DNA of 64,000 nt. Source: an uncultured Lachnospiraceae bacterium. Its GTDB lineage: Bacteria > Bacillota > Clostridia > Lachnospirales > Lachnospiraceae. The stretch's first letter is position 1, and each line of letters begins with the position of its first letter. Of this stretch, positions 1 to 64,000 are shown piece by piece. The stretch lies in NCBI GenBank assembly GCA_947173495.1, contig CAMWFQ010000006.1, forward strand, positions 1-64,000, read 5' to 3'. Position numbers and translations under genes: made by a program. The notes below the pieces were generated by a model, which saw only the letters and a program-made list of their open reading frames with translations, was not told where the DNA came from and made no database searches.

Positions 1-653
1 CCTTCTTTTGGTTTTAAAACTCTATGAAATTCTTTCAATATTGCCTGCGGAGAAGATGTATGCATTAACACACCCTGACAATTGATGAAATCTATACTCC
101 CATCTTCCAGTGGCAGCTCTGATTTCTGATCGTTGATGTGCACCAGTTTTGCATTGAGTGAATCAACTCCCATTAATGCCAATCGATATTGCGCATTTCG
201 CAAAGCTGTTCTAGACACATCCATTCCAATTATTTTTCGAAGTTTATTTTGAGAAGAAAACCATACCAAATCATTTCCCGGTCCACATCCATAGTCAAGA
301 ATAATTTCGTTGTCATGCTCTCTGTCCATTTCAGCATATTCTCTAAAATATGGGTATAAAGAAAACCTTCTATCACAATACTCAATGCTATCTTTAGCTG
401 TCAAAAACCAATTATCTAATACGGTATGGTTAGTCCAATAATCTTCTATCTCATTTCCTATCGCCCCCCCCACTTCTTCAATTGGGACTAACCGTCCTGC
501 CAATTTATACTGTTCCCACCTAATTTCAATTAATGTGTCCTCTATTTTTTTTAAGTCAGTTTGCTGAAGTTCGTTTTCTAAGCTTTCTTTAAAAATGGGT
601 TGAAAAAACTTCATCCCGCAATTGAACATTTTATTTTTGAACTTCCCTATCAT
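1..653 (-). CDS. SAM-dependent methyltransferase, class I (C-terminus beyond window)
   Basis: I translated this gene by hand; it runs off the left edge with 217 codons visible. Residues about 119-127 read LDYGCGPGN, the glycine-rich motif I of class I methyltransferases, followed by an acidic residue about 20 positions later (GMD) and a post-motif stretch LPLEDGSIDF. It probably methylates a sugar or glycan intermediate in the cytoplasm; the substrate cannot be told. The start at 653 is chosen because AAGGGG lies 8 bases upstream; it overlaps the end of the upstream epimerase gene by 23 bases, suggesting translational coupling. A second in-frame ATG lies at 629. The coding strand carries a run of eight G at 464-471 (codons 61-64); loss or gain of one G would give an early stop, so the gene may be phase-variable. 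Family call is firm, role is inferred. Confidence 0.5.
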   Translation of the reverse strand, partial: MIGKFKNKMFNCGMKFFQPIFKESLENELQQTDLKKIEDTLIEIRWEQYKLAGRLVPIEEVGGAIGNEIEDYWTNHTVLDNWFLTAKDSIEYCDRRFSLYPYFREYAEMDREHDNEIILDYGCGPGNDLVWFSSQNKLRKIIGMDVSRTALRNAQYRLALMGVDSLNAKLVHINDQKSELPLEDGSIDFINCQGVLMHTSSPQAILKEFHRVLKPKE

Positions 654-1743
654 AATAATTTCCCCTTCTTTCTAGTATATCACATATTTTATTTGCAGCA
701 TTTCCATCACCATAGAAAGAGGCTCTCTCTTTTCTTGATATCTCCGTACAATATATCTTATTTATAATTTCTTCCTTGCTTAATTTGCATAATACATTAT
801 GATTGCCTTCTAGCGTTTCCACCCACTCGGTTTCATTTCTCACCGTCACTAAATCCGTCCCCAAAATATATGCTTCTCTCTGTAACCCCCCTGAGTCCGT
901 CACTACCTTCCTAGCATTTTTAGTGAAAAATAGCATATCCAAATAACCGATAGGTTCAACAAACATAATATTTGTATATTTATGTTTTACTACTAAATTA
1001 TCTACTATTGACCTTGTTCTCGGATGAACCGGAAATATGACCGGTGCCGTAAACATTTCAAAAGCCTCCAAAACCTCCTCCACCTTTTGCATCTCTGTGT
1101 TTTCTGCACGATGTATTGTTGTCAAATACCACTCACTTACCATTTCTATACTACCATACAAACCTCGCAACCGATTAAAAAAGTATTTTGGAGGATATTT
1201 CTCCATCTCCTGCGAATAATATAGAACCGCATCGCACATTACATCCCCTACTTTATATACATTTTTATGGATGCCTTCATTCACCAAATTTTGTACTGCT
1301 GTATCTGTAGAGCAGAACAAAATGTCCGATATATGATCTGTTAGAATTCTATTTTGCTCTTCCGGCATTGCTTTATTAAAAGAGCGGAGGCCAGCCTCAA
1401 CATGTATCACCGGTACTAACATTTTTGACGCAGCAATTGCACCTGCTAAAGTAGAATTTGTATCACCATAAACTAATATATAATCCGGTTTTTCACATGA
1501 TAATATTTCTTCTATACCAATTAACATGTGTGCTGTCTGTTTTGCATGACTCCCCGACCCCACACCCAAATTATAATCTGGGCGCGGAATATGCAGTTCC
1601 TCAAAAAAAATGTCAGACATATTACTATCATAGTGCTGCCCAGTGTGCACCAAAATCTCTGTGTTCTCTTGTCTTATTATTCGCGATAACGCCGCTGCCT
1701 TAACAAACTGAGGCCGCGCCCCCACTACTGTTACAATCTTTAT
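631..1743 (-). CDS. wecB: UDP-N-acetylglucosamine 2-epimerase, non-hydrolysing (WecB/MnaA/WbpI type)
   Basis: This is a GT-B fold 2-epimerase acting on UDP-GlcNAc or on a UDP-2,3-diacetamido-uronate. Family landmarks are GARPQFVKAA near the N-terminus, HTGQHYD, VYGDTNSTLAGA, HVEAGLRSF, PEEQNR, TIHRAENT, PVHPRT and DSGGLQREA. The expected N-terminus (M-KIVTVVGARPQF) is present in the reading frame, but the initiator position at 1743-1741 is ATA, not ATG. No ATG lies between the in-frame TAG at 1764-1762 and the first GTG at 1725. AAGGAAGGG lies 8 bases before the ATA. I give the full-length frame; a conservative start is the GTG at 1725, which would remove the first beta strand. It could supply UDP-ManNAc for the TagA domain at 44006-45931, or act like WbpI on the diacetamido-uronate made by the wlb genes. 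Confidence 0.5.
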   Translation of the reverse strand: MKIVTVVGARPQFVKAAALSRIIRQENTEILVHTGQHYDSNMSDIFFEELHIPRPDYNLGVGSGSHAKQTAHMLIGIEEILSCEKPDYILVYGDTNSTLAGAIAASKMLVPVIHVEAGLRSFNKAMPEEQNRILTDHISDILFCSTDTAVQNLVNEGIHKNVYKVGDVMCDAVLYYSQEMEKYPPKYFFNRLRGLYGSIEMVSEWYLTTIHRAENTEMQKVEEVLEAFEMFTAPVIFPVHPRTRSIVDNLVVKHKYTNIMFVEPIGYLDMLFFTKNARKVVTDSGGLQREAYILGTDLVTVRNETEWVETLEGNHNVLCKLSKEEIINKIYCTEISRKERASFYGDGNAANKICDILERRGNYYDREVQK

Positions 1744-2204
1744 ATATATATCCCTTCCTTTCTACAAAACACAAATCGACATCTTAAATTCCTTATAACG
1801 TTTGTCTTTTAAAGCATAAATAAATACGGCTTAAAACATACAACCGTGAGTATAGATAATATTGTACAATGCAAAGGTATTCAAGTAAAGCTGCCTTTCT
1901 ATAATCTTTAGTAAACTTTCTGGTTCTGAGTGGAGTCCCTATGGATTTTAAATTTATTTATAAATCTGATAATGTATTGACTCCTCTAGGACCTCATTGC
2001 CCCAACTCTTTCTAAAGCACCACCAATTATTCATTCCAAATATTTTTTTATATCTATGAAAAACCTGATAAAAAGCGCCAAATAGATTTTTATTATGTTT
2101 CCCTTTAATCTGTAATCTCAATATTTTTAAGTGCCCTTATTTTAATATGATACAGTCGAGGAATTTGGCATCCCTAACCTTTGCTTTTATATTCTTGGAA
2201 AAGT
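1744..2204. other. 461-base gap; no recognised gene, open frame of unknown meaning
   Basis: This is the only gap longer than 300 bases. It holds a plausible minus-strand promoter for wecB (1856-1884). On the minus strand, 2136-1954 is open for 60 codons between stops and contains a tryptophan-rich stretch (NNWWCFRKSWGN), but it has no good start or ribosome site and I recognise no family. Other frames are interrupted by stops. It may be the remnant of a decayed gene, or simply AT-rich spacer. No terminator hairpin was found after the asparagine synthetase gene that ends at 2205. Confidence 0.5.
1856..1884 (-). promoter_or_regulatory. Candidate sigma-A promoter for wecB and the methyltransferase
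   Basis: On the minus strand TTGAAT (1884-1879) is followed after exactly 17 bases by TATTAT (1861-1856). These match 4/6 and 5/6 of the housekeeping consensus. It would start transcription near 1849, leaving a leader of about 105 bases before wecB. The gap sequence is AT-rich, so chance matches are possible. Confidence 0.5.
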
Positions 2205-4106
2205 TTATTCAATCATTTTACGATATTTATATGCTTGGTCATGAAAAATTGTCTGCCACAGCTCCAAGCAAAAAAATCCCCATAAATTTCTGGCAAAAGA
2301 ACCTTCTGAGTCAATTTTTCTAATAACCATTTCATTATTAATAAAGTCTCTTTGTTTCGCCTTTTGGGATGACAAGATATCTAAAATAAATTCTCTAGTT
2401 TCTTTCTTTGCCCACTTTGCAAATGGTGTAGGAAAGCCCATTTTATCTTTTCGATTCAATATCTCCTCAGGTACATATTTGCTCATGGATTCACGCAAAA
2501 TATATTTCAAATTCCCATCTTTCATTTTAATATTTGCTGGAATTGTAGCCGCAAACTTTACTAACTCCTTATCTAAAAAAGGAACTCTAGATTCAATGCC
2601 ATGAGCCATACTCATTCTGTCTTCAACTTGCAAGAGGGCCGGTAGTAAGGTCTTAAAATCAAAATGTGTCATTCTATCTAAATAAGAATCTTTTTCGACA
2701 TTTTCTGCAATAAATATTCTTTCATAAGAATCATATGGATTATACCCTTCAAGCCTGTCCCTATAAATACACTCCTCCATCTTCGGTGCACGATTAATTA
2801 ATTTATAGTATCTTGTTAACGAAGGATCAAATAACCCTTCTTTCCAGAATTCCTTAATCATTGGCTTATAATTTTGTAGACTAGATAAATTGGGAATAAT
2901 CGACTGGTATGTAACAACGAATTTTCCTGAGTTCATTGTTCCATCAATTGCTCCTTTAATACATTGTTCAAAATAAGCTACTAAATACCTTGTATAACCT
3001 CCAAATATCTCATCCCCTCCCTGACCACCTAAAACTACCTTTCTATGCTTACTAGCTAATCCTGAAACCATATACTGTGAAAAAGATCCCGGGCCAGCTA
3101 CCGGAGTATCTAAATGGTATATTACCTTTTCTATATTATCAATAAAATCCTGATGATCTATATCTATTTGATAAAGCAAAAAACCCTTTTTATCCGCTAC
3201 AGCTTGTGCATATTTACTTTCATCATACTCTTCTCCAATACTAAACTTTCCTGTAAACCCTTCAAAATCTCCCCCCAGCATCTCAGTTGCAATAGCTGAT
3301 ACTATTGACGAATCTACCCCACCACTAACATATCCTCCTATAGCTACATCACTACGGATATGATATTTTAACGAACTAATAAATCGTTCTTCTAACTCTT
3401 CGAAAAAGTATTTCTCAGTATGATAAAAATCCGGTGCATAGTACACTTGCCAGTATCTATTCTCTTCCATACCTAATTCTGTCACTCTAGCCGCAAATCC
3501 CGGTTTTAGTTCAAATATATCTTTAAACAAGGTTTTTCCTTCTAAGCAAAATTGGAATACTAGATAATCGCTAAATGCCCTTTTATCAATCTGAATGTCT
3601 TCTAAGAACGGAAGCAGTGCTTTAGCTTCTGATGCAAAATAAAACACCTCATTTTTTATACAATAATAAAATGGCTTGATTCCAAATGGGTCGCGTGCAC
3701 AAAACAGTGTTTGCCTTTTTTCATCCCATAATGCAAAGGCAAACATTCCTGAAAAATGATTGACACACTTTTCACCCCATTTTTGATACGCATGTAAAAT
3801 AATTTCTGTGTCACTTGTAGTTTTACACTTATGTCCAATTTCTTTCTTCAATTCTAAATAATTATATATTTCACCATTAAAACACACCCAATTACCATAT
3901 TCATCCCTCATTGGCTGCCCACCATTTTCTATGTCTATAATACTTAATCTTCTATGTGCAAATCCAATCGTTTGTATGTCATTAACCCATATCCCCTCAC
4001 CATCTGGCCCTCTATGAACTTGAAGTGTATTCATCACCTCTAATTTTCTTTTTATATTTTCCACCTTGCTTTTTTTGTAACTAAAAATGCCTGCTATTGA
4101 ACACAT
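2205..4106 (-). CDS. asnB: AsnB-type glutamine amidotransferase (asparagine synthetase family), copy 1
   Basis: A two-domain class II amidotransferase of 633 aa. Cys2 of the N-terminal glutaminase domain is present (start CSIAGIFSY, with S where most copies have G), with RGPDGEG and NGEIYNY. The C-terminal synthetase domain has the ATP-pyrophosphatase motif SGGVDSS near residue 260 and VEDRMSMAHGIESRVPFLD. Enzymes of this family make asparagine, but in glycan loci homologues convert the carboxylate of uronic acid sugars to amides. Three copies occur in this locus, alongside a diacetamido-uronate pathway, so uronic-acid amidation is the favoured role (inference). The start is fixed by the need for Cys2. 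The nearest Shine-Dalgarno-like run, GGGGGA, is unusually far (14 bases). A CgeB-like glycosyltransferase lies immediately upstream. Confidence 0.5.
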   Translation of the reverse strand: MCSIAGIFSYKKSKVENIKRKLEVMNTLQVHRGPDGEGIWVNDIQTIGFAHRRLSIIDIENGGQPMRDEYGNWVCFNGEIYNYLELKKEIGHKCKTTSDTEIILHAYQKWGEKCVNHFSGMFAFALWDEKRQTLFCARDPFGIKPFYYCIKNEVFYFASEAKALLPFLEDIQIDKRAFSDYLVFQFCLEGKTLFKDIFELKPGFAARVTELGMEENRYWQVYYAPDFYHTEKYFFEELEERFISSLKYHIRSDVAIGGYVSGGVDSSIVSAIATEMLGGDFEGFTGKFSIGEEYDESKYAQAVADKKGFLLYQIDIDHQDFIDNIEKVIYHLDTPVAGPGSFSQYMVSGLASKHRKVVLGGQGGDEIFGGYTRYLVAYFEQCIKGAIDGTMNSGKFVVTYQSIIPNLSSLQNYKPMIKEFWKEGLFDPSLTRYYKLINRAPKMEECIYRDRLEGYNPYDSYERIFIAENVEKDSYLDRMTHFDFKTLLPALLQVEDRMSMAHGIESRVPFLDKELVKFAATIPANIKMKDGNLKYILRESMSKYVPEEILNRKDKMGFPTPFAKWAKKETREFILDILSSQKAKQRDFINNEMVIRKIDSEGSFARNLWGFFCLELWQTIFHDQAYKYRKMIE

Positions 4107-4133
4107 TTTATTTTGTTTGATCCCCCTTTTTAC

Positions 4134-5450
4134 TCAAATATGCATTCCACTTTTACTCATAATTTTATAAAGCCCAGTTTCTTTAAAGGGTAAAAAACAC
4201 AGAAATAATCTACTCAAAATATCAGTCATGGATAAACGGCAAATACTTGTTAATGGAACAATATATTTCGATCTAAATTTTGAAATTTCACAAATAATGC
4301 GCAGTTTTAATAAATACTTACAGTTAATATCCTCTTCAATATTCTCTATTATCTTTTCTACAAATTTTGAATAAGTATATTTTTCTGAAAGTACTACATG
4401 TCGATAACAGTTTTCAGCAATTTCTTTACAATACTCAATATCAGCAATCTTTTCTATCACATCCTTTAGATTGGAAAAATCTTTCTTTATTTCAATATAA
4501 TCAATATTAGGATATAATACCCCCTTATAATCGCCTTCAACTAACACTTGACATGTCTTTGTCATCGCACACTCAAAGTGTCGCGGAGATAACGCAAATA
4601 AATGAATATAATTATCCATTCCTTTAAAACATTTTTCTTCCACCTCTTCAAAAGTCGCTTCGGGATGCTCCATACAATATTTATTCACATTTTGAGCAAT
4701 ACTACCATCTATATCCAACAAACCACTTCCCCCCAAACATCCCAACATTGTTCTACAATTTAGTAAATATTTTATCCATTCATCTCCCAATATTACATTT
4801 GTCTTTAAATCATCTGTGTTTGCAATATCATAAATTAGATTGCTTCTATGCGATTTGAAATAGTTTAAAAATTCTTCAGCTAATTGAGACTTTAATTGTC
4901 CATGTTTTCCCAACCAATATGGCAATTTTCTCGCTCTATAACCTAAATCAATATTTCTTTCAGAATTATATCCTTTTTTGTTTATTTTTTTTAAAGTCTT
5001 TTGATCAATATAGCCTGTAAATACCGTTTCTATATACTTATATCCGAGTTCTCTGGGATAAATCTTTTCAAAATCCTCTTCATATGCACAAGTATATATA
5101 CGTTCTACTCCTCCTTCTTTTATAAATTCTCTAATACAATTATTATAATTATATTCATCTTGTGGAATAATAATTTTAATACAGTTAAAGCTTTTTACCA
5201 TTTGAATAATTATATCTTTATTTTTATTCCACCATATAGGACCATACCTCTCTGCAAACACTGTATAATGTACAATAATTGCAGATAAAGGAAATTTTAC
5301 ATTTTCACATTTTTGAACACTCTTAATATCAATTATATTCAGGTAATAGTAATGGTTTTTTTTATCATATCTCGAGAAACAAAATAATGAGTCAGAAATG
5401 GTTTTTCTATTTTTTTTTTCTCTTTTGGCATATAGAATTAAAATATTCAA
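4134..5450 (-). CDS. CgeB-like glycosyltransferase, GT-B C-terminal type (paralogue 1)
   Basis: A 438-aa protein sharing a distinctive signature with the C-terminal half of the gene at 5499-7799 and with the gene at 12957-14147. Shared blocks are YRARKLPYWLGKHGQ, then EWIKYLLNCRTMLGC, then GGSGLLDIDG, ATFEEV, SPRHFECAMTKT, LVEGDYKGVLYP and KKDFSNLKDVIEKI. The last blocks resemble the nucleotide-sugar binding half of CgeB-like (Glyco_trans_1_2) glycosyltransferases. It presumably transfers one sugar during assembly of the glycan exported by the nearby ABC system. The start is TTG at 5450: AAGGAAG lies 7 bases upstream and no in-frame ATG is near. The central motif reads GGSGLLD here, where the paralogues have ESGSxIxD, so this copy may differ in specificity. 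Confidence 0.5.
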   Translation of the reverse strand: MNILILYAKREKKNRKTISDSLFCFSRYDKKNHYYYLNIIDIKSVQKCENVKFPLSAIIVHYTVFAERYGPIWWNKNKDIIIQMVKSFNCIKIIIPQDEYNYNNCIREFIKEGGVERIYTCAYEEDFEKIYPRELGYKYIETVFTGYIDQKTLKKINKKGYNSERNIDLGYRARKLPYWLGKHGQLKSQLAEEFLNYFKSHRSNLIYDIANTDDLKTNVILGDEWIKYLLNCRTMLGCLGGSGLLDIDGSIAQNVNKYCMEHPEATFEEVEEKCFKGMDNYIHLFALSPRHFECAMTKTCQVLVEGDYKGVLYPNIDYIEIKKDFSNLKDVIEKIADIEYCKEIAENCYRHVVLSEKYTYSKFVEKIIENIEEDINCKYLLKLRIICEISKFRSKYIVPLTSICRLSMTDILSRLFLCFLPFKETGLYKIMSKSGMHI

Positions 5451-5498
5451 TGATAAGCTTCCTTCTTTCTTTTTGTATATAAATTCCCTTGTATTTAT

Positions 5499-7799
5499 TT
5501 ATACTCTTAAATTTTTGATCCCAATTCTATTTATCATTGAACGGAAAAAAGCATGTCCTTTTCCTTTAGACTCATATAACAAATAATTAGAATCAATACA
5601 TTTATCAATATACTCAATCAACCACTGGTAGCTTAACTTAAAATTAGATATGATATCTTCGTAAGTAAAATTAACCATATTTTGCAAATACTCATCATCT
5701 GCTAATTTTTCCAGTACATCATCTATATTACTAAAATCTTTTTTTAATGGAATATAATGAACTCCTGGTTTCAAAATGCCTGAATAATTACCTTCATATA
5801 GAATCAAAGCCGTTTTTAAGGATATTGCTTCCAATAATTTAGGGGAAATTTGATTCATTTTTACTTTGCCTTCATAAGATTTCAAGTATTTATCAAATAT
5901 TTCTTGATATGTTACCTTCGGGTTATGAGCAATTTCTTGTTCTACAATTTTCTTTAACTCTCCTTCATCATCAAAAATATTTGATCCGCTTTCTGTTCCA
6001 AGTGTTGCTTTACAAGCTGATAACCACTCTAACCATTTCTCAGTATAAATTCGTTTATCTGACTCCCACTCTATATCTACTTTTAATCCCCTTTCAATAC
6101 AAATTTTTCTCATCTTTATACCTATTTCTAACTTTTCTCTGGCCAAATTACCATACCAATATCCAATATCACGTCCTCTATATCCAATCAAAATAGAACG
6201 TTCGCAAATTTCTAATTTATTAGGATAATTTTTCATTTCATCAGAAATATATCCTGTCATTATATTAAAAAAATTTACATTTGCAAATCTTTCCTTTGGA
6301 TATACTGCATCTATATATTCCTGCGGCACAGCTGTAAAAACTGTATTTATCTTTACGCGTTCTATAAATTTTCTTGTCTCCTCAGTATTATCATAGTCAT
6401 CTTGAATCATGAGAATCTTATGTCCACGATAATTTACTAAAGCCTTCTCAAAATCTGCTGACAAATGTCCCCTAAAGCATACACGAATTGAATAAAAAAT
6501 AATTATTGCATCAAATCCTTCTAGTTCCTTTCTACTGCAAGATGCATTTCTAGTTGCTGCAGTATAAGTTATCATATGCCGGGAATATCTCTCGAACATT
6601 TCTAGGTAATTTTTTATTGTAAACACATGCATGGAGCCTTCGTCATATAATATATTAATCTTTTTTCGCATCCCCACATTCCTTTTAGTATTAGAAAATT
6701 CACTTATTGCATTTAATAATAACAAGAAATTGCGGTCATAATCTCTGCACTTTGCACTTTCCAATTTCCTTCGAAGGTCCTTAATACTTTTTTCTTTATG
6801 TGCTTTTTCTATTTCATCAACAAATTCTGCTGGTGTATTTGCAAAATGAATATACGGGCTGCATTGTTCCAATGCGGCAATTGGGGTAGTTACAATTGAT
6901 AGTCCTGCCGCCATATATTCAAAGGCTTTTAATGGTAAACAATTATAAAGTTCTGGTTTATTTACAAATGGTATGATTCCCACTGTTGCCTTTATACATA
7001 ACTCACGTACTTCCCTAATACTTAAAAACCCAAAATATCTGACATTTTTATTATTATTAATTATTTTTGTTATTGCATCATCTTCTCCCTTTCCACAAAT
7101 CCATAATTCCCATCCCTTCATATTTTGAGCAATATATTCAAGCACCGAAAAATCTATTCGCCAATTGATTCCACCTTGATAAATAATAATCCGATTCTGT
7201 TCTTTCTCCTTCTCCATCAATTCTTGTTCTGTCAAATGCCAAAAATTATAGTCACATCCGTTTTCCAATAGTAAAGATTTATACTTTCCAATTCCTAAAG
7301 CATTATAATTTTTCATGACTTTTTTAGAAACAGAGACTACTATATCTACGATGCTAAGAGTTTTACATATAAAAGAGCGCAATACAGTAGCACCTGCATT
7401 TTTCCACGATAAATAATCTTCAGTGGCATGAAAAATTTTTAAAGAAGCATTATACCTTTCAATATACTCTACAAACCTAACATTATATATCCAAAACAAT
7501 GGGGTTAGTATTTTTAGTTTTAACAATGCATAGTCAATCTGTTTACCCTGGTGTTCACCATAGATTTGTGACACATGTAAAACCGTCACATTTTCAAGTT
7601 CAGTTGGTTCCGTATATGAATCGCCTTTTGTAATATCTGGCTGGATGAAAATAACTTTAGTGATCCTTCCAAAGCGAGAAGCATAATGGTATCTATTACT
7701 CACAGGTTCTGTAAACCAGTCCGACCACGTAAACATTACCACCGCATCAAACTTTTGTAAGGAACATATCCCTTCTTCTTTCTGCATCTTTTTATCCAT
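5499..7799 (-). CDS. Fused glycosyltransferase: GT4-like N-half plus CgeB-like C-half (paralogue 2)
   Basis: At 766 aa this is about twice the usual length. Residues ~10-375 form a GT4-like enzyme: the Rossmann start DAVVMFTWSDW, ENGCDYNFW, IIIYQGGINWRIDF, LWICGKGEDD, GIIPFVNKPELYNCLPLKAF and EYMAAGLSIVTT are typical of its donor-binding half. Residues ~390-766 are the CgeB-like unit shared with the two paralogues in this region: YRGRDIGYWYGNLA, ESGSNIFDDEG, QISPKLLEAISL, YEGNYSGILKP and LKKDFSNIDDVLEKL. Two transferase units in one chain would add two successive sugars (inference). The ATG at 7799 directly abuts AAAGGG; an in-frame ATG at 7787 gives better spacing and may be the true start. 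It lies 48 bases upstream of paralogue 1. Confidence 0.5.
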   Translation of the reverse strand: MDKKMQKEEGICSLQKFDAVVMFTWSDWFTEPVSNRYHYASRFGRITKVIFIQPDITKGDSYTEPTELENVTVLHVSQIYGEHQGKQIDYALLKLKILTPLFWIYNVRFVEYIERYNASLKIFHATEDYLSWKNAGATVLRSFICKTLSIVDIVVSVSKKVMKNYNALGIGKYKSLLLENGCDYNFWHLTEQELMEKEKEQNRIIIYQGGINWRIDFSVLEYIAQNMKGWELWICGKGEDDAITKIINNNKNVRYFGFLSIREVRELCIKATVGIIPFVNKPELYNCLPLKAFEYMAAGLSIVTTPIAALEQCSPYIHFANTPAEFVDEIEKAHKEKSIKDLRRKLESAKCRDYDRNFLLLLNAISEFSNTKRNVGMRKKINILYDEGSMHVFTIKNYLEMFERYSRHMITYTAATRNASCSRKELEGFDAIIIFYSIRVCFRGHLSADFEKALVNYRGHKILMIQDDYDNTEETRKFIERVKINTVFTAVPQEYIDAVYPKERFANVNFFNIMTGYISDEMKNYPNKLEICERSILIGYRGRDIGYWYGNLAREKLEIGIKMRKICIERGLKVDIEWESDKRIYTEKWLEWLSACKATLGTESGSNIFDDEGELKKIVEQEIAHNPKVTYQEIFDKYLKSYEGKVKMNQISPKLLEAISLKTALILYEGNYSGILKPGVHYIPLKKDFSNIDDVLEKLADDEYLQNMVNFTYEDIISNFKLSYQWLIEYIDKCIDSNYLLYESKGKGHAFFRSMINRIGIKNLRV

Positions 7800-7908
7800 C
7801 CCTTTTCACCTCGTCACTTAATACACAAGGAGTTATTTATGCCCTTGCTTCTATTTTCGACTATTAATTATAATATTTTACTCGATCACTTTTTTGCTTT
7901 AAGTATCC

Positions 7909-9801
7909 CTATCTCTTTACATTAAAGATTTTTACCCATCTTCCTAAGCAAATAATCCTAAATGAAAAATAATCCTTAACGTTATTTTTGATACAATAGT
8001 CAAACCATTCTAAAACTTTTTTTTCTTCTACAATTTGATCCAAAATTTTACACGCCTTTAGCAATTCATTCCTAAAATATTCTTGATGGGCATGTATCCA
8101 CACCTCCTCTGGAGTAGCAAATCCCAACTTTGACATTCTTAACCGTATTTTCTCAGGTAAAATTCCCTTCATGGCACTTCTCATAACTGCCTTCGTATAT
8201 CCATTACGTATTTTATGTTCTGCAGGCATGTCATAAATTGCCTCCACTAGTCTATAATCCAAAAAAGGGACTCTCGTTTCAATAGAATGAGCCATAGAAT
8301 TTCTATCCTCGAAATGTAACAATGCCTGAAGATTTACTTGAATCATATCTTTTGTAAATTGGTCAAAATCGTTAATATTATAAATTCCTTTTATAGTTCC
8401 CTTGTTTAAAGGATAAGGGTACGGTATCTTCTTACCGCAATCATTCTTATTTTCCTTTTTTTTCCCATACACCTTCAACTTTGATAAAATCTTCCACCAT
8501 TTTCTATTACTAAATAAGTTTTTTAAAGCATCTTCCAAAATACTATTTGCACAAATATCTTCTACTTTTCCACGTTTCTTGTCAAAATTTTTAATTGCTT
8601 TATATAACTCAATTACTTTTCTTTTTTTTAAAAATTCAATAAATGTCGGCAAATAAAAACCTGTATAACCTGCTAATTGTTCATCAGCACCTTGCCCATC
8701 CAACATAACTGTTAAGTTGTTTCTTTGAGCTTCTTCAAACACTTCCCACTGGGCACAAATTGATGTAGTTGTAAATGGCTCATCCATATGCCAAATTATC
8801 TTATCTAACTTAGCAAATATATCTTCAATATTTACATATATTTTATGTGAAACTGCATTCGTCAATTTAATTACTTCGTCTATATATTCTTGCTCATCAT
8901 ATTTTTTTTCTTCTTCCTTATCAAAACACGAAGATATCGTATGGATCTCTACCGAATTATTAAATAGTTCAGAAATTCCACATACTATAGATGAGCTATC
9001 TAACCCTCCCGATAAACAGGCTCCAATTGGGACATCAGCGCGTAGCCTTAAATAAAGTGAATCTAAAAACGTCTTTTTAAAAACCTTAACATTTTTTTTA
9101 TAATTATTCAAAATATGATGCTTCTCTATATTATACCATTTCTTAACTTGCCAATTATTTTTTTCTAATGCAAATATTCCACACGTTCCCGCGCTTAACT
9201 GTTTTATGTCCTTAAAAAATGTAGTATCACTCCACTCTGTTATTCCATTGCACAGGAAATCCCATACTCGATCTTCATTCATTTTTGCTGCAACAGGCAT
9301 AACTTTTAAAATTTGTTTGATTTCTGATGCAAATAAAAATTTATCATTGTTTAAAAAATAATAAAATGGTTTGATTCCAAAACGATCCCGTGCACAAAAT
9401 AATATTTTTTTCACATCATCATAAATAGCAAATGCCCACATACCATTAAATTTATTTAAGCAATCTTCACCCCAACAATCATATGCTGCCATAATCACTT
9501 CTGTATCAGTTTCTGAAAAAAAATTATATCCTTGTTTTAAAAGTTCAGACCTTAGTTCTATATAATTGTATACCTCACCATTATAAACTATTGAGTATCG
9601 TCCTTGAAAATGCATTGGTTGATTTCCTGCATCACTCAAATCAATAATTGATAGCCTTTTGTGTCCAATAGCAAAATTATTTTTTAAATAAGTTCCTTCT
9701 GCATCTGGTCCTCTATGATGAATAGTCTTCAACATTTCCTGGATTAAACCTATATTTACTTTTTCTCCATTCTTATTAATTATTCCACAAATACCACACA
9801 T
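7909..9801 (-). CDS. asnB: AsnB-type glutamine amidotransferase, copy 2
   Basis: 630 aa with Cys2 (CGICGIINKNGEK), HHRGPDAEG, NGEVYNY, the synthetase motif SGGLDSSS near residue 261, and LHFEDRNSMAHSIETRVPFLD. Both half-reactions, glutamine hydrolysis and ATP-dependent amide transfer, should be intact. It is clearly diverged from copies 1 and 3, so it is not a recent tandem duplicate. It sits directly after the ABC permease and before the GT4-CgeB fusion, which argues for a dedicated glycan role such as uronamide formation rather than asparagine supply. The ribosome site AAGGAAG (9829-9835) is 27 bases from the ATG, but a perfect 6-bp hairpin (9813-9828) between them would shorten the effective distance to about 11. 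Confidence 0.5.
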   Translation of the reverse strand: MCGICGIINKNGEKVNIGLIQEMLKTIHHRGPDAEGTYLKNNFAIGHKRLSIIDLSDAGNQPMHFQGRYSIVYNGEVYNYIELRSELLKQGYNFFSETDTEVIMAAYDCWGEDCLNKFNGMWAFAIYDDVKKILFCARDRFGIKPFYYFLNNDKFLFASEIKQILKVMPVAAKMNEDRVWDFLCNGITEWSDTTFFKDIKQLSAGTCGIFALEKNNWQVKKWYNIEKHHILNNYKKNVKVFKKTFLDSLYLRLRADVPIGACLSGGLDSSSIVCGISELFNNSVEIHTISSCFDKEEEKKYDEQEYIDEVIKLTNAVSHKIYVNIEDIFAKLDKIIWHMDEPFTTTSICAQWEVFEEAQRNNLTVMLDGQGADEQLAGYTGFYLPTFIEFLKKRKVIELYKAIKNFDKKRGKVEDICANSILEDALKNLFSNRKWWKILSKLKVYGKKKENKNDCGKKIPYPYPLNKGTIKGIYNINDFDQFTKDMIQVNLQALLHFEDRNSMAHSIETRVPFLDYRLVEAIYDMPAEHKIRNGYTKAVMRSAMKGILPEKIRLRMSKLGFATPEEVWIHAHQEYFRNELLKACKILDQIVEEKKVLEWFDYCIKNNVKDYFSFRIICLGRWVKIFNVKR

Positions 9802-9812
9802 TTTATTATTAA

Positions 9813-9828
9813 TAGTGGTTTTCCACTA
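9813..9828. promoter_or_regulatory. Perfect hairpin between ribosome site and start of asnB copy 2
   Basis: TAGTGG and CCACTA flank a 4-base loop. On the minus-strand mRNA the order is AAGGAAG, hairpin, 11 bases, ATG. Folding would bring the ribosome-binding site to a workable distance. There is no U-tract after the stem, so it is not a terminator. Confidence 0.5.
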
Positions 9829-9849
9829 CTTCCTTTTCTATAATTTATT

Positions 9850-10629
9850 TTATAAAACAGACTCAAAAAAACCTTTCAATTTTCTAAAAAAGATCAGACC
9901 ACTTATCCATAATACTGTACTTATCACAATAAGATATGCCAATCCCGAAAAGTCAGGGTTTACTTGATAAAATAGGATTTGTCTAAACATATTGCAAATT
10001 TGATAAAACGGATTTAAGAAAACAAGTATAAACATATTTCCTGAAAATTTTTCTGCTCCATAAAAAATAGGGGTCAAATAAAACAGCAATTGCAAAAAGG
10101 TAGGAATTATTTGAATCATATCACGAACGAACACTGTCAATGCAGATAGAAAAAATCCTAATCCCATTATAAAAAAAAACATTAATGGTATAATAACTAT
10201 TAACCAAAAGATATGCCATGACAAATATCTTCCTGAAATAAACGATAAAATACATATCACAACAATTCCTACAAACATTTGTGGCAAACCCATCATCGAC
10301 GAAGCAATAGGCAAGAATTCACTTTTAATTGAAAAATTCTTAACTAAATTAATTCCAGAAATAATTGAATTTGCAGTTGCCATTATCCCTTCATTAATCG
10401 CAAGCCACGGAGTAAATCCACAGATAAACCATATAACATAATCAAAAGAGCTATCACTTCCTTCTACCTTTAATCGTAGAATGATACCAAATATAAAAAT
10501 ATATATAACCATCATTAATAATGGTTGAATAACCGACCATAATATTCCAATTCTTGACCCTAAATACCTATTACGCAAGTTCAATAGAAATAATTTATAT
10601 ACTTCGAGAGTTGCTCCAAATATGTTCAT
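9850..10629 (-). CDS. wzm: ABC-2 type polysaccharide export permease (Wzm/TagG type)
   Basis: A 259-aa integral membrane protein with about six hydrophobic segments and family landmarks LFLLNLRNRYLGSRIGILWS near the N-terminus, the PLLMMVIYIFIFG segment, FVRDMIQIIPTFLQLLFYLTPIFY, and NPFYQICNMFRQILF. It forms the channel half of an ABC exporter for completed lipid-linked polysaccharide or teichoic-acid-like chains. Its start overlaps the end of the upstream ATPase gene by 35 bases, with an AGGAG site 12 bases before the ATG inside that gene. It is the only permease for two adjacent ATPases. Confidence 0.5.
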   Translation of the reverse strand: MNIFGATLEVYKLFLLNLRNRYLGSRIGILWSVIQPLLMMVIYIFIFGIILRLKVEGSDSSFDYVIWFICGFTPWLAINEGIMATANSIISGINLVKNFSIKSEFLPIASSMMGLPQMFVGIVVICILSFISGRYLSWHIFWLIVIIPLMFFFIMGLGFFLSALTVFVRDMIQIIPTFLQLLFYLTPIFYGAEKFSGNMFILVFLNPFYQICNMFRQILFYQVNPDFSGLAYLIVISTVLWISGLIFFRKLKGFFESVL

Positions 10630-11818
10630 TTTTTATATGTTCTCCTTTAAAAATAATATCCCATATCGATGTTGTATACCCCAGCGGAAAGGAATAGTAT
10701 TCCTTTTTATAATCAATAATACGAAATACTCTTTCTTTACAATCAACTATGTTTTCATTATTCGACAATATCAATGACAATGTATATATACTCTCTGTAT
10801 AATTCATATTTTTTATGACTGTTGACATTTTTAATTCCATTTTTCCGTTTTCTTCCAAATAGTTACCACTATCTTCTAAATAATTATTTTCCAAATATAT
10901 ATTCCCTTTATAATCCTCTATTCTCAGTTTTAAATTATGTTTTCCGCACAAATCATTTAATTTGATATCTATTTCAAGATATAGATCTTCTCCGCTAATA
11001 AACGTATTTTCTTTTGTTCTTCCATTTGAAATACACAATGACTTAATATATGTCATCTTATTTCTATCATTAATCAATTCTTTTTCTATATAATTTCTTT
11101 CATTTTCCCATATCTTTTTTCGTTCGAAATCATTCACAAATTCTTCATATGCTTTAACTACATTCTCTGTTATACCATCTAATATAATTTTCCCCTTTTC
11201 AATCCAAATACATCTATTTGTTATTCTTTTGATTGAATCTAGTGAATGAGAAACCATAAAAAGAATCTTACCTTTACTACACAATTCCTGAATTTTATTT
11301 TTTGATTTTTCTACAAATTGATAGTCCCCCACCCCAAGCACCTCATCAATTATTAGAATTTCTGGTTGGATAAATGCAATCTGTGCAAAAGCTATTCTTG
11401 CCTTCATTCCTGATGAATAAGTTTTAATTGGTCTTGTCCAATAATCACCTATATCTACAAATTCTTCTACTTCCAAAAGAATCTTTTCTAACCGATCATG
11501 ATCATATCCATACAATTTCCCAGTCTGCCGTACATTTTCTTTTCCTGTGAGCTCTTGTTGCAAATTTGACCCTATATCTAATATTGAATTTACTTTTCCT
11601 TCAATACATATACTTCCCTTATCCTCCTTAGCATATTGACATAAAATATTTAATAAAGTTGATTTGCCCGCTCCGTTTCTCCCTATGATGCCTACCTTTT
11701 CTCCTTCCTTCACTTCAAAGCATATATCATGTAAAACCTCAATATTTATTCCTCCTCTCTCAGGATTCTTATAAGATTTATAAACATGATTAACTTTCAC
11801 GCTTACATTACCTTCCAT
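10595..11818 (-). CDS. wzt: ABC transporter ATPase with C-terminal glycan-binding-type domain (Wzt/TagH type), subunit A
   Basis: 407 aa from the chosen start. The nucleotide-binding domain has Walker A GRNGAGKST (46-54), signature SSGMK (135-139) and Walker B LIIDE (155-159). From about residue 270 a beta-rich region resembles the Wzt C-terminal domain that recognises the O-polysaccharide end. The longest open frame begins at 11896, but the ATG at 11818 is preceded by GAGGAG at 9 bases and yields the usual N-terminus, so I prefer it; it overlaps the upstream ATPase gene by 16 bases. It powers the permease encoded next. Confidence 0.5.
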   Translation of the reverse strand: MEGNVSVKVNHVYKSYKNPERGGINIEVLHDICFEVKEGEKVGIIGRNGAGKSTLLNILCQYAKEDKGSICIEGKVNSILDIGSNLQQELTGKENVRQTGKLYGYDHDRLEKILLEVEEFVDIGDYWTRPIKTYSSGMKARIAFAQIAFIQPEILIIDEVLGVGDYQFVEKSKNKIQELCSKGKILFMVSHSLDSIKRITNRCIWIEKGKIILDGITENVVKAYEEFVNDFERKKIWENERNYIEKELINDRNKMTYIKSLCISNGRTKENTFISGEDLYLEIDIKLNDLCGKHNLKLRIEDYKGNIYLENNYLEDSGNYLEENGKMELKMSTVIKNMNYTESIYTLSLILSNNENIVDCKERVFRIIDYKKEYYSFPLGYTTSIWDIIFKGEHIKNEHIWSNSRSI

Positions 11819-12951
11819 TCCAGTTTTCTCCTCATAATAGCTTGTTTCTTCTGACCCTGCCCTATTTTCAGCTCTATTCCGTTCTTCTCTAGCCATGTCA
11901 TTCTATCATAAGCCTTCGCCACACCTTCTTTTTTATACATGTGCACTTCCAACAAATGGATTCCAACATTATAAATTCCTTCCTCTAAACCCAAATCAGG
12001 AAACCATACACTAACTTTATATATTCCTTTCTTTTTTATCTTAAAATATGCCCCATTTGTATACACCAAATTCCAGCCTAATCCCTGAGAAAATTTCTCA
12101 ATAAATATATTTGCTTCAACCTCTTCTGTAGGTGGCACCTGCATAACTTCAATTGTAAAATCTAGTCTACCTTCCTCCTCCCATTCTACTGTCTTTTTAG
12201 CCAATATCTCTTTATTAAAAATCTTAATTATATCTGAATGTAATTTTTCAAATTGCACATACTCACTTATTGTACTCCTTATTTCTCCCTCAAAATTAAT
12301 TCTTCCTTTATCCAAAATACATCCTCTAGAGCAGAAACGCAACAATGCTGTCCAATCATGAGACACCATAATACCCACTGTTCCCTTTTGTATCATCTTC
12401 TTCAGCCTTCGAATAGCTTTACCCTGAAAATATGCATCACCTACTACTAGAGCCTCATCAATAAGCACAATTTCCGCTTTTAACGCCGTTACAACTGCAA
12501 AAAGAAGCTTCGCCTTCATTCCTGAAGAATACGTATAAATTGGACGTCTAAAGTAATCGTCCAACTCAGTAAATTCTCTAATATCATTTATTAGTTGTCT
12601 GACCAATTCCCTATCATAATTTTTCATAGTAAAAAAGAAAAAATCTTTACAGTATTCTTCTCCTGTCTGATTTACATTCAGGAAGCTACCTAGCTCAAAA
12701 ATAGATGTAACATTCCCTTCAAGTAAAATCATTCCCTCATAACTATAAATTCCACCTAAAACGCGGAGCAATGTAGATTTTCCGGCACCGTTTTTCCCTA
12801 AAACTCCATATATTTCACCAGGCTTGATAGATAAATTAATGTCACTTAACACTTTCACATATTCAACATTATTTGATAATAGATCCCATATTTTATATTT
12901 TTCACTTACCATAAAAAACTTGCTTAATTCTTTTACTTCAATCAATCCCAT
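11803..12951 (-). CDS. ABC transporter ATPase, Wzt/TagH type, subunit B
   Basis: 382 aa with Walker A GKNGAGKST (52-60), signature YSSGMKAK, Walker B VLIDEALVVGD and the switch histidine in MVSHDW. All catalytic motifs look intact. A C-terminal beta-rich region of about 130 residues (from near residue 250) differs from that of subunit A. The usual exporter has one ATPase gene acting as a homodimer; two different ATPases followed by a single permease suggest a heterodimer, or alternative ATPases recognising different chain ends (inference). The gene starts 6 bases after the CgeB-like gene stops. Confidence 0.5.
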   Translation of the reverse strand: MGLIEVKELSKFFMVSEKYKIWDLLSNNVEYVKVLSDINLSIKPGEIYGVLGKNGAGKSTLLRVLGGIYSYEGMILLEGNVTSIFELGSFLNVNQTGEEYCKDFFFFTMKNYDRELVRQLINDIREFTELDDYFRRPIYTYSSGMKAKLLFAVVTALKAEIVLIDEALVVGDAYFQGKAIRRLKKMIQKGTVGIMVSHDWTALLRFCSRGCILDKGRINFEGEIRSTISEYVQFEKLHSDIIKIFNKEILAKKTVEWEEEGRLDFTIEVMQVPPTEEVEANIFIEKFSQGLGWNLVYTNGAYFKIKKKGIYKVSVWFPDLGLEEGIYNVGIHLLEVHMYKKEGVAKAYDRMTWLEKNGIELKIGQGQKKQAIMRRKLEWKVM

Positions 12952-12956
12952 ATGAT

Positions 12957-14147
12957 TTACCTTTTTTCTAAAAGCATTAACACCCTTGTGTCAAATTTTT
13001 TCACAAACGTTTTGAATGAATACTCATCATTCATAACAATCTCTTCAAAGGCGCAATCAACTATCTCTTTTCTATGTCTATCATCAAGTATAACTTCTAC
13101 AACTTCTTCAATATTAGAAAAATCCTTTTTTAATGAAATATAATGTCGATTCGACTTAAAAATCCCTTGAAAATCCCCCTCATACATAACCTGTAATGTT
13201 CTACAGGCAGCTGCCTCAAAATGCCTTGGCGACACAGCACAGTATGAAATTCCTTGTTCGTATGGCTCTAAAAATGCAAGTATTTCTTCTTCAGTAGCTT
13301 GAGGATTTTGAAAAATATACCTTTTATATTTAGCATACACATTGCCATCATAATCCACTATAGAGCTTCCACTTTCTACTCCCAAAACACTTTTACAATT
13401 CCCTAAAAAATCTAGCCAGTCTTTTCCTAAAAATCTATCTTCCTTTTTGCTACTAATATCTGTTATTAAGCCATATTTCATCGCATATTCTATGAAATCA
13501 TCGCCTATTTTTCTTTTCTCATAACATAATCTACCAAAAATAAGAGGATTAATAGATCCTCTATATCCAACATCTATTTCCCTGTTTTCTATCTTATAAT
13601 TTAACCTTCTATATTCTTCTGGAATATATCCTGTTAAATATTGCATAACCTCAACATTTGATTTTTCATCACTATAAATCCCTCTTGCCGTTTCTTCATC
13701 CCATATTGTCAAAATTAAATCAATATTATTCCTTTTCACAAATTCCACTATTCTATTTGTTCTAAAATGTTCATCCTGTTTCATTAAAATTTTAATTCCT
13801 TCAAATTTCTTTAAAATCAATTCATTTAATATATCTAATTCTGATCTATGATATGAAAAGGTATTGTGTATAATAATCCCCTTGTATTCATTTAAATCTT
13901 TCTTACTCATTCTCGGAACACCAGCCCAAACATTCAATAAATCGATTGTAAAAGCACTCTTTTCAATAAGTTCAAATATCGTCTGTTGGACTGTAAGTAA
14001 CTCATTTGGCTTCAAAGATGCTATGAGTAATAATTTAAATTCACTTTTTTTTTGAGGATATATTTTTAATCTAGGTCCTTCTCCCAGTAGGATTTCTGAT
14101 TTTAGCCTTCGCTTTTCATTAGATAAAATATATAATAATTTTTTCAT
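12957..14147 (-). CDS. CgeB-like glycosyltransferase (paralogue 3)
   Basis: 396 aa from ATG at 14147 (an alternative TTG is at 14153). It is the stand-alone version of the CgeB-like unit: GVPRMSKKDL, YRGSINPLIFGRL, DWLDFLGNCKSVLGV, ESGSSIVDYDGNV, QATEEEILAFLEPYE, VSPRHFEAAACRT, YEGDFQGIFKS and LKKDFSNIEEVVEVI. It most resembles the C-half of the 5499-7799 protein in the ESGSxIxD motif. Presumed cytoplasmic glycosyltransferase for the ABC-exported polymer; donor and acceptor are unknown. It is separated from the upstream wbmF-like gene by an intergenic stem-loop. Confidence 0.5.
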   Translation of the reverse strand: MKKLLYILSNEKRRLKSEILLGEGPRLKIYPQKKSEFKLLLIASLKPNELLTVQQTIFELIEKSAFTIDLLNVWAGVPRMSKKDLNEYKGIIIHNTFSYHRSELDILNELILKKFEGIKILMKQDEHFRTNRIVEFVKRNNIDLILTIWDEETARGIYSDEKSNVEVMQYLTGYIPEEYRRLNYKIENREIDVGYRGSINPLIFGRLCYEKRKIGDDFIEYAMKYGLITDISSKKEDRFLGKDWLDFLGNCKSVLGVESGSSIVDYDGNVYAKYKRYIFQNPQATEEEILAFLEPYEQGISYCAVSPRHFEAAACRTLQVMYEGDFQGIFKSNRHYISLKKDFSNIEEVVEVILDDRHRKEIVDCAFEEIVMNDEYSFKTFVKKFDTRVLMLLEKR

Positions 14148-14165
14148 TAACAATTTTTTCCTTAC

Positions 14166-14200
14166 GCGGAAACTATCCTATATAATGCAATAGTTTCCGC
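14166..14200. repeat. 11-bp perfect inverted repeat between wbmF and the CgeB-like gene
   Basis: GCGGAAACTAT (14166-14176) pairs perfectly with ATAGTTTCCGC (14190-14200) around a 13-base AT-rich loop. It lies just upstream of the ribosome site AAGGA of the CgeB-like gene. Neither strand has a T-run after it, so it is unlikely to be a standard terminator. It may be an mRNA processing or stabilising hairpin, an operator, or the scar of an insertion. Confidence 0.5.
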
Positions 14201-14210
14201 TAGAACTACT

Positions 14211-15290
14211 TTATTGATAGTAATTTAAATGCTCCATGTGCTTCAATATACACTTTTCTATCAATTCTAAATTATCCTTCGTCCATTCAACAGTTCTTTT
14301 AATCCCTTCTCGATGAGAAATCTCTGAGATAAATCCTAATTTTAATTTTGATTTTTCGACAGAAGCAAAACGTTTTCCCGAATTATCCCAGGACCTTTTC
14401 GGTAAATATTCAATCCTAGATTTACTTCTTGTAACCTTTTTAATTTCCTCCGCTAATTGAGCAATTGATACTTCATTTCCTGATCCCAAGTTATATACAT
14501 CTCCTCCTTCCCCCCGCAATGCACACAACATTAACCCACGGCATATGTCTTCTACATAAATAAAGTCTCTCGTAGCAATCCCCTCATTTTCCAATGGAAT
14601 ATCCATTCCTTTAAGTGCTTTATAAATAAAAGTGGGGGTTACATTTCGCCAGATAGTAGCATATGTGCCTCTCCAGTTTCCTGCTCCGAGAACTTCCCCA
14701 GGCCCATAAACATTCTGAAATCTTGCACGTACCACTGGTAACCCATATTGTTTATAATAGTAATTGGAATAAAACTCTCCAATTAACTTTGAAATTGAAT
14801 ATGGACTATCCATGTCAATTTCTATTGGATCTTCTTCTGTCGTAGCGACTGCCATGTCAAATGTCTTTTTCGCCACTGAGCATCCGGCAGAAGAATATAC
14901 AACCTTTTTAATATTTTTATAATTTCTGATTATTTCAAACAATTTCAAGGTGGTTAATGTGTTATTATCATGATCCTTAATTGGATCAAAAATAGAACTT
15001 TGGTTTCCATGATAAGTCGCTAAATGAAAAATATAGTCATACTCATCTTTCAACGTTGCAAGAATCCTGAAATCGGTAATCGATCCTTCTCTAAATTCGA
15101 TTTTATTACTTTTAGGAATATTCGTTATTTCAGAAGATAACAAGTTATCTATTATCGTCACTTTAACATTATCAACATAATTTACCAATAGTCTACATAA
15201 ATTACTTCCTACAAATCCAGCCCCCCCAACAATCAATATTTGTGAATTTTCAAACTCTTTATAAAAATTATCATTCATTTTTTTTGTCAT
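14211..15290 (-). CDS. wbmF: SDR nucleotide-sugar epimerase, WbmF-like
   Basis: 359 aa (or 355 from the ATG at 15278, which has better spacing from AGAGG). NAD-binding GGAGFVGSN, catalytic YSISK, and long stretches I recognise from Bordetella WbmF: FHLATYHGNQSS, HDNNTLTTLKL, RARFQNVYGPGE, RNVTPTFIYKALKG, ATRDFIYVED and SWDNSGKRF. WbmF acts in making the 2,3-diacetamido-2,3-dideoxy-galacturonic acid of the Bordetella O antigen, proposed to epimerise UDP-diacetamido-glucuronic acid. Its neighbours are WbmG-like and WlbA/B/C-like genes, the same partners as in Bordetella. It overlaps the wbmG-like gene by 20 bases. A G7 run (15221-15227) lies in the NAD-binding loop codons. Family assignment is strong; the exact epimerisation is inferred. 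Confidence 0.5.
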   Translation of the reverse strand: MTKKMNDNFYKEFENSQILIVGGAGFVGSNLCRLLVNYVDNVKVTIIDNLLSSEITNIPKSNKIEFREGSITDFRILATLKDEYDYIFHLATYHGNQSSIFDPIKDHDNNTLTTLKLFEIIRNYKNIKKVVYSSAGCSVAKKTFDMAVATTEEDPIEIDMDSPYSISKLIGEFYSNYYYKQYGLPVVRARFQNVYGPGEVLGAGNWRGTYATIWRNVTPTFIYKALKGMDIPLENEGIATRDFIYVEDICRGLMLCALRGEGGDVYNLGSGNEVSIAQLAEEIKKVTRSKSRIEYLPKRSWDNSGKRFASVEKSKLKLGFISEISHREGIKRTVEWTKDNLELIEKCILKHMEHLNYYQ

Positions 15291-16233
15291 CCTCTAATTT
15301 TAAATGTGTATATGTTTGAGAGATACCATGTGTTTTATACCACTCAATTGTTTCTTTAATTCCTTCCTCCAGTTGAGTAGTAACATGCCACTCAAACACC
15401 GTATTTATTTTAGTTGGATCAAGTAAAATCGTATAAACATCATCTTCACCTCTTTGTCTTACCTCTACTTCTTCATCCAAAGTGATGTCTAGTGCCTTTA
15501 ATGTTGCATCAAATAACTCTTTGATTGCATAATCCTTACCACTCGAAACATGATAATAACCTTTATCGCCAACCCCATCAATAGCCTTAATTACTACGTT
15601 TACTAAGTCCTTTACAAAAATAAAATCTCTTCTTGTATCATTTACAAAACATTTCTTACCAGTAGTCAATCTGCTATAAAATGTAGGCAATGGACCACTC
15701 AAGTTTCTAGGACCATACGAATTTGCCAAACGGAAAGAAATAAAATCTAACCCTGATAATTCAATATACAATTCCCCTCCCGTTTTGCTAATAGCGTAAC
15801 TACTGCCTCCTGAATAGCTTCCTGAAAAATATGGATGAGAGAGGGTAATCGGCTGCTCCAGTGGCTTTAATCCATAACACAGGGCTGTTTGAAAATAAAT
15901 AATTCTTCTAATCCCCACTCTTTTTGCTGCCTTTACAAGATTCACTGCACCTACTACATTCGTTTCAGCATCTTCAATCCAGTTTTCTGGATCTTTATAA
16001 GATGCCGCTGCGTGAACTACAACCTCAGGTTTAAAATCATTAAATATTCTGTCAACTGTTTCTGTATTTGCAATAGAATCTTCAACAATTACCAAGTTTT
16101 TCTGGGGAATTAAATTATCTCTTCTTCCCGTTTGATAGTTATCAATAACTAAAACCTCATCTCCTCTTGCCAATAGCTCTTCTGCAATATGTGATCCAAT
16201 ATGTCCTGCGCCTCCCGTAATCAATACTTTCAT
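15271..16233 (-). CDS. wbmG: SDR nucleotide-sugar epimerase, WbmG-like
   Basis: 320 aa. NAD-binding GGAGHIGSH, catalytic YAISK, and blocks I recognise from Bordetella WbmG: AAASYKDPENWIEDAETN, FQTALCYG, RLANSYGPR, GPLPTFYSRL, RRDFIFVKDL, VRQRGEDDVYTILLDPTK and the C-terminal YKTHGISQTYTHL. WbmG works with WbmF and WbmH on UDP-2,3-diacetamido-uronates for the Bordetella O antigen. No third SDR (WbmH) is seen here. The start has AGGAG 10 bases upstream. Together with WbmF it implies an unusual uronic acid epimer in the glycan. Confidence 0.5.
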   Translation of the reverse strand: MKVLITGGAGHIGSHIAEELLARGDEVLVIDNYQTGRRDNLIPQKNLVIVEDSIANTETVDRIFNDFKPEVVVHAAASYKDPENWIEDAETNVVGAVNLVKAAKRVGIRRIIYFQTALCYGLKPLEQPITLSHPYFSGSYSGGSSYAISKTGGELYIELSGLDFISFRLANSYGPRNLSGPLPTFYSRLTTGKKCFVNDTRRDFIFVKDLVNVVIKAIDGVGDKGYYHVSSGKDYAIKELFDATLKALDITLDEEVEVRQRGEDDVYTILLDPTKINTVFEWHVTTQLEEGIKETIEWYKTHGISQTYTHLKLEDDKKNE

Positions 16234-16291
16234 AATTATTTTCTCCTTTTCTCTTATTTTATTTTATATCATGGTTAAGACCTGATATATC

Positions 16292-17365
16292 CTAGCAAAA
16301 TCTCCCCTTAAAATCCATAGTCGAACATCTCCCCAATGGCAATTTTACTCTGCCTCCCTCCTGTGCAGACTTATAAATTGCAAGAACTAACTCTAGAGCT
16401 CGTTTCCCTGCTTCTGCAGTAATATATGGCTCAACTCCTTGTTCAATAGAACTAATTACATCTTTGTACAACGGTGTATGACCATAGCCATATACATTAG
16501 GCGGATTATTTGAAAACTCTTTTTTTACCTCTTCCGGAATATCTAACGCATCTGCAAACTGCCACTCCTCAATTATATTGACAGACTGTCCTCCTGCTTT
16601 AACCGTTCCCATCTCACCAAATAAATACAGTGTCTCTTCTAAATTTCGCGGATAAATGTCTGTAGTACCCTCTACAATTCCATAAGCGCCATTTCTAAAT
16701 TTAATCATTGCAATCCCGAAATCCTCTGTCTCAATATAATCATGATTCATTTTATCTGTCATTCCAATTACTTCTTCAACTTCATCTCCCAACATCCAGC
16801 GGAGTAAATCAATATTATGAATGCATTGGTTCATAAGTGCGCCTCCATCCTGTTCCCAGGTTCCGCGCCATTTTGCCCTACTATAATAATCATACCCGCG
16901 GTTCCAACGAATATGTGCTGTTCCATAAAACATTCTTCCAAACCGATTCATTTCCACAGCCTCGCGTATCTTCTGAACTGATTTATTAAAGCGGTTCTGA
17001 TGGCAGGCACATACCACTACACCTTTTTCCTTTGCTTTCTCAATAATCAAATCCGCATCTGCCAAGGAAAGCGCTATTGGCTTCTCAATAATGAGATTGC
17101 ATCCTGCCTCAATACAATCCAAAGCAATTGCAGCGTGCTTCCCACTTTCTGTAGCAATTGCCACCAGTTCAGGCTTCTCCTTTTCCAACATTTCATGATA
17201 ATCTGTGTATTGGTGTATGCTTCGATTCAGTTTAAATTTTACAATCTTATCTTTAATGTTCCGTGATTCCAGATCACATAATCCCACTATTTCTAGCTTA
17301 TTTTCCCTAGCTGCCGCAATATGATTCGGCGAAATCCTTCCACAACCAATTAATACATATCTCAT
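16292..17365 (-). CDS. wlbA: UDP-GlcNAc-uronate 3-dehydrogenase, Gfo/Idh/MocA family (WlbA/WbpB type)
   Basis: 357 aa. The N-terminal Rossmann fold starts VLIGCGRISPNHIAAA, followed by the family motif EKPIALSLADAD and CACHQNRFN; the C-terminal domain has GGALMNQCIHNIDLLRWMLG. In the known pathway WlbA/WbpB oxidises C3 of UDP-N-acetylglucosaminuronic acid to the 3-keto sugar. The next two genes, in order, encode the aminotransferase and acetyltransferase for the following steps, which supports this over other Gfo/Idh roles. It has a strong ribosome site (GGAGGAAGAAGA). UDP-GlcNAc 6-dehydrogenase, needed to make the substrate, is not in the window. Confidence 0.5.
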   Translation of the reverse strand: MRYVLIGCGRISPNHIAAARENKLEIVGLCDLESRNIKDKIVKFKLNRSIHQYTDYHEMLEKEKPELVAIATESGKHAAIALDCIEAGCNLIIEKPIALSLADADLIIEKAKEKGVVVCACHQNRFNKSVQKIREAVEMNRFGRMFYGTAHIRWNRGYDYYSRAKWRGTWEQDGGALMNQCIHNIDLLRWMLGDEVEEVIGMTDKMNHDYIETEDFGIAMIKFRNGAYGIVEGTTDIYPRNLEETLYLFGEMGTVKAGGQSVNIIEEWQFADALDIPEEVKKEFSNNPPNVYGYGHTPLYKDVISSIEQGVEPYITAEAGKRALELVLAIYKSAQEGGRVKLPLGRCSTMDFKGRFC

Positions 17366-17387
17366 TCTTCTTCCTCCAGCTGTATCT

Positions 17388-18515
17388 TCATTTTGCTTCT
17401 TTAATTATATTACAAGTCTCTTCAATCTCCTCTAATTTTAAATAAGGATGCATGGGTAAAGATAAGACTCTCTTACACAATTTTTCTGTCACTTTTAATT
17501 CCACCGGACAAGAATACTTTAAACCCTGAAACGCACCTTGCATATGCATCGGCCTACAATAATAAATCATTGAAGGGATTCCTTTCTCCTTTAGCATACG
17601 CATAATCCTCTCTCTTTCTTCGGAATCTTTACATAATATGCTGTATTGTGCCCAGCTTGATAAATATCCTTTCAAGACTACAGGTGTTTTCACAATTCCC
17701 TTCAGCTTTTCGGTATACTCTGATGACATCTGGTTTACTGCTTCTAACTCATATCTTTCAAAAATATCTAACTTCACTTTTAATACTGCTGCCTGCAATG
17801 TGTCCAATCTGGAATTTAATCCAATTCGGACATTATCATACTTATCACTTCCCTTGCCATGTACCCGATATGACCGCAACAATTCTGCCCAATCATCATT
17901 ATCTGTAAAAACAGCCCCTCCGTCTCCATAGCATCCTAATGGTTTTGCTGGGAAAAAAGATGTTGTAGAAATATCCCCAAAAGAACAATTCCTCTTTCCT
18001 CTAATAGCCCCCCCAAATCCCTGAGCACCATCTTCCAGAAGCATCAAATGTTGAGATTTTACAATAATTTTTATCTCATCATAATTAGCAGACTGCCCAA
18101 ACAAATCTACAGCAATTACTACTTTCGCTTGTAGTCTACCTTCCCTTTTTACTTTTTCAATTGCTTCCTGCAGAGACTCTGGTGACATATTAAAAGTATC
18201 CTCATCTACATCAACAAAAACAGGTGTAGCCCCCACCAAAGCCACTACTTCTGCTGTGGAAAAAAAAGTAAAATCCGGTACAAAAACCGCGTCTCCTTCG
18301 CCAATGCCCCATACCATTAACGCTAATTGTAAAGCATCTGTTCCATTAGCACAAGAAATACAGTGCTTTGTTCCCACATAGGAAGCCAAACTTTTTTCTA
18401 TCTCCAATACCTCATTTCCACTAATAAAGTTTGTCTTTAATAGTACTCTCTGAATTGCTTGATCAATTTCCTCTTGATTATTTTGATACTGCCTCTTTAA
18501 ATCTCTGAATTCCAT
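17388..18515 (-). CDS. wlbC: DegT/DnrJ/EryC1 aminotransferase (WlbC/WbpE type)
   Basis: 375 aa PLP enzyme of the sugar aminotransferase family. Landmarks are NGTDALQLAL, VFVDVDEDTFNM, LFGQSANYDE, LLEDGAQGFGG, the PLP lysine in SFFPAKPLGCYGDGG, and NSRLDTLQAAVL. Placed between WlbA- and WlbB-like genes, it should add the 3-amino group to UDP-3-keto-GlcNAcA using glutamate. The start codon directly follows the stop of the acetyltransferase gene (TAA then ATG), with a ribosome site in that gene. A G7 run (18008-18014) lies in the FGG codons. A second, different DegT enzyme at 20338-21435 serves another sugar. Confidence 0.5.
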   Translation of the reverse strand: MEFRDLKRQYQNNQEEIDQAIQRVLLKTNFISGNEVLEIEKSLASYVGTKHCISCANGTDALQLALMVWGIGEGDAVFVPDFTFFSTAEVVALVGATPVFVDVDEDTFNMSPESLQEAIEKVKREGRLQAKVVIAVDLFGQSANYDEIKIIVKSQHLMLLEDGAQGFGGAIRGKRNCSFGDISTTSFFPAKPLGCYGDGGAVFTDNDDWAELLRSYRVHGKGSDKYDNVRIGLNSRLDTLQAAVLKVKLDIFERYELEAVNQMSSEYTEKLKGIVKTPVVLKGYLSSWAQYSILCKDSEERERIMRMLKEKGIPSMIYYCRPMHMQGAFQGLKYSCPVELKVTEKLCKRVLSLPMHPYLKLEEIEETCNIIKEAK

Positions 18516-19025
18516 TTAACCATCCTTCTTTTTTGAAATAATATTGCCATATTTATCAACCCGTCCAATCACCTTGGCCGGTATTCCTGCTACAAGTGAA
18601 TACTCTGGAACATCTTTTGTCACAACAGCTCCTGCGGCTACAAGTGCATATTTCCCTATCCTATGTCCGCATACAATTGTTGCATTTGCTCCGATAGATG
18701 CCCCTTCTTCTATCGTCGTCTTCTTATAACTATCATGTCCTTTAGGATATAGTGCTCTTGGAGTCAGATCATTCGTAAACACACAGGAAGGTCCCAAAAA
18801 GACATTGTTTTCTATCGTTACTCCCTCATAAACCGATACATTGTTCTGTATTTTGACACCATTTCCAATCACTACATTGTTTGAAATATTCACATTTTGC
18901 CCCAAACTGCAATTATCTCCAATCCTTGCTCCTCCCTGCACATGGCAAAAATGCCATATCTTTGAATTATCACCTATTACTACATTTTCATCAATATAAC
19001 TTGATTCATGTATAAAATAGCCCAT
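18516..19025 (-). CDS. wlbB: Hexapeptide-repeat N-acetyltransferase (WlbB/WbpD type)
   Basis: 169 aa left-handed beta-helix acetyltransferase. Repeats such as [50 protein letters not shown] and the block [16 protein letters not shown] followed by [17 protein letters not shown] match WlbB/WbpD, which acetylates the 3-amino group of UDP-GlcNAc3NA to give UDP-2,3-diacetamido-glucuronic acid. It could instead be the QdtC/FdtC acetyltransferase for the nearby aminodeoxyhexose genes, but the IWHF and SVYEGV blocks and gene order favour WlbB. A strong ribosome site (AAGGAAGAAG) precedes the ATG. Confidence 0.5.
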
Positions 19026-19043
19026 ACTCTTCTTCCTTCTTTC

Positions 19044-20351
19044 TTACACTTCCTCTTTCTCAAGCAATCTCTCTATTTCTATTATATATCGCTGGCAATA
19101 TTGAGGGTTAAGAGTAAACATATTTGATGAAAAATATGCAGTTCTCTCTGTCACTTCTGCATTTAAATATATATTTCTTAAATTCATCAAATAGCCTATT
19201 GTGGAATATAAATAAAAATGATATTCCTCTGGCATAATACATCCAATAATTGTTCCTGGAATGCAATAGATAATATTCGTTAGAACTGCTCCTGTTGCGC
19301 ACACAACACATTTTGCCTTTGAAAAACAGATTACCTGTTCTTCATAAGTCATATCTTCAGCAAAAATCACCTCATAGCCATTCTGCTCGAAAAGAATTCT
19401 AATCTCCCTTTCGTTTTCAAGACGGATATTTTTTGCATCCCTTCTTGAAACAAAAATTTTTTTGTTGTGCTTTAAGCCTTGCTCTGTAGGCAAAAGATCT
19501 TTAACCTTTTCACGTATATTATACAATGCAGTTTCTGCTATCATATAATCCGAATTTTTTACCATATCAGACTTTTTTAAGCTAATTGGCATCCATGTAT
19601 TCTTTGAAGGGTAAATCAATCGTTTAACTTTGACTACTGTATCATCCATTGCAATAATCGGATGGCAATATATATTTATTCTGCGGAGTAGCTGTTCAAA
19701 CTGTGGAATTTTTAATACAATTTCATCCACCAATATAGGTAGCGTTCTGTACTTTTCCACAGAGTCTGCATAACTAAGTCTAGATAATATCTCAACTGTC
19801 AGATGATAATAATTGTATGGTGCAAAACCTGTCAAAAAAATCGCCTCTTTCACATTTCGAATTTTCTTGCTAAGCACCACCTCAACCTTGTCGCCCTCTT
19901 TGTATTTAAGCCCAGAAAAACGAGCATCATATCTATCTTCTTCATCATTTATAAGCTCATCAAAAATACATTTTGTTTCCGTAAATACAGCTCCTATTTC
20001 TCTAATCACAAATACATCATAAAATTCTGCCATATAGATTTCTGGGGACCAATAGACTTCGATTGATTCCTTATTATTTTCAAAGTACTGAGGCTTACAT
20101 ATTTTCCTAGGCTTTGCTTCTTCAATAAGTCTATAATCCCATTGCTTTTCTTCACAGCAATCAATTGCTGAACACAGTTCGAAGCTTTTCAGCTCCTTAT
20201 TATGAAGAAAAGCAGTTAGCAATACATATGTTCTATCCAGCATTTTATATTTACGAATATAATTCCTTATTTTTAATTTAAAAAAATAAATCTTTTGATA
20301 GCATACCCTTGTGAATCTACTCCTTAACATAATATTTTTAACTGAACTCAT
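19044..20351 (-). CDS. Glycosyltransferase family 61-like protein (DUF563)
   Basis: 435 aa. The C-terminal half carries GT61 features: [18 protein letters not shown], the block [41 protein letters not shown] and the preceding [16 protein letters not shown]61 enzymes transfer pentoses or other sugars onto glycans, and many bacterial members lie in capsule loci. The substrate here is unknown. The start overlaps the end of the upstream fdtB-like gene by 14 bases, with GGGG 6 bases before the ATG, so it is translationally coupled to aminodeoxyhexose genes and may transfer that sugar (inference). Confidence 0.5.
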
Positions 20352-21435
20352 TCATCACCCCTACGACATACTCCCTCTTTTCATCTGTCATTCCATAATA
20401 CATAGGCAGACTTAATTCCGTCGCAGATATTTCTTCCACTATTGGAAGATCCCCTGCTTTCATATGAAGTTCTTTATATGCACCCTGAAGATGAATTGGT
20501 GTCGGATAATGCTTACCAGTATCTATACCATGTTCTTTCAAATACTCTTCCAGATGATCTCTCTTTTGGCTGCGAACAGCAAAAATATGAAATACATGAG
20601 TTCTGTTATCTTCAATTGTCGGTAATATGATGTGAGGATTCTCTATCCGCTTCATAAAATACTGTGCCGTTTCCATTCTGTTTTGGTTCCAACGCTCCAT
20701 ATGCATCAGCTTAATCCTTAAAAAGGCCGCCTGCATTTCATCCAGGCGGGAATTATTTCCCTGGTAGATATGATGATATTTTCTGTCTGATCCATAGTTA
20801 CCAAGAGCCGCTGCTTTTTCCGCAATCTCCTTATTGTTGGTCACTACAGCTCCGCCATCCCCCAAAGCGCCCAGGTTCTTTCCTGGATAAAAGCTAAAGC
20901 CCGCCACATCCCCCAACGTTCCAACCCTTTGTCCCTTATAAAGCGCTCCATGCGCCTGCGCACAGTCTTCAATTACTTTTAAATCATATTTGTCCGCTAT
21001 TGTATTAATTTCATCCATATCTGCAGGTTGTCCATATAAATGTACTGCAATAATTGCTTTTGTATGATCTGTGATCTTCTCCTCTATCAATAAAGGATCG
21101 ATATTATACTGTTCCCATTTCGGCTCTACAAATATCGGTCTTGCCCCTGCATAAGTTACCGCCAGAGCTGTAGCAATATAAGTGTTTGATGGCACAATCA
21201 CCTCATCTCCTGCCTTAATATCCAGGGCACGCAGTGCTAAATATAATGCATCCAGCCCGTTTCCACATCCCACACAGTATTTTGCTCCGCAAAAGTCTGC
21301 AAACTCTCTTTCAAACAGTCTGACTTCTTCTCCCAGAATGAACCAGCCTTTATCATAAACTTTTTCAAATTTACACATCATTTCCTCTTTTACTTCCTGA
21401 TGCATAAATGTTAAATCTGAAAATGGTACCTTCAT
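20338..21435 (-). CDS. fdtB: dTDP-3-keto-6-deoxyhexose aminotransferase (FdtB/QdtB type)
   Basis: 365 aa DegT/DnrJ/EryC1 family PLP enzyme: [55 protein letters not shown] lysine in [15 protein letters not shown] and [18 protein letters not shown]. It follows an FdtA-like ketoisomerase with a 4-base overlap (ATGA). In that pathway FdtA moves the keto group of dTDP-4-keto-6-deoxyglucose to C3 and FdtB adds the amino group, giving dTDP-Fuc3N or dTDP-Qui3N. Which epimer cannot be decided from sequence. RmlA/RmlB, which supply the precursor, are not in this window. Confidence 0.5.
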
Positions 21436-21839
21436 GAATTTTCTTCCTCAATGTTTTTCAAAAATATATTGTAATCCCTGATATAGTCTTCTTCTCTGTA
21501 AAAATCAGATGCCAGAACCAGAAGAACCGCATCCTCTGAAAAATCATGCATTTCTCTCCACATATTATTAGGCACATAGATTCCTTCATAAGGGTTATCC
21601 AAAAGAACCGTTCCTTTTTCATTCCCATTATCCAGTGTAATCATACAGGAACCATGTACACATATTAATATTTGCTCTAATGATTTATGAGCATGCAGAC
21701 CTCGTCTAACCTCCTTCTTAGTATCATATATATAATAAACGCGTTTGATTTTAAATGGAATTTCTTTATTTTCCTCCAATGCGACCAACATACCTCTGTC
21801 GTCCCCATGCCTTTGAAAATTAATTTTTCTGATTTCCAT
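21432..21839 (-). CDS. fdtA: dTDP-4-dehydro-6-deoxyglucose ketoisomerase (FdtA/QdtA/WxcM cupin type)
   Basis: 135 aa cupin. The start ([13 protein letters not shown]), [33 protein letters not shown], and [24 protein letters not shown] are hallmarks of the 3,4-ketoisomerase family, with the active-site histidines in GLHAHK. It feeds the aminotransferase encoded next, which overlaps it by 4 bases. Its own start overlaps the upstream GT2 gene by 20 bases. Product stereochemistry (galacto or gluco) is not resolved. Confidence 0.5.
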
Positions 21840-22821
21840 TAACTTCCTCCATCCTGTTCATCAGACCGCGCAAATATTCTTCATTCTCCTGACCATATTT
21901 TAAGATCAGTTCTTTCTCATATTTGACAAGTTTTCTGAAATTCAATATTATAATTATAGAAAGTTTGATATAATAGGGTGTTGCATATTGCAATACCCTC
22001 ATGAGACCTCTTTTTCTTCTAAACCGGATCATCCACTGCTGAATGAGTAAAAATATCTTTTCTTTTATGGATGCTGTCTCTCTATAAGCAATACCATACA
22101 ACCCTTCTATATCTGTGTCAAGTACACTCTTATGCGCCCCTTTGGAACTCGACACAGAATTCTCTGTCTGGCGATATAAGAGCGTGGGGGCATCGTCATA
22201 ATAATACGCAATCTTATCATTTTCCATAAAGATTTGATAGTATCGTGCTCGATCCTCCAGCAAAACAAACTGCTCCATTCTCTCCATAACACTTTGTGTT
22301 AACAGACTCTTTCTGATAATAGCGCCATTCAATATCGGACATCCATATTTTACTGCACTTTTCAAATAATGCTCACTATAGAGCTTTTGCAATACCACGT
22401 TCAGATATCCCATATTTTTAGTAAGAATCGTATCTCTCCTGAATTTCAGCACACCATTTCCAATAACATCATAAGTCTCCAGCAATTGATATTTTGCAAA
22501 CAAATTGCCTACTGCCAGCAGGTCATCTCCTGCTATAATATAAAACTCTTCTCCTATCATATGCTGCAAAGCGCTACACAGGTTTATACAGGTCCCTCTG
22601 TTTTTTTCTGCATAAAGTTTTACGATATTCTGGAATAAGTTCTTATTTTTCTCTACCCATTGGTCTGCCTCTGCGCAGGAAGCATCCGCCGAAGCATCAT
22701 CCGCCAGTATCAGCTGAAAGCTCCTCTTTTCTCCGTAATGAATAATCTGATATTTTATGCTTTCCAGACAATAATATAAAACTTTCTCTTCATTATAAAT
22801 CAGTACGATAAATGAAAACAT
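21820..22821 (-). CDS. Glycosyltransferase family 2
   Basis: 333 aa GT-A enzyme. It opens with FSFIVLIYNEEKVLYYCLES and LILADDASAD, and has the DxD-like motif in YIIAGDDLL. Basic C-terminal stretches (RFRRKRG) suggest peripheral membrane contact. It probably transfers a sugar in the repeat unit; coupled downstream to fdtA and fdtB, its donor may be the aminodeoxyhexose (inference). A perfect 8-bp inverted repeat (22843-22866) lies just upstream of its ribosome site GAGAGGA. Confidence 0.5.
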   Translation of the reverse strand: MFSFIVLIYNEEKVLYYCLESIKYQIIHYGEKRSFQLILADDASADASCAEADQWVEKNKNLFQNIVKLYAEKNRGTCINLCSALQHMIGEEFYIIAGDDLLAVGNLFAKYQLLETYDVIGNGVLKFRRDTILTKNMGYLNVVLQKLYSEHYLKSAVKYGCPILNGAIIRKSLLTQSVMERMEQFVLLEDRARYYQIFMENDKIAYYYDDAPTLLYRQTENSVSSSKGAHKSVLDTDIEGLYGIAYRETASIKEKIFLLIQQWMIRFRRKRGLMRVLQYATPYYIKLSIIIILNFRKLVKYEKELILKYGQENEEYLRGLMNRMEEVNGNQKN

Positions 22822-22842
22822 AGATGTCCTCTCTGACTCACC

Positions 22843-22866
22843 TGTTCAAATTTATATGTTTGAACA
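22843..22866. repeat. 8-bp perfect inverted repeat upstream of the GT2 gene
   Basis: TGTTCAAA (22843-22850) and TTTGAACA (22859-22866) surround an 8-base spacer, in the gap after the flippase gene. No T-tract follows on the minus strand. It may be a weak mRNA hairpin or an operator-like palindrome; chance is possible. Confidence 0.5.
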
Positions 22867-22885
22867 ACATTCATAAATGTAAAAT

Positions 22886-24166
22886 CTACTGATTTGATGC
22901 TATACGATACTGCCTGAATATCCTTTTCACCTTCAATGCCAAAAGTACAAGACAGGGAATCAAAGATATAATAGTTCCAATTCCTGCCCCTGCTGCTCCC
23001 CAGATCGGTATAAAAAGGATATTCAGGATCAGATTGATCACCATTGATACAAAATAAATCGCACTGACATATCCTGCTTTATTTTGATAATATAAAAAAT
23101 AGGACAGCATTTTATTCACCGCTGTGATCACAAATCCGGGCAACAACAGAAGTAAATATTTATACGCCAGTGAAAATTCCTCTCCATACAAAACTTTAAC
23201 CGCGTACTTTCCTCCCAACACAATTGCCCCGGAAATAATCATAATGCACAAACTGTTTATTGTAAAGATTTCTCTAAATTGATCTTTTCTCTTTTTTAAA
23301 TTATCTATGTTTATCACCGCAAAATCTACCATCATAGCGGTCAGAATAATGTCATTAAAATGAGGGAGCTTCATAATAACCTTTTTGGCAACTACATATA
23401 GCGCCAATTCTACACTATCACTCTGCATGCTTCCCAGCATAATCGTATCCATCTCGGTCAGCACAAAGGTTGATAAGCTTGCTATAATATAAGGATATGA
23501 CATGCTGAATATCACTGACAGATTATTCTTAAATTCCTGACTCTCAAACAGGTATTTCTGCTTCCTTATCCCGTATGTCTTTTCCGAAACAAATAACGTA
23601 ATTCCATAAGAAACGATATATCCAATAATGATCCCATAAACATTTTTAAATATATAATAAAAAATGACGCTCCAACCGACATACCCCACATGCTCAAAGA
23701 CAGTAATAATCAAAAGCCTGTCTGTTCTTTTCAAGCCGATCGACGTATTCTTCCAAAATTCAACCACTAAATACAGAAAGGAATATATAGCTCCCAAAAT
23801 CAAAAGCCCCGGAAGATGGCTATATCTCTCTTCAGCATTAGCTGCAATGCATGCAGGTCTTGCAATAAGCATTATAAACACCGAAAATGCACCGCTCACC
23901 AAAATTCTCAGAACCATCCCGCTTACAATATGGTTAAAAATACTTCTCTGATTATTTTCATCCTTTGCAACGATTACCTGCATTGCATTATTGATTCCCA
24001 GGTTTGCTACCCAGAAAACCACTGTAGTAATGGAAAAAAAGAAGGTCCATTCGGCATATCCGTTAATCCCCAGCAATCTGGCCAGTAATATATCCTGCAG
24101 ATAAAAACAGAACATTGCCACAATTTTAGCTATCAAATTGTAACTTACTAATGTAACTTTTTTCAC
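22886..24166 (-). CDS. wzx: Wzx-type polysaccharide flippase (MOP superfamily), copy 1
   Basis: 426 aa, almost wholly hydrophobic with about twelve predicted membrane segments, opening with TLVSYNLIAKIVAMFCFYLQ and ARLLGINGYAEWTFF, and a C-terminal GAAGAGIGTIISLIP segment. It should move undecaprenyl-linked repeat units across the membrane. Start is GTG at 24166 with GAGAGAAG upstream. A second, unrelated-looking Wzx lies at 57421-58944, and a Wzm/Wzt exporter is also present, so the locus likely handles more than one glycan. Confidence 0.5.
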   Translation of the reverse strand: MKKVTLVSYNLIAKIVAMFCFYLQDILLARLLGINGYAEWTFFFSITTVVFWVANLGINNAMQVIVAKDENNQRSIFNHIVSGMVLRILVSGAFSVFIMLIARPACIAANAEERYSHLPGLLILGAIYSFLYLVVEFWKNTSIGLKRTDRLLIITVFEHVGYVGWSVIFYYIFKNVYGIIIGYIVSYGITLFVSEKTYGIRKQKYLFESQEFKNNLSVIFSMSYPYIIASLSTFVLTEMDTIMLGSMQSDSVELALYVVAKKVIMKLPHFNDIILTAMMVDFAVINIDNLKKRKDQFREIFTINSLCIMIISGAIVLGGKYAVKVLYGEEFSLAYKYLLLLLPGFVITAVNKMLSYFLYYQNKAGYVSAIYFVSMVINLILNILFIPIWGAAGAGIGTIISLIPCLVLLALKVKRIFRQYRIASNQ

Positions 24167-24221
24167 TTGGCTTCTCTCTTAATTCCTGACTATTAAAATC
24201 CTCACTTTACAATTTCTTTCC

Positions 24222-26075
24222 TTAAAACTCTTCTATATATTCCCCATACCACATCTGAAAAACATAAAACGACCAGAGCAAAGAACTGTAAACAATGAAA
24301 TCCGATTTTTCCTGCTTTTCAATCAGTTCCTTCACTTTTTCAGGATCAAAAATCCCCTGTCTTTTTAACCTGCCCGGCTCTGATAATCTCATAATCTCCG
24401 GTTTCAGCACCGTCCTCAGCCATTTACGCAACGGTACGCCGAATCCCTTTTTGGGGCGGTCCAGCATCTCTTTTGGCACATATTCGTACGCAAGTTCCTT
24501 TAACAGATATTTTTTTTCAAAAAAATGATATTTTAAACTATGAGAAACCTGAAAGGACCATTCTACAATACGGTGATCCAGGATCGGGCATCTTACTTCC
24601 AGAGAATACTTCATGGATGCACGATCCATCTTGGTCAGAATATCCTCCGGCAGATATGTCGTCATATCCAGCACCATTCTTTTTTCCTGCAGATTGGAAG
24701 TATGAATCCTTTTCTCCTGATCAAATTTCACATCCTGGGCAGAAGAAAGCAGTATTTTCTGTGCTTCCTCCGCAATCACATCTATAAAAAGCTGGCTCTT
24801 GTAGTTTTGATCCCGGTTTCGGATAAAGGCGCGGACTGTAGCCGGAACATGCGAAAGCAACGCATTGTTCCATGGCATCCTGCTTTCGATCATTCCCAGG
24901 AAATCCGCATGCTGTGCGATCCACGCCATATCATACATTTTATAGCCGCAGAACAATTCGTCTCCTCCATCTCCGGACAATGCCACTGTTACATGCTCTG
25001 ATGCCAGCTTAGATACCAGCATGGAGGGAAGCTGTGAAGAATCAGAGAACGGTTCATCATAATACATCGGTAATTGCTGCAGCATCTGCAGGATCTGCTC
25101 TTCCTTCATATACAGCTCATGATGACAGGTTCCGATATGCCTGGCAATCTCCGCTGCATATGGCGCTTCATCTCGCTCTTTATCATAAAATCCAATTGTA
25201 AAGGAGTCTACCGGCTTTTGGGAAACCTCCTGTGCAACAGCTGTAACAAGTGCAGAATCAATCCCGCCGCTTAAGAAGGTTCCCACAGGCACATCCGCCA
25301 CAAGTCTTTTGGAAACGGAATCTCTCAGTATATTTTTCAGCTGGTCCTTTGCTTCTTCTCTGTCTGTAATATTCTTCGGAGTATTTTTCCAGATGTCTAT
25401 TAAATCCCAGTATTTAAAGCTCTGAATTTGCCCCCTTTGATAGATAATGCAGGAGCCTGCCTCCACCTTAAAAGTATCCCTGAAAATCGTGGGGGGAGAT
25501 GCAATATATTTATTGCACAAAAAATGGCCGATGATGCGCTCGTCTATCTCCCTGGAAAAGGAGGGATACTTCATGATCGGCTTCAGTTCTGACGCAAAGA
25601 CAAACTCTTCTCCTTTATGATAATAATATAAGGGCTTTTTCCCCATGCGATCCCGTGCCAGGACGATTCTGTCCTGTTCCTCATCGTATATGGCAGCTGC
25701 AAACATTCCGTTAAACTTCTCAAAACAGCTGCATCCCCATTCCTGATAGGATGCTATGACAACTTCCGTATCACAGTTTGACCGGAAACAATAGCCCTTT
25801 TTCGTCAGCTCATTCCTGAGCTGAATATAATTGTAAATCTCACCGTTATATGTGATTACTATTTTTCCATCATTTGAGAGCATGGGCTGATGACCAAGCT
25901 CAGACAGATCCAGAATCGACAATCTGCGCTGAGCAAATCCCACGCCATATTCCGGCTTCTGTATCTCCCAAATGCCGCTGTCATTTGGTCCCCGATGGTA
26001 CATGGTATCATTCATTTCTTCCAGCAGCCCGCTCTTTATTAATTTTTTGCCCAGATACCCGCAAATACCACACAT
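24222..26075 (-). CDS. asnB: AsnB-type glutamine amidotransferase, copy 3
   Basis: 617 aa with Cys2 (CGICGYLGKK), YHRGPNDSG, NGEIYNY, the glutaminase domain block CDTEVVIASYQEWG, the synthetase motif SGGIDSALV near residue 266, LSGDGGDELFCGY, and MDRASMKYSLEVRCPILD. It belongs to the exosortase/EPS-type AsnB subgroup more than to copies 1 and 2 (impression from motifs). Its start is 1 base after the GT4 stop, with AGGGA 7 bases upstream inside that gene. Its GC is higher than that of copies 1 and 2, in line with the compositional change in this part of the locus. Likely role: amide formation on a glycan precursor; true asparagine synthesis cannot be excluded. Confidence 0.5.
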   Translation of the reverse strand: MCGICGYLGKKLIKSGLLEEMNDTMYHRGPNDSGIWEIQKPEYGVGFAQRRLSILDLSELGHQPMLSNDGKIVITYNGEIYNYIQLRNELTKKGYCFRSNCDTEVVIASYQEWGCSCFEKFNGMFAAAIYDEEQDRIVLARDRMGKKPLYYYHKGEEFVFASELKPIMKYPSFSREIDERIIGHFLCNKYIASPPTIFRDTFKVEAGSCIIYQRGQIQSFKYWDLIDIWKNTPKNITDREEAKDQLKNILRDSVSKRLVADVPVGTFLSGGIDSALVTAVAQEVSQKPVDSFTIGFYDKERDEAPYAAEIARHIGTCHHELYMKEEQILQMLQQLPMYYDEPFSDSSQLPSMLVSKLASEHVTVALSGDGGDELFCGYKMYDMAWIAQHADFLGMIESRMPWNNALLSHVPATVRAFIRNRDQNYKSQLFIDVIAEEAQKILLSSAQDVKFDQEKRIHTSNLQEKRMVLDMTTYLPEDILTKMDRASMKYSLEVRCPILDHRIVEWSFQVSHSLKYHFFEKKYLLKELAYEYVPKEMLDRPKKGFGVPLRKWLRTVLKPEIMRLSEPGRLKRQGIFDPEKVKELIEKQEKSDFIVYSSLLWSFYVFQMWYGEYIEEF

Positions 26076-26076
26076 A

Positions 26077-27219
26077 TTATGATCCCTGTATCCTTAAGTT
26101 TGCGAAGGTTTCAAGATATTCCCCCGCCTTTTCTCTCCAGCAGAATCTCTCTCTTGCCAGTGATTCGCTGATCTTGCCCATCTCAATTCTTTTTTGATCA
26201 TTTCTGCACAGATCGATCACCGCATCCACAAATCCGTCGATTGAGGCAGTCACTCCATTTCCTCTGATCAGTTCCGCGCTGCCGCCGCATGGCGTCATCA
26301 CAACCGGCACTCCCATTGCCATAGCCTCCAGTACAACATTGGGCATTCCCTCCCATGCCGAAGGTAGGATGAACAGATCTGCATCTTCGTAATAATCTTT
26401 TAATTCTGTCTTATTTTTGCTCCCTTCAAACCTAATGAAGGAGTCTGCTCTATATTGCTCCGCCAGTTTTTCCAGTTCACTCCGGTAAGGGCCATCTCCC
26501 ACAATCGTCAGCTTCACCTTCCTGCCGGCCCTGTCGTTTATTTCCTGCATATGTGGTATAATGTGCTGTAATCCTTTTCGTTCGATCAATCTTGACACAA
26601 ATAAAATATTAACAGATGTTCTGTCCTGCGTTACTGCCTGTTTACTCCTTGCAAAAAATCGGACATCTACTCCGTTATGGATGATGGTGACAGGATATCT
26701 GCTTTCAAATCTCAATGCGCGCTGCTGCAGGTCTTCACTGTTTGCAACCAAAGCGTCTGCATTCTTCCAGATGCATCGAATCGCCGGCGCCAGCAATTTG
26801 TAAACAATAGAGAACCTCTTTTGGGTCCCCGGTATATCCCCTCCTCCAAATCTCACCACATAGGGCATACGGTACTTCTTTTTCAGATAAATCCCGACCG
26901 GTCCGCTTGGAATACCAAAGAACACCTGACAGACATCAAATCTTTCCTGTTCCGCCAGCTGTCCTGCCTTGCGAAGCGCACTGTATAGATACGTAAGCAT
27001 TTCAAAAAAAGTACTCTTTTCCTCTCTTTTTCTCAGCGCTTTCACACGTATAATCTTTATATTTCCATGCTTTTCTTCATAAGCCAGATTTTGAAATCCT
27101 GCCGTTATGATGGTAACCTCATGCCCGGCTCCTGCATATTCATTTGTCAAATAATAACAGGCGTTTGCGCCGCCGCCGCCGAGGGGCGGGAATTCATGGG
27201 TAACAACTAATATCTTCAT
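26077..27219 (-). CDS. Glycosyltransferase family 4
   Basis: 380 aa GT-B enzyme. It begins ILVVTHEFPPLGGGGANACY with VIRFGGGD-like nucleotide-binding sequence (YVVRFGGGDIPG), and its donor half has ILFVSRLIERKGL, LTIVGDGPYR, FEGSKNKTEL, LPSAWEGMPNVVLEAMAMG and VVMTPCGGSAELI. It is overlapped by 4 bases (ATGA) by the upstream membrane GT2 gene, so the two are translationally coupled. A retaining sugar transferase of unknown donor in repeat-unit assembly. Confidence 0.5.
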   Translation of the reverse strand: MKILVVTHEFPPLGGGGANACYYLTNEYAGAGHEVTIITAGFQNLAYEEKHGNIKIIRVKALRKREEKSTFFEMLTYLYSALRKAGQLAEQERFDVCQVFFGIPSGPVGIYLKKKYRMPYVVRFGGGDIPGTQKRFSIVYKLLAPAIRCIWKNADALVANSEDLQQRALRFESRYPVTIIHNGVDVRFFARSKQAVTQDRTSVNILFVSRLIERKGLQHIIPHMQEINDRAGRKVKLTIVGDGPYRSELEKLAEQYRADSFIRFEGSKNKTELKDYYEDADLFILPSAWEGMPNVVLEAMAMGVPVVMTPCGGSAELIRGNGVTASIDGFVDAVIDLCRNDQKRIEMGKISESLARERFCWREKAGEYLETFANLRIQGS

Positions 27220-28160
27220 TTTTCCTCTGCATTCACTACCATTTCTTTAATACTGTACGGTGCATCCACATGCGTTCCAAAATAAATCTTCACCAGTATT
27301 TCGCTCATCAGTCCGAAGACAAACATCAGAACACCCATAATCATAAAAAATACAGTCAGTATGGGCGGAATAATATTCCTTGACATCTTATATCCTTCCA
27401 GAAACAGCACTACTGACCATATGCCGCATGCCCCTCCCAACAGACAAAACAAAATACCAAATGCTCCTAAAATGTGTAACGGTCTGGACGCATATTTATT
27501 CCAGAACCACACGGATATCATGTCCACAAATCCTTTAATCGTACGATGCCAGTTATATTTCGTCCTGCCGGAGGTTCTTGCACGGTGATTGACCACTATT
27601 TCTCCTACCTTAAATCCCTTGATCTCAAGGATCGCCGGAATAAAGCGGTGCTGTTCTCCATACAGATTGATGCCGCGGAAGCACTCTCTCCGATATACCT
27701 TGAGGGAACAGCCACTGTCATGGATCCCATCGTGGACAAGGATATGGCGGAGTGCATTGGCTCCTCTGGAAACAAAGCGCTTCATAAAGGTGTCTTTCCG
27801 ATACTTACGCCAGCCCGAAACCACATCATAATCATTATTCATCAGATAATTAACCATTCTGGGAATATCTGTAGGGTCATTCTGCCTGTCCCCATCCATG
27901 GTAACGATCAGATCTTTTTCCGCTGCCTTGATGCCTGCATCCATCGCAGCAGTCTGTCCGAAATTCTTACGGAACTGAATATACTTAAGCGGAACCAGTG
28001 TTCTGCAGATTTCGTCTGTCCGGTCGGAAGAGCCATCGTTGATAAAGATGATCTCATATTCATATCCGGCCTTCTCACAGGTCTCTTTAATTTCTCTGTG
28101 AAGCTCCGCCACATTTCCTTCTTCATTATATACGGGAACTACTACTGATAAACTTATCAT
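27216..28160 (-). CDS. Membrane GT2, polyprenyl-phosphate glycosyltransferase (GtrB/ArnC/DPM1 type)
   Basis: 314 aa. A GT-A domain (VVPVYNEEGNVAELH, FINDGSSDRTDEI, DxD in TMDGDRQNDP, HDSGCSLKVYRRE, RTSGRTKYNWHRTIKG) is followed by two membrane helices (about residues 228-255 and 262-290). This layout is that of enzymes making undecaprenyl-phosphate-linked sugars from a nucleotide sugar, used as donors outside the membrane by GT-C enzymes. It is the first gene of the leftward transcript from the divergent promoter region at 28199-28227. Confidence 0.5.
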   Translation of the reverse strand: MISLSVVVPVYNEEGNVAELHREIKETCEKAGYEYEIIFINDGSSDRTDEICRTLVPLKYIQFRKNFGQTAAMDAGIKAAEKDLIVTMDGDRQNDPTDIPRMVNYLMNNDYDVVSGWRKYRKDTFMKRFVSRGANALRHILVHDGIHDSGCSLKVYRRECFRGINLYGEQHRFIPAILEIKGFKVGEIVVNHRARTSGRTKYNWHRTIKGFVDMISVWFWNKYASRPLHILGAFGILFCLLGGACGIWSVVLFLEGYKMSRNIIPPILTVFFMIMGVLMFVFGLMSEILVKIYFGTHVDAPYSIKEMVVNAEEK

Positions 28161-28198
28161 TACTTTTTTCCTTTTTCTATTGTGGAATATTCTTATCT

Positions 28199-28227
28199 AT
28201 TTTACCCTTCTCCTGCAATTTAAGCAA
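28199..28227 (-). promoter_or_regulatory. Candidate leftward sigma-A promoter
   Basis: On the minus strand TTGCTT (28227-28222) and TAAAAT (28204-28199) are separated by exactly 17 bases, about 40 bases upstream of the membrane GT2 gene. It is a good candidate driver for the long leftward unit 28160 to 2205. Confidence 0.5.
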
Positions 28228-28277
28228 CATTTTATTTGCAAACTTGGCCGGAATTATAAAACTCAGGTAATTTTGGC

Positions 28278-28306
28278 TTGCTTACCCCAAAATGATGTTG
28301 TATCAT
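28278..28306 (+). promoter_or_regulatory. Candidate rightward sigma-A promoter for the plus-strand island
   Basis: TTGCTT (28278-28283) and TATCAT (28301-28306) are 17 bases apart. Transcription would start near 28313, at a palindrome (28313-28328). It shares the TTGCTT -35 and 17-base spacer with the leftward candidate. Confidence 0.5.
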
Positions 28307-28312
28307 AGGCAT

Positions 28313-28328
28313 ATGTGGCTATCCACAT
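28313..28328. promoter_or_regulatory. Palindrome at the expected start of the plus-strand transcript
   Basis: ATGTGG and CCACAT flank CTAT; flanking GC/GC bases could extend the stem with a 2-base bulge. The position, right after the -10 element and before AGGAGG (28346-28351), fits an operator or a 5' leader hairpin. Confidence 0.5.
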
Positions 28329-28359
28329 GCAAACAAGAGCTTTCCAGGAGGAATCATAA

Positions 28360-28629
28360 ATGAAAAAAATCATATTAAGAGCCTTAAATTTCTCATATTT
28401 CTTCACCTGCTGGTGGATTTTCCTTTCCATCAATGCCCACGCTTATATAGACCCCTCAGCCGTGACCTATCTGATTCAGGCTGTAGCGGCAGTTTTCATC
28501 GCTCTGGGCGCTATCGTTACGGTTTTCCGCCACAAGATCTTTGCCTTCTTCAAAAAGAACTCCAAAGCTTCCGAAAAGAGAGAGATCCATATGAAGGAGG
28601 ATATTGGGGAAGACGCTTCCGAAAAATAA
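28360..28629 (+). CDS. Small membrane protein with YIDPSAV motif
   Basis: 89 aa. A signal-like hydrophobic N-terminus (FSYFFTCWWIFLSINAHA, possible cleavage after HA) is followed by YIDPSAVTYLIQAVAAVF, a second hydrophobic helix, then a charged tail (KKNSKASEKRE). Proteins with a YIDP..VTYLIQ core recur near surface-polymer genes in clostridia (recollection, not searched). The start has a perfect AGGAGG 8 bases upstream. It is the first gene of the plus-strand island and is followed after 23 bases by the YidC fusion; it may be a partner or regulator of that enzyme in the membrane (inference). Function unknown. Confidence 0.5.
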   Translation: MKKIILRALNFSYFFTCWWIFLSINAHAYIDPSAVTYLIQAVAAVFIALGAIVTVFRHKIFAFFKKNSKASEKREIHMKEDIGEDASEK

Positions 28630-28652
28630 GGTAACGGCAAAGGAAAATCAAA

Positions 28653-30533
28653 ATGCAGATAATAGGGAACTTTTTTGGCGCGATTATGCTCCTTTGTTAT
28701 AACATTGTGCATAATTACGGTCTGGCCATCATTGTGTTTACATTACTGACCAAAATCATATTATTGCCGGTTTCTGTTATGGTCCAGAAGAATTCCATCA
28801 AAATGGTCAGGATGTATCCTGAGATCAACCGGATCAAGGCGAAGTATTTCGGCAACAAGGATATGATCTCCGAAGAGGAATATCAGCTTTATAAGAGAGA
28901 AAATTACCATCCCATGCTGGATCTGATTCCTGTGATCCTGCAACTGATCATTCTCATGGGGGTTGTGGATGGAATCCGGCGTCTGAATATCCCGGACAAA
29001 AGCTTTCTGGGTCTGGATCTGGGAGTCATTCCCATTCATGCCGGCGGAATCTCCATTCTGATACCGGTTATTGCCGCTCTGTCGGCATGGCTGATGTGCT
29101 TTACCCAGAACAAATCCAACGTGCTTCAGTCTGAACAGAGTAAACTGAACAAAATGACTACCCTGCTGATCTCAGTGGGGTTATCCTTATATCTGGGATT
29201 TTTCGTGGAGGCAGGGATCGGCTGCTATTGGATTGCCGGCAATCTCCTGTCTATTGCTGTTATGTATCTGCTGAATTTCTGCATCAATCCCAAAAAATAT
29301 ATTGATTATGCCGCCCTCGAAGAGAGCCGGAAGGAGCTCTCACAGCTGAGCCAGTATGCCGCCGGGTCAAATGGCCCCAAAGATAAAGAACTCACAGCGC
29401 TTGAGAAACGGGACTGCAGACGTTTTCAGAAATATGAAAATAAACAGCTGGTTTTTTATTCCGAAAAGAATGGGTTTTATAAATATTTCCGCAATGTGAT
29501 CGAGCTGATCCTGAAAAAAACGGATATCGTGGTCCACTATATTACAAGCGACCCTCATGATGAAGTTTTTCAAATCCAGAATGACAGCTTTCAGGTATAT
29601 TATATCAGCGAAAACAAGCTGATCGTCACGATGCTGAAGATGGATGCCGATATGGTCGTCATGACCATGCCGGATCTGCAGAAATATCATATCAAGCGTT
29701 CCATGGTGCGCAGCGATATTGAGTACGTATATATGGATCACGGTATGAACAGCCTGAACATGATGCTGCGGAAGCATGCCCTTGATGCTTTCGATACGGT
29801 CTTTGCATCCAACGATCTGGTATATCAGGAAATACGAGGCCAGGAGGCCGTCTATGGATTAAAAGAAAAGACCATTCTAAAATATGGATACGGACTGATC
29901 GATCGTATGATCTCAGAATATGAAAGTCAGGAGCCACGCGAGAATGATCCTAAGATCATCCTGATCGCCCCCTCCTGGCAGGAACATAATATTATGGAGT
30001 CCTGTATTGATGAAATTCTGCAAAATCTCCTGGGGCATGGCTATCACATTATTCTGCGGCCGCATCCTCAATATGTGAGACACTTTGAAGAGAAGCTGAA
30101 GGCTATGGAAAGCCGGTATTCGGAATATCCCGATTTTACCCTGCAGACGGATTTTTCCTCCAATGATACGGTATTTAATGCAGATATCTTGATGACAGAC
30201 TGGTCCGGCATCGCCTATGAATATTCCTTTACCACCTTAAAGCCCACCCTGTTCATCAATACACCTATGAAGGTTATGAACCCTGATTACCAGGAAATAG
30301 ATGTGGAACCCTTTGATATCATAATCAGAGACCGGATCGGAATTTCCGTGGAGCCGGATCATCTTGATGATTTGGGAGATATCGTCTCCAGACTTCTGTA
30401 TGAAGAAACCTACTCCAAAGACAGCATGAGAGAGCTGAGAGATCAATATCTTTACAATGTGTCCGGAAGCGGTCAGGTGGGAGCCGATTATATCATTCGC
30501 AGATTAATAGAATATTCAAAAAAAGGAGCTTAA
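28653..30533 (+). CDS. YidC/Oxa1-type insertase domain fused to CDP-glycerol-type phosphotransferase
   Basis: 626 aa. Residues 1 to about 220 form a complete YidC-like unit: NYGLAIIVFTLLTKIILLPV with Lys34 at the conserved Arg position of the hydrophilic groove, cytoplasmic hairpin PEINRIKAKY then EEYQLYKRENYHPMLDLIP, SFLGLDLG, and GIGCYWIAGNLLSI. After a linker (about 220-255), residues ~255-620 match the TagB/TagF (CDP-glycerol glycerophosphotransferase) family: EYVYMDHGMNSL, LKYGYGLIDRM, ILIAPSWQEHNI, ILRPHPQYV, ADILMTDWSGIAYEYSF and KPTLFINTPMK. No lipoprotein signal is present, unlike Gram-positive housekeeping YidC. It probably transfers a phospho-alcohol from a CDP donor to a membrane glycan, with YidC as anchor or lipid-facing module (inference). 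The next gene, 1 base away, could make the CDP donor. Confidence 0.5.
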   Translation: MQIIGNFFGAIMLLCYNIVHNYGLAIIVFTLLTKIILLPVSVMVQKNSIKMVRMYPEINRIKAKYFGNKDMISEEEYQLYKRENYHPMLDLIPVILQLIILMGVVDGIRRLNIPDKSFLGLDLGVIPIHAGGISILIPVIAALSAWLMCFTQNKSNVLQSEQSKLNKMTTLLISVGLSLYLGFFVEAGIGCYWIAGNLLSIAVMYLLNFCINPKKYIDYAALEESRKELSQLSQYAAGSNGPKDKELTALEKRDCRRFQKYENKQLVFYSEKNGFYKYFRNVIELILKKTDIVVHYITSDPHDEVFQIQNDSFQVYYISENKLIVTMLKMDADMVVMTMPDLQKYHIKRSMVRSDIEYVYMDHGMNSLNMMLRKHALDAFDTVFASNDLVYQEIRGQEAVYGLKEKTILKYGYGLIDRMISEYESQEPRENDPKIILIAPSWQEHNIMESCIDEILQNLLGHGYHIILRPHPQYVRHFEEKLKAMESRYSEYPDFTLQTDFSSNDTVFNADILMTDWSGIAYEYSFTTLKPTLFINTPMKVMNPDYQEIDVEPFDIIIRDRIGISVEPDHLDDLGDIVSRLLYEETYSKDSMRELRDQYLYNVSGSGQVGADYIIRRLIEYSKKGA

Positions 30534-30534
30534 A

Positions 30535-32346
30535 ATGCAGGCAGTAATACTGGCAGCCGGTATGGGCAAAAGATTAAAGGAACTGACACAAAACAATGCA
30601 AAGTGTATGGTTCAGGTAAACGGCATCACCCTGATTGAAAGAGCGCTTCGTATTCTGGATCGAAAGCATTTATCCCGGATCGTGGTGGTCGTAGGTTTCG
30701 AAAGCCGGAAACTGACGGATTTTATTCTCAGTCTGCAGATTGATACCCCAGTCGTCTTCGTCAACAACGATGTTTATGATAAGACCAATAATATCTATTC
30801 TCTTCTGTTGGCGAAAGAATATCTGACCAGAGAGGATACTCTTCTTCTGGAATCTGATATTATTTTCGAAGAAAATGTGATCGACGTGCTTCTTCAGGAT
30901 AAGCGTGAGAGTCTTGCTCTTGTGGATAAATTCGCCAGCTGGATGGACGGCACCTGCATGGAGCTGGATGAAGATGACGCTATCCGGGAATTCATTCCCG
31001 GCAAATACCTGAAATTTGAAGAAAAAGAGCATTACTACAAAACCGTTAATATCTATAAGTTCAGCAGCACTTTTTCCGCTAATGTCTATATTCCCTTTCT
31101 GGAGGCCTATTTTAAGGCAATGGGGGTCAACGAATACTATGAATCCGTGATTAAGCTGATCGCCATGCTGGAACGGAGCGGCATTCGGGCAAAGAGACTG
31201 ACCGGACAGGTATGGTACGAAATTGATGACGCCCAGGATCTGGATATTGCATCCACTCTCTTCGCTGACAGCACAGAAAAAAAATACGATGCCATCGCTT
31301 CCAGATATGGTGGATATTGGCGTTACCCGGCTCTTCTGGATTTCTGTTATCTGGTAAATCCCTATTTCCCTACGGAAAAGATGAAAGAAGAGATAAAGTC
31401 CAATTTTGACACCCTTCTTTCCCAATACCCTTCCGGAATGAGAGTCAATTCCCTGCTCGCTGCCAGAAACTTTGGGGTAAAGCAGGAGCACATTGTGGTT
31501 GGCAACGGAGCGGCGGAATTAATCAAGGCTTTGTTGGAAGGCCTTGAGGGCAGGTTGGGTATCATTCAACCCACTTTCGAGGAATATCATCATCGGTTTA
31601 AAGGAGAAATTGTGGCCTTTATCAGCCGGAAAGAAGATTTTTCCTATACAGCGGCAGACATCATGAATTTCTACGAAAAGCATCCTGTGGATCATCTGAT
31701 CCTGATCAATCCTGATAATCCTTCCGGCAACTATATCCGGCGAAAGGATGTGTTTCCGTTGATTGACTGGTGCCGCCAGAGGTCCGTTACTTTGGTGATT
31801 GACGAGAGCTTCATTGATTTTGCTGATGAGAACACCGAGCTTCAAAATACTTTTCTCTCCGAGCAGATACTGGCCCTTTATGACCAACTGTACGTGGTAA
31901 AGAGTATTTCAAAATCTTACGGTGTTCCCGGCTTACGATTAGGGGTTCTTGCCAGCGGCGATGAAGAAATGATCGCTGCCCTAAAAAAAGAGGTCTCCAT
32001 TTGGAACATCAATTCCTTTGCCGAGTTTTATATGCAGATCTCAGAAAAGTATAAAAGGGATTATATCAAATCTCTTGCCAGGATCCGGGAGGAGAGAAGC
32101 CGCCTTATTGAGCGGCTAAATCAGTACGGCTGTCTGAGAGCATTCCCTTCACAGGCAAATTATATCTTGTGTGAAATTATCGGAGGAAAAACAAGCAGGC
32201 AGATCGTAACCTGCCTGCTAAAGAACAATATATTAGCAAAGGATATCACTGCCAAAGCCGGTAATGGAAAGCAGTATCTGAGAATCGCTGTACGATCGGA
32301 AACCGATAATGAAAGGCTGCTGAAAGCCCTCCAGGATATCCATTAA
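30535..32346 (+). CDS. Bifunctional nucleotidyltransferase and CobD/HisC-like PLP enzyme
   Basis: 603 aa. Residues 1 to about 235 are a LicC-like nucleotidyltransferase: VILAAGMGKRLKELT, NAKCMVQVNG, FVNNDVYDKTNNIYSLLLA, LLLESDIIFEE and the late acidic YEIDDAQDL. Residues ~270-603 are a fold-type I PLP enzyme: VVGNGAAELIKALLEG, PTFEEYHHRF, INPDNPSGNYI, VIDESFIDF, the PLP lysine Lys460 in SISKSYGVPGLRLG, and YLRIAVRS. The PTFEEY motif resembles CobD-type phosphothreonine/phosphoserine decarboxylases more than HisC. A plausible job is making phosphoethanolamine (or aminopropanol phosphate) and activating it to a CDP derivative in one protein. PntC-like aminoethylphosphonate cytidylyltransferases also carry aminotransferase fusions, so this is an alternative. 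AGGAG lies 7-8 bases before the ATG. Confidence 0.5.
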   Translation: MQAVILAAGMGKRLKELTQNNAKCMVQVNGITLIERALRILDRKHLSRIVVVVGFESRKLTDFILSLQIDTPVVFVNNDVYDKTNNIYSLLLAKEYLTREDTLLLESDIIFEENVIDVLLQDKRESLALVDKFASWMDGTCMELDEDDAIREFIPGKYLKFEEKEHYYKTVNIYKFSSTFSANVYIPFLEAYFKAMGVNEYYESVIKLIAMLERSGIRAKRLTGQVWYEIDDAQDLDIASTLFADSTEKKYDAIASRYGGYWRYPALLDFCYLVNPYFPTEKMKEEIKSNFDTLLSQYPSGMRVNSLLAARNFGVKQEHIVVGNGAAELIKALLEGLEGRLGIIQPTFEEYHHRFKGEIVAFISRKEDFSYTAADIMNFYEKHPVDHLILINPDNPSGNYIRRKDVFPLIDWCRQRSVTLVIDESFIDFADENTELQNTFLSEQILALYDQLYVVKSISKSYGVPGLRLGVLASGDEEMIAALKKEVSIWNINSFAEFYMQISEKYKRDYIKSLARIREERSRLIERLNQYGCLRAFPSQANYILCEIIGGKTSRQIVTCLLKNNILAKDITAKAGNGKQYLRIAVRSETDNERLLKALQDIH

Positions 32347-32360
32347 TGCCTCATTATTTT

Positions 32361-34526
32361 TTATTCATCCTCATAAATCAGCTGCCAGTTGTTAATATCC
32401 CGCACATCACCGCGAATGAGAAACTCTCTGAATGGAATATCTCCCCGTCCATACAGGAATTTCCGTTCGCGGTCTTCTTTTTCCTGATAATCATCAATTG
32501 TCCTGCCATAGGACGCTGCCTCTCCTTTTATTGCCTTAATCACAGTCGCTGCCAGATCGGTATGGGAAAGCGGCGCCGTCGACCAGACAGGCCCCTCTTC
32601 TTCCTGATCCGGCACATTTCCGGCCGGCTTCACAAACAAAATCGGATTGGATGTCTCTCTGAAACCCAGTGCTTCTGCTTCCTTCACCCGCTCTTGCTCC
32701 AGAAGGTAGTTCTGCCCATGATCCGCAGTGATGATGATTGTTGTGTTGTCATATAATCCCAGTTCCTTCAATTGTCTGATGTACTCATACACAATCTTCA
32801 TACTGCCTTTTGCCTGGGAAAGCATCTCCTCTTTTATGCTGTGAAAACCGGTATGATCGGATGCCTTCCAATCTTCTGTCATGTTATAGGGCGGATGCGC
32901 GCCATACAGATGATAGAACCGGTACGCTCCCTGCACGTCTTCATTTTTCTCTACTCTGAGTCCGTTCTGATGCAGGTCGTGATAGAACTTCAAATCGCAC
33001 AGACTGTCATAAGTATTTACGTCTACAGCCAGCCTTTCGATCTCACTGGTGTCATACCAGTATAAATTTTTCAGAGCAAAGGGCGCCATTTTATATTTTG
33101 AACTTTTATTCATCAAAGAAACGATGTTGGCAATATCATATTGTTTTTTCGCCTCTTCTGAATAATTTCTGACAATATCTTTCACCTTTTCATTTACATA
33201 ATTTACAGATGTGTAAATTCCGATATCATATCCCTGTTCTGCAATATCCGCCAGCAGCGTGCTGTTTTCATATGCATAATCGCGGTAAGTACGTGTAATA
33301 AACTGACCGGTTTCTTCTGCCTCCACTCCCGTCAGCAGATAAGGAATAGACGCTTCTGTAAACGCATATCGGCTCGTCGTATTCGGATAATACGTAAAAC
33401 CATCCAACGGCTCCAGAAAGTCTCCTTTCTCATCAAGAATCTGCTCAATAATCTGAGTGTCAAAAAAGTCAAGAACAAATACCAGTACATTCTTTTCTTC
33501 ATGCAGATCCAGGCTTCCTTCCGTCGTCAGTACATGTTCATTGGCATTCAGGTCTTCTGCCGAAAAAAACAGAATTCCTAATGTAACAGCCTGTATCAGA
33601 CAAATATAAATGCAGATCATACGGTAGACCTTCAGACACTTCTCCTGGAATTTTCTTTTAAGCATGCAGATCAGAACAATGGCCGCACACCATATCGTGA
33701 TATTGATTACTGTCTTTCCGACGCTCCAGGTCTGTACAGAGCCGTCTAACGAGTAAAGTTTTCCATTAAGAAGCATTGTCTGCAGATAGCCGCACACTGT
33801 CCACGCAAACAAACCCGTATAGAACAGATCAAACTGTCTGTTCGTAAAAAAACAGGTGCTCAGCCCCACATAAACGATCAATGTGATTATGCTTTCTACC
33901 GCTAAAATACACACAAAAATACTGTAATGCATCGGAAATTCTGTTGTATTGGTCAGATAGAGTTCATTGGGAAAATATAATATGACTGACATCACCCAGC
34001 AAAAAATGACTGGCAGTGCTCGCTTGATTCTTACTTTTCCTGCACCTGGGCGCACATAATCGATCTTGACCGGAACGCGCAAAGCGCTGGCCGAAGCAGC
34101 AATACTTATTACGCCGAAACACAAATACATGAAATTGCTGACACGTCCTGTCAGGAGATAAACGATCAGCAGGGAAAAAAGCTGCACAGAATCAGCCAGT
34201 TCGATCCACCGGTCGATGTTTTTTTTACCCCCCAGCTTTTTCAAGCCCAGGGAAAGCACGAAGATGCTCAGTAAAAGAGGAAACGAATAATGAAGATAGG
34301 TTGCTCCTTCAATATCGCCAAAGCTCTCGATCAGCGTCAAATTCCCCTCTCCCAATACAGACTTGGCAGCTGATAATATCCCATGAAAAATCAGAATAAA
34401 AAACATTACTGTTTTTCCCAATTTTTCCGTATTGAGTTTTTTTGTTTTAATATTAAATCTGTAAACCGCCGCAGATAATACCCCCGGCATGATACATAAC
34501 AGCATTAATCCAGTGAATATCTTCAT
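32361..34526 (-). CDS. LtaS-like/phosphoethanolamine-transferase-like membrane protein (sulfatase superfamily)
   Basis: 721 aa from ATG at 34526 (AGAGGG 7 bases upstream); a longer frame from 34583 overlaps the upstream gene and lacks such a site. The N-terminal ~330 residues have about ten hydrophobic segments; the C-terminal extracytoplasmic domain has alkaline-phosphatase-superfamily metal motifs: VLVFVLDFFDTQ, the likely nucleophile region YPNTTSRYAFTEASIPYLLTG-like (Thr/Ser rich), YHLYGAHPPYN and IIITADHGQNY. Relatives transfer phosphoglycerol or phosphoethanolamine from lipids to surface polymers, or cleave sulfate/phosphate esters. It converges on the plus-strand island with only 14 bases between stop codons, so a functional link through phospho-substituents is attractive but unproven. 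Confidence 0.5.
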   Translation of the reverse strand: MKIFTGLMLLCIMPGVLSAAVYRFNIKTKKLNTEKLGKTVMFFILIFHGILSAAKSVLGEGNLTLIESFGDIEGATYLHYSFPLLLSIFVLSLGLKKLGGKKNIDRWIELADSVQLFSLLIVYLLTGRVSNFMYLCFGVISIAASASALRVPVKIDYVRPGAGKVRIKRALPVIFCWVMSVILYFPNELYLTNTTEFPMHYSIFVCILAVESIITLIVYVGLSTCFFTNRQFDLFYTGLFAWTVCGYLQTMLLNGKLYSLDGSVQTWSVGKTVINITIWCAAIVLICMLKRKFQEKCLKVYRMICIYICLIQAVTLGILFFSAEDLNANEHVLTTEGSLDLHEEKNVLVFVLDFFDTQIIEQILDEKGDFLEPLDGFTYYPNTTSRYAFTEASIPYLLTGVEAEETGQFITRTYRDYAYENSTLLADIAEQGYDIGIYTSVNYVNEKVKDIVRNYSEEAKKQYDIANIVSLMNKSSKYKMAPFALKNLYWYDTSEIERLAVDVNTYDSLCDLKFYHDLHQNGLRVEKNEDVQGAYRFYHLYGAHPPYNMTEDWKASDHTGFHSIKEEMLSQAKGSMKIVYEYIRQLKELGLYDNTTIIITADHGQNYLLEQERVKEAEALGFRETSNPILFVKPAGNVPDQEEEGPVWSTAPLSHTDLAATVIKAIKGEAASYGRTIDDYQEKEDRERKFLYGRGDIPFREFLIRGDVRDINNWQLIYEDE

Positions 34527-34564
34527 AATTTCACCCTCTCTTTCTTCGACCTTCCTTACGGAGC

Positions 34565-36490
34565 TTATAAAAGAAGATTGCATACCCCGTGCCGAATAAA
34601 AGAATACATTGACAGCACAGCGATACAGGCCACCGTACCGATATAAGCCTTATTCTTCCATATCCCTTTATTTCTCTGGCACAAATAGCCCACGCAGAAA
34701 ACAAGTGGCATCAGATATCTTCCCTGGGGCTGAAAATCGACGTGCCAACACCAGTAAACCAGAATTGCAATCAAAAATCCGCACAGTCCAACAACCACAA
34801 CGCCCTCTAGCGCTACCTGACGATTTTTATTTTTATATAGCGACAGAATAATTTCCATGCACAACAGCAGATATAGAAAACGCATTACATTATTATATCT
34901 GTCGCCCCCATAAAACTGCATCCATCCGTATGATCCCACAAAGGAACGAAACAGAATCTTTCCAAATTCCATATCCACTAATACTTCTTTCAACGTGACG
35001 CCGCGCTCATCCAATTGTGTTTCATAAAGTGTGGTTTCCCCTTCCGGAATCTCTATCTGTGTGCCGGAAATTACATTTTCTTTCCCTGCTCTGACCATAA
35101 TATCATCAAGTTCATTTTTGATAAATATCAGTAAAAAAGCAAAAAATAAAATTCCGATATATTTTTTCAGCAAAACCCATTTTTCTTTTCCCTGTTGAGA
35201 CAGCATCCTGAATAAAAGCGCAAAAAATACCAGCAATAAAACAATATAATAATTTTTTTTAGCCTGAAGAAGGAACGAAAAGATCAGGCCGCAGAGAGCC
35301 GCATATGCTATGTTCTTTCCCGCCCTGTCTTTGGCTGCCAGATACTTATTTAAGGCACTGTTTTCCCAGGTCAGCTCAAACACTGCCATAAAGCTCCAGA
35401 ATACATCCCACCCATCGGATGTGGCATAGCAAAATAAATACCAGAGCTGAGGTGTGAACACCGCAATAAGGTACATCCATGGACATTTCTTTCCAAACCG
35501 GATTGCCATGACAATCATGATCCCCAGAAGAAAAACATTAAACATCCGGTAATAAGACGTTACATGCAGCAGCCTTTCAAAAATCCACCCGAACTTTCCG
35601 GCCCAAAAATAATACCACGTATGTTCTGTCAGTCTGGACGCACCGTATTCCGAAAACGTGCCGGCTGTCCAGCTGCTGTTCAAATCAGGGCGAAGCCATC
35701 CTCCCATGTAATAGTCAATCGCCATCCTGCTGACATTTTCATCCGGATGGCCATATGTCTGGCTTCCAACTGCTGTCCACAAAACAAGCCCGAAGACAAA
35801 AAACAGAAAGATGCAGCAAAGTCTTCTTATATATTCCGGCATCATTTCAGATCTGTCCTGCTCTGCCGCAATCAGGCTCTCTGCCTTCTCCCTGAAATCT
35901 TTCCTGACCACATATTTTCTTATCGCCAAAATAAACAGAATATACCCGGTCAGTAAATAGAATAATAAGTTTATCTTAAATCTTATATCATTATTTCCAA
36001 TCCTTATCAGTTCCTCAAACAATCTTTTCGTCCCGGCAATCTGCGGTGCGCCGTTTTCCGAAATGAACGTAATATACATATGATCAATCATATACTCTGT
36101 ACCGGGAGCGCACTCAAAAAAATCCGGGATCTGTACCGGCGCAAGACGCTTGATCTGCAGCTTATGATTACAAAACTCGATTGCTCTGACCCTGCTTTTC
36201 TCCGTATCATCCTGCACATTTATTTCCATAGATTCGATGGGCGAATCCGTGGGAAGCTGATACGTCATTTCATAACTCTTATACGCCCCTTCCGGCGTTC
36301 TTCCGATGAACTCGTATTCTTTTTCCGCATCGCGGATCACCATTCTTCCCGTTGTATCGGCCGGCAGCTCTATTTCATAGATAATCTTCATCTGCAGCTG
36401 CGGCTCCACGGGACAGATCCCTATGACAATTCCTGCCAATATACACAGTACAGCGGCTGACAGGCAGATTCCCCTCATTCGTCTCTTCAT
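34565..36490 (-). CDS. Polytopic membrane protein, DUF2142-like GT-C candidate
   Basis: 641 aa. An N-terminal helix is followed by a beta-rich extracytoplasmic stretch (about 30-165) and then ten or more membrane helices. The loop after one helix reads SQTYGHPDENVSRMAIDYYMGG; the HPDE motif and position are typical of DUF2142-type putative GT-C enzymes, which use polyprenyl-phosphate sugars outside the membrane. It may use the donor made by membrane GT2 enzymes such as 27216-28160 or 41882-42586. Its gene is 7 bases from the upstream GT2 gene. Confidence 0.5.
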   Translation of the reverse strand: MKRRMRGICLSAAVLCILAGIVIGICPVEPQLQMKIIYEIELPADTTGRMVIRDAEKEYEFIGRTPEGAYKSYEMTYQLPTDSPIESMEINVQDDTEKSRVRAIEFCNHKLQIKRLAPVQIPDFFECAPGTEYMIDHMYITFISENGAPQIAGTKRLFEELIRIGNNDIRFKINLLFYLLTGYILFILAIRKYVVRKDFREKAESLIAAEQDRSEMMPEYIRRLCCIFLFFVFGLVLWTAVGSQTYGHPDENVSRMAIDYYMGGWLRPDLNSSWTAGTFSEYGASRLTEHTWYYFWAGKFGWIFERLLHVTSYYRMFNVFLLGIMIVMAIRFGKKCPWMYLIAVFTPQLWYLFCYATSDGWDVFWSFMAVFELTWENSALNKYLAAKDRAGKNIAYAALCGLIFSFLLQAKKNYYIVLLLVFFALLFRMLSQQGKEKWVLLKKYIGILFFAFLLIFIKNELDDIMVRAGKENVISGTQIEIPEGETTLYETQLDERGVTLKEVLVDMEFGKILFRSFVGSYGWMQFYGGDRYNNVMRFLYLLLCMEIILSLYKNKNRQVALEGVVVVGLCGFLIAILVYWCWHVDFQPQGRYLMPLVFCVGYLCQRNKGIWKNKAYIGTVACIAVLSMYSFIRHGVCNLLL

Positions 36491-36497
36491 GCTTCCC

Positions 36498-37409
36498 TCA
36501 TTTCCGTGCAGACTTTCTCATTCTCATTCCTTCAACATAATATTTTAGATATTTTCTGTCCCCTTTGTCAATCACTGCTTTTACGCTGATCGCGCATATG
36601 ATATAGGCATAAAAGAACAGCTTCTGGATCAGATTTGCGTTCCTGCGCACAAACAGAATTCTGTTTCTGCGCATATAATGCTCCTTCATTCCATCCGTTT
36701 TTGACACCGTGACAGAGCCTTTATGGTATACCTGCGCATTGCAGTTGCATATTACCTGATACCCCTTCTTTTTCAGCCTTGCGCACCATTCTGTTTCCTC
36801 AAAAAACAGAAAATAGATTTCCGGTATATATCCGTTTTCGAGAATTGCTTCTCTGCGGAAGAGCATGCAGGCGCCGCCGATATAATCACATTCGATCACA
36901 TTCCCTTCTATCTCCTGCACCTTTTTTCCGTTATTAAGTATCGGCACTTCTCCGATCCAGTAATTGATCCTGGCTCCGGATGACTGAACGTTTTCGCGGG
37001 AATCATATTCGCATATGAGCGGGCCGCATACCCCGATCTCCCTGTTTTGCTCCATAAAGGGAACCAGAACATTCAGAAAATCCGGCGAGACCTCAACATC
37101 GTTATTCAGGACACAGATATAGTCCGCCCCTTCTTCCATTGCCCTGGCAATCCCCAGATTATTGCCTCCCGCATAGCCGAGATTAGCTTTGCTTTTTATA
37201 AACTCTGTGTTTTCTGTCCGGCATGCCTCCAGCAGAATCTCCGCCGAACGGTTTGTGGATCCGTTATCCACAACGATCACTCTGTAATGCTGATAATTGA
37301 TCTTTTTAAGGCTCTCCAGACATTCCAGTGTGTCCTCATAGCTGTTGTAATTTAATATGACGATTGCTACCTCCGGCGTTTTCATCTCGGCTTCTTCTCT
37401 TTTTTCCAT
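36498..37409 (-). CDS. Glycosyltransferase family 2, rhamnosyltransferase-like
   Basis: 303 aa GT-A enzyme with AIVILNYNSYEDTLECLESL, IVVDNGSTNRS, ANLGYAGGNNLGI, the DxD-type motif in VLNNDVEVSPDF and FFEETEWCARLKKKGY. These blocks are those of rhamnosyltransferase-like (RfbN/WbbL) GT2 enzymes. The first ATG (37409) has GGGAAG 4 bases upstream; an in-frame ATG at 37385 (MKTPEVAIVI) is an alternative. Sugar specificity not resolved. Confidence 0.5.
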   Translation of the reverse strand: MEKREEAEMKTPEVAIVILNYNSYEDTLECLESLKKINYQHYRVIVVDNGSTNRSAEILLEACRTENTEFIKSKANLGYAGGNNLGIARAMEEGADYICVLNNDVEVSPDFLNVLVPFMEQNREIGVCGPLICEYDSRENVQSSGARINYWIGEVPILNNGKKVQEIEGNVIECDYIGGACMLFRREAILENGYIPEIYFLFFEETEWCARLKKKGYQVICNCNAQVYHKGSVTVSKTDGMKEHYMRRNRILFVRRNANLIQKLFFYAYIICAISVKAVIDKGDRKYLKYYVEGMRMRKSARK

Positions 37410-37437
37410 TTCGCTTCCCTGTCTTTTCTGACAATAT

Positions 37438-39225
37438 TTATTCGGCAGTCAATTCTTCATAGGTCCTTACCACTGCTTTTCCATCTGCTATCTCATATAT
37501 TACATCACAGTGTTTTATGGTAGTTAATCTGTGGGCGATAATAATCAATGTTTTCTTTCCCTGGAGAGACTCCAGAGATTCCATTACCATCTGCTCTGTT
37601 TCAGTGTCAAGAGCTGCCGTAGCCTCATCAAAAATAATAATTTCCGGATCTTCATACAGTGCCCTGGCAATAGCGATTCTCTGCCTCTGTCCGCCGGACA
37701 GCTTAATGCCACGCTCGCCTATCAGTGTGTTAATGCCCTCCGGCAAGTCTGCCACTACATCTGCCAGCTGGGCCTGTTCCAGTGCTGTTTCCACTTTTTT
37801 ATCGTCAATTTTTTCCTTCTCGATACCAAAAGCAACGTTTTCCTTTATTGACTGCTCTGTGAGATAAATATTCTGCGGCACATACCCTATAATCTTGCTC
37901 CAGTTATCGCCAATCTGGACTATATCTATGCCATCTGCCCTGATGATACCGGACTGAGGCCTCAATATTCCCAGAAACAGATCCGCCAGTGTCGTCTTTC
38001 CCGCGCCGGACTGACCCACCAAACCGATTGACTGACCCTTTTTTATACAGATATTTAAGCCTTTTAAAATATCCCGGTTACCTTTTGCATATCGCCATGA
38101 GACATTTTCCGCCCGCAGCTCTCCCTGAAAATCTTCTTTTTTCAATCCGGACTCATTTTGAGCCTGAAGGGCCTTCATCTTTTCTGCATCCGTCCGTACT
38201 TCATGAATATTGGTGTAAACTGCATCCAATGTAGGAAGCATAAACATAAATTGATTAAAACTGCTGGATAACCGCCCAAGAGAAGGAAGGATCCGGAATG
38301 CTGCCACTGCAAAGGAAGCCAGAGTTGGTACATAATTCTGTGTATTCTCCAATCCGGATATACGGAAATATACTGCCAGCAAAACACCGGTGATACAGAC
38401 TCCCTCAATGATATACGCCGGGCTTTCCGCCCCCACCACCTGTCCGATCTCACATTTCTGTCTCTTCATATATGTTTTCTCATATGCATCTGAAAAAAAC
38501 TGCTGTCTCCGCATCACCACCACTTCCTTGATTCCCTGGAATGCATGAAGCAAATGCTGATTCAGTTCGGCATAATAATCTCTGTTAAGCGCCCCCCATT
38601 GTCCCATCTTCTTTTTAAAAAGAATCATGATTCCCAGCATACAGGAAAGAGCCAGTAACACCATAGTCACTGCCATGACCCAGTCCGACACACACATATA
38701 AATGCAGATACATATGATCGTCAAAATTTCTGCGGTAATTCTGAACCCCTGATAGACCAGATCATAGACTCCCTGCACGTCTGTCGATACTCCCCTCATC
38801 AGATCTCCCACGTTATTATTCAAAAAGAATTCATATTCCCGCCCCATGTAGGAATTCAGCATCAGCACCGACATCTCTCTCTGTATTTTACAGGAATATT
38901 TACTCCTGACCCAGGACAGCAATATCAGATACAGATTTTTCAGCAAATATAGAATGATAACTGCTGTGATTACAACTAGGATCACCTGCTCTGCTGACAC
39001 AATATGTAAAAAATCCATGATACTTTTCACATATGCGTTTTTCAGAAGTTCCTCAGGGTTCAGCAGGACCTGAACAAGCGGCGCAATTACTGACACGCCA
39101 AAGGTCTCAAATACCGCCCCTGCCAGTGTCATGAAAAAAACCAGGACCCCCAGCTTCTTTTGAGACCTGTTTAATATATACATCAGCTTTTTCCAAATAT
39201 CCTTCAACTTCCTGATCACATTCAT
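37438..39225 (-). CDS. ABC-type lipid-linked oligosaccharide flippase (PglK/MsbA type), copy 1
   Basis: 595 aa half-transporter: six membrane helices (to about 330), then an ATPase domain with Walker A GQSGAGKTT, signature LSGGQRQR and Walker B IIIFDEATAALD. PglK-type proteins flip polyprenyl-diphosphate oligosaccharides using ATP. A related half-transporter is encoded at 48619-50379; the two may act separately or as a heterodimer. Both ATPase sites look complete. It lies 4 bases upstream of the next gene boundary in the right-hand operon. Confidence 0.5.
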   Translation of the reverse strand: MNVIRKLKDIWKKLMYILNRSQKKLGVLVFFMTLAGAVFETFGVSVIAPLVQVLLNPEELLKNAYVKSIMDFLHIVSAEQVILVVITAVIILYLLKNLYLILLSWVRSKYSCKIQREMSVLMLNSYMGREYEFFLNNNVGDLMRGVSTDVQGVYDLVYQGFRITAEILTIICICIYMCVSDWVMAVTMVLLALSCMLGIMILFKKKMGQWGALNRDYYAELNQHLLHAFQGIKEVVVMRRQQFFSDAYEKTYMKRQKCEIGQVVGAESPAYIIEGVCITGVLLAVYFRISGLENTQNYVPTLASFAVAAFRILPSLGRLSSSFNQFMFMLPTLDAVYTNIHEVRTDAEKMKALQAQNESGLKKEDFQGELRAENVSWRYAKGNRDILKGLNICIKKGQSIGLVGQSGAGKTTLADLFLGILRPQSGIIRADGIDIVQIGDNWSKIIGYVPQNIYLTEQSIKENVAFGIEKEKIDDKKVETALEQAQLADVVADLPEGINTLIGERGIKLSGGQRQRIAIARALYEDPEIIIFDEATAALDTETEQMVMESLESLQGKKTLIIIAHRLTTIKHCDVIYEIADGKAVVRTYEELTAE

Positions 39226-39228
39226 CTT

Positions 39229-40290
39229 TTATTCCATATCCTCTATACACTGTCTGACTGTAAGATAACGGCTGTCCCATGTATTTTCCGAAAGAAACTC
39301 TTTTTGCTGACCGGCCGAATATTTGGGCGGGAACCCGCTTCTGGTCAGTTCCTCCAATAGAGCACTGTACTCCTCCGCCGTTCTGTAAAAATATACAAAA
39401 TCACCGAATCTCTCTATTTCAGGATAAAAGACCGAAATAATACATTTTCCAAAACTGATATATTCATACAGCTTGACCGGATCCACAGACAACACAATCT
39501 CATTTACCTGAAAGGGCATGACCAGGCAGTCATACTCTCTGATTCTGTTATACAGCTCCTTATGTTCCACTACCCCTTCATAATAGAGCCTCTCCTGCTT
39601 TCTGTAATTATTTCCTGCCACTATCCCCAGCAAATGGTATTCTATATCAGCATGTTTCTCCAGGCTGTCCTGAATCACCGTGTAATCCATCCACTCTGAT
39701 ATGGTTCCTATATACCCCAGCTTATAACTCTCCTTCAGCTCTCCCTTTCCGGGCTCGTGAATACTGCCCGGGCTGTAACCGTTGCGGACCAGAACCACGG
39801 ACTGATCCTCTCCCCGCAGACCGATTATCTTTTGCTTCAGCAACTCCCCGGAAACCAATATGAGATCGCTTCTTGCGATCAGCTCTTTTTCAAGCGCATC
39901 CGCCGCCTTTTTCTCTGCTTCTCCGGAAGCAAGCGCTCCATGGTTATCCATACAGTCATAAATTATTTTTCCCTTATAATCCTCCGGAATCGCTTCTGCA
40001 AAGATCGGATGACCAACCCAGACCGCATCAAACTTCTTAATATCTCTCAGGCTCCATTTTATGATGCTGCTCATAAACGCTCTCAGCACACTGCTTCTGT
40101 TATAAAACGGCACAACATAAATCCGTCGGTATTTTGCAGGATACGGATTTTTCTGTAATTTCGTTCTGCTGATAAGATTATGGGGAAATGCCACTGTCAC
40201 ATCCCAGTCGGCTGACAGGTGATCTGCCAGGATCTGGGGTCTCTGCCATATCCAGTTCCAGTCTATCCACATCAGATATAATAGTTTCAT
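39229..40290 (-). CDS. Glycosyltransferase, GT4/GT-B type
   Basis: 353 aa. Starts LLYLMWIDWNWIWQRPQ, has FDAVWVGHPIFAEA, IIYDCMDNHGALA, VLVRNGYSPGSI, LGYIGTISEWMDY and the donor-site block DPVKLYEYISFGKCII. The NWIWQRPQ start and YDCMD motif are typical of a GT4 subgroup of glycan loci. Overlaps the upstream GT4 gene by 4 bases (ATGA). Donor unknown. Confidence 0.5.
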   Translation of the reverse strand: MKLLYLMWIDWNWIWQRPQILADHLSADWDVTVAFPHNLISRTKLQKNPYPAKYRRIYVVPFYNRSSVLRAFMSSIIKWSLRDIKKFDAVWVGHPIFAEAIPEDYKGKIIYDCMDNHGALASGEAEKKAADALEKELIARSDLILVSGELLKQKIIGLRGEDQSVVLVRNGYSPGSIHEPGKGELKESYKLGYIGTISEWMDYTVIQDSLEKHADIEYHLLGIVAGNNYRKQERLYYEGVVEHKELYNRIREYDCLVMPFQVNEIVLSVDPVKLYEYISFGKCIISVFYPEIERFGDFVYFYRTAEEYSALLEELTRSGFPPKYSAGQQKEFLSENTWDSRYLTVRQCIEDME

Positions 40291-41495
40291 ACGCTCCCTT
40301 CTCCATAAAGCTCCATGATCTTTCTCATAGCGTCTTCCTTTTCATACTTCTCCGCCGTATGCCTCACAGCTTCTCTGGAAAACTTCCTCTCTTCTATGTT
40401 CCTGACCGCCGAGAAATATGCCTCCGTATCATGCCTGTGAAGAACAATACCGTTCTCTTCACAGATCAGCTCCTTTACTGCGCTTGTATCCAGGGCAATC
40501 ACCGGTGTACCGCAGGCAAGCGCCTCCGCTGTGACAAGGGAAAACGACTCTTCCAGCGAGGGATTCATGAAGATGTCCGCCGCTGAATACAATGCTCTCA
40601 GTTCCTCCCTGCTCTCTGTTCTTCGAATTCCTGTTATATTGGCAGGCAGCTTTCTGATCTGCGCCCGGGAAAGTCCCACCAGAACGATTTGATATTCCTC
40701 TGAAATGCTCTCTGCCAGAAGCAGAAAATCGTTCAGTCCTTTTCTGCCATCCCAGATATTGGCCACTCCCAAAAGCAGCTTCTTTCCGGTTGGAACGTGA
40801 TATTTGAAGAGCACATCTTCATTGGGGTCATAGTAGAATGTATGAAGGTCGATCCCATTATGAATCACTGCCACATCCCGGTTTTTGAAAAAGGAATCCC
40901 TCACCTGCTCCGCCATCCACCCGGACGGCACAATAATCGTCAGGTCTTTCAGACTCCCGAATAATCTTTTTTTATCCTGATAATTTTGCCGTGAAGCATC
41001 CAGAAACAGGCTGACCGGATAATGCTTTTTGTTGATACATTCACCACAGCCTTCTTTCCATTTTTGGCAGCCGGCAGCCGTATAATAGGCGCAATGGCCT
41101 GTGAACGGCCAGCAGTCATGAAAGGTCCAGAAGATCCTGCCGGTATATTCTTCGGTTAGATACCGGAGCAATACAGGCAGATTCAAATAGTATCCGTGGA
41201 GATTATGGAGATGAATGATATCCGGATTCTCTCTGCGCAGACCTCTGATCAGCCTCCGGGTGGTAAAGTATGAGCCGTATCCCTGCCTGTCAAACAGGGT
41301 CGTAATGACCACGTGCATCCAGAAAGAAAATCCATTGCCGAATCTTTCTCCCTTAACGCCTGCAGGAATCTTTCTCCTTCCCACAAAAGAAAAGGTCTCA
41401 TATCCCATCTTTTCCGCATACTTTTGAATATCGCACATGATCCTTCCTGTGCTTGCATTGCATACCGTATTGATCTGAACCAGCTTTCTACTCAT
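40287..41495 (-). CDS. Glycosyltransferase family 4 (WcaC/WcaL-like)
   Basis: 402 aa GT-B protein with QINTVCNASTGRIMCDI, HLHNLHGYYLNLPVLLRYL, WTFHDCWPFTGHCAYY, CGECINKKHYP, VIHNGIDLHTFYY, LLGVANIWDGRKGLNDF and MNPSLEESFSLVTAEALACG. The HDCWPFTGHC-type block with Cys residues is shared by colanic-acid-type GT4 enzymes. Acts on the lipid-linked intermediate in the cytoplasm. Confidence 0.5.
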   Translation of the reverse strand: MSRKLVQINTVCNASTGRIMCDIQKYAEKMGYETFSFVGRRKIPAGVKGERFGNGFSFWMHVVITTLFDRQGYGSYFTTRRLIRGLRRENPDIIHLHNLHGYYLNLPVLLRYLTEEYTGRIFWTFHDCWPFTGHCAYYTAAGCQKWKEGCGECINKKHYPVSLFLDASRQNYQDKKRLFGSLKDLTIIVPSGWMAEQVRDSFFKNRDVAVIHNGIDLHTFYYDPNEDVLFKYHVPTGKKLLLGVANIWDGRKGLNDFLLLAESISEEYQIVLVGLSRAQIRKLPANITGIRRTESREELRALYSAADIFMNPSLEESFSLVTAEALACGTPVIALDTSAVKELICEENGIVLHRHDTEAYFSAVRNIEERKFSREAVRHTAEKYEKEDAMRKIMELYGEGSV

Positions 41496-41519
41496 AAACC
41501 TGCCCTTAATGCTTCTTCT

Positions 41520-41885
41520 CTATACGTCATCTTCCTGTTTTTCCAGCTCTCTTACCCTCTTTTCCAACAGAGCGATGGTCTGAATCAGCTGCCGGATCTT
41601 CTGGCTCTGCCGTGATACGATGGCTGTCAGCGACATCAGTATTGCAATGATAAAGGCAAAGCACAGCACATAGAGCCCGTTCATATTGCTCTCGATCCCC
41701 AATATACTTATAAACAATAACAACAATTCAGGGGAAAAAACCATAATGCCCATAACGGCTCCTGCAATCAGCCACAGAAGCGTATACTTCAGGTCCAGCA
41801 TCTGCCGTTTTAAATAGATCAATATGAGAATAAAATAACAGATTACTGCTATGGATAATGTCAGTCTCAATGTATCAGGTATCAT
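41520..41885 (-). CDS. DUF2304 small membrane protein
   Basis: 121 aa with three membrane helices (about 7-25, 33-52, 67-88) and a charged coiled-coil tail (KIRQLIQTIALLEKRVRELE). The middle LDLKYTLLWLIAGAVM is the DUF2304 hallmark. DUF2304 genes are usually next to a DPM1-like GT2 gene, as here (4-base overlap with 41882-42586), suggesting a membrane partner or anchor for it. Biochemical role is not established. Confidence 0.5.
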   Translation of the reverse strand: MIPDTLRLTLSIAVICYFILILIYLKRQMLDLKYTLLWLIAGAVMGIMVFSPELLLLFISILGIESNMNGLYVLCFAFIIAILMSLTAIVSRQSQKIRQLIQTIALLEKRVRELEKQEDDV

Positions 41886-42586
41886 GCTCTTCTCACTCCA
41901 AAACTGATTCTGCGGATAATCAGTGCCAGCGTTACTTTTATCATATAATAAATTGACTTTTTAAAATTAATGGAACTGACGCCGTTTTCTCTTTCCTGCA
42001 TCACTACCGGCACTTCTTTGACCCGGCAGCCATATACGGAAGCAATTACGATTGCCTCCGGTTCCGGATAATCCGAAGGATAATCTTCCGCATAGATCCG
42101 GATCAGTCTCCGGTTAACCGCCCGATAGCCGCTTGTAACGTCTCTGACTTTCACCCCTGTCAGCAGCCTCACCAGAATACTGAGAATACCGATTCCCATT
42201 CTCCTTGCTCCGGAAGACTGGAACCCTTGTTTGTCGATGAATCTCGATCCGACTACGGCATCCGCATTCCCTGCCTCCAGCTCACGAAGCATGTCCGCCA
42301 GAAATGCAACATCATGCTGTCCGTCCCCATCAATCTGCACCGCCACATCATACTCGTTATCCCTGGCATATTGATATCCCGTCTGTACCGCACCTCCGAT
42401 TCCCAGATTAATGGGAAGATACAGTACATGATAGCTTTTCTCCGCACATATTCGGGCAGTATCATCCTTGGAACCGTCATCAATGATGATATAATCGTAC
42501 TGCGGATAATTTATAATCAGGTTATCCACTACCTTTTCAATATTACCTGCTTCATTATAGGCAGGTATGATAATCAGGCATCTCAT
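41882..42586 (-). CDS. DPM1-like glycosyltransferase family 2
   Basis: 234 aa GT-A domain without membrane helices: LIIIPAYNEAGNIEKVVDN, YIIIDDGSKDDTA, NLGIGGAVQTGYQYA, QIDGDGQHD, VVGSRFIDKQGFQSS, DVTSGYRAVNR. It likely makes a polyprenyl-phosphate-linked sugar, with the DUF2304 protein supplying membrane contact. It overlaps the upstream GT-C-like gene by 4 bases, which could be the enzyme using its product. Confidence 0.5.
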   Translation of the reverse strand: MRCLIIIPAYNEAGNIEKVVDNLIINYPQYDYIIIDDGSKDDTARICAEKSYHVLYLPINLGIGGAVQTGYQYARDNEYDVAVQIDGDGQHDVAFLADMLRELEAGNADAVVGSRFIDKQGFQSSGARRMGIGILSILVRLLTGVKVRDVTSGYRAVNRRLIRIYAEDYPSDYPEPEAIVIASVYGCRVKEVPVVMQERENGVSSINFKKSIYYMIKVTLALIIRRISFGVRRA

Positions 42587-44037
42587 TCCTTCTGTTCCCT
42601 CTTTGCTCTGCGGACGAATCTGTCAAAACAGGGGATCAGAATCATATCCCTTGTCAGCAGATACATAGCGCAATAAAAAATTCCCATTCCATATACCACA
42701 TATCTTTGTATCCCAATGAAGGCGAGATTGATCAGCACAACCATAACAATCAGCACGATCAGAATACTCACTGCAAATTCTATCTTGTGTCTGTCTCCTC
42801 CGCGCCTGGCTGCATAGATACACAGTCCTATGGAGAACAGATAAATAAACAACGTAATGAAATGGCATATCAGGTAAATTGGTTTTATCTGGAAAAACAC
42901 GCTGGCAATAAAGGAAGGGATCATAAGCCTGACTGCATGATACAGATATCTGCCAAAATGTTTTACCAAAAGACGCATTCCAAATGCAAGATAAATCTCC
43001 GTATCGCTCTGGGATCTGACTCCCGGGTTCTCCTCATCATATTCCATGATGGCTTCACCCACATCAAGCACCATCTTGTCATACACAAGATCTTCCCACA
43101 TATAAAGTCCCGGCTCCGCGTAAGCATACCGGTGTCCGCCTTCATCCACGATCCGATAGGCTCTGTTGAAAATATCTTTCAGTACCTCATCCTCGAAAAT
43201 CTCTGCGTCCTCCTGATCGGCTTCAAAAAAACCCCTTGATAAGATCAGTGAGACAAATTGTGAGGTTGCTTCCCTCTGCGGGGTATCTGTCTCCTGACCT
43301 TCTTCTGTAACTGCTGCCCCCTGCTGCTTCTTTTCCGCCTGCCTCTGCAGATCACAGGCGGAAACGGTATAAATCAGCTTATAGGATAACAATGCAAGTA
43401 CCACCCCTGCGATCATTGCCGAAACAAAATACGCCGTCTTTCTGACCATTCCCTTTCCTGCTCTGTTTACCGTAATCCAGATCAGAAGCAACAGGCCAAG
43501 AGCCTGCAAAAAAATCATCTGGCTCCGGATCAGCCCCAGCAGAAATGCAAATCCCATACTTCCCCAGTACCATCTGTACTTTAACGTCCACACTGCCTTC
43601 ACTGTGGCAAGAAAATATAAATAGAAGAGCGCATAAGTGATTCCTTCTGTCATGATCTGATGAGTAATCCCGCATTCAGGCAGATAAATAGAAAAAGGCA
43701 TCATACTTCCCATATACAGCAGAATGCATTCCCAGCCGCACAGCTGAAACTGTCTCTGTAATACGATAACGAAGAGAAACGTACATGCCAATGCCAGTGC
43801 ACTTTGCGCGATTACGACTCCATGGAGAAAATATTGTTCTCCCATCAGATTTCTGAAAAAATCCAGAAATACGGGATACCCCGGAAGAACGCCTTCCCTC
43901 CCCCTGTCAACAAGATATGCCGTACTGTCCTTCTGAATACTGATCCATTCTCCCGGTACAAAGTAAAATAAAAAACCCGGAATCAGCATACAGAAAACTA
44001 TGGTTTTATTTATTCGTCTCTCTGAGAGTGCTCTCAT
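42583..44037 (-). CDS. Polytopic membrane protein, putative GT-C glycosyltransferase
   Basis: 484 aa from ATG at 44037, chosen because GGAG lies 6 bases upstream; a longer frame from 44082 overlaps the upstream gene by 77 bases. About ten membrane helices, an early extracytoplasmic loop containing WISIQKDSTAYLVDRGREG, and a large soluble loop (about 245-370) rich in acidic residues. Topology is that of ArnT/PMT-like GT-C enzymes, but I do not recognise a specific family. Likely uses a polyprenyl-phosphate sugar from the neighbouring GT2. Confidence 0.5.
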   Translation of the reverse strand: MRALSERRINKTIVFCMLIPGFLFYFVPGEWISIQKDSTAYLVDRGREGVLPGYPVFLDFFRNLMGEQYFLHGVVIAQSALALACTFLFVIVLQRQFQLCGWECILLYMGSMMPFSIYLPECGITHQIMTEGITYALFYLYFLATVKAVWTLKYRWYWGSMGFAFLLGLIRSQMIFLQALGLLLLIWITVNRAGKGMVRKTAYFVSAMIAGVVLALLSYKLIYTVSACDLQRQAEKKQQGAAVTEEGQETDTPQREATSQFVSLILSRGFFEADQEDAEIFEDEVLKDIFNRAYRIVDEGGHRYAYAEPGLYMWEDLVYDKMVLDVGEAIMEYDEENPGVRSQSDTEIYLAFGMRLLVKHFGRYLYHAVRLMIPSFIASVFFQIKPIYLICHFITLFIYLFSIGLCIYAARRGGDRHKIEFAVSILIVLIVMVVLINLAFIGIQRYVVYGMGIFYCAMYLLTRDMILIPCFDRFVRRAKREQKE

Positions 44038-45931
44038 TTTTTTCTCCGTAATAAATTTCAATCGTTCTGTCAACCACATCATCCCAGTTATACCTGCTGC
44101 ATATATAGGAACTGCTTTCTGTTCCTAATTTTTCAACTTCCTGCCTTCTTTCAAGTAAATATTGTAATTTCTCTTTGAGGTCCACGTAATTACCTCTTTC
44201 AAAGCTAACCGCATGATCTCCCACAACTTCCATGTTTTCAGGAATATCACTTACCACGCAGCAATTACCATAGCTCATTGCTTCCAGAAGGCTTATGGCC
44301 ATCCCTTCCACATCACTTGGCAGGACAAATAAATAAGCATTGGAAAACAGCTCCTCCAATTCCCGTCCCTGGACAAATCCTGTTAATATGATATTTTTAT
44401 TTTTCTCCGCCATTTCATAAATATGGGAAACATATTCTGTTGAATGGCTGCTTCCACCTGCGATAACCAGTTTTTTATCTGTATGAAGTTCCTCATATGC
44501 GTCCATCAGATAATGGGCGCCCTTTTCCGGAACAAGCCGGGCAAGAAACAGAATATAGCTCTCCTGCTCAAGTCCCCAGCGTTCTTTAATTATTTTTGCT
44601 CCACACTTTTGCGGCTTTGTTATTCCGTTCGGAATAAATACGGTTTCTCTCCCATATTCCTTTAGAAAATACTGCTGGATATTCCGGGACAGGACAATTA
44701 TGTGATCTGCATGCTTTACAGCCTGCTTTTCTCCGAACTTTAATACCCGGGATGCAAAATTCCCCCATTTGGCCCGCTGCCAGTCAAGACCATGAATGGT
44801 TACCACAATCTTTTTCCTGAATATTTTAAGCATCCACAGCATGGCGCTTGGTCCTTCAGCATGATAATGATAAACACTGTAATTTCCAAAAAGCGCCCGG
44901 ATTGTGGCAAGAAAAGAATACACAATTGCGTTCAGCCTGCTGCTTTTAAAGGTCGGAATCGTAAACAGCCTGATTCCATTATATACCTTTCCCCTCTTCT
45001 CATCAAATTCTTTTCCTGAGACATGATAACCGGAACGATTATAGGCGTCCACCCAGTAACCTTTTTGTACCAGTCTGGTTGCCAGCTCGTCCACAACAAT
45101 CTCAACTCCTCCTTCCCGTGAAGGAATTCTCTTATGTCCGATCATGACAATGCTTTTTTTTCTTCTCTGCCTTCTGCTCTGAAATCCTTCCTGAAAGACC
45201 CGCTTGAGAAATGCAAAATTCGTACATAAATATCTTGGAAGCAGACGCACCGGATCCTGGGTAATACGGTAAAGCCATTCCAGACAGCATTCCTGCATCC
45301 ACTTAGGCGCTCTTTTAACCGTTCCTGCATGGAAGTCAAAAGCGGCTCCCACACCGATCATAAGAGCATTAATCTTAAACTGATGCTCATACATCCATTG
45401 CTCCTGTTTCGGTGCACCCAACGCCACCCACACAAAATCCGGCGCAGCCGCATTGATTTGATGGATTATTTTTTCATCTTCTTCCTCCGTCGCCTTTCTG
45501 AAAGGAGGGGAATACATTCCTGCAATTTTAATCCATGGATATTCTTCTTTTAACCGCCGGCCCAGCTGTTGTATTGTCTCTTCCGTACTTCCAAAAAAGT
45601 AATGTCTGTAGCCCTTTTCTTTCGACTCTTTTAAAATCCGCGCCATCAAATCAGGACCGGGAACTCTCTCCGCATCCCAATACCCCCTGCGCCTGCTTAC
45701 AATGGCAAGGGGTTTTCCATCCGGAATCGCCATTGCCCCGCAGTTCTGTATGGTTCTGTACGCTGTATCTCTGTATGCCATAACCGTAGTATGCACGTTT
45801 GACACACAAATATAATTTCCTCTCAATGCATCCAGATGTTCATTTAAATACGAGACAGTCTGTTCCATTGTCGTTACATTAATATTTGTCCCCAGAATCG
45901 AACAATATTTTAATGGATTACTCTTTTCCAT
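44006..45931 (-). CDS. Fused TagA/WecG (GT26) and GT4 glycosyltransferase
   Basis: 641 aa, two enzymes in one chain. Residues 1 to about 245 are GT26: SILGTNINVTTMEQTVSYL, AIPDGKPLAIVSRRRG, YFFGSTEETIQQL, ALGAPKQEQWMYEHQ and GVGAAFDFHAGTVKRAP. TagA/WecG enzymes add ManNAc or ManNAcA to a polyprenyl-linked GlcNAc. Residues ~260-641 are GT4: RIPSREGGVEIVVDELATRL, VTIHGLDWQRAKWG, VFIPNGITKPQ, ILFLARLVPEKGAHYLM and LPSDVEGMAISLLEAMSYG. The fusion would couple two early sugar additions. WecB at 631-1743 could provide UDP-ManNAc. Confidence 0.5.
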   Translation of the reverse strand: MEKSNPLKYCSILGTNINVTTMEQTVSYLNEHLDALRGNYICVSNVHTTVMAYRDTAYRTIQNCGAMAIPDGKPLAIVSRRRGYWDAERVPGPDLMARILKESKEKGYRHYFFGSTEETIQQLGRRLKEEYPWIKIAGMYSPPFRKATEEEDEKIIHQINAAAPDFVWVALGAPKQEQWMYEHQFKINALMIGVGAAFDFHAGTVKRAPKWMQECCLEWLYRITQDPVRLLPRYLCTNFAFLKRVFQEGFQSRRQRRKKSIVMIGHKRIPSREGGVEIVVDELATRLVQKGYWVDAYNRSGYHVSGKEFDEKRGKVYNGIRLFTIPTFKSSRLNAIVYSFLATIRALFGNYSVYHYHAEGPSAMLWMLKIFRKKIVVTIHGLDWQRAKWGNFASRVLKFGEKQAVKHADHIIVLSRNIQQYFLKEYGRETVFIPNGITKPQKCGAKIIKERWGLEQESYILFLARLVPEKGAHYLMDAYEELHTDKKLVIAGGSSHSTEYVSHIYEMAEKNKNIILTGFVQGRELEELFSNAYLFVLPSDVEGMAISLLEAMSYGNCCVVSDIPENMEVVGDHAVSFERGNYVDLKEKLQYLLERRQEVEKLGTESSSYICSRYNWDDVVDRTIEIYYGEKNESTLRETNK

Positions 45932-45933
45932 CT

Positions 45934-47475
45934 TCAGCTTTTCCTTCTATTCTGTGCAGCCGCGATCCCCACAGCACCTGCTGCATATCCCAGGCCATAT
46001 CCTATCACAATACCCGCAATATTATAACGAATTCTCTCTATTTTTACAATATTTCCGGTGAAATACTCTACTTCCTCTCCTGGTTTGAATTCTTCCATTT
46101 CCCGATAACCGGCATATCTCTCATCCGCCTCCTGATAATAATGCTTCTCTTTTGTCAGGTCAGAACAGTCCGTCCTGTATACGATATACCCTTCCGGAAA
46201 GGCAACGAGACAATTAACCAGAACAACCAGCAGCCCGGCTCCTGCCAGTCCCCAGATATTCTTTTTCCAGGAAAAAGCGCCTGCTCTTTTTATACGTTCC
46301 ATCAATACGTCAAATCTCTGTGTCTCAATCAGGATCTGCTTATTCTTCTGCGTAAGTATTCCCCACGCCTTCCTCTCATACTTGTCATCAAATAGCAATA
46401 CGCCCATAAATAAGAAAGACAGATTTTTAAACGAGGTATTATATAAAAAGGGTTCTGTCATTCCTCCTGCCACGATGGACAGAATGATCAAAGTCTCCAG
46501 ATATCTGTCCCTTTTCAGGTAGATAAATATCATATACATAGTTGCCAGACACAGAACAGCAAAAGGAATGATGCCATAAGTAATAAATGCAGATATATAG
46601 GCATTATCCATGGTCAGTCTTTCATTGGTAGCCTCTGCCACCCTGATTCCAAACAGGCTGATATATTCCGGCTTCAGATATCTCCATGCAAGCTCCATCC
46701 TTGTGCTTAAAAGCTCATTCAGCAGAATAAACCACTTGCCCTTGACAGCGATGGGCGCTATCAGAGAGGCTGAGACACATAACGGAAAAATCAGCTGTAA
46801 AAGTACCTTTTCTACGATGCATAACCGTTTCCTGTATAGAAGGTAAACCCGACCGGACAGCAAAACCATGAATACGATAAAACCTGTATAGCTGACCGAA
46901 TACAGGAAAACCAGACAATTTCCCAGAAGCAGTATGGCCGCATGCCTGATTTTAAATTTTTCTCCCAGACAATAGATGATAAATACAGCAAGCACAAAAT
47001 AGGATACATGCAGAACATTGGGATGAGGATATCCAAGGCTCCACCTGAACATATGGCCCAGTCCCAGCTTGGCATGTACTTTATATACTGTACCTTCCAT
47101 TCGAAAAAGAGAAACGAAAGTGATCAGAAAAAAGGAAATGCCCCACAAAATGGTTCCCACCTGAAACAGTCTTTTCAAATCCACATACTTCAGACCAATC
47201 ATCATCAAGCCATACAGCAGAAGGCCTTTTTCCCCTGACATAAGGTAAGTTGCCAGCGTAAGGCCTGTCACTGCCCCCATACACAAATATTCCTTTAAGG
47301 TATATTTCTCAATCCCTATCTTCAAAAGCAGGCATAACACAGCCGCTATCAGTATGATCTTAAAGCTTTTCTGTCCGTCATACAGGCCAATCCCCTTTGC
47401 CGTTAAAAGAGATCCCCAGAACATCCAATATAAAATTTCTCCCCGCGTAACCTTAAGCGCTTTTCTTTCTTCCAT
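45934..47475 (-). CDS. Wzy/O-antigen-ligase-like membrane protein, copy 1
   Basis: 513 aa with about twelve membrane helices and a large extracytoplasmic loop near the C-terminus (SDLTKEKHYYQEADERY). The block RWSLGYPHPNVLHVSYFVL matches the corresponding GLGHPNALQCM block in the next upstream gene product, and this GxxHPN motif is typical of Wzy-like polymerases of Gram-positive capsule loci. It should polymerise repeat units or ligate chains outside the membrane. Its start overlaps the upstream gene by 23 bases. Confidence 0.5.
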   Translation of the reverse strand: MEERKALKVTRGEILYWMFWGSLLTAKGIGLYDGQKSFKIILIAAVLCLLLKIGIEKYTLKEYLCMGAVTGLTLATYLMSGEKGLLLYGLMMIGLKYVDLKRLFQVGTILWGISFFLITFVSLFRMEGTVYKVHAKLGLGHMFRWSLGYPHPNVLHVSYFVLAVFIIYCLGEKFKIRHAAILLLGNCLVFLYSVSYTGFIVFMVLLSGRVYLLYRKRLCIVEKVLLQLIFPLCVSASLIAPIAVKGKWFILLNELLSTRMELAWRYLKPEYISLFGIRVAEATNERLTMDNAYISAFITYGIIPFAVLCLATMYMIFIYLKRDRYLETLIILSIVAGGMTEPFLYNTSFKNLSFLFMGVLLFDDKYERKAWGILTQKNKQILIETQRFDVLMERIKRAGAFSWKKNIWGLAGAGLLVVLVNCLVAFPEGYIVYRTDCSDLTKEKHYYQEADERYAGYREMEEFKPGEEVEYFTGNIVKIERIRYNIAGIVIGYGLGYAAGAVGIAAAQNRRKS

Positions 47476-48622
47476 CTATCATCTGCCCCCAGTATGCTCC
47501 CAGTAAAAACAATACATAATTTCTTGCCAGATACACCGAAACCGCGTGTGCTTCTATCACCGTATACACTGCAAAAGAAACGATCATAATAAACGCCATA
47601 TACTTCTTTTGCCTGACACAATAAATCATTAAAAGGAACAGGACAATTATAAAAATACCGGCAGGTATGATCCCATACCAGTAGAACAGCCGGATCCAGC
47701 CCATATCAAAATAGTAATGATTTTCCGGAGCTGAAAAAAGGCTCCAGGTCTGGGTCGTTCCCTCCCATCTGACAGTACCCACCAGGCTGTGTATTCTCCC
47801 TGTCAGAGCATCGTCCAGCTTTAAGAAAACATCTGTCGTCTCTGACCATTCCATATACCAGTGATAATTATATACCCGGTAAGCGTTCGCCGCGATCACT
47901 ATAGAAAACACAATACATCCTGTCGTAATGATCCCTCCGCACACACAGCAGATTTTCCTGAAAATATCGTTTCTGATAGCTTTCACCACCGCCATATAAA
48001 TAATGGTAAAAACAGCGGCCAGAAGGCTTGTCTTGGAATCTGTCAGATAAAAAAAGAAAATATTGACTGCAAGCGCCCCGAGATATCCATACCATTTCAT
48101 CCGCTCACTGTACAGAAACAATCCAAGAGTCGTCAGCGCCCATACCATACACTGGAGTGCATTGGGATGTCCCAATCCTAAAATATATCTGCTTTCCACC
48201 TCTCCTCTTCCATATTCCTGCGTCAGAACAGCCGCTCCGTAGATCCCTGTTACCGACAGGAGAATGAGAAGAAGACACCCTGCAAGAGTCATCCAGAATA
48301 CCAGCTTCAGGCACTTTTCCATATCCATATTCTTACACGCCGCGATAAATATTACAAATCGCAGCACTTCATTTCGATCCGCCGCAAAATAAGAAATGAT
48401 TCCCAGAAGACAGAACAAAAAAATACAAACATACTCTTTCCGGCTGTATTTTGTCAGGCACACCTTCCCCAAAAACATAAGAAACGTCAGCTGAAACAGT
48501 CTTCCCTCTATGGGATTTGTATAGCTGCTTTTATCAACGATCACCATCAGCACTTCTATGATCACAGCCGCATAGAAAAGATAATATGCAATTCGATCTG
48601 TCCGTGCATTCCTTATCTTCAT
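47453..48622 (-). CDS. wzy: Wzy-like polysaccharide polymerase, copy 2
   Basis: 389 aa, about eleven membrane helices, with RYILGLGHPNALQCMVWAL, LTDSKTSLLAAVFTI and a loop with HSLVGTVRWEGTTQTW. It is related to, but diverged from, the adjacent copy 1. Two overlapping polymerase-like genes may represent a polymerase and a ligase, or polymerases for two linkages. It overlaps the ABC flippase gene by 4 bases. Confidence 0.5.
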   Translation of the reverse strand: MKIRNARTDRIAYYLFYAAVIIEVLMVIVDKSSYTNPIEGRLFQLTFLMFLGKVCLTKYSRKEYVCIFLFCLLGIISYFAADRNEVLRFVIFIAACKNMDMEKCLKLVFWMTLAGCLLLILLSVTGIYGAAVLTQEYGRGEVESRYILGLGHPNALQCMVWALTTLGLFLYSERMKWYGYLGALAVNIFFFYLTDSKTSLLAAVFTIIYMAVVKAIRNDIFRKICCVCGGIITTGCIVFSIVIAANAYRVYNYHWYMEWSETTDVFLKLDDALTGRIHSLVGTVRWEGTTQTWSLFSAPENHYYFDMGWIRLFYWYGIIPAGIFIIVLFLLMIYCVRQKKYMAFIMIVSFAVYTVIEAHAVSVYLARNYVLFLLGAYWGQMIDGRKKSA

Positions 48623-50379
48623 GGCATACTCTCTCCCTGGATCCCCAGAGCCTCCTGACGGCTCTTCTGCACCACCTTTCCGTCCTTTACTTCAAAAATA
48701 ACATCCGCATTTTTAATGGTGGTAAGTCTGTGGGCAATGATAATAATGGTCTTTTGTCCTTTCAGACAGTCGATGGCCTCCATCACAGCTGCCTCCGTAT
48801 CGCTGTCAAGAGCCGATGTTGCTTCATCCAACACCAGAACCTCCGGACTGTGATACAACGCCCTGGCGATTCCGATCCGCTGCCTCTGCCCTCCGGAGAG
48901 ACGGATTCCTCTGTCGCCCACATATGTATCCATCCCTTCCGGCAGTGTGTCTACGAAATCAAACAGCTGAGCCTGCTGCAGGGCATGAATCACCGCCTGC
49001 TCGTCAATCTCATCTTCACTGATCCCGAACGCTACATTATTTCGAATCGTATCGTCTGACAGATAAATCGCCTGGGGAATATAGCCGATCTCTTTCTGCC
49101 AGGTGGGAAGATTTTTATAAATATCCATACCATCCGCCAGTATTTTCCCCTGCTGAGGGGGCAGAAGTCCCAGCAGGATGTCTACCATCGTGGATTTTCC
49201 TGCTCCTGACGTACCGATAAAGGCAGCTATTTCCCCCTTTCTTATCTTAAAGCTTGCGTTTTCTACCACATTCTCCTCTCCATCCGGATAGCGGTATGCC
49301 ACTCTCTTTACTTCTATTTTTTCTCTGAACTGCCAGTTCTCGTCCCTTTCTGTTTTTTCCACATTCAGCGTCTCTATTTCCTTCAGATCATGGTAAATCA
49401 GATCCAGTGAAGGAGAGGCAAAAATCACCGCCGACATATGCTCATTGATCCTTCCTACCGAAGGCAGCAGGCGGAAAGCCGCCACTGCAAAGGTAGCAAG
49501 CTGAGGAACAAACTCCGCCAGATCTTTCTGCCCAAAAAACATTTTCACGATCACTGCCAGCAAAAGCCCTGTCATACAGGTCATCTCAATAATATATTTG
49601 GGAATGATTCCTATCAGCCGGTTTAAACGAAGCACGCGGACATATCTGATGAGGTAACTGTCATAGCTTTTAATGAAATTTTCATCTCTGTTCAGCACCT
49701 TAACCTCCTTTATCCCTCCCAGAGCCTGATTCATCCACTGGTAAATCTTCGCTTTATATTGCTGCCCCTCTTCTCCCCATCTTCTCGAATATTTTCGGTT
49801 GATATAGGAAAAAACTGCAAGGCATATCACCAGAAGCCCTGCAATGACCACGGTAATCGATTTGCTCACAATGAAGAGATAAACCCCCAGAACCATGCAG
49901 ACGCATGCTTCCGCGGCCATCTCCATAAAGTGAAGGATCCCCTTGGCGAACTGGTCCGTATCCTCCTGCATACTTCTCTGTAAAACCGCTATATTTTTAT
50001 TTAAATGAAACGTATACGGCTCCTTCATATAAGCCTTCAGCAAATTGGTTGAAATGGTTCTCTGAATCCGATAGGCAAACTTGTAGATGGTATTTTTTTC
50101 TACAATAATATAGATGTTTTTCACAACATAAATCACGATAATTCCGGTAGCGATCACCGCCAGAAACTGCTCTATATGCTCAAAGGGAAACAACTGAAAT
50201 ACAGAGGACAACAGGGAACTGGCAGATATAGAATCGGGATTCATGATCATATCCACAAAAGGCGAAAACAGGGAAATTGCAAGCAGCTCCAAAAAGCTGC
50301 CCACAATAATCATGGTTGTCAGCAAAAAAATCTTGATCTTATCTGCTCTGGAGAAAATATAGCCTAGTTTTTTAATCAT
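48619..50379 (-). CDS. ABC-type lipid-linked oligosaccharide flippase (PglK/MsbA type), copy 2
   Basis: 586 aa half-transporter with an N-terminal six-helix domain and an ATPase domain with Walker A GTSGAGKST, signature LSGGQRQR and Walker B VLVLDEATSALD. It resembles copy 1 (37438-39225) along its length, for example in the LATFAVAAFRLLPSVGRI block, so the two share an origin. The start overlaps the upstream GT4 gene by 8 bases. Confidence 0.5.
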   Translation of the reverse strand: MIKKLGYIFSRADKIKIFLLTTMIIVGSFLELLAISLFSPFVDMIMNPDSISASSLLSSVFQLFPFEHIEQFLAVIATGIIVIYVVKNIYIIVEKNTIYKFAYRIQRTISTNLLKAYMKEPYTFHLNKNIAVLQRSMQEDTDQFAKGILHFMEMAAEACVCMVLGVYLFIVSKSITVVIAGLLVICLAVFSYINRKYSRRWGEEGQQYKAKIYQWMNQALGGIKEVKVLNRDENFIKSYDSYLIRYVRVLRLNRLIGIIPKYIIEMTCMTGLLLAVIVKMFFGQKDLAEFVPQLATFAVAAFRLLPSVGRINEHMSAVIFASPSLDLIYHDLKEIETLNVEKTERDENWQFREKIEVKRVAYRYPDGEENVVENASFKIRKGEIAAFIGTSGAGKSTMVDILLGLLPPQQGKILADGMDIYKNLPTWQKEIGYIPQAIYLSDDTIRNNVAFGISEDEIDEQAVIHALQQAQLFDFVDTLPEGMDTYVGDRGIRLSGGQRQRIGIARALYHSPEVLVLDEATSALDSDTEAAVMEAIDCLKGQKTIIIIAHRLTTIKNADVIFEVKDGKVVQKSRQEALGIQGESMP

Positions 50380-51517
50380 ACAGTATCACCTTTTCCATAC
50401 ATTCCAATATCTTTTTATAGTAGATCTCAAATTTACAGTTGTCCTTTATTTCCTTAAAGCCTTTTCTTCCCATTTCCTTAAGCCTGTCACGGTCAGAGAC
50501 ACACGTCAGCATCACCCGCTGCAGATCCTCCCTGCTGTTATCGTGGAACAAAAATCCGCTGTCCCCGTCCTGCACATAACAGGAGGTTCCGTTTGTATCG
50601 CTGCAGATCACCGGCAGGGAGAAGGACATCGCCTCCAACTGGGAAACAGAAGCCGGCTCTCTCGTGCTTGGCAGAACAAACAGATCGGCCCGGGAATAGA
50701 GTTCTTCCATTTGATCATGAGCCACATTTTCCAGCAAAGTAACCCTCTCTCCCAATCCGTGCTGCAGAATAAATTCCTCCTGCTCCTTTTTATACTCTTT
50801 TTCAAAAGAATCCGCACACTCGCCTGTCACAGTCAGACTTATATCATAATCATCCGCCAGTGCAGAAAACACCTCCAACAGCATACGGATATTTTTTCTT
50901 TTTTCATACTTTCCCACACATAAAATATGGATCCCGCCATCCTGAAACCATTTTTTCTGATCAGGAGACACTTTCGGCTCCATGACAAAGGGGACAAATA
51001 ATGCATCCTTCTCCTTTACCTTACCTTCTCCCGGCGTTCCCAGAACCGGCGTAATCCGAACCCTTGGCAGAAGCCCTCTGACGATCCTGTGAGGCAGATC
51101 ATTTTTGATTTCATCCTCCCACAACGGACTCTGGTTATACAAAATCATGGGAATATTCAGTCCCCTGCAGGCCAGACAGGTGAAAATCGAATATATAGAG
51201 CGCTCTCTGATGATCATGACATCCGGACGGAAGGAGGAAACCAGTTTTCGAATCCTAAACACCGAAGGGAAGCCATACTTCAGTCTCATATCACAGGCCT
51301 TGCTGTTGTGTCTGTGCAGGATGTGAACATAAAACCAGTTTACTGCGTCAAACAGTCCGGAATATCCCGCCACCACAGGCGTCACATAGGTATAATCCTC
51401 TATTTTACCCTGATAATGGCTGATAAAACAGACCTCATGTCCATGCTCTGTCAGCCCTTTCATGATAGGAACCTGATTGGTGTGATATCTGTGTGCCACA
51501 TAGAGAAAACGCATCAT
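50372..51517 (-). CDS. Glycosyltransferase family 4
   Basis: 381 aa GT-B enzyme: FLYVAHRYHTNQVPIMKGL, FRPDVMIIRERSIYSI, PMILYNQSPLWEDE, ILCVGKYEKRKNIRMLLEVF, LTVTGECADSFEKEYK, LFVLPSTREPASVSQLEAMS and LPVICSDTNGTSCYVQDG. Start ATGATG at 51517/51514 with GGAG upstream. Donor sugar unknown; part of the right-hand assembly operon. Confidence 0.5.
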   Translation of the reverse strand: MMRFLYVAHRYHTNQVPIMKGLTEHGHEVCFISHYQGKIEDYTYVTPVVAGYSGLFDAVNWFYVHILHRHNSKACDMRLKYGFPSVFRIRKLVSSFRPDVMIIRERSIYSIFTCLACRGLNIPMILYNQSPLWEDEIKNDLPHRIVRGLLPRVRITPVLGTPGEGKVKEKDALFVPFVMEPKVSPDQKKWFQDGGIHILCVGKYEKRKNIRMLLEVFSALADDYDISLTVTGECADSFEKEYKKEQEEFILQHGLGERVTLLENVAHDQMEELYSRADLFVLPSTREPASVSQLEAMSFSLPVICSDTNGTSCYVQDGDSGFLFHDNSREDLQRVMLTCVSDRDRLKEMGRKGFKEIKDNCKFEIYYKKILECMEKVILYD

Positions 51518-51560
51518 GAATCTCCATTCTTCTTATGATATAGGAAACAGCTTTAGTCGT

Positions 51561-52616
51561 TTACGATAATTCACAGAGCAGATCCAGCCATTGCTTTGCA
51601 ATCCTCTGTAATGAGAACCGGTCCCTCACTTCTGCTGCCGCCTGTCCCAGTCTGGATGCCAGTTCCCCTGAACCCGCCATTTTTTCCATTGCCTCTCTCA
51701 GGGCCTCTGTCTTTCCTACCGGAACAAGCAGTCCGTTTCTTCCATCCTGAATACACATACGCGACCCTCCGCAGGGGCAGTCCGTTGAGATCACCGGAAG
51801 ACCGATCCCCATTGCTTCCAGAAGAGAATTGGAGATCCCTTCATAGTCGGAAGAAAGTACATACATTCCCGCATCCCTGATCTCATTCAAAATGTCTTCA
51901 TGAAATCCCTCAAAGACAACGTTTTCGGAGATCCCCAGTTTTTCCGCCAGTATACAGAGCTCTTGTTTCAGTACTCCGACTCCGTATATATGCAAAACAT
52001 AATCTGAATATTTCTGTACAAAATCCCTGAATGCATATAGAAGGTTAACATAATTTTTCTGTTTCTCAAGTCTCCCGACGGCAACCACTGTATTCCTTCG
52101 TTTTCCTGTATAAATATCCGGAAGTTTGTTAGAAATAGGATTGGCAATTACCCTTCCTTTTCTTTGTATCCTTTTTTGAAAATACTGCATTGCCTCCTCT
52201 GTTTGAAAAACAACTTTATCCGAATGGAGATATGCATAATTTTGCACGCCTCTGTCTGGAAACGACTTCGGGTCATTACGTTCTGAAGAGATCATCTTCA
52301 TCTTAAGGCCTGTTTTAGCAAGACAGGCGAAAAAGGCTGTGTAAGGTTCAAACACCACCAGAATATAATCTCTGTTCTGTTTAAAGATCCTTCTCATTTT
52401 TACAATTCTTTCTGCCCGCTTCCATATATTTCCCGATGTTCTTTCTCCGATTTGAGTGACCCCTATCCTTTTGTCAAGCTGATATACATTGTCATCTCCA
52501 GCTGTCATCAATATCTTCACATCTATTTTCCGGCTGACAAATTCATTGGCCAAAACAGATATTACTCTTTCTGCGCCTCCTCCTGTCATACTGGGAATAA
52601 TAAACATTATCTTCAT
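51561..52616 (-). CDS. Glycosyltransferase family 4
   Basis: 351 aa from ATG at 52616, chosen because GGAG lies 6 bases upstream and the N-terminus then reads MKIMFIIPSMTGGGAERVI, the usual GT4 opening; an upstream in-frame ATG is at 52628. Other blocks are VVAVGRLEKQKNYVNLLYAF, LHIYGVGVLKQEL, VVFEGFHEDI, VLSSDYEGISNSLLEAMGIG and VISTDCPCGGSRM. Resembles GT4 enzymes adding GalNAc or galactose; specificity not resolved. Confidence 0.5.
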   Translation of the reverse strand: MKIMFIIPSMTGGGAERVISVLANEFVSRKIDVKILMTAGDDNVYQLDKRIGVTQIGERTSGNIWKRAERIVKMRRIFKQNRDYILVVFEPYTAFFACLAKTGLKMKMISSERNDPKSFPDRGVQNYAYLHSDKVVFQTEEAMQYFQKRIQRKGRVIANPISNKLPDIYTGKRRNTVVAVGRLEKQKNYVNLLYAFRDFVQKYSDYVLHIYGVGVLKQELCILAEKLGISENVVFEGFHEDILNEIRDAGMYVLSSDYEGISNSLLEAMGIGLPVISTDCPCGGSRMCIQDGRNGLLVPVGKTEALREAMEKMAGSGELASRLGQAAAEVRDRFSLQRIAKQWLDLLCELS

Positions 52617-52648
52617 TTTAATCTCCATTCCGGAGCCCTTTTAAAAGT

Positions 52649-53860
52649 CTAAACCTTCTCCATAATTCCGATTAATTTTCTGCAGTATGATTCAATCGTG
52701 TCAAATTTTTGCTGAGAACAGGCTTTTGAATAGCTGCTGGCTCTGGCTTCATCATTCCACAATCTTTCCACCTTATCTTTTAATTCATCTGTATCTCCTG
52801 TACGAAACAGCTCACCCGTTTTTCCTTCCTGTATTAATTCCGGAATCCCCCCAATGCGACTTCCAATAACAGGTGTTCCGCAGGACAACGATTCTATCAC
52901 TGAAAACGGACAATTTTCATACCACTCTGATGGGATGATACTGAATCTGGCTCTCTGAATCAGTTCAATCAAATCCTGTCCCTTTTGAAATCCCATATTC
53001 TTAACATTTACTATTTCATTTACTTCTTTTTCCATTGGACCGCTTCCAACCATAACAAAAGGGATATCGGGCAGACTCCGGCATACTTTTAGCAATGTCC
53101 TTATTCCCTTTTCCTCTGAGAATCTCCCAAAGTAAATCACATAGTCCCGAACACCGGAAATCTTTTTCATCTCTCTTCCATCAAAGGAACTGAAATTATG
53201 CAGAACCCTGGTTTTACCACGCAGCTCCTCTCTGTGATTCAGCTGCTCTTCCATAAACTGCGACGGACATATCACGCAGTCAATGTATTTGTATGTTTTC
53301 AGCCTTTTATATAATACAGCTTCCATACAGGCAAGCACGCTTTTTATTTTTGACCCGTGAATACAGGAATTTTTTACACACTCAAAGTATCCATGGTCCC
53401 GGCATCTCTGACACAGTTTTCCATTACCGGGAATTCTCATCAAGTGATTTGGACATACCAGCTGTACGTCATGTGCCGTGTAAAGAATTTTGATTTTTTT
53501 CCCTTCTTTTTTTCCATATCTGATAATCTCATATATGATGGAGGGCGTCAACTGATAATTAAAGTTATTCAGGTGCACCACATCCGGATTAAAGTCCTCC
53601 AGAACAGGCCTTAACCTCTTCCTTGCCGTCCGGGAATAAACAATCTGAAAGGGATACAAAAGCCTGCGCAGCTTCCCTGTGTGGAAATCCATATTCGGAG
53701 TATAACTTTCTGCACGATTGCCCACAAGGCGCTCCGGATGCTCCATACCAAAATACTCTACATCATGCCCCTGCCTTTGAAGCTCCTGCCCCACGGCAAA
53801 CAGATAAGTTTCGGATCCGCCATGTTGGAACAAAAATTTATTGACAATCAATATCTTCAA
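52649..53860 (-). CDS. Glycosyltransferase family 4
   Basis: 403 aa: ILIVNKFLFQHGGSETYLFA, DVVHLNNFNYQLTPSIIYE, ILYTAHDVQLVCPNHLM, a Cys-rich insertion (NGKLCQRCRDHGYFECVKNSC), VIYFGRFSEEKGIRTLLKV, VMVGSGPMEKEV and IIPSEWYENCPFSVIESLSCG. The CxxC-type insertion is seen in a subgroup of capsule GT4 enzymes. It is followed downstream by another GT4 and preceded by a fucosyltransferase gene. Confidence 0.5.
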   Translation of the reverse strand: MKILIVNKFLFQHGGSETYLFAVGQELQRQGHDVEYFGMEHPERLVGNRAESYTPNMDFHTGKLRRLLYPFQIVYSRTARKRLRPVLEDFNPDVVHLNNFNYQLTPSIIYEIIRYGKKEGKKIKILYTAHDVQLVCPNHLMRIPGNGKLCQRCRDHGYFECVKNSCIHGSKIKSVLACMEAVLYKRLKTYKYIDCVICPSQFMEEQLNHREELRGKTRVLHNFSSFDGREMKKISGVRDYVIYFGRFSEEKGIRTLLKVCRSLPDIPFVMVGSGPMEKEVNEIVNVKNMGFQKGQDLIELIQRARFSIIPSEWYENCPFSVIESLSCGTPVIGSRIGGIPELIQEGKTGELFRTGDTDELKDKVERLWNDEARASSYSKACSQQKFDTIESYCRKLIGIMEKV

Positions 53861-53885
53861 TTCCTGATATCCTCCAAACTCTTTC

Positions 53886-54782
53886 TCACATTACTTTCCC
53901 ATCCGGATTAATAAAATGCCATCCTTTCCACAAATCCTCCATCTCTCTCTTAATAAATGACTGGCTGTTCTTGTGAATGGTAGGACGTACCATAATCTTA
54001 TTCTCATTCTTATTAAGTCTTGCCCCCCAAAAGCTGAAGGTAGAATTGGCGCAGATATTGTGCTTACAATTACTCATCAACCACATATCATAAAAGCTGT
54101 CCCTTCCGTGGTTAATATCCACAATTGTAAACTCATTCCCCTGATATTTTTCTTTTACATATGGAATATCATCGGAAAAAACATAAAAATGGGGATCCGG
54201 GACCGCTTCTCTGATCATGTTTACTGCACAGTCATAATAGGAATCTGTACAGATACCCCCAAAAAGCTTTTTATTTTCCTCATCCAGATAATCTCCCCGC
54301 CTGACGTGAATGCTGACGGAAGGCCTCTTTCGCATTTCCTGTGCCATTTCATGATTCAGAGGATTTTTGCTTTCAGGAAACTGTATCTTTTCCTGAAGGC
54401 TGAACATAATATCCGCATAATATTTTTCACAGGCAAAATGTCCGCTGATGTATACATTATCCATAGAAAGCAGTTGAGGATGATACATTTCACTTTCCTG
54501 GAAGCGATGCAACGTAAAAGGCAAAAGCTTTCTTCTGAGTTTGCCAGAAAGCCCCTCCCCTCCTACCAGATGTGCCTTTTCCTCTGCCGTGCAGGTTTCA
54601 TAGAGCAGTCTGTCAAAATAATTTAGTTCCAGTTCCCGCTTAGCGGACATTTTTTCCTGATTCTTCTCATCAAACCAGGAGACATCCAGGCGCGCTTCTC
54701 TGCCCAGACTCACAAATTTTCTATATAATGCATACTGTTGCAGTTGGTTTCCAAGTCCTCCTGCCACTTGAATAATAATCAT
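53886..54782 (-). CDS. GT11 alpha-1,2-fucosyltransferase-like
   Basis: 298 aa with the GT11 landmarks IIQVAGGLGNQLQQYALYR, the GDP-binding motif SIHVRRGDYL, FYVFSDDIPYVKE and HNICANSTFSFWGARLN. Bacterial GT11 enzymes add L-fucose (alpha-1,2 to galactose in characterised cases) and can create H-antigen-like ends. No GDP-fucose synthesis genes occur in the window, so GDP-fucose must come from elsewhere or another sugar is used. Overlaps the upstream membrane-protein gene by 4 bases. Confidence 0.5.
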   Translation of the reverse strand: MIIIQVAGGLGNQLQQYALYRKFVSLGREARLDVSWFDEKNQEKMSAKRELELNYFDRLLYETCTAEEKAHLVGGEGLSGKLRRKLLPFTLHRFQESEMYHPQLLSMDNVYISGHFACEKYYADIMFSLQEKIQFPESKNPLNHEMAQEMRKRPSVSIHVRRGDYLDEENKKLFGGICTDSYYDCAVNMIREAVPDPHFYVFSDDIPYVKEKYQGNEFTIVDINHGRDSFYDMWLMSNCKHNICANSTFSFWGARLNKNENKIMVRPTIHKNSQSFIKREMEDLWKGWHFINPDGKVM

Positions 54783-56329
54783 TTTGATTCCTTTTCTCCC
54801 TCCGGATAACCGTACAGCTCATAATACTCATTTCTGGAAATAGCAATCACTGAGTCCTTTCCGTAAAATCTGGCCGTTGCTCTGTTTGTATAACAATTTG
54901 GGTCAGAAGTCACCGGCATATGCATAAACGGTCCCTGGATATCATTCATTTCCGGCAGAACAACATCCTTCGTTTCCGGATCATGCAAAATGCTGAGCCT
55001 TTCCTGCATCTGGTATTCAAAATCACTTAATTGTCCGGACCTGATAAATTCGGCACACATATATCCTGTCATATTTCCAATTAAGTGCCTTCGTGCAAGG
55101 ATACAGAACAATATTTCTCCCAAAATAATCGCTGTCCGAAGCTTTCTTGTAAAACTTATATCAGGTATCCTTCCCTTTTTGCTTATAAGCATCTTTTTTA
55201 TATAGCAGGTCAGATAAATAATGCCAAGAATATATGCCAGTAAAAGAACAAAATAGATGACATCCGGCACACCGCCTGAAACCTCTGATTGCGCATAGAT
55301 ACCTGGTGCATACATGGAACACGAAATCAAAAACAGGAAAGAAATTACGAGTACCGGGAATTTCATTTCTATTCTAATTTCATCTATGTCTATTTTTTCC
55401 CAGGTTATGATGCCAACCAGCGGCATTGCCAGAAAGAGAGGCCTTACTGTAAAAAATGTATCAACAGCTCCCAAAAATCCTTCCCTCACACTCTCAAAAA
55501 CCGTACTGAATACTCTGCTTAAACTGAAGTAGTAGCTATCCCCCCCTCTTACGGCATTACCCGGTGAAACCGCACTGAAAATAAATCCTGCTGCCAGAAA
55601 CGCCAGCGGGATCAGAAGACAAAACGTTCTGCGTTTTTGTTCAGACCGTCCTCTGAGTATATTGATAAAAATGATAAATGATGCGATCTCAAACGCCAGC
55701 ACAATAGGCGGATACCCGGCTCCTCCAAGATAAGCGTAAAATAACGACGTAAAGACAAAATACCTTCTTTTACCGGTCTCAATAAACCGGTCCATCCAGA
55801 CAAACGAAGCCAGGCAGAATCCATATGGAAAAATGTAATTCACCATACCTGTATACCAAAAAACACCACTGCGAATATTAGGCATATACTGAACCGCAAA
55901 AAAGCATACTACACAGGATATCATTACCCGGAAAGTAAAATCACCTGCCAGATATTTTTTTAAAAAATGATACAAAAAGTAGACAGTTCCTCCACACAGC
56001 GCCAGAAGCCCTATCCAGGGCGTTATACAATAAACCTTTTCTCCCCATATACTTGGCTCAAGACACCACAAAATAATAGATGACCAGTTTCCTTCCCAAC
56101 TATTATAGTCCACCTTTGCCCATTCATATACTGCGGAGAAAAATTCGCTTACTGTTCCGTGATTTGCCAGCACTCTGTAAGCGGCAGCTCCTTCCCACAG
56201 ATCATCTCCGTTTGCATAGTCAAAAAAGGTACAGTACAAAATTGGAGACAGAGAAATAATAAGTAAAACCGTCATAGCCAACGCTATTTTCTTATAGGTT
56301 ATTTTAGCCAACAGAGAATGTTCTTCCAT
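54779..56329 (-). CDS. Polytopic membrane protein, DUF6056-like GT-C candidate
   Basis: 516 aa with about eleven helices. The first extracytoplasmic loop reads YANGDDLWEGAAAYRVL, an acidic pair where GT-C enzymes keep their catalytic site, and the later loop has NIRSGVFWYTGMVNYIFP. I associate this pattern with DUF6056-type proteins of glycan loci. A C-terminal extracytoplasmic tail of about 90 residues follows. The stop codon shares a base with the neighbouring start (TAATG at the 56329 junction). Confidence 0.5.
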   Translation of the reverse strand: MEEHSLLAKITYKKIALAMTVLLIISLSPILYCTFFDYANGDDLWEGAAAYRVLANHGTVSEFFSAVYEWAKVDYNSWEGNWSSIILWCLEPSIWGEKVYCITPWIGLLALCGGTVYFLYHFLKKYLAGDFTFRVMISCVVCFFAVQYMPNIRSGVFWYTGMVNYIFPYGFCLASFVWMDRFIETGKRRYFVFTSLFYAYLGGAGYPPIVLAFEIASFIIFINILRGRSEQKRRTFCLLIPLAFLAAGFIFSAVSPGNAVRGGDSYYFSLSRVFSTVFESVREGFLGAVDTFFTVRPLFLAMPLVGIITWEKIDIDEIRIEMKFPVLVISFLFLISCSMYAPGIYAQSEVSGGVPDVIYFVLLLAYILGIIYLTCYIKKMLISKKGRIPDISFTRKLRTAIILGEILFCILARRHLIGNMTGYMCAEFIRSGQLSDFEYQMQERLSILHDPETKDVVLPEMNDIQGPFMHMPVTSDPNCYTNRATARFYGKDSVIAISRNEYYELYGYPEGEKESK

Positions 56330-57387
56330 TACACCTCCTCTTCACCTGTAGCGGTAAACAACGACAGCGCCGGTCCCAGCGCCCACGGGTATTTCCCGTA
56401 AATCTGAGGATACATACTGAAGCCTTGGCATTCTGCCAGGCAATGATCAAGTTCTCCCTCTTTCACCATGTTCCAGAGAGCCTCCCTGCCACGCATCATA
56501 CGGGATTTATGAATACCGATCAATACCTTGGTATCCAGGGATCTTGCAATGGCATAAAGGATCATTGCCGTAGCGGAGGTATCCACAGGCCCTTCCTTTG
56601 CTCCCAGCTGCCAGCTGTAAAGCCCGTTCTCCAGCTGATAGGCCTCCACCTTATCCACCAGACGCCGGTATGTCTGTTTCACATGCTCGTATTCCGGTCT
56701 GGACTTATCCAGGTAAGCCAGACTCTCTGACATGCCCATCATCAGCCACCCTACCGCTCTCCCCCAGCCAATGATCCCGTATTTGATTCCGCTTTCATAC
56801 TGGTATCCGTGATAGGGCAGGCCCGATCTGGCATCCATGCCGAAGTCAATAAAATTTTGGATCTGAGTCATTGCCAGATTAATGGCGTTGCCCACCCCGT
56901 ATGTACTTCCGTACTTGCACAGGAACGGGCAGACCATACCGATCCCATCGGCAAAAATATAATGATTCTGCTGACCGGGACGATAGCAAAGGCTCCCCGC
57001 CCGGTCCGTCTCATGCTGATAGAGATACTCCGCCATCTTACATGCGGCCTCCTTGTATCTCTCATCCCCTGTAATCTGATGAAGGTCGATCAACGCCATG
57101 CCGCTGAGCGCATCATCCAGGTAATACATTTTGTATCCGCCCCTGATCCATCTCTCATAATACTTTTTTAAAGTATCCTTTATTTCCAGAGATTCCTCGG
57201 TATTTTTATGCCCCATATAATAATCCGCAAGGCTTTTGGCCAGAAGCCCGTTGGGCCAGTTAATCTTATCAGGGGGCTCCACAGTTTTTCCCACAAGCCT
57301 TTTTGCCGTCCGTTTCAGCCTGTAACCGGCGCTTCTCTCAGGATAGCTTAACAGCTGCCGCTGTGCTTCTTTTACCATCTTCAGCAT
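56329..57387 (-). CDS. GH105/GH88-like (unsaturated glycuronyl hydrolase-like) protein
   Basis: 352 aa, no signal peptide, alpha/alpha-barrel type. Blocks typical of YteR-like GH105 enzymes: YLDDALSGMALIDLHQITG, FADGIGMVCPFLCKYG, HGYQYESGIKYGIIGWGRAVGWLMMGM, DTSATAMILYAIAR and ECQGFSMYPQIYG. Known members hydrolyse unsaturated uronyl residues from lyase products. A cytoplasmic hydrolase inside a biosynthetic operon is unexpected; it could edit faulty intermediates, act as a transferase, or have lost activity. Overlaps the downstream membrane-protein gene by 1 base. Confidence 0.5.
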   Translation of the reverse strand: MLKMVKEAQRQLLSYPERSAGYRLKRTAKRLVGKTVEPPDKINWPNGLLAKSLADYYMGHKNTEESLEIKDTLKKYYERWIRGGYKMYYLDDALSGMALIDLHQITGDERYKEAACKMAEYLYQHETDRAGSLCYRPGQQNHYIFADGIGMVCPFLCKYGSTYGVGNAINLAMTQIQNFIDFGMDARSGLPYHGYQYESGIKYGIIGWGRAVGWLMMGMSESLAYLDKSRPEYEHVKQTYRRLVDKVEAYQLENGLYSWQLGAKEGPVDTSATAMILYAIARSLDTKVLIGIHKSRMMRGREALWNMVKEGELDHCLAECQGFSMYPQIYGKYPWALGPALSLFTATGEEEV

Positions 57388-57420
57388 CCTATCGCTCCCT
57401 CCCCGTATCTTATTCTCTCT

Positions 57421-58944
57421 TCAGTTATGCTTTACCCTGCTTTTTACAATCCCCATCAAATATCCAAACTCTTCTGTCCTTCCAAACAGCACCAGGAAGA
57501 TTCCGTTAAACACCACACAGATGATTATGAACATCACCCCGAAGCCTGAAACCGTCACCTGCGGCATCACCAGTCTTCTGATTCCCGTCAGCAGACCGAA
57601 ATTGGCTGCGATCACCACTATATACTTCAGGGAATCCACAAAATATCCCTTCACTGGCTGATCCAGTATCACTCTGTAAATAATCACAGGCTTGGTCACA
57701 TTGGCAATCAGGCCCGACACAATGGTTCCGATATAAACGCCCATGAGTCCGATCTTCTGTACCAGCGCCACGGAAATGATCAGATTTACCACTCCCTGGA
57801 TCAGCGCCAGGTACTTGTCCTGCTCAAACACGCCCGCCGCCGTTTTAAAGTTTGATAATACAATTCTATCACCTTTTAAATAATAATCAATCAAAATGCA
57901 GATGACCACCGAAAACGCAAGGGTTCTTTCGCTTCCCTGCCAGATCTGGACAAAGGGCGTGAGCAGAATCGAAAAACCGATGGCCGTAAAGCCGTAGATC
58001 CAGCAGGCGGCAAAACGGTATACCTTAAAAATCTGGTACTGCTTTTCCCGGGATTCCGTTGCAAAAAGATTTCCGAAGCTGGAGAGTACGGAATTAAAGA
58101 TAATGTTCACCACATTGGCAATAGAGTTCAGGACCAGATTATAATTGTCCACGAAACCGCTGACCGTAACATTGATAAAGCCGGAGATGATCATACTGTC
58201 TGTCTGAAGCCTTGCCACATCCCCCACCTTATGGCATACCAGCGCTTTGGTCTTTGTGACAATCTCTCCGGTTTCTTCTTTCGAAAGCCTCTCCACCTGC
58301 TTCTCCTTCAGGTAAGGATATCTGCGGTCCAGATAGTGACTTACAAAGATCTTCTGTAAAAGCTCCACTGCTGCAGCCGTCAGCAGATACACGTAATAAT
58401 TTCCGGTGGTCAGGATCACGATGATCTGAAGGCTTACCGTGATCATCTTGGTCGCGGTCAGGATATTGGTCTGAATATAGTTCTTCTGCTCCGCATTCAC
58501 CAGACTGTATTTGTAAGCCACAAAATAAGTGCTTACCGTATTAAACAGAAAAATAAAATAATACAGCGTCAGATCTCTTGTTCCCACACCCTCCGGCTGC
58601 CTGACCAGGTACGGAAGAAAAGGAGAAACCGCCAGTCCCGCCGCTGCAATCACAACTCCGATTACCCGGTACGCTTTTTTATACAAAAGCATGTAGGACT
58701 TCACCTTTTCAATGTTCCCCTGCGCAACCGGTCTGTAGAGGCTGTAGTTCATGGCTGTGCCGATCCCCAGCTCCGCCATGGAGAGCACGGATAAAATGCT
58801 GGTATACAGACCGTTCACTCCATTTAAGGTATCCCCCAGATGCCGGATAAAGACTGTCCGCAGCACAAAATTCAGGATCTGTGTTATGAAGTTTCCCGCC
58901 TGTCCAAAGACTATATTTTTGGCTGCCGACTGAACTCTTCCCAT
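57421..58944 (-). CDS. wzx: Wzx-type polysaccharide flippase, copy 2
   Basis: 507 aa, about fourteen membrane helices. It opens AAKNIVFGQAGNFITQILNF with FVLRTVFIRHLGDTLNGVNG and contains GIGTAMNYSLYRPVA, all typical of Gram-positive MOP flippases. It moves the undecaprenyl-linked repeat unit built by the adjacent transferases. Its start overlaps the pyruvyltransferase gene by 34 bases. Confidence 0.5.
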   Translation of the reverse strand: MGRVQSAAKNIVFGQAGNFITQILNFVLRTVFIRHLGDTLNGVNGLYTSILSVLSMAELGIGTAMNYSLYRPVAQGNIEKVKSYMLLYKKAYRVIGVVIAAAGLAVSPFLPYLVRQPEGVGTRDLTLYYFIFLFNTVSTYFVAYKYSLVNAEQKNYIQTNILTATKMITVSLQIIVILTTGNYYVYLLTAAAVELLQKIFVSHYLDRRYPYLKEKQVERLSKEETGEIVTKTKALVCHKVGDVARLQTDSMIISGFINVTVSGFVDNYNLVLNSIANVVNIIFNSVLSSFGNLFATESREKQYQIFKVYRFAACWIYGFTAIGFSILLTPFVQIWQGSERTLAFSVVICILIDYYLKGDRIVLSNFKTAAGVFEQDKYLALIQGVVNLIISVALVQKIGLMGVYIGTIVSGLIANVTKPVIIYRVILDQPVKGYFVDSLKYIVVIAANFGLLTGIRRLVMPQVTVSGFGVMFIIICVVFNGIFLVLFGRTEEFGYLMGIVKSRVKHN

Positions 58945-60122
58945 AATCTGTCAACTTCTTTCCCTGTCTCATATGCCCGCTTCCGGTACCCGGGCATCAC
59001 CTCTGTCAGATGCCTTCTCTGCTCCTTCTCATGTGCAAGCAGCCACTGAAATCCATTCACCAGATCTTCCGGCTCTTTCAGACTCTGTACCGGAATCACA
59101 TAATGTTCCTCCGTCCCGAACAAATCCCTGGCAATCCCTCTTGCCTTGACGGAATACCCCACCACCAGTGTGGGAACCAGCGAAGAATACGCAGCGATGG
59201 TAGCATGTGTTCTTGCTCCCACGAACAGCCTGCAGCGGCCGATCACACCCTTCAGCTCCTCGCAGCTGCCATCGGCAATTTCCACCACTCTCCCTGTATC
59301 CTTAAAGGCTTCATACAATTCATGAACGGGCCTTCTGTCATCATTTCTCTCCCAGACCACATGCGGAATCAGCGCGATCTGCATATCTGTCTGTTCAATC
59401 ATATAGGAAATCAGAGCCCGGTAGCTCTCCATGGTAATTCCGGCTCTGCTTTCATGATCCCGGATCATGGGACTTACATTGATACCCGCCGTGTTTCCCT
59501 CTGCAAAGCCTTCCGGCAGAGGAAGCGTCTTTGAAGGCAGCGTAAAGGCCGGATCCGGGAAGCACAGAATCCGGGGCACTTCTTCCTCCCTTTCGGATGA
59601 ATCTGCCATTTTTTTCAGCGCCTCAAAAGTAATACTTTCTCTGGCAATGATGGTATGATATTTCATCAGATCCCGGACAATCTCTTTCCTTGAGAGAAGA
59701 TCAGGCTCAACAGAGCAGCCCAGAAGTATGGTTCTGGTTCCACTCTGATGAAATGCCGAATTTGCCAGACGCAAATCCTCCAGCATATTTTCGTAACAGT
59801 AATTATCCCCGCCGATGGAAATTGCCAGAGGTACTCCCGCACCTTTCAGAACATCCCCATAACGATATCGGATGAAGCTTTCCCTGTCCCCTGTCATCTT
59901 CCGGTATCCGTAATACAGAATATGAGCCAGCCTGTGATCTTCAAATCTTCGCTCGCTTATAATCTCACAGAGGCCGGCAAGGGAATACTTCCGGTCCTCG
60001 TCTCCGCGGTAGCTGATCAGTCTCACCGGCTCCTTTATCATACGGCAGATACTGTTTACAATGGCCTCACAGCCGTGATTGCCGCTGCCCGCATGCATAT
60101 ACATTACCAGTTTTTCTTTCAT
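58911..60122 (-). CDS. Polysaccharide pyruvyl transferase
   Basis: 403 aa of the CsaB/ExoV-type family: MYMHAGSGNHGCEAIVNSI, AISIGGDNYCYEN, RTILLGCSVEP, GINVSPMIRDHES, IALIPHVVWERNDDR and FVGARTHATIAAYSSLVP. These enzymes add a pyruvate ketal from phosphoenolpyruvate to a sugar, giving the polymer negative charge. It starts with an ATGA overlap with the upstream GT2 gene. Confidence 0.5.
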   Translation of the reverse strand: MKEKLVMYMHAGSGNHGCEAIVNSICRMIKEPVRLISYRGDEDRKYSLAGLCEIISERRFEDHRLAHILYYGYRKMTGDRESFIRYRYGDVLKGAGVPLAISIGGDNYCYENMLEDLRLANSAFHQSGTRTILLGCSVEPDLLSRKEIVRDLMKYHTIIARESITFEALKKMADSSEREEEVPRILCFPDPAFTLPSKTLPLPEGFAEGNTAGINVSPMIRDHESRAGITMESYRALISYMIEQTDMQIALIPHVVWERNDDRRPVHELYEAFKDTGRVVEIADGSCEELKGVIGRCRLFVGARTHATIAAYSSLVPTLVVGYSVKARGIARDLFGTEEHYVIPVQSLKEPEDLVNGFQWLLAHEKEQRRHLTEVMPGYRKRAYETGKEVDRLWEEFSRQPKI

Positions 60123-61156
60123 GTGTTTTCCTTTTTGACTTTTTGATGCCTGCTTTTTCTGAAATGATACATCATCAGGTAAATTCCCGGCATGGCAAGA
60201 AACATTTGAGATTTAAACTGATATCCTTTTGAAAGCATCTCATATGCCCCCCATACCTGTAATTCTTCCCTCAGCTTTGTATGACATTCCTCCACATACT
60301 CTTTCTGCTTCCTTCTCTCTCCGAAAGGCAGATCCGCCAGTTTTCCCGCGGTCAGCATAATCCCTGTGATAAGAAGGGAGGTTACCTGCGCCTCCAGGCG
60401 TCTGTCTATCTTAAGAACCTCTTCCCTTGCCTGCTCCCAGCAGATAATCTGATCCATATAATGGGGGGAAAATTCCCGGTTCATGGCGCCTTCCGGATTC
60501 TGAAAATATCCATAGCCCGGATAATCTGTCTCTGCAATCTTTCGCACATAAGGCAGGAGATGCACCAGAAACAACATATCCTCTCCAATCGTCAGGCCGC
60601 TCTGGAAGCGGAGCTCGCCGATCACGGAACGTCTGTACAGTTTGCTCCAACATCTGGTATTACCTTTCAGAAGCTGTTCTCTGAGATATTGGACCGGTCT
60701 GTATTCCTCCGCTCTGTGAATGCGATAGGAGTTCTTCAGCAGTTCCTCCCACTGTTCTTCCTGTTCCCAGGGAATGAACCCGCAGCCCGCCACATCGCTG
60801 CCTGTTCTCATAAGGCAGTCATACAATACCTGCAGCATTTTGGGCCGCATTCTGTCATCTGCATCCACAAAGGTGATCAGACTCCCCTCTGCACTGTCGA
60901 TCCCGGCATTTCTTGCTGCGGAAACTCCCTCGTCCTCCCGATTGATCACCCGCACATTGGGATAAATCTCGCAGAGCCTGACGCAGACAGCAGCCGTATC
61001 GTCTGTGGACCCGTCATTGATAATGATAATCTCCAGGTTCCTGTAGGTCTGCTTTTCAATACTGTCAATGCAGTTTTCCAGATAATCCTGTCCGTTATAA
61101 ACCGGAACGATCACACTGATCAACGGCTTTTCCTTTTCGTCCATGAGCTGACTCAC
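60119..61156 (-). CDS. Glycosyltransferase family 2
   Basis: 345 aa GT-A enzyme: PLISVIVPVYNGQDYLENCI, IIINDGSTDDTAAV, VSAARNAGIDSAEG, the DxD motif in FVDADDRMRP, and WSKLYRRSVIGELRF with FQSGLTIGEDMLFLV. Start GTG at 61156, favoured by GGAGGAG 5 bases upstream over the ATG at 61144. A long antisense open frame across it (60281-61348) is taken as a shadow. Confidence 0.5.
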   Translation of the reverse strand: MSQLMDEKEKPLISVIVPVYNGQDYLENCIDSIEKQTYRNLEIIIINDGSTDDTAAVCVRLCEIYPNVRVINREDEGVSAARNAGIDSAEGSLITFVDADDRMRPKMLQVLYDCLMRTGSDVAGCGFIPWEQEEQWEELLKNSYRIHRAEEYRPVQYLREQLLKGNTRCWSKLYRRSVIGELRFQSGLTIGEDMLFLVHLLPYVRKIAETDYPGYGYFQNPEGAMNREFSPHYMDQIICWEQAREEVLKIDRRLEAQVTSLLITGIMLTAGKLADLPFGERRKQKEYVEECHTKLREELQVWGAYEMLSKGYQFKSQMFLAMPGIYLMMYHFRKSRHQKVKKENT

Positions 61157-61192
61157 CGCGGCTCCTCCTTCCCGTTCCTGTGTGCTTTTGCG

Positions 61193-62224
61193 CTATTGCG
61201 CCCTGCGTGCATAAAACAGAATCATTGCCAGTCTGAGCAGCCGGACTGTAACCCAGTTCGGATGTCTCAATGTCAGATAGAGCAGTTTGTTGGCCCTCTG
61301 TTCCACCTTTACAGGCGTATTCGCCACAAGATCTTTTATTTCTTCTGACCTGCAGATCTTCAGAATATTTCCGCAATAACCTTTTGGATTTCCTCTGGCT
61401 TCATTTTTCAGCACCAGCAGCAGCAGGAAAATGTATTCCTGGTCCGCCTTTTTTTTCTGCTCCTCAAAAACCGGACCGGAAAACTTATCCTCTACCACCT
61501 GATGGATAATCCGCCGCAGAAGCTGAATGTTTTCATACAGATTCTTATCATATTTGTGAACCATGGATTCCTGTACATACAGATAATGATAATATGCTTT
61601 ATGATCCATGATCACCAGACGGCGGCAGTCTGTCAGAGCCGGAAGCATAACTGTCATATCCTCTCCCATGACCACTTTGGGATCGCTGTATTTCATATTA
61701 TCTTCGATCAGCTTTCTGCTGATCAGCTTCATACATCTGGATATCGTCACATGCCGGCGCTCTTTTCCCAGCAGACTGGGAATCACCTCGTTTTCTATGG
61801 CCTTCCTGTCATATTCTCCGGGAGAAAGCTCCTGCCATATATACTGCCGCCTTCCCTCTCCCCTTTCGATTACATAATCCCCTGCAATGATCTCCTTCGG
61901 ATTGCCGGTAAGGAAAGCCGACATTTCCCCGATCATATTCAGATCGACCCAGTCGTCGCTGTCCACAAAGCACAGATATTCCCCTGTGCTCTCTGTTACG
62001 CCCCGTTTCCATGCCGATACAAGCCCTCCGTTTTCCTTATGAATCACCCGGACCCTTGTATCGCTTTGGGCAAATTCATCGCAGACACGTCCGCTCCCAT
62101 CCACAGAGCCGTCATCCACAAGCAGAATTTCCAGAACCGGACAGGTCTGGCCGGTCAGGCTCTCCACACACCTTTTCAGATATTTTCTGGTATTATATAC
62201 CGGCACAATCACACTGACATTCAT
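61193..62224 (-). CDS. Glycosyltransferase family 2
   Basis: 343 aa GT-A enzyme with VSVIVPVYNTRKYLKRCVE, LLVDDGSVDGSG, ENGGLVSAWKRGV, the DxD motif in FVDSDDWVDLNMIGEM and VVMGEDMTVMLPALTDC. Its ATG follows directly after the stop of the initiating transferase gene, so it is a good candidate for adding the second sugar. Close in type to the next gene downstream. Confidence 0.5.
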   Translation of the reverse strand: MNVSVIVPVYNTRKYLKRCVESLTGQTCPVLEILLVDDGSVDGSGRVCDEFAQSDTRVRVIHKENGGLVSAWKRGVTESTGEYLCFVDSDDWVDLNMIGEMSAFLTGNPKEIIAGDYVIERGEGRRQYIWQELSPGEYDRKAIENEVIPSLLGKERRHVTISRCMKLISRKLIEDNMKYSDPKVVMGEDMTVMLPALTDCRRLVIMDHKAYYHYLYVQESMVHKYDKNLYENIQLLRRIIHQVVEDKFSGPVFEEQKKKADQEYIFLLLLVLKNEARGNPKGYCGNILKICRSEEIKDLVANTPVKVEQRANKLLYLTLRHPNWVTVRLLRLAMILFYARRAQ

Positions 62225-63637
62225 CTACTTAGACCCCCGCCCGGCCGCCACCACCCAGATCGTCCTGAGTAAAATCTTAAAATCCAGTGTCAGCGACCAT
62301 CCATCGATATATTTCAGGTCATACTTCACCACATCATCGAAATTCTCCACCTCGCTGCGGCCGCTGACCTGCCAGAGACCTGTCAGCCCCGGCGTCATAC
62401 TGATGCGTCTTCTGTAGTACTGATTATATTTCTCAAATTCATCCTCTGTGGGCGGTCTGGTTCCCACCAGACTCATATCGCCCTTAACCACATTATAAAA
62501 CTGAGGAAGCTCATCAATACTGGTTTTTCTGATAAATTTCCCCACCTTTGTGATACGGGGGTCATTCTCCATCTTAAACATGAGCCCCTGCATTTCGTTG
62601 AGCTTTTCCAGCTCCTTTTTCTTCTCCTCCGCATCCATGTACATAGAGCGGAACTTATAAATTTTAAACCTTCTGCCGTTGCGTCCGATCCGGATCTGGG
62701 AAAAAAGTACCGGTCCCGGAGAATCTATCCGGATTGCCAGCGCAATAAAGGGAAAAAGCACTGCCGTAATCGCCAGCCCTGTCAGGCCTCCGATGATATC
62801 GATGACCCTCTTGATCAGAAGCCGTTTATAACTGCTCTGGAAACGGGTATAAGTAATCACAGAATACCCTCCAAAGCTGTCTATTTTGCTTCTTTCAGAA
62901 TGAGCGCCGGGCAGTTCCATACAGTAGTGACAATCCACTCCCATCTCGTCAAACCCGTTCAGCATATTCTGAATCTGTTTCTGCTTCAGCTCCGGTGCAT
63001 AAATAAACACTTCATCCAGCGCCATCAACGTAACGTCTTCTATAAAATCATCCCCGACTCTCATCACGGGTATTCCGCTTATCTCTTTCTCTTCCTGTCT
63101 GTCTTCCGGACATGCCACACCCACAATCTGATAATTCAGGTCCAGGCGCTCCTTAAGATGTGCCAGTACCTCTGCAGCCATTGCTCTCTGCGTAATCACC
63201 AGAACCTTGATTCTTGAAATTTCTGACCGGGAATGCAGCAGCAGTCCCTTTTTGATCATCATGTGAACTGCCAGCGTGAGCACTACGTTAATAACTGCAA
63301 AATAAATGGTCACCAGACGGGCAAAAACATCCGCCCATTTCAGGAAATACATGATGATCTGTACCACTGCCATCATGATGGCATGGTATTTTAATATCTC
63401 ATAAAATTCCCTGCTCAGACTTCTTCTCAGGAAATTTCTGTTCCAGTCAATGAAAAATGTATAAATGGTACAGATCAGCAGGTAAACCAGACACACCTGA
63501 AAGTGTATCTCTTTATCTCCCATATCCCTGAAATTACCAAATCGAAGGTAGGTAGCAATGATAAAGGAAATCCCTATTACTACCAAATCTGCAAACCAGA
63601 GCCCGTAAACTTCAACAATCTTATTTTTTTGATTCAT
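62225..63637 (-). CDS. Initiating polyprenyl-phosphate sugar-1-phosphate transferase (WbaP/WcaJ type)
   Basis: 470 aa. Four N-terminal membrane helices, a central CoA-binding-like domain (about 140-260), a further helix (KRVIDIIGGLTGLAITAVLF), then the catalytic bacterial sugar transferase domain: DSPGPVLFSQIRIGRNGR, FKIYKFRSM, KTSIDELPQFYNV (Asp-Glu dyad), GDMSLVGTRPPTEDEFEKY and MTPGLTGLWQVSGR. It links the first sugar phosphate (glucose, galactose or an aminosugar) to undecaprenyl phosphate, starting repeat-unit assembly. It is the only such enzyme seen in the window. Overlaps the end of the upstream GT17-like gene by 17 bases. Confidence 0.5.
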   Translation of the reverse strand: MNQKNKIVEVYGLWFADLVVIGISFIIATYLRFGNFRDMGDKEIHFQVCLVYLLICTIYTFFIDWNRNFLRRSLSREFYEILKYHAIMMAVVQIIMYFLKWADVFARLVTIYFAVINVVLTLAVHMMIKKGLLLHSRSEISRIKVLVITQRAMAAEVLAHLKERLDLNYQIVGVACPEDRQEEKEISGIPVMRVGDDFIEDVTLMALDEVFIYAPELKQKQIQNMLNGFDEMGVDCHYCMELPGAHSERSKIDSFGGYSVITYTRFQSSYKRLLIKRVIDIIGGLTGLAITAVLFPFIALAIRIDSPGPVLFSQIRIGRNGRRFKIYKFRSMYMDAEEKKKELEKLNEMQGLMFKMENDPRITKVGKFIRKTSIDELPQFYNVVKGDMSLVGTRPPTEDEFEKYNQYYRRRISMTPGLTGLWQVSGRSEVENFDDVVKYDLKYIDGWSLTLDFKILLRTIWVVAAGRGSK

Positions 63638-64000
63638 TTCGCATTATCTTCCTCAATGCTTTCCTGCAAAAACGTCTGATCTTCATGGTACGTCTGATAT
63701 AGATCTGCTTTCCTCTGCTTACCGGAGGCATTATGAGATGGCGATACTCTTCCAGATGCTCCAGAAGATATTCCGGATAGCTCTCATCCACTTCCACCCT
63801 CTCAAAACGGGCATCCCGGCCAAAAATATCCTGTCCGAGAATCAGCCTGTCCTTTGCTTCCGCAAGAGTATCCTGATTATTATATTCCTGATGGGCCGCA
63901 GCAGCCACCTTTATCCCAATCCGCCTGGATACATCCTGTTCCCTGTTACTGCCCATATATCCGAAATGCCATCCGCCATCTGCCACACGTACCGCATTCG
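63621..64000 (-). CDS. GT17-like glycosyltransferase (N-terminus beyond window)
   Basis: Only the last ~125 codons are visible; reading on to the edge the frame stays open (NAVRVADGGWHFGYMG). The GGWHFGYMG motif followed by AAAAHQEYNN is the signature of GT17 (bisecting GlcNAc-transferase-like) proteins, which are common in bacterial capsule loci. Basic residues at the C-terminus (RRFCRKALRKIMR) may contact the membrane. Not a complete gene here: the GTG at 63986 is internal. Confidence 0.5.
   Translation of the reverse strand, partial: NAVRVADGGWHFGYMGSNREQDVSRRIGIKVAAAAHQEYNNQDTLAEAKDRLILGQDIFGRDARFERVEVDESYPEYLLEHLEEYRHLIMPPVSRGKQIYIRRTMKIRRFCRKALRKIMRNESKK

Follow-up and report, generated by a model that had tools for sequence, protein, structure and literature searches.

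In YidC/Oxa1 insertases, a residue of the first core helix usually brings a positive charge into the groove, the N-terminus is outside, and the clients are typically small proteins with one helix. Three-part systems of the GtrA/GtrB/Gtr type work with a lipid-linked donor. Lipid scrambling by insertases is reported in the accessible parts of PMC10491306, in vitro for purified E. coli YidC and in simulation for the Oxa1-family insertases that were tested. The Pnt and Lic pathways (PntC, LicC, LicA and LicD) use CMP-activated aminoethylphosphonate or phosphocholine, supplied by related cytidylyltransferases and encoded beside surface-glycan genes, according to the accessible text of PMC6697681. 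That text deals with CMP-AEP and LicD-like transferases, and it regards the steps that follow C-P bond formation in phosphonate surface tailoring as enigmatic; YidC does not appear in it.

The locus studied here appears to share the kind of donor, the cytidylyltransferases and the genomic setting of the Pnt and Lic pathways, but its transferase is a PF04464 protein fused to YidC and not LicD. Its two further partners, a sulfatase-fold enzyme and a small protein named here after its AYIDP motif, go unmentioned in the accessible text of PMC6697681. The window, i.e. the whole stretch of 64,000 nucleotides that was analysed, comes from a gut bacterium and is a polysaccharide locus, where many glycosyltransferases accompany an initiating sugar transferase and a Wzx-like protein, and the surface-polymer setting that an earlier sequence-only reading had given the fusion was borne out. 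The window also encodes a WecG/TagA-type transferase and a GT4 glycosyltransferase in one chain (44006-45931, reverse strand), and two asparagine-synthase-type proteins (24222-26075 and 7909-9801, reverse strand). The features around the fusion are the following.

28360..28629, forward strand: AYIDP protein of 89 aa, a signal-like leader followed by YIDPSAVTY and one membrane helix (one hydropathy peak)
28653..30533, forward strand: YidC-transferase fusion of 626 aa, from ATG to stop without an internal stop, PF02096 plus PF04464
28716..29276, forward strand: YidC/Oxa1 domain of the fusion (aa 22-208), PF02096, with the Lys34 codon at 28752-28754; the best solved matches are YidC chains
29433..30254, forward strand: PF04464 transferase domain of the fusion (aa 261-534), with His363, RPHP 469-472 and TDWS 515-518
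30535..32346, forward strand: probable CTP:head-group cytidylyltransferase joined to a CobD-like PLP enzyme, 603 aa, assigned from its nearest solved relatives
32361..34583, reverse strand: membrane sulfatase-fold (LtaS-like) protein of 740 aa, a predicted outer transferase, PF00884 at 31.9 bits

The sequence-only reading had described a full YidC unit and a transferase of the TagB/TagF fold in one frame. Both domains scored above the curated Pfam cut-offs, PF02096 at aa 22-208 (E 2.4e-29, 102.8 bits against a cut-off of 35; 107 bits on the genome) and PF04464 at aa 261-534 (E 5.4e-13, 49.1 bits against 22.1), and every motif quoted earlier was present in the 626-aa protein. The possibility of an assembly error had also been raised. 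The same frame was called at 81 distinct loci and is therefore no such error; a chance join is likewise excluded by these many loci. Homologues are not confined to separate proteins with unrelated neighbours, as fusions recur with the same partner genes.

Most of these loci come from a scan of genome contigs that gave at least 558 relatives among at least 595 matching stretches, of which the best 80 loci were kept. A fusion frame was called in 75 of the 80, and L062, L066, L105, L108 and L110, with no called fusion ORF, were left out. Together with the window and nine further loci this amounted to 85 fusion frames, or 81 after removal of the duplicates L022, L024, L026 and L034, whose contigs are as long as those of their twins L060, L095, L099 and L037. 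At E 0.001, PF02096 was found in 53/53 and PF04464 in 52/53 of the aligned full-length proteins. Both domains shared a frame in eight of 200 genomes of the taxonomic family (the window's genome included) and in one genome out of 23 others from the genus, where the identity was 71%. Among 398 phylum-wide genomes searched at a stricter threshold, only two matched besides the window's own: G595, with a fusion, belongs to the same taxonomic family, and G573, with an unfused transferase, to another. So scattered a distribution points to horizontal transfer or repeated losses. Plasmid records gave 29 matches, none covering at least 80% of the query and the best being an ordinary chromosomal-type yidC region, and of the two pattern matches in viral contigs neither was a relative. 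One fusion locus, L109, lies in a record titled Candidatus Saccharibacteria with a genome of about 0.7 Mb, where a binning error is possible. Searches of the open-access literature found no description of a YidC-transferase architecture, which at that scope is no proof of novelty.

Elsewhere in the window's genome there was a single PF02096 match, on contig 32, adjoining genes that were identified by eye as jag, yidD and rnpA, the same order as annotated around yidC in a C. difficile record. The fusion is therefore an extra YidC, and a role as the sole YidC of the cell is ruled out. It has in common with YidC/Oxa1 insertases a complete domain, the conserved helix and hairpin residues and the five-helix core, but differs from them in being an extra copy of its own clade, with an enzyme at the C-terminus and fixed glycan-tailoring partners.

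The enzyme had been read as a CDP-glycerol-type phosphotransferase. The TagB/TagF fold held, whereas the assignment to ordinary CDP-glycerol enzymes did not, given a subfamily of its own and neighbours for CMP-activated head groups. The PF04464 domain, the fold family and the conserved His and RPHP motifs are shared with the teichoic-acid transferases TagB, TagF and TarL, but the YidC-fused proteins do not group with ordinary PF04464 enzymes and adjoin other donor genes. In a tree of 45 rows, 23 YidC-fused, eight AYIDP-type and one unfused transferase were split from 13 ordinary PF04464 proteins with 100/100 support (matches below 150 residues were dropped, leaving 13 of 30 ordinary loci). PF04464 itself is present in at least 63 of 100 genomes of the taxonomic family, the fused proteins standing near the bottom among the matches listed. 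His363, RPHP 469-472, TDWS 515-518 and Glu523 were invariant in 53/53 fusions, and because of this invariance of motif residues that we take to be catalytic (His, RPHP and others) the transferase looks active. The profile of the transferase part gave no match to solved structures, and a weak profile match to TarL (8va1, E 0.0016) was recorded. The neighbouring genes point to a transferase distinct from the ordinary CDP-glycerol enzymes, acting on CMP-activated aminoethylphosphonate, phosphocholine or a CobD-type amine.

In the window, the next gene (30535-32346) starts one base after the stop of the fusion and encodes a nucleotidyltransferase joined to a PLP enzyme. The nearest solved relatives of its first half are LicC (1jyk, E 1.4e-13) and the Treponema PntC-aminotransferase (6pd1, E 1.9e-12), those of its second half a threonine-phosphate-decarboxylase-like protein (6oux, E 9.4e-42) and CobD (1lc5, E 9.7e-34). 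This LicC/PntC-like and CobD-like protein probably makes CDP-ethanolamine or CDP-1-amino-2-propanol. PEP mutase had no match in the window's genome (assembly 97% complete); a PEP-mutase-made phosphonate was therefore set aside as donor and a phosphate ester preferred, probably made with the CobD-like enzyme. Other loci have other suppliers. At L034, from the same genus, the fusion adjoins a choline kinase as well as nucleotidyltransferases; at L022 the neighbours include a nucleotidyltransferase together with PhnW, PEP mutase and phosphonopyruvate decarboxylase, these three above an NCBIfam cut-off. At L034 (954-2789, reverse strand) and L036 (5925-7703, forward strand), an NTP transferase and a choline kinase share a single chain with a winged-helix DNA-binding domain, possibly a self-regulating CDP-choline maker.

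LicD gave four matches in the window's genome, on contig 8, and is absent from the fusion, where Pfam finds PF02096 and PF04464 and no PF04991. The cytidylyltransferase-CobD protein of about 600 aa was also found where the genome has just one YidC match, as in G056, G077 and G098, and probably feeds other transferases too. Given these genomes, which lack an extra YidC, and the four LicD matches, the donor may also serve LicD, a point against the explanation preferred here.

Across the 81 loci, BLAST to seed proteins found phosphonate genes within 6 kb in 36, a CobD-like gene in 16, a choline kinase in four and none of these in 25. Restricted to the 50 loci flanked by 6 kb or more in both directions, the counts were 23, 12, two and 13; a cytidylyltransferase with a head-group supply gene adjoins the transferase in the window and in 37/50 well-flanked loci, and the other 13/50 count against the explanation preferred here. 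A gene for head-group supply or for a nucleotidyltransferase was present within 1.5 kb of 48/71 fusions versus 0/30 ordinary PF04464 loci (Fisher p 3e-11). This comparison took fusions flanked by 1 kb or more in both directions (10 of the 81 loci were left out) and, as controls, the best-scoring ordinary PF04464 loci, one per genome. With the seed-giving fusion loci and their twins removed, head-group genes still stood beside 41/62 fusions. The 25 loci lacking such neighbours belong to 24 genomes, which were searched whole: PEP mutase was above cut-off elsewhere in 16/24, versus 10/100 genomes of the taxonomic family. PEP mutase or a full-length cytidylyltransferase-CobD protein was found in 18/24 versus 21/98 (p 1.5e-6, a statistic that ignores kinship; the background leaves out the window's own genome and G022). 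The six genomes of 24 with neither count against the preferred explanation. The tie of the fusion to head-group tailoring, which rests on genomic association, is well supported. That an ordinary teichoic-acid (CDP-glycerol) polymerase was fused by chance to a working insertase would agree with a PF04464 score above cut-off and the weak TarL match, but is highly improbable in view of the separate subfamily, the 48/71 versus 0/30 contrast in neighbours and the presence of another yidC.

The AYIDP protein was the most constant partner, with a relative within 1.5 kb of 67/71 fusions versus 0/30 ordinary PF04464 controls and the motif itself within 2.5 kb in 73/81 loci. Most AYIDP proteins among those listed have a signal-like leader before YIDPS. 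The copy in the window had no match in NCBIfam or PHROGs, and its Pfam match was weak and below cut-off. The sulfatase-fold protein is near or fused in 38/50 well-flanked loci; none was recognised in 12/50, which counts against the preferred explanation. Asp372, Thr409, His563, Asp621 and His622 were present in 75/75 sequences, and all but His563 presumably correspond to the metal ligands and the nucleophile (Thr) in the alkaline-phosphatase superfamily. The best solved match of the sulfatase profile was the lipoteichoic acid synthase LtaS (2w5q, E 4.3e-11), and from this likeness the domain would lie outside the membrane. The number of helices that hydropathy predicted before the sulfatase domain was odd in some proteins (nine in the window, five in L089) and even in others (four in L116, L053 and L074), which counts against the preferred explanation. 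The sulfatase fold and the conserved Asp, Thr, His and Asp-His are those of the outer phosphotransferases LtaS and EptA; unlike in these, the enzyme is fused or linked to the YidC-transferase and its donor is presumed to be a head-group lipid from the same machine.

The four modules (YidC, transferase, AYIDP and sulfatase) were recombined in other fusions. Seven long fusions were scanned with Pfam. The order sulfatase-YidC-transferase was found in L089 (1200 aa) and L116, and the order YidC-transferase-sulfatase in L053, L070, L072, L074 and L090, the last with a sulfatase below cut-off and from the same genome as L074. L089, L116 and the L053 group stand apart in a tree of YidC domains, so the sulfatase was probably joined at least three times. 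In L033 the AYIDP stretch is carried by the sulfatase. In a second format, an AYIDP-transferase is paired with a YidC-sulfatase and the same kinds of donor genes: PEP mutase at L150, cytidylyltransferase-CobD at L151, and choline kinase at L035, L036 and L152; none was seen at the second-format loci L147-L149 and L153. Of nine YidC-sulfatase loci, six adjoin the AYIDP-transferase and three, all in G004, do not. On contig 45 of G004, a transferase match (4733-5815) adjoins a PEP mutase (3371-4219), the three YidC-sulfatases being on other contigs. The two YidC-sulfatases scanned had a Pfam sulfatase score below cut-off, with the active-site residues present. L150 encodes a 375-aa protein without a seed match (5554-6681, forward strand) between PEP mutase and phosphonopyruvate decarboxylase. 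PhnW had no match at L150, and the phosphonate there may therefore not be aminoethylphosphonate.

The constancy of the AYIDP protein, the second format, in which the transferase carries it and the sulfatase carries YidC, and the liking of YidC for small one-helix clients all agree with a groove that serves AYIDP, either by inserting it or by holding its helix as a permanent subunit tying transferase and sulfatase together. The signal-like leader of most listed AYIDP proteins suggests the Sec route instead, and we consider this role for the groove improbable.

The reading we prefer is that the fusion is the central part of a head-group tailoring machine for a cell-surface glycan, which is very probable because of the head-group genes beside the fusions and not beside the controls, the shuffled fusions, the separate transferase subfamily and the intact sulfatase site. 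Its steps would form a relay. A cytidylyltransferase would make a CMP-linked donor, from which the cytoplasmic PF04464 domain would transfer the head group to an acceptor in the membrane, which is most probably a lipid carrier. The head-group lipid would then cross the membrane through the hydrophilic groove of the fused YidC, with the one-helix AYIDP protein, and outside the LtaS-like enzyme would pass the head group on to the glycan. Domains, genomic association and shuffled fusions are observed; from the donor onwards we infer its identity, the lipid acceptor, the direction of flow and the groove as passage. The complete four-step relay is our favoured reading, with an even chance of being right. 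Its likeness to the GtrA/GtrB/Gtr systems is one of proposed logic and not of sequence (a donor lipid made inside, carried across and used outside), and here the head group would be a phospho- or phosphono-amine and not a sugar.

The YidC domain bears on the third step. Its five strong hydropathy peaks and one borderline peak, with the N-terminus outside as in other YidCs, would put the transferase inside. Lys34 aligns with an Arg in the solved structures of Bacillus halodurans and E. coli YidC, which we take to line the groove. This position was Lys in 81/85 and Arg in 3/85 fusions (one gap), and Lys or Arg in only 16/31 other YidCs of the taxonomic family. It was Asn in 9/9 YidC-sulfatase proteins (Lys or Arg in 0/9); groove charge is therefore not common to both formats, a point against the preferred explanation. 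Asn197 seemed special to the fused YidCs, being lacking in 30/31 other family YidCs, and was dropped as a candidate when Asn was found there in solved YidCs. A tree of 87 YidC domains, which took in 47 of the 85 from fusions, placed these 47 rows in one group (100/100) apart from the 31 other family YidCs, one of which fell beside the YidC-sulfatase rows on long branches.

A YidC domain acting only as anchor or scaffold would leave the head group to be added in the cytoplasm to a lipid-linked glycan repeat and exported by an ordinary Wzx-type flippase, the sulfatase having some other function. The polysaccharide locus of the window, with its Wzx-like protein, initiating sugar transferase and glycosyltransferases, would provide for this, and the lack of groove charge in YidC-sulfatases is in its favour. 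So is the nearest unfused transferase, in G573, which follows relatives of PEP mutase, the decarboxylase, a nucleotidyltransferase and PhnW and precedes two membrane sulfatases, with no YidC seen in the 15-kb stretch around it, another point against the preferred explanation. However, the YidC part is conserved like the enzyme (mean pairwise identity 0.571, versus 0.544 for the transferase and 0.407 for the linker), and polar residues within its helices are kept (Gln97, Ser178, Tyr180, Asn197 and Asn208 in 53/53, Lys34 in 50/53). Since an anchor would need neither, these features speak against a mere anchor, as do the two orders in which the sulfatase has joined this chain; we regard that role as unlikely. 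The passage for a lipid-linked head group, which the conservation of the YidC part and the in vitro scrambling by E. coli YidC support (accessible parts of PMC10491306), remains our choice for the domain, at slightly less than even confidence.

YidC domains are fused or linked to enzymes predicted on both faces of the membrane, and donor genes of the phosphonate, choline and CobD types are linked with the transferase. Because the relatives have the same partners, YidC seems to have been taken over for decorating the surface. In its broadest form, and more tentatively, an Oxa1/YidC-superfamily domain may have left protein insertion and now form a transmembrane passage for lipid-linked phospho- or phosphono-head groups, in several fusion orders and sometimes within one chain. 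The 1200-aa chain of L089 makes the idea testable with one purified protein. The YidC-fused family bears on the phosphonate-tailoring steps called enigmatic in the accessible text of PMC6697681 and on the insertase lipid scrambling in that of PMC10491306. If true, the proposal would mean a function other than insertion for one of the most widespread families of membrane proteins and a physiological use for the lipid-scrambling ability that insertases have shown in vitro.
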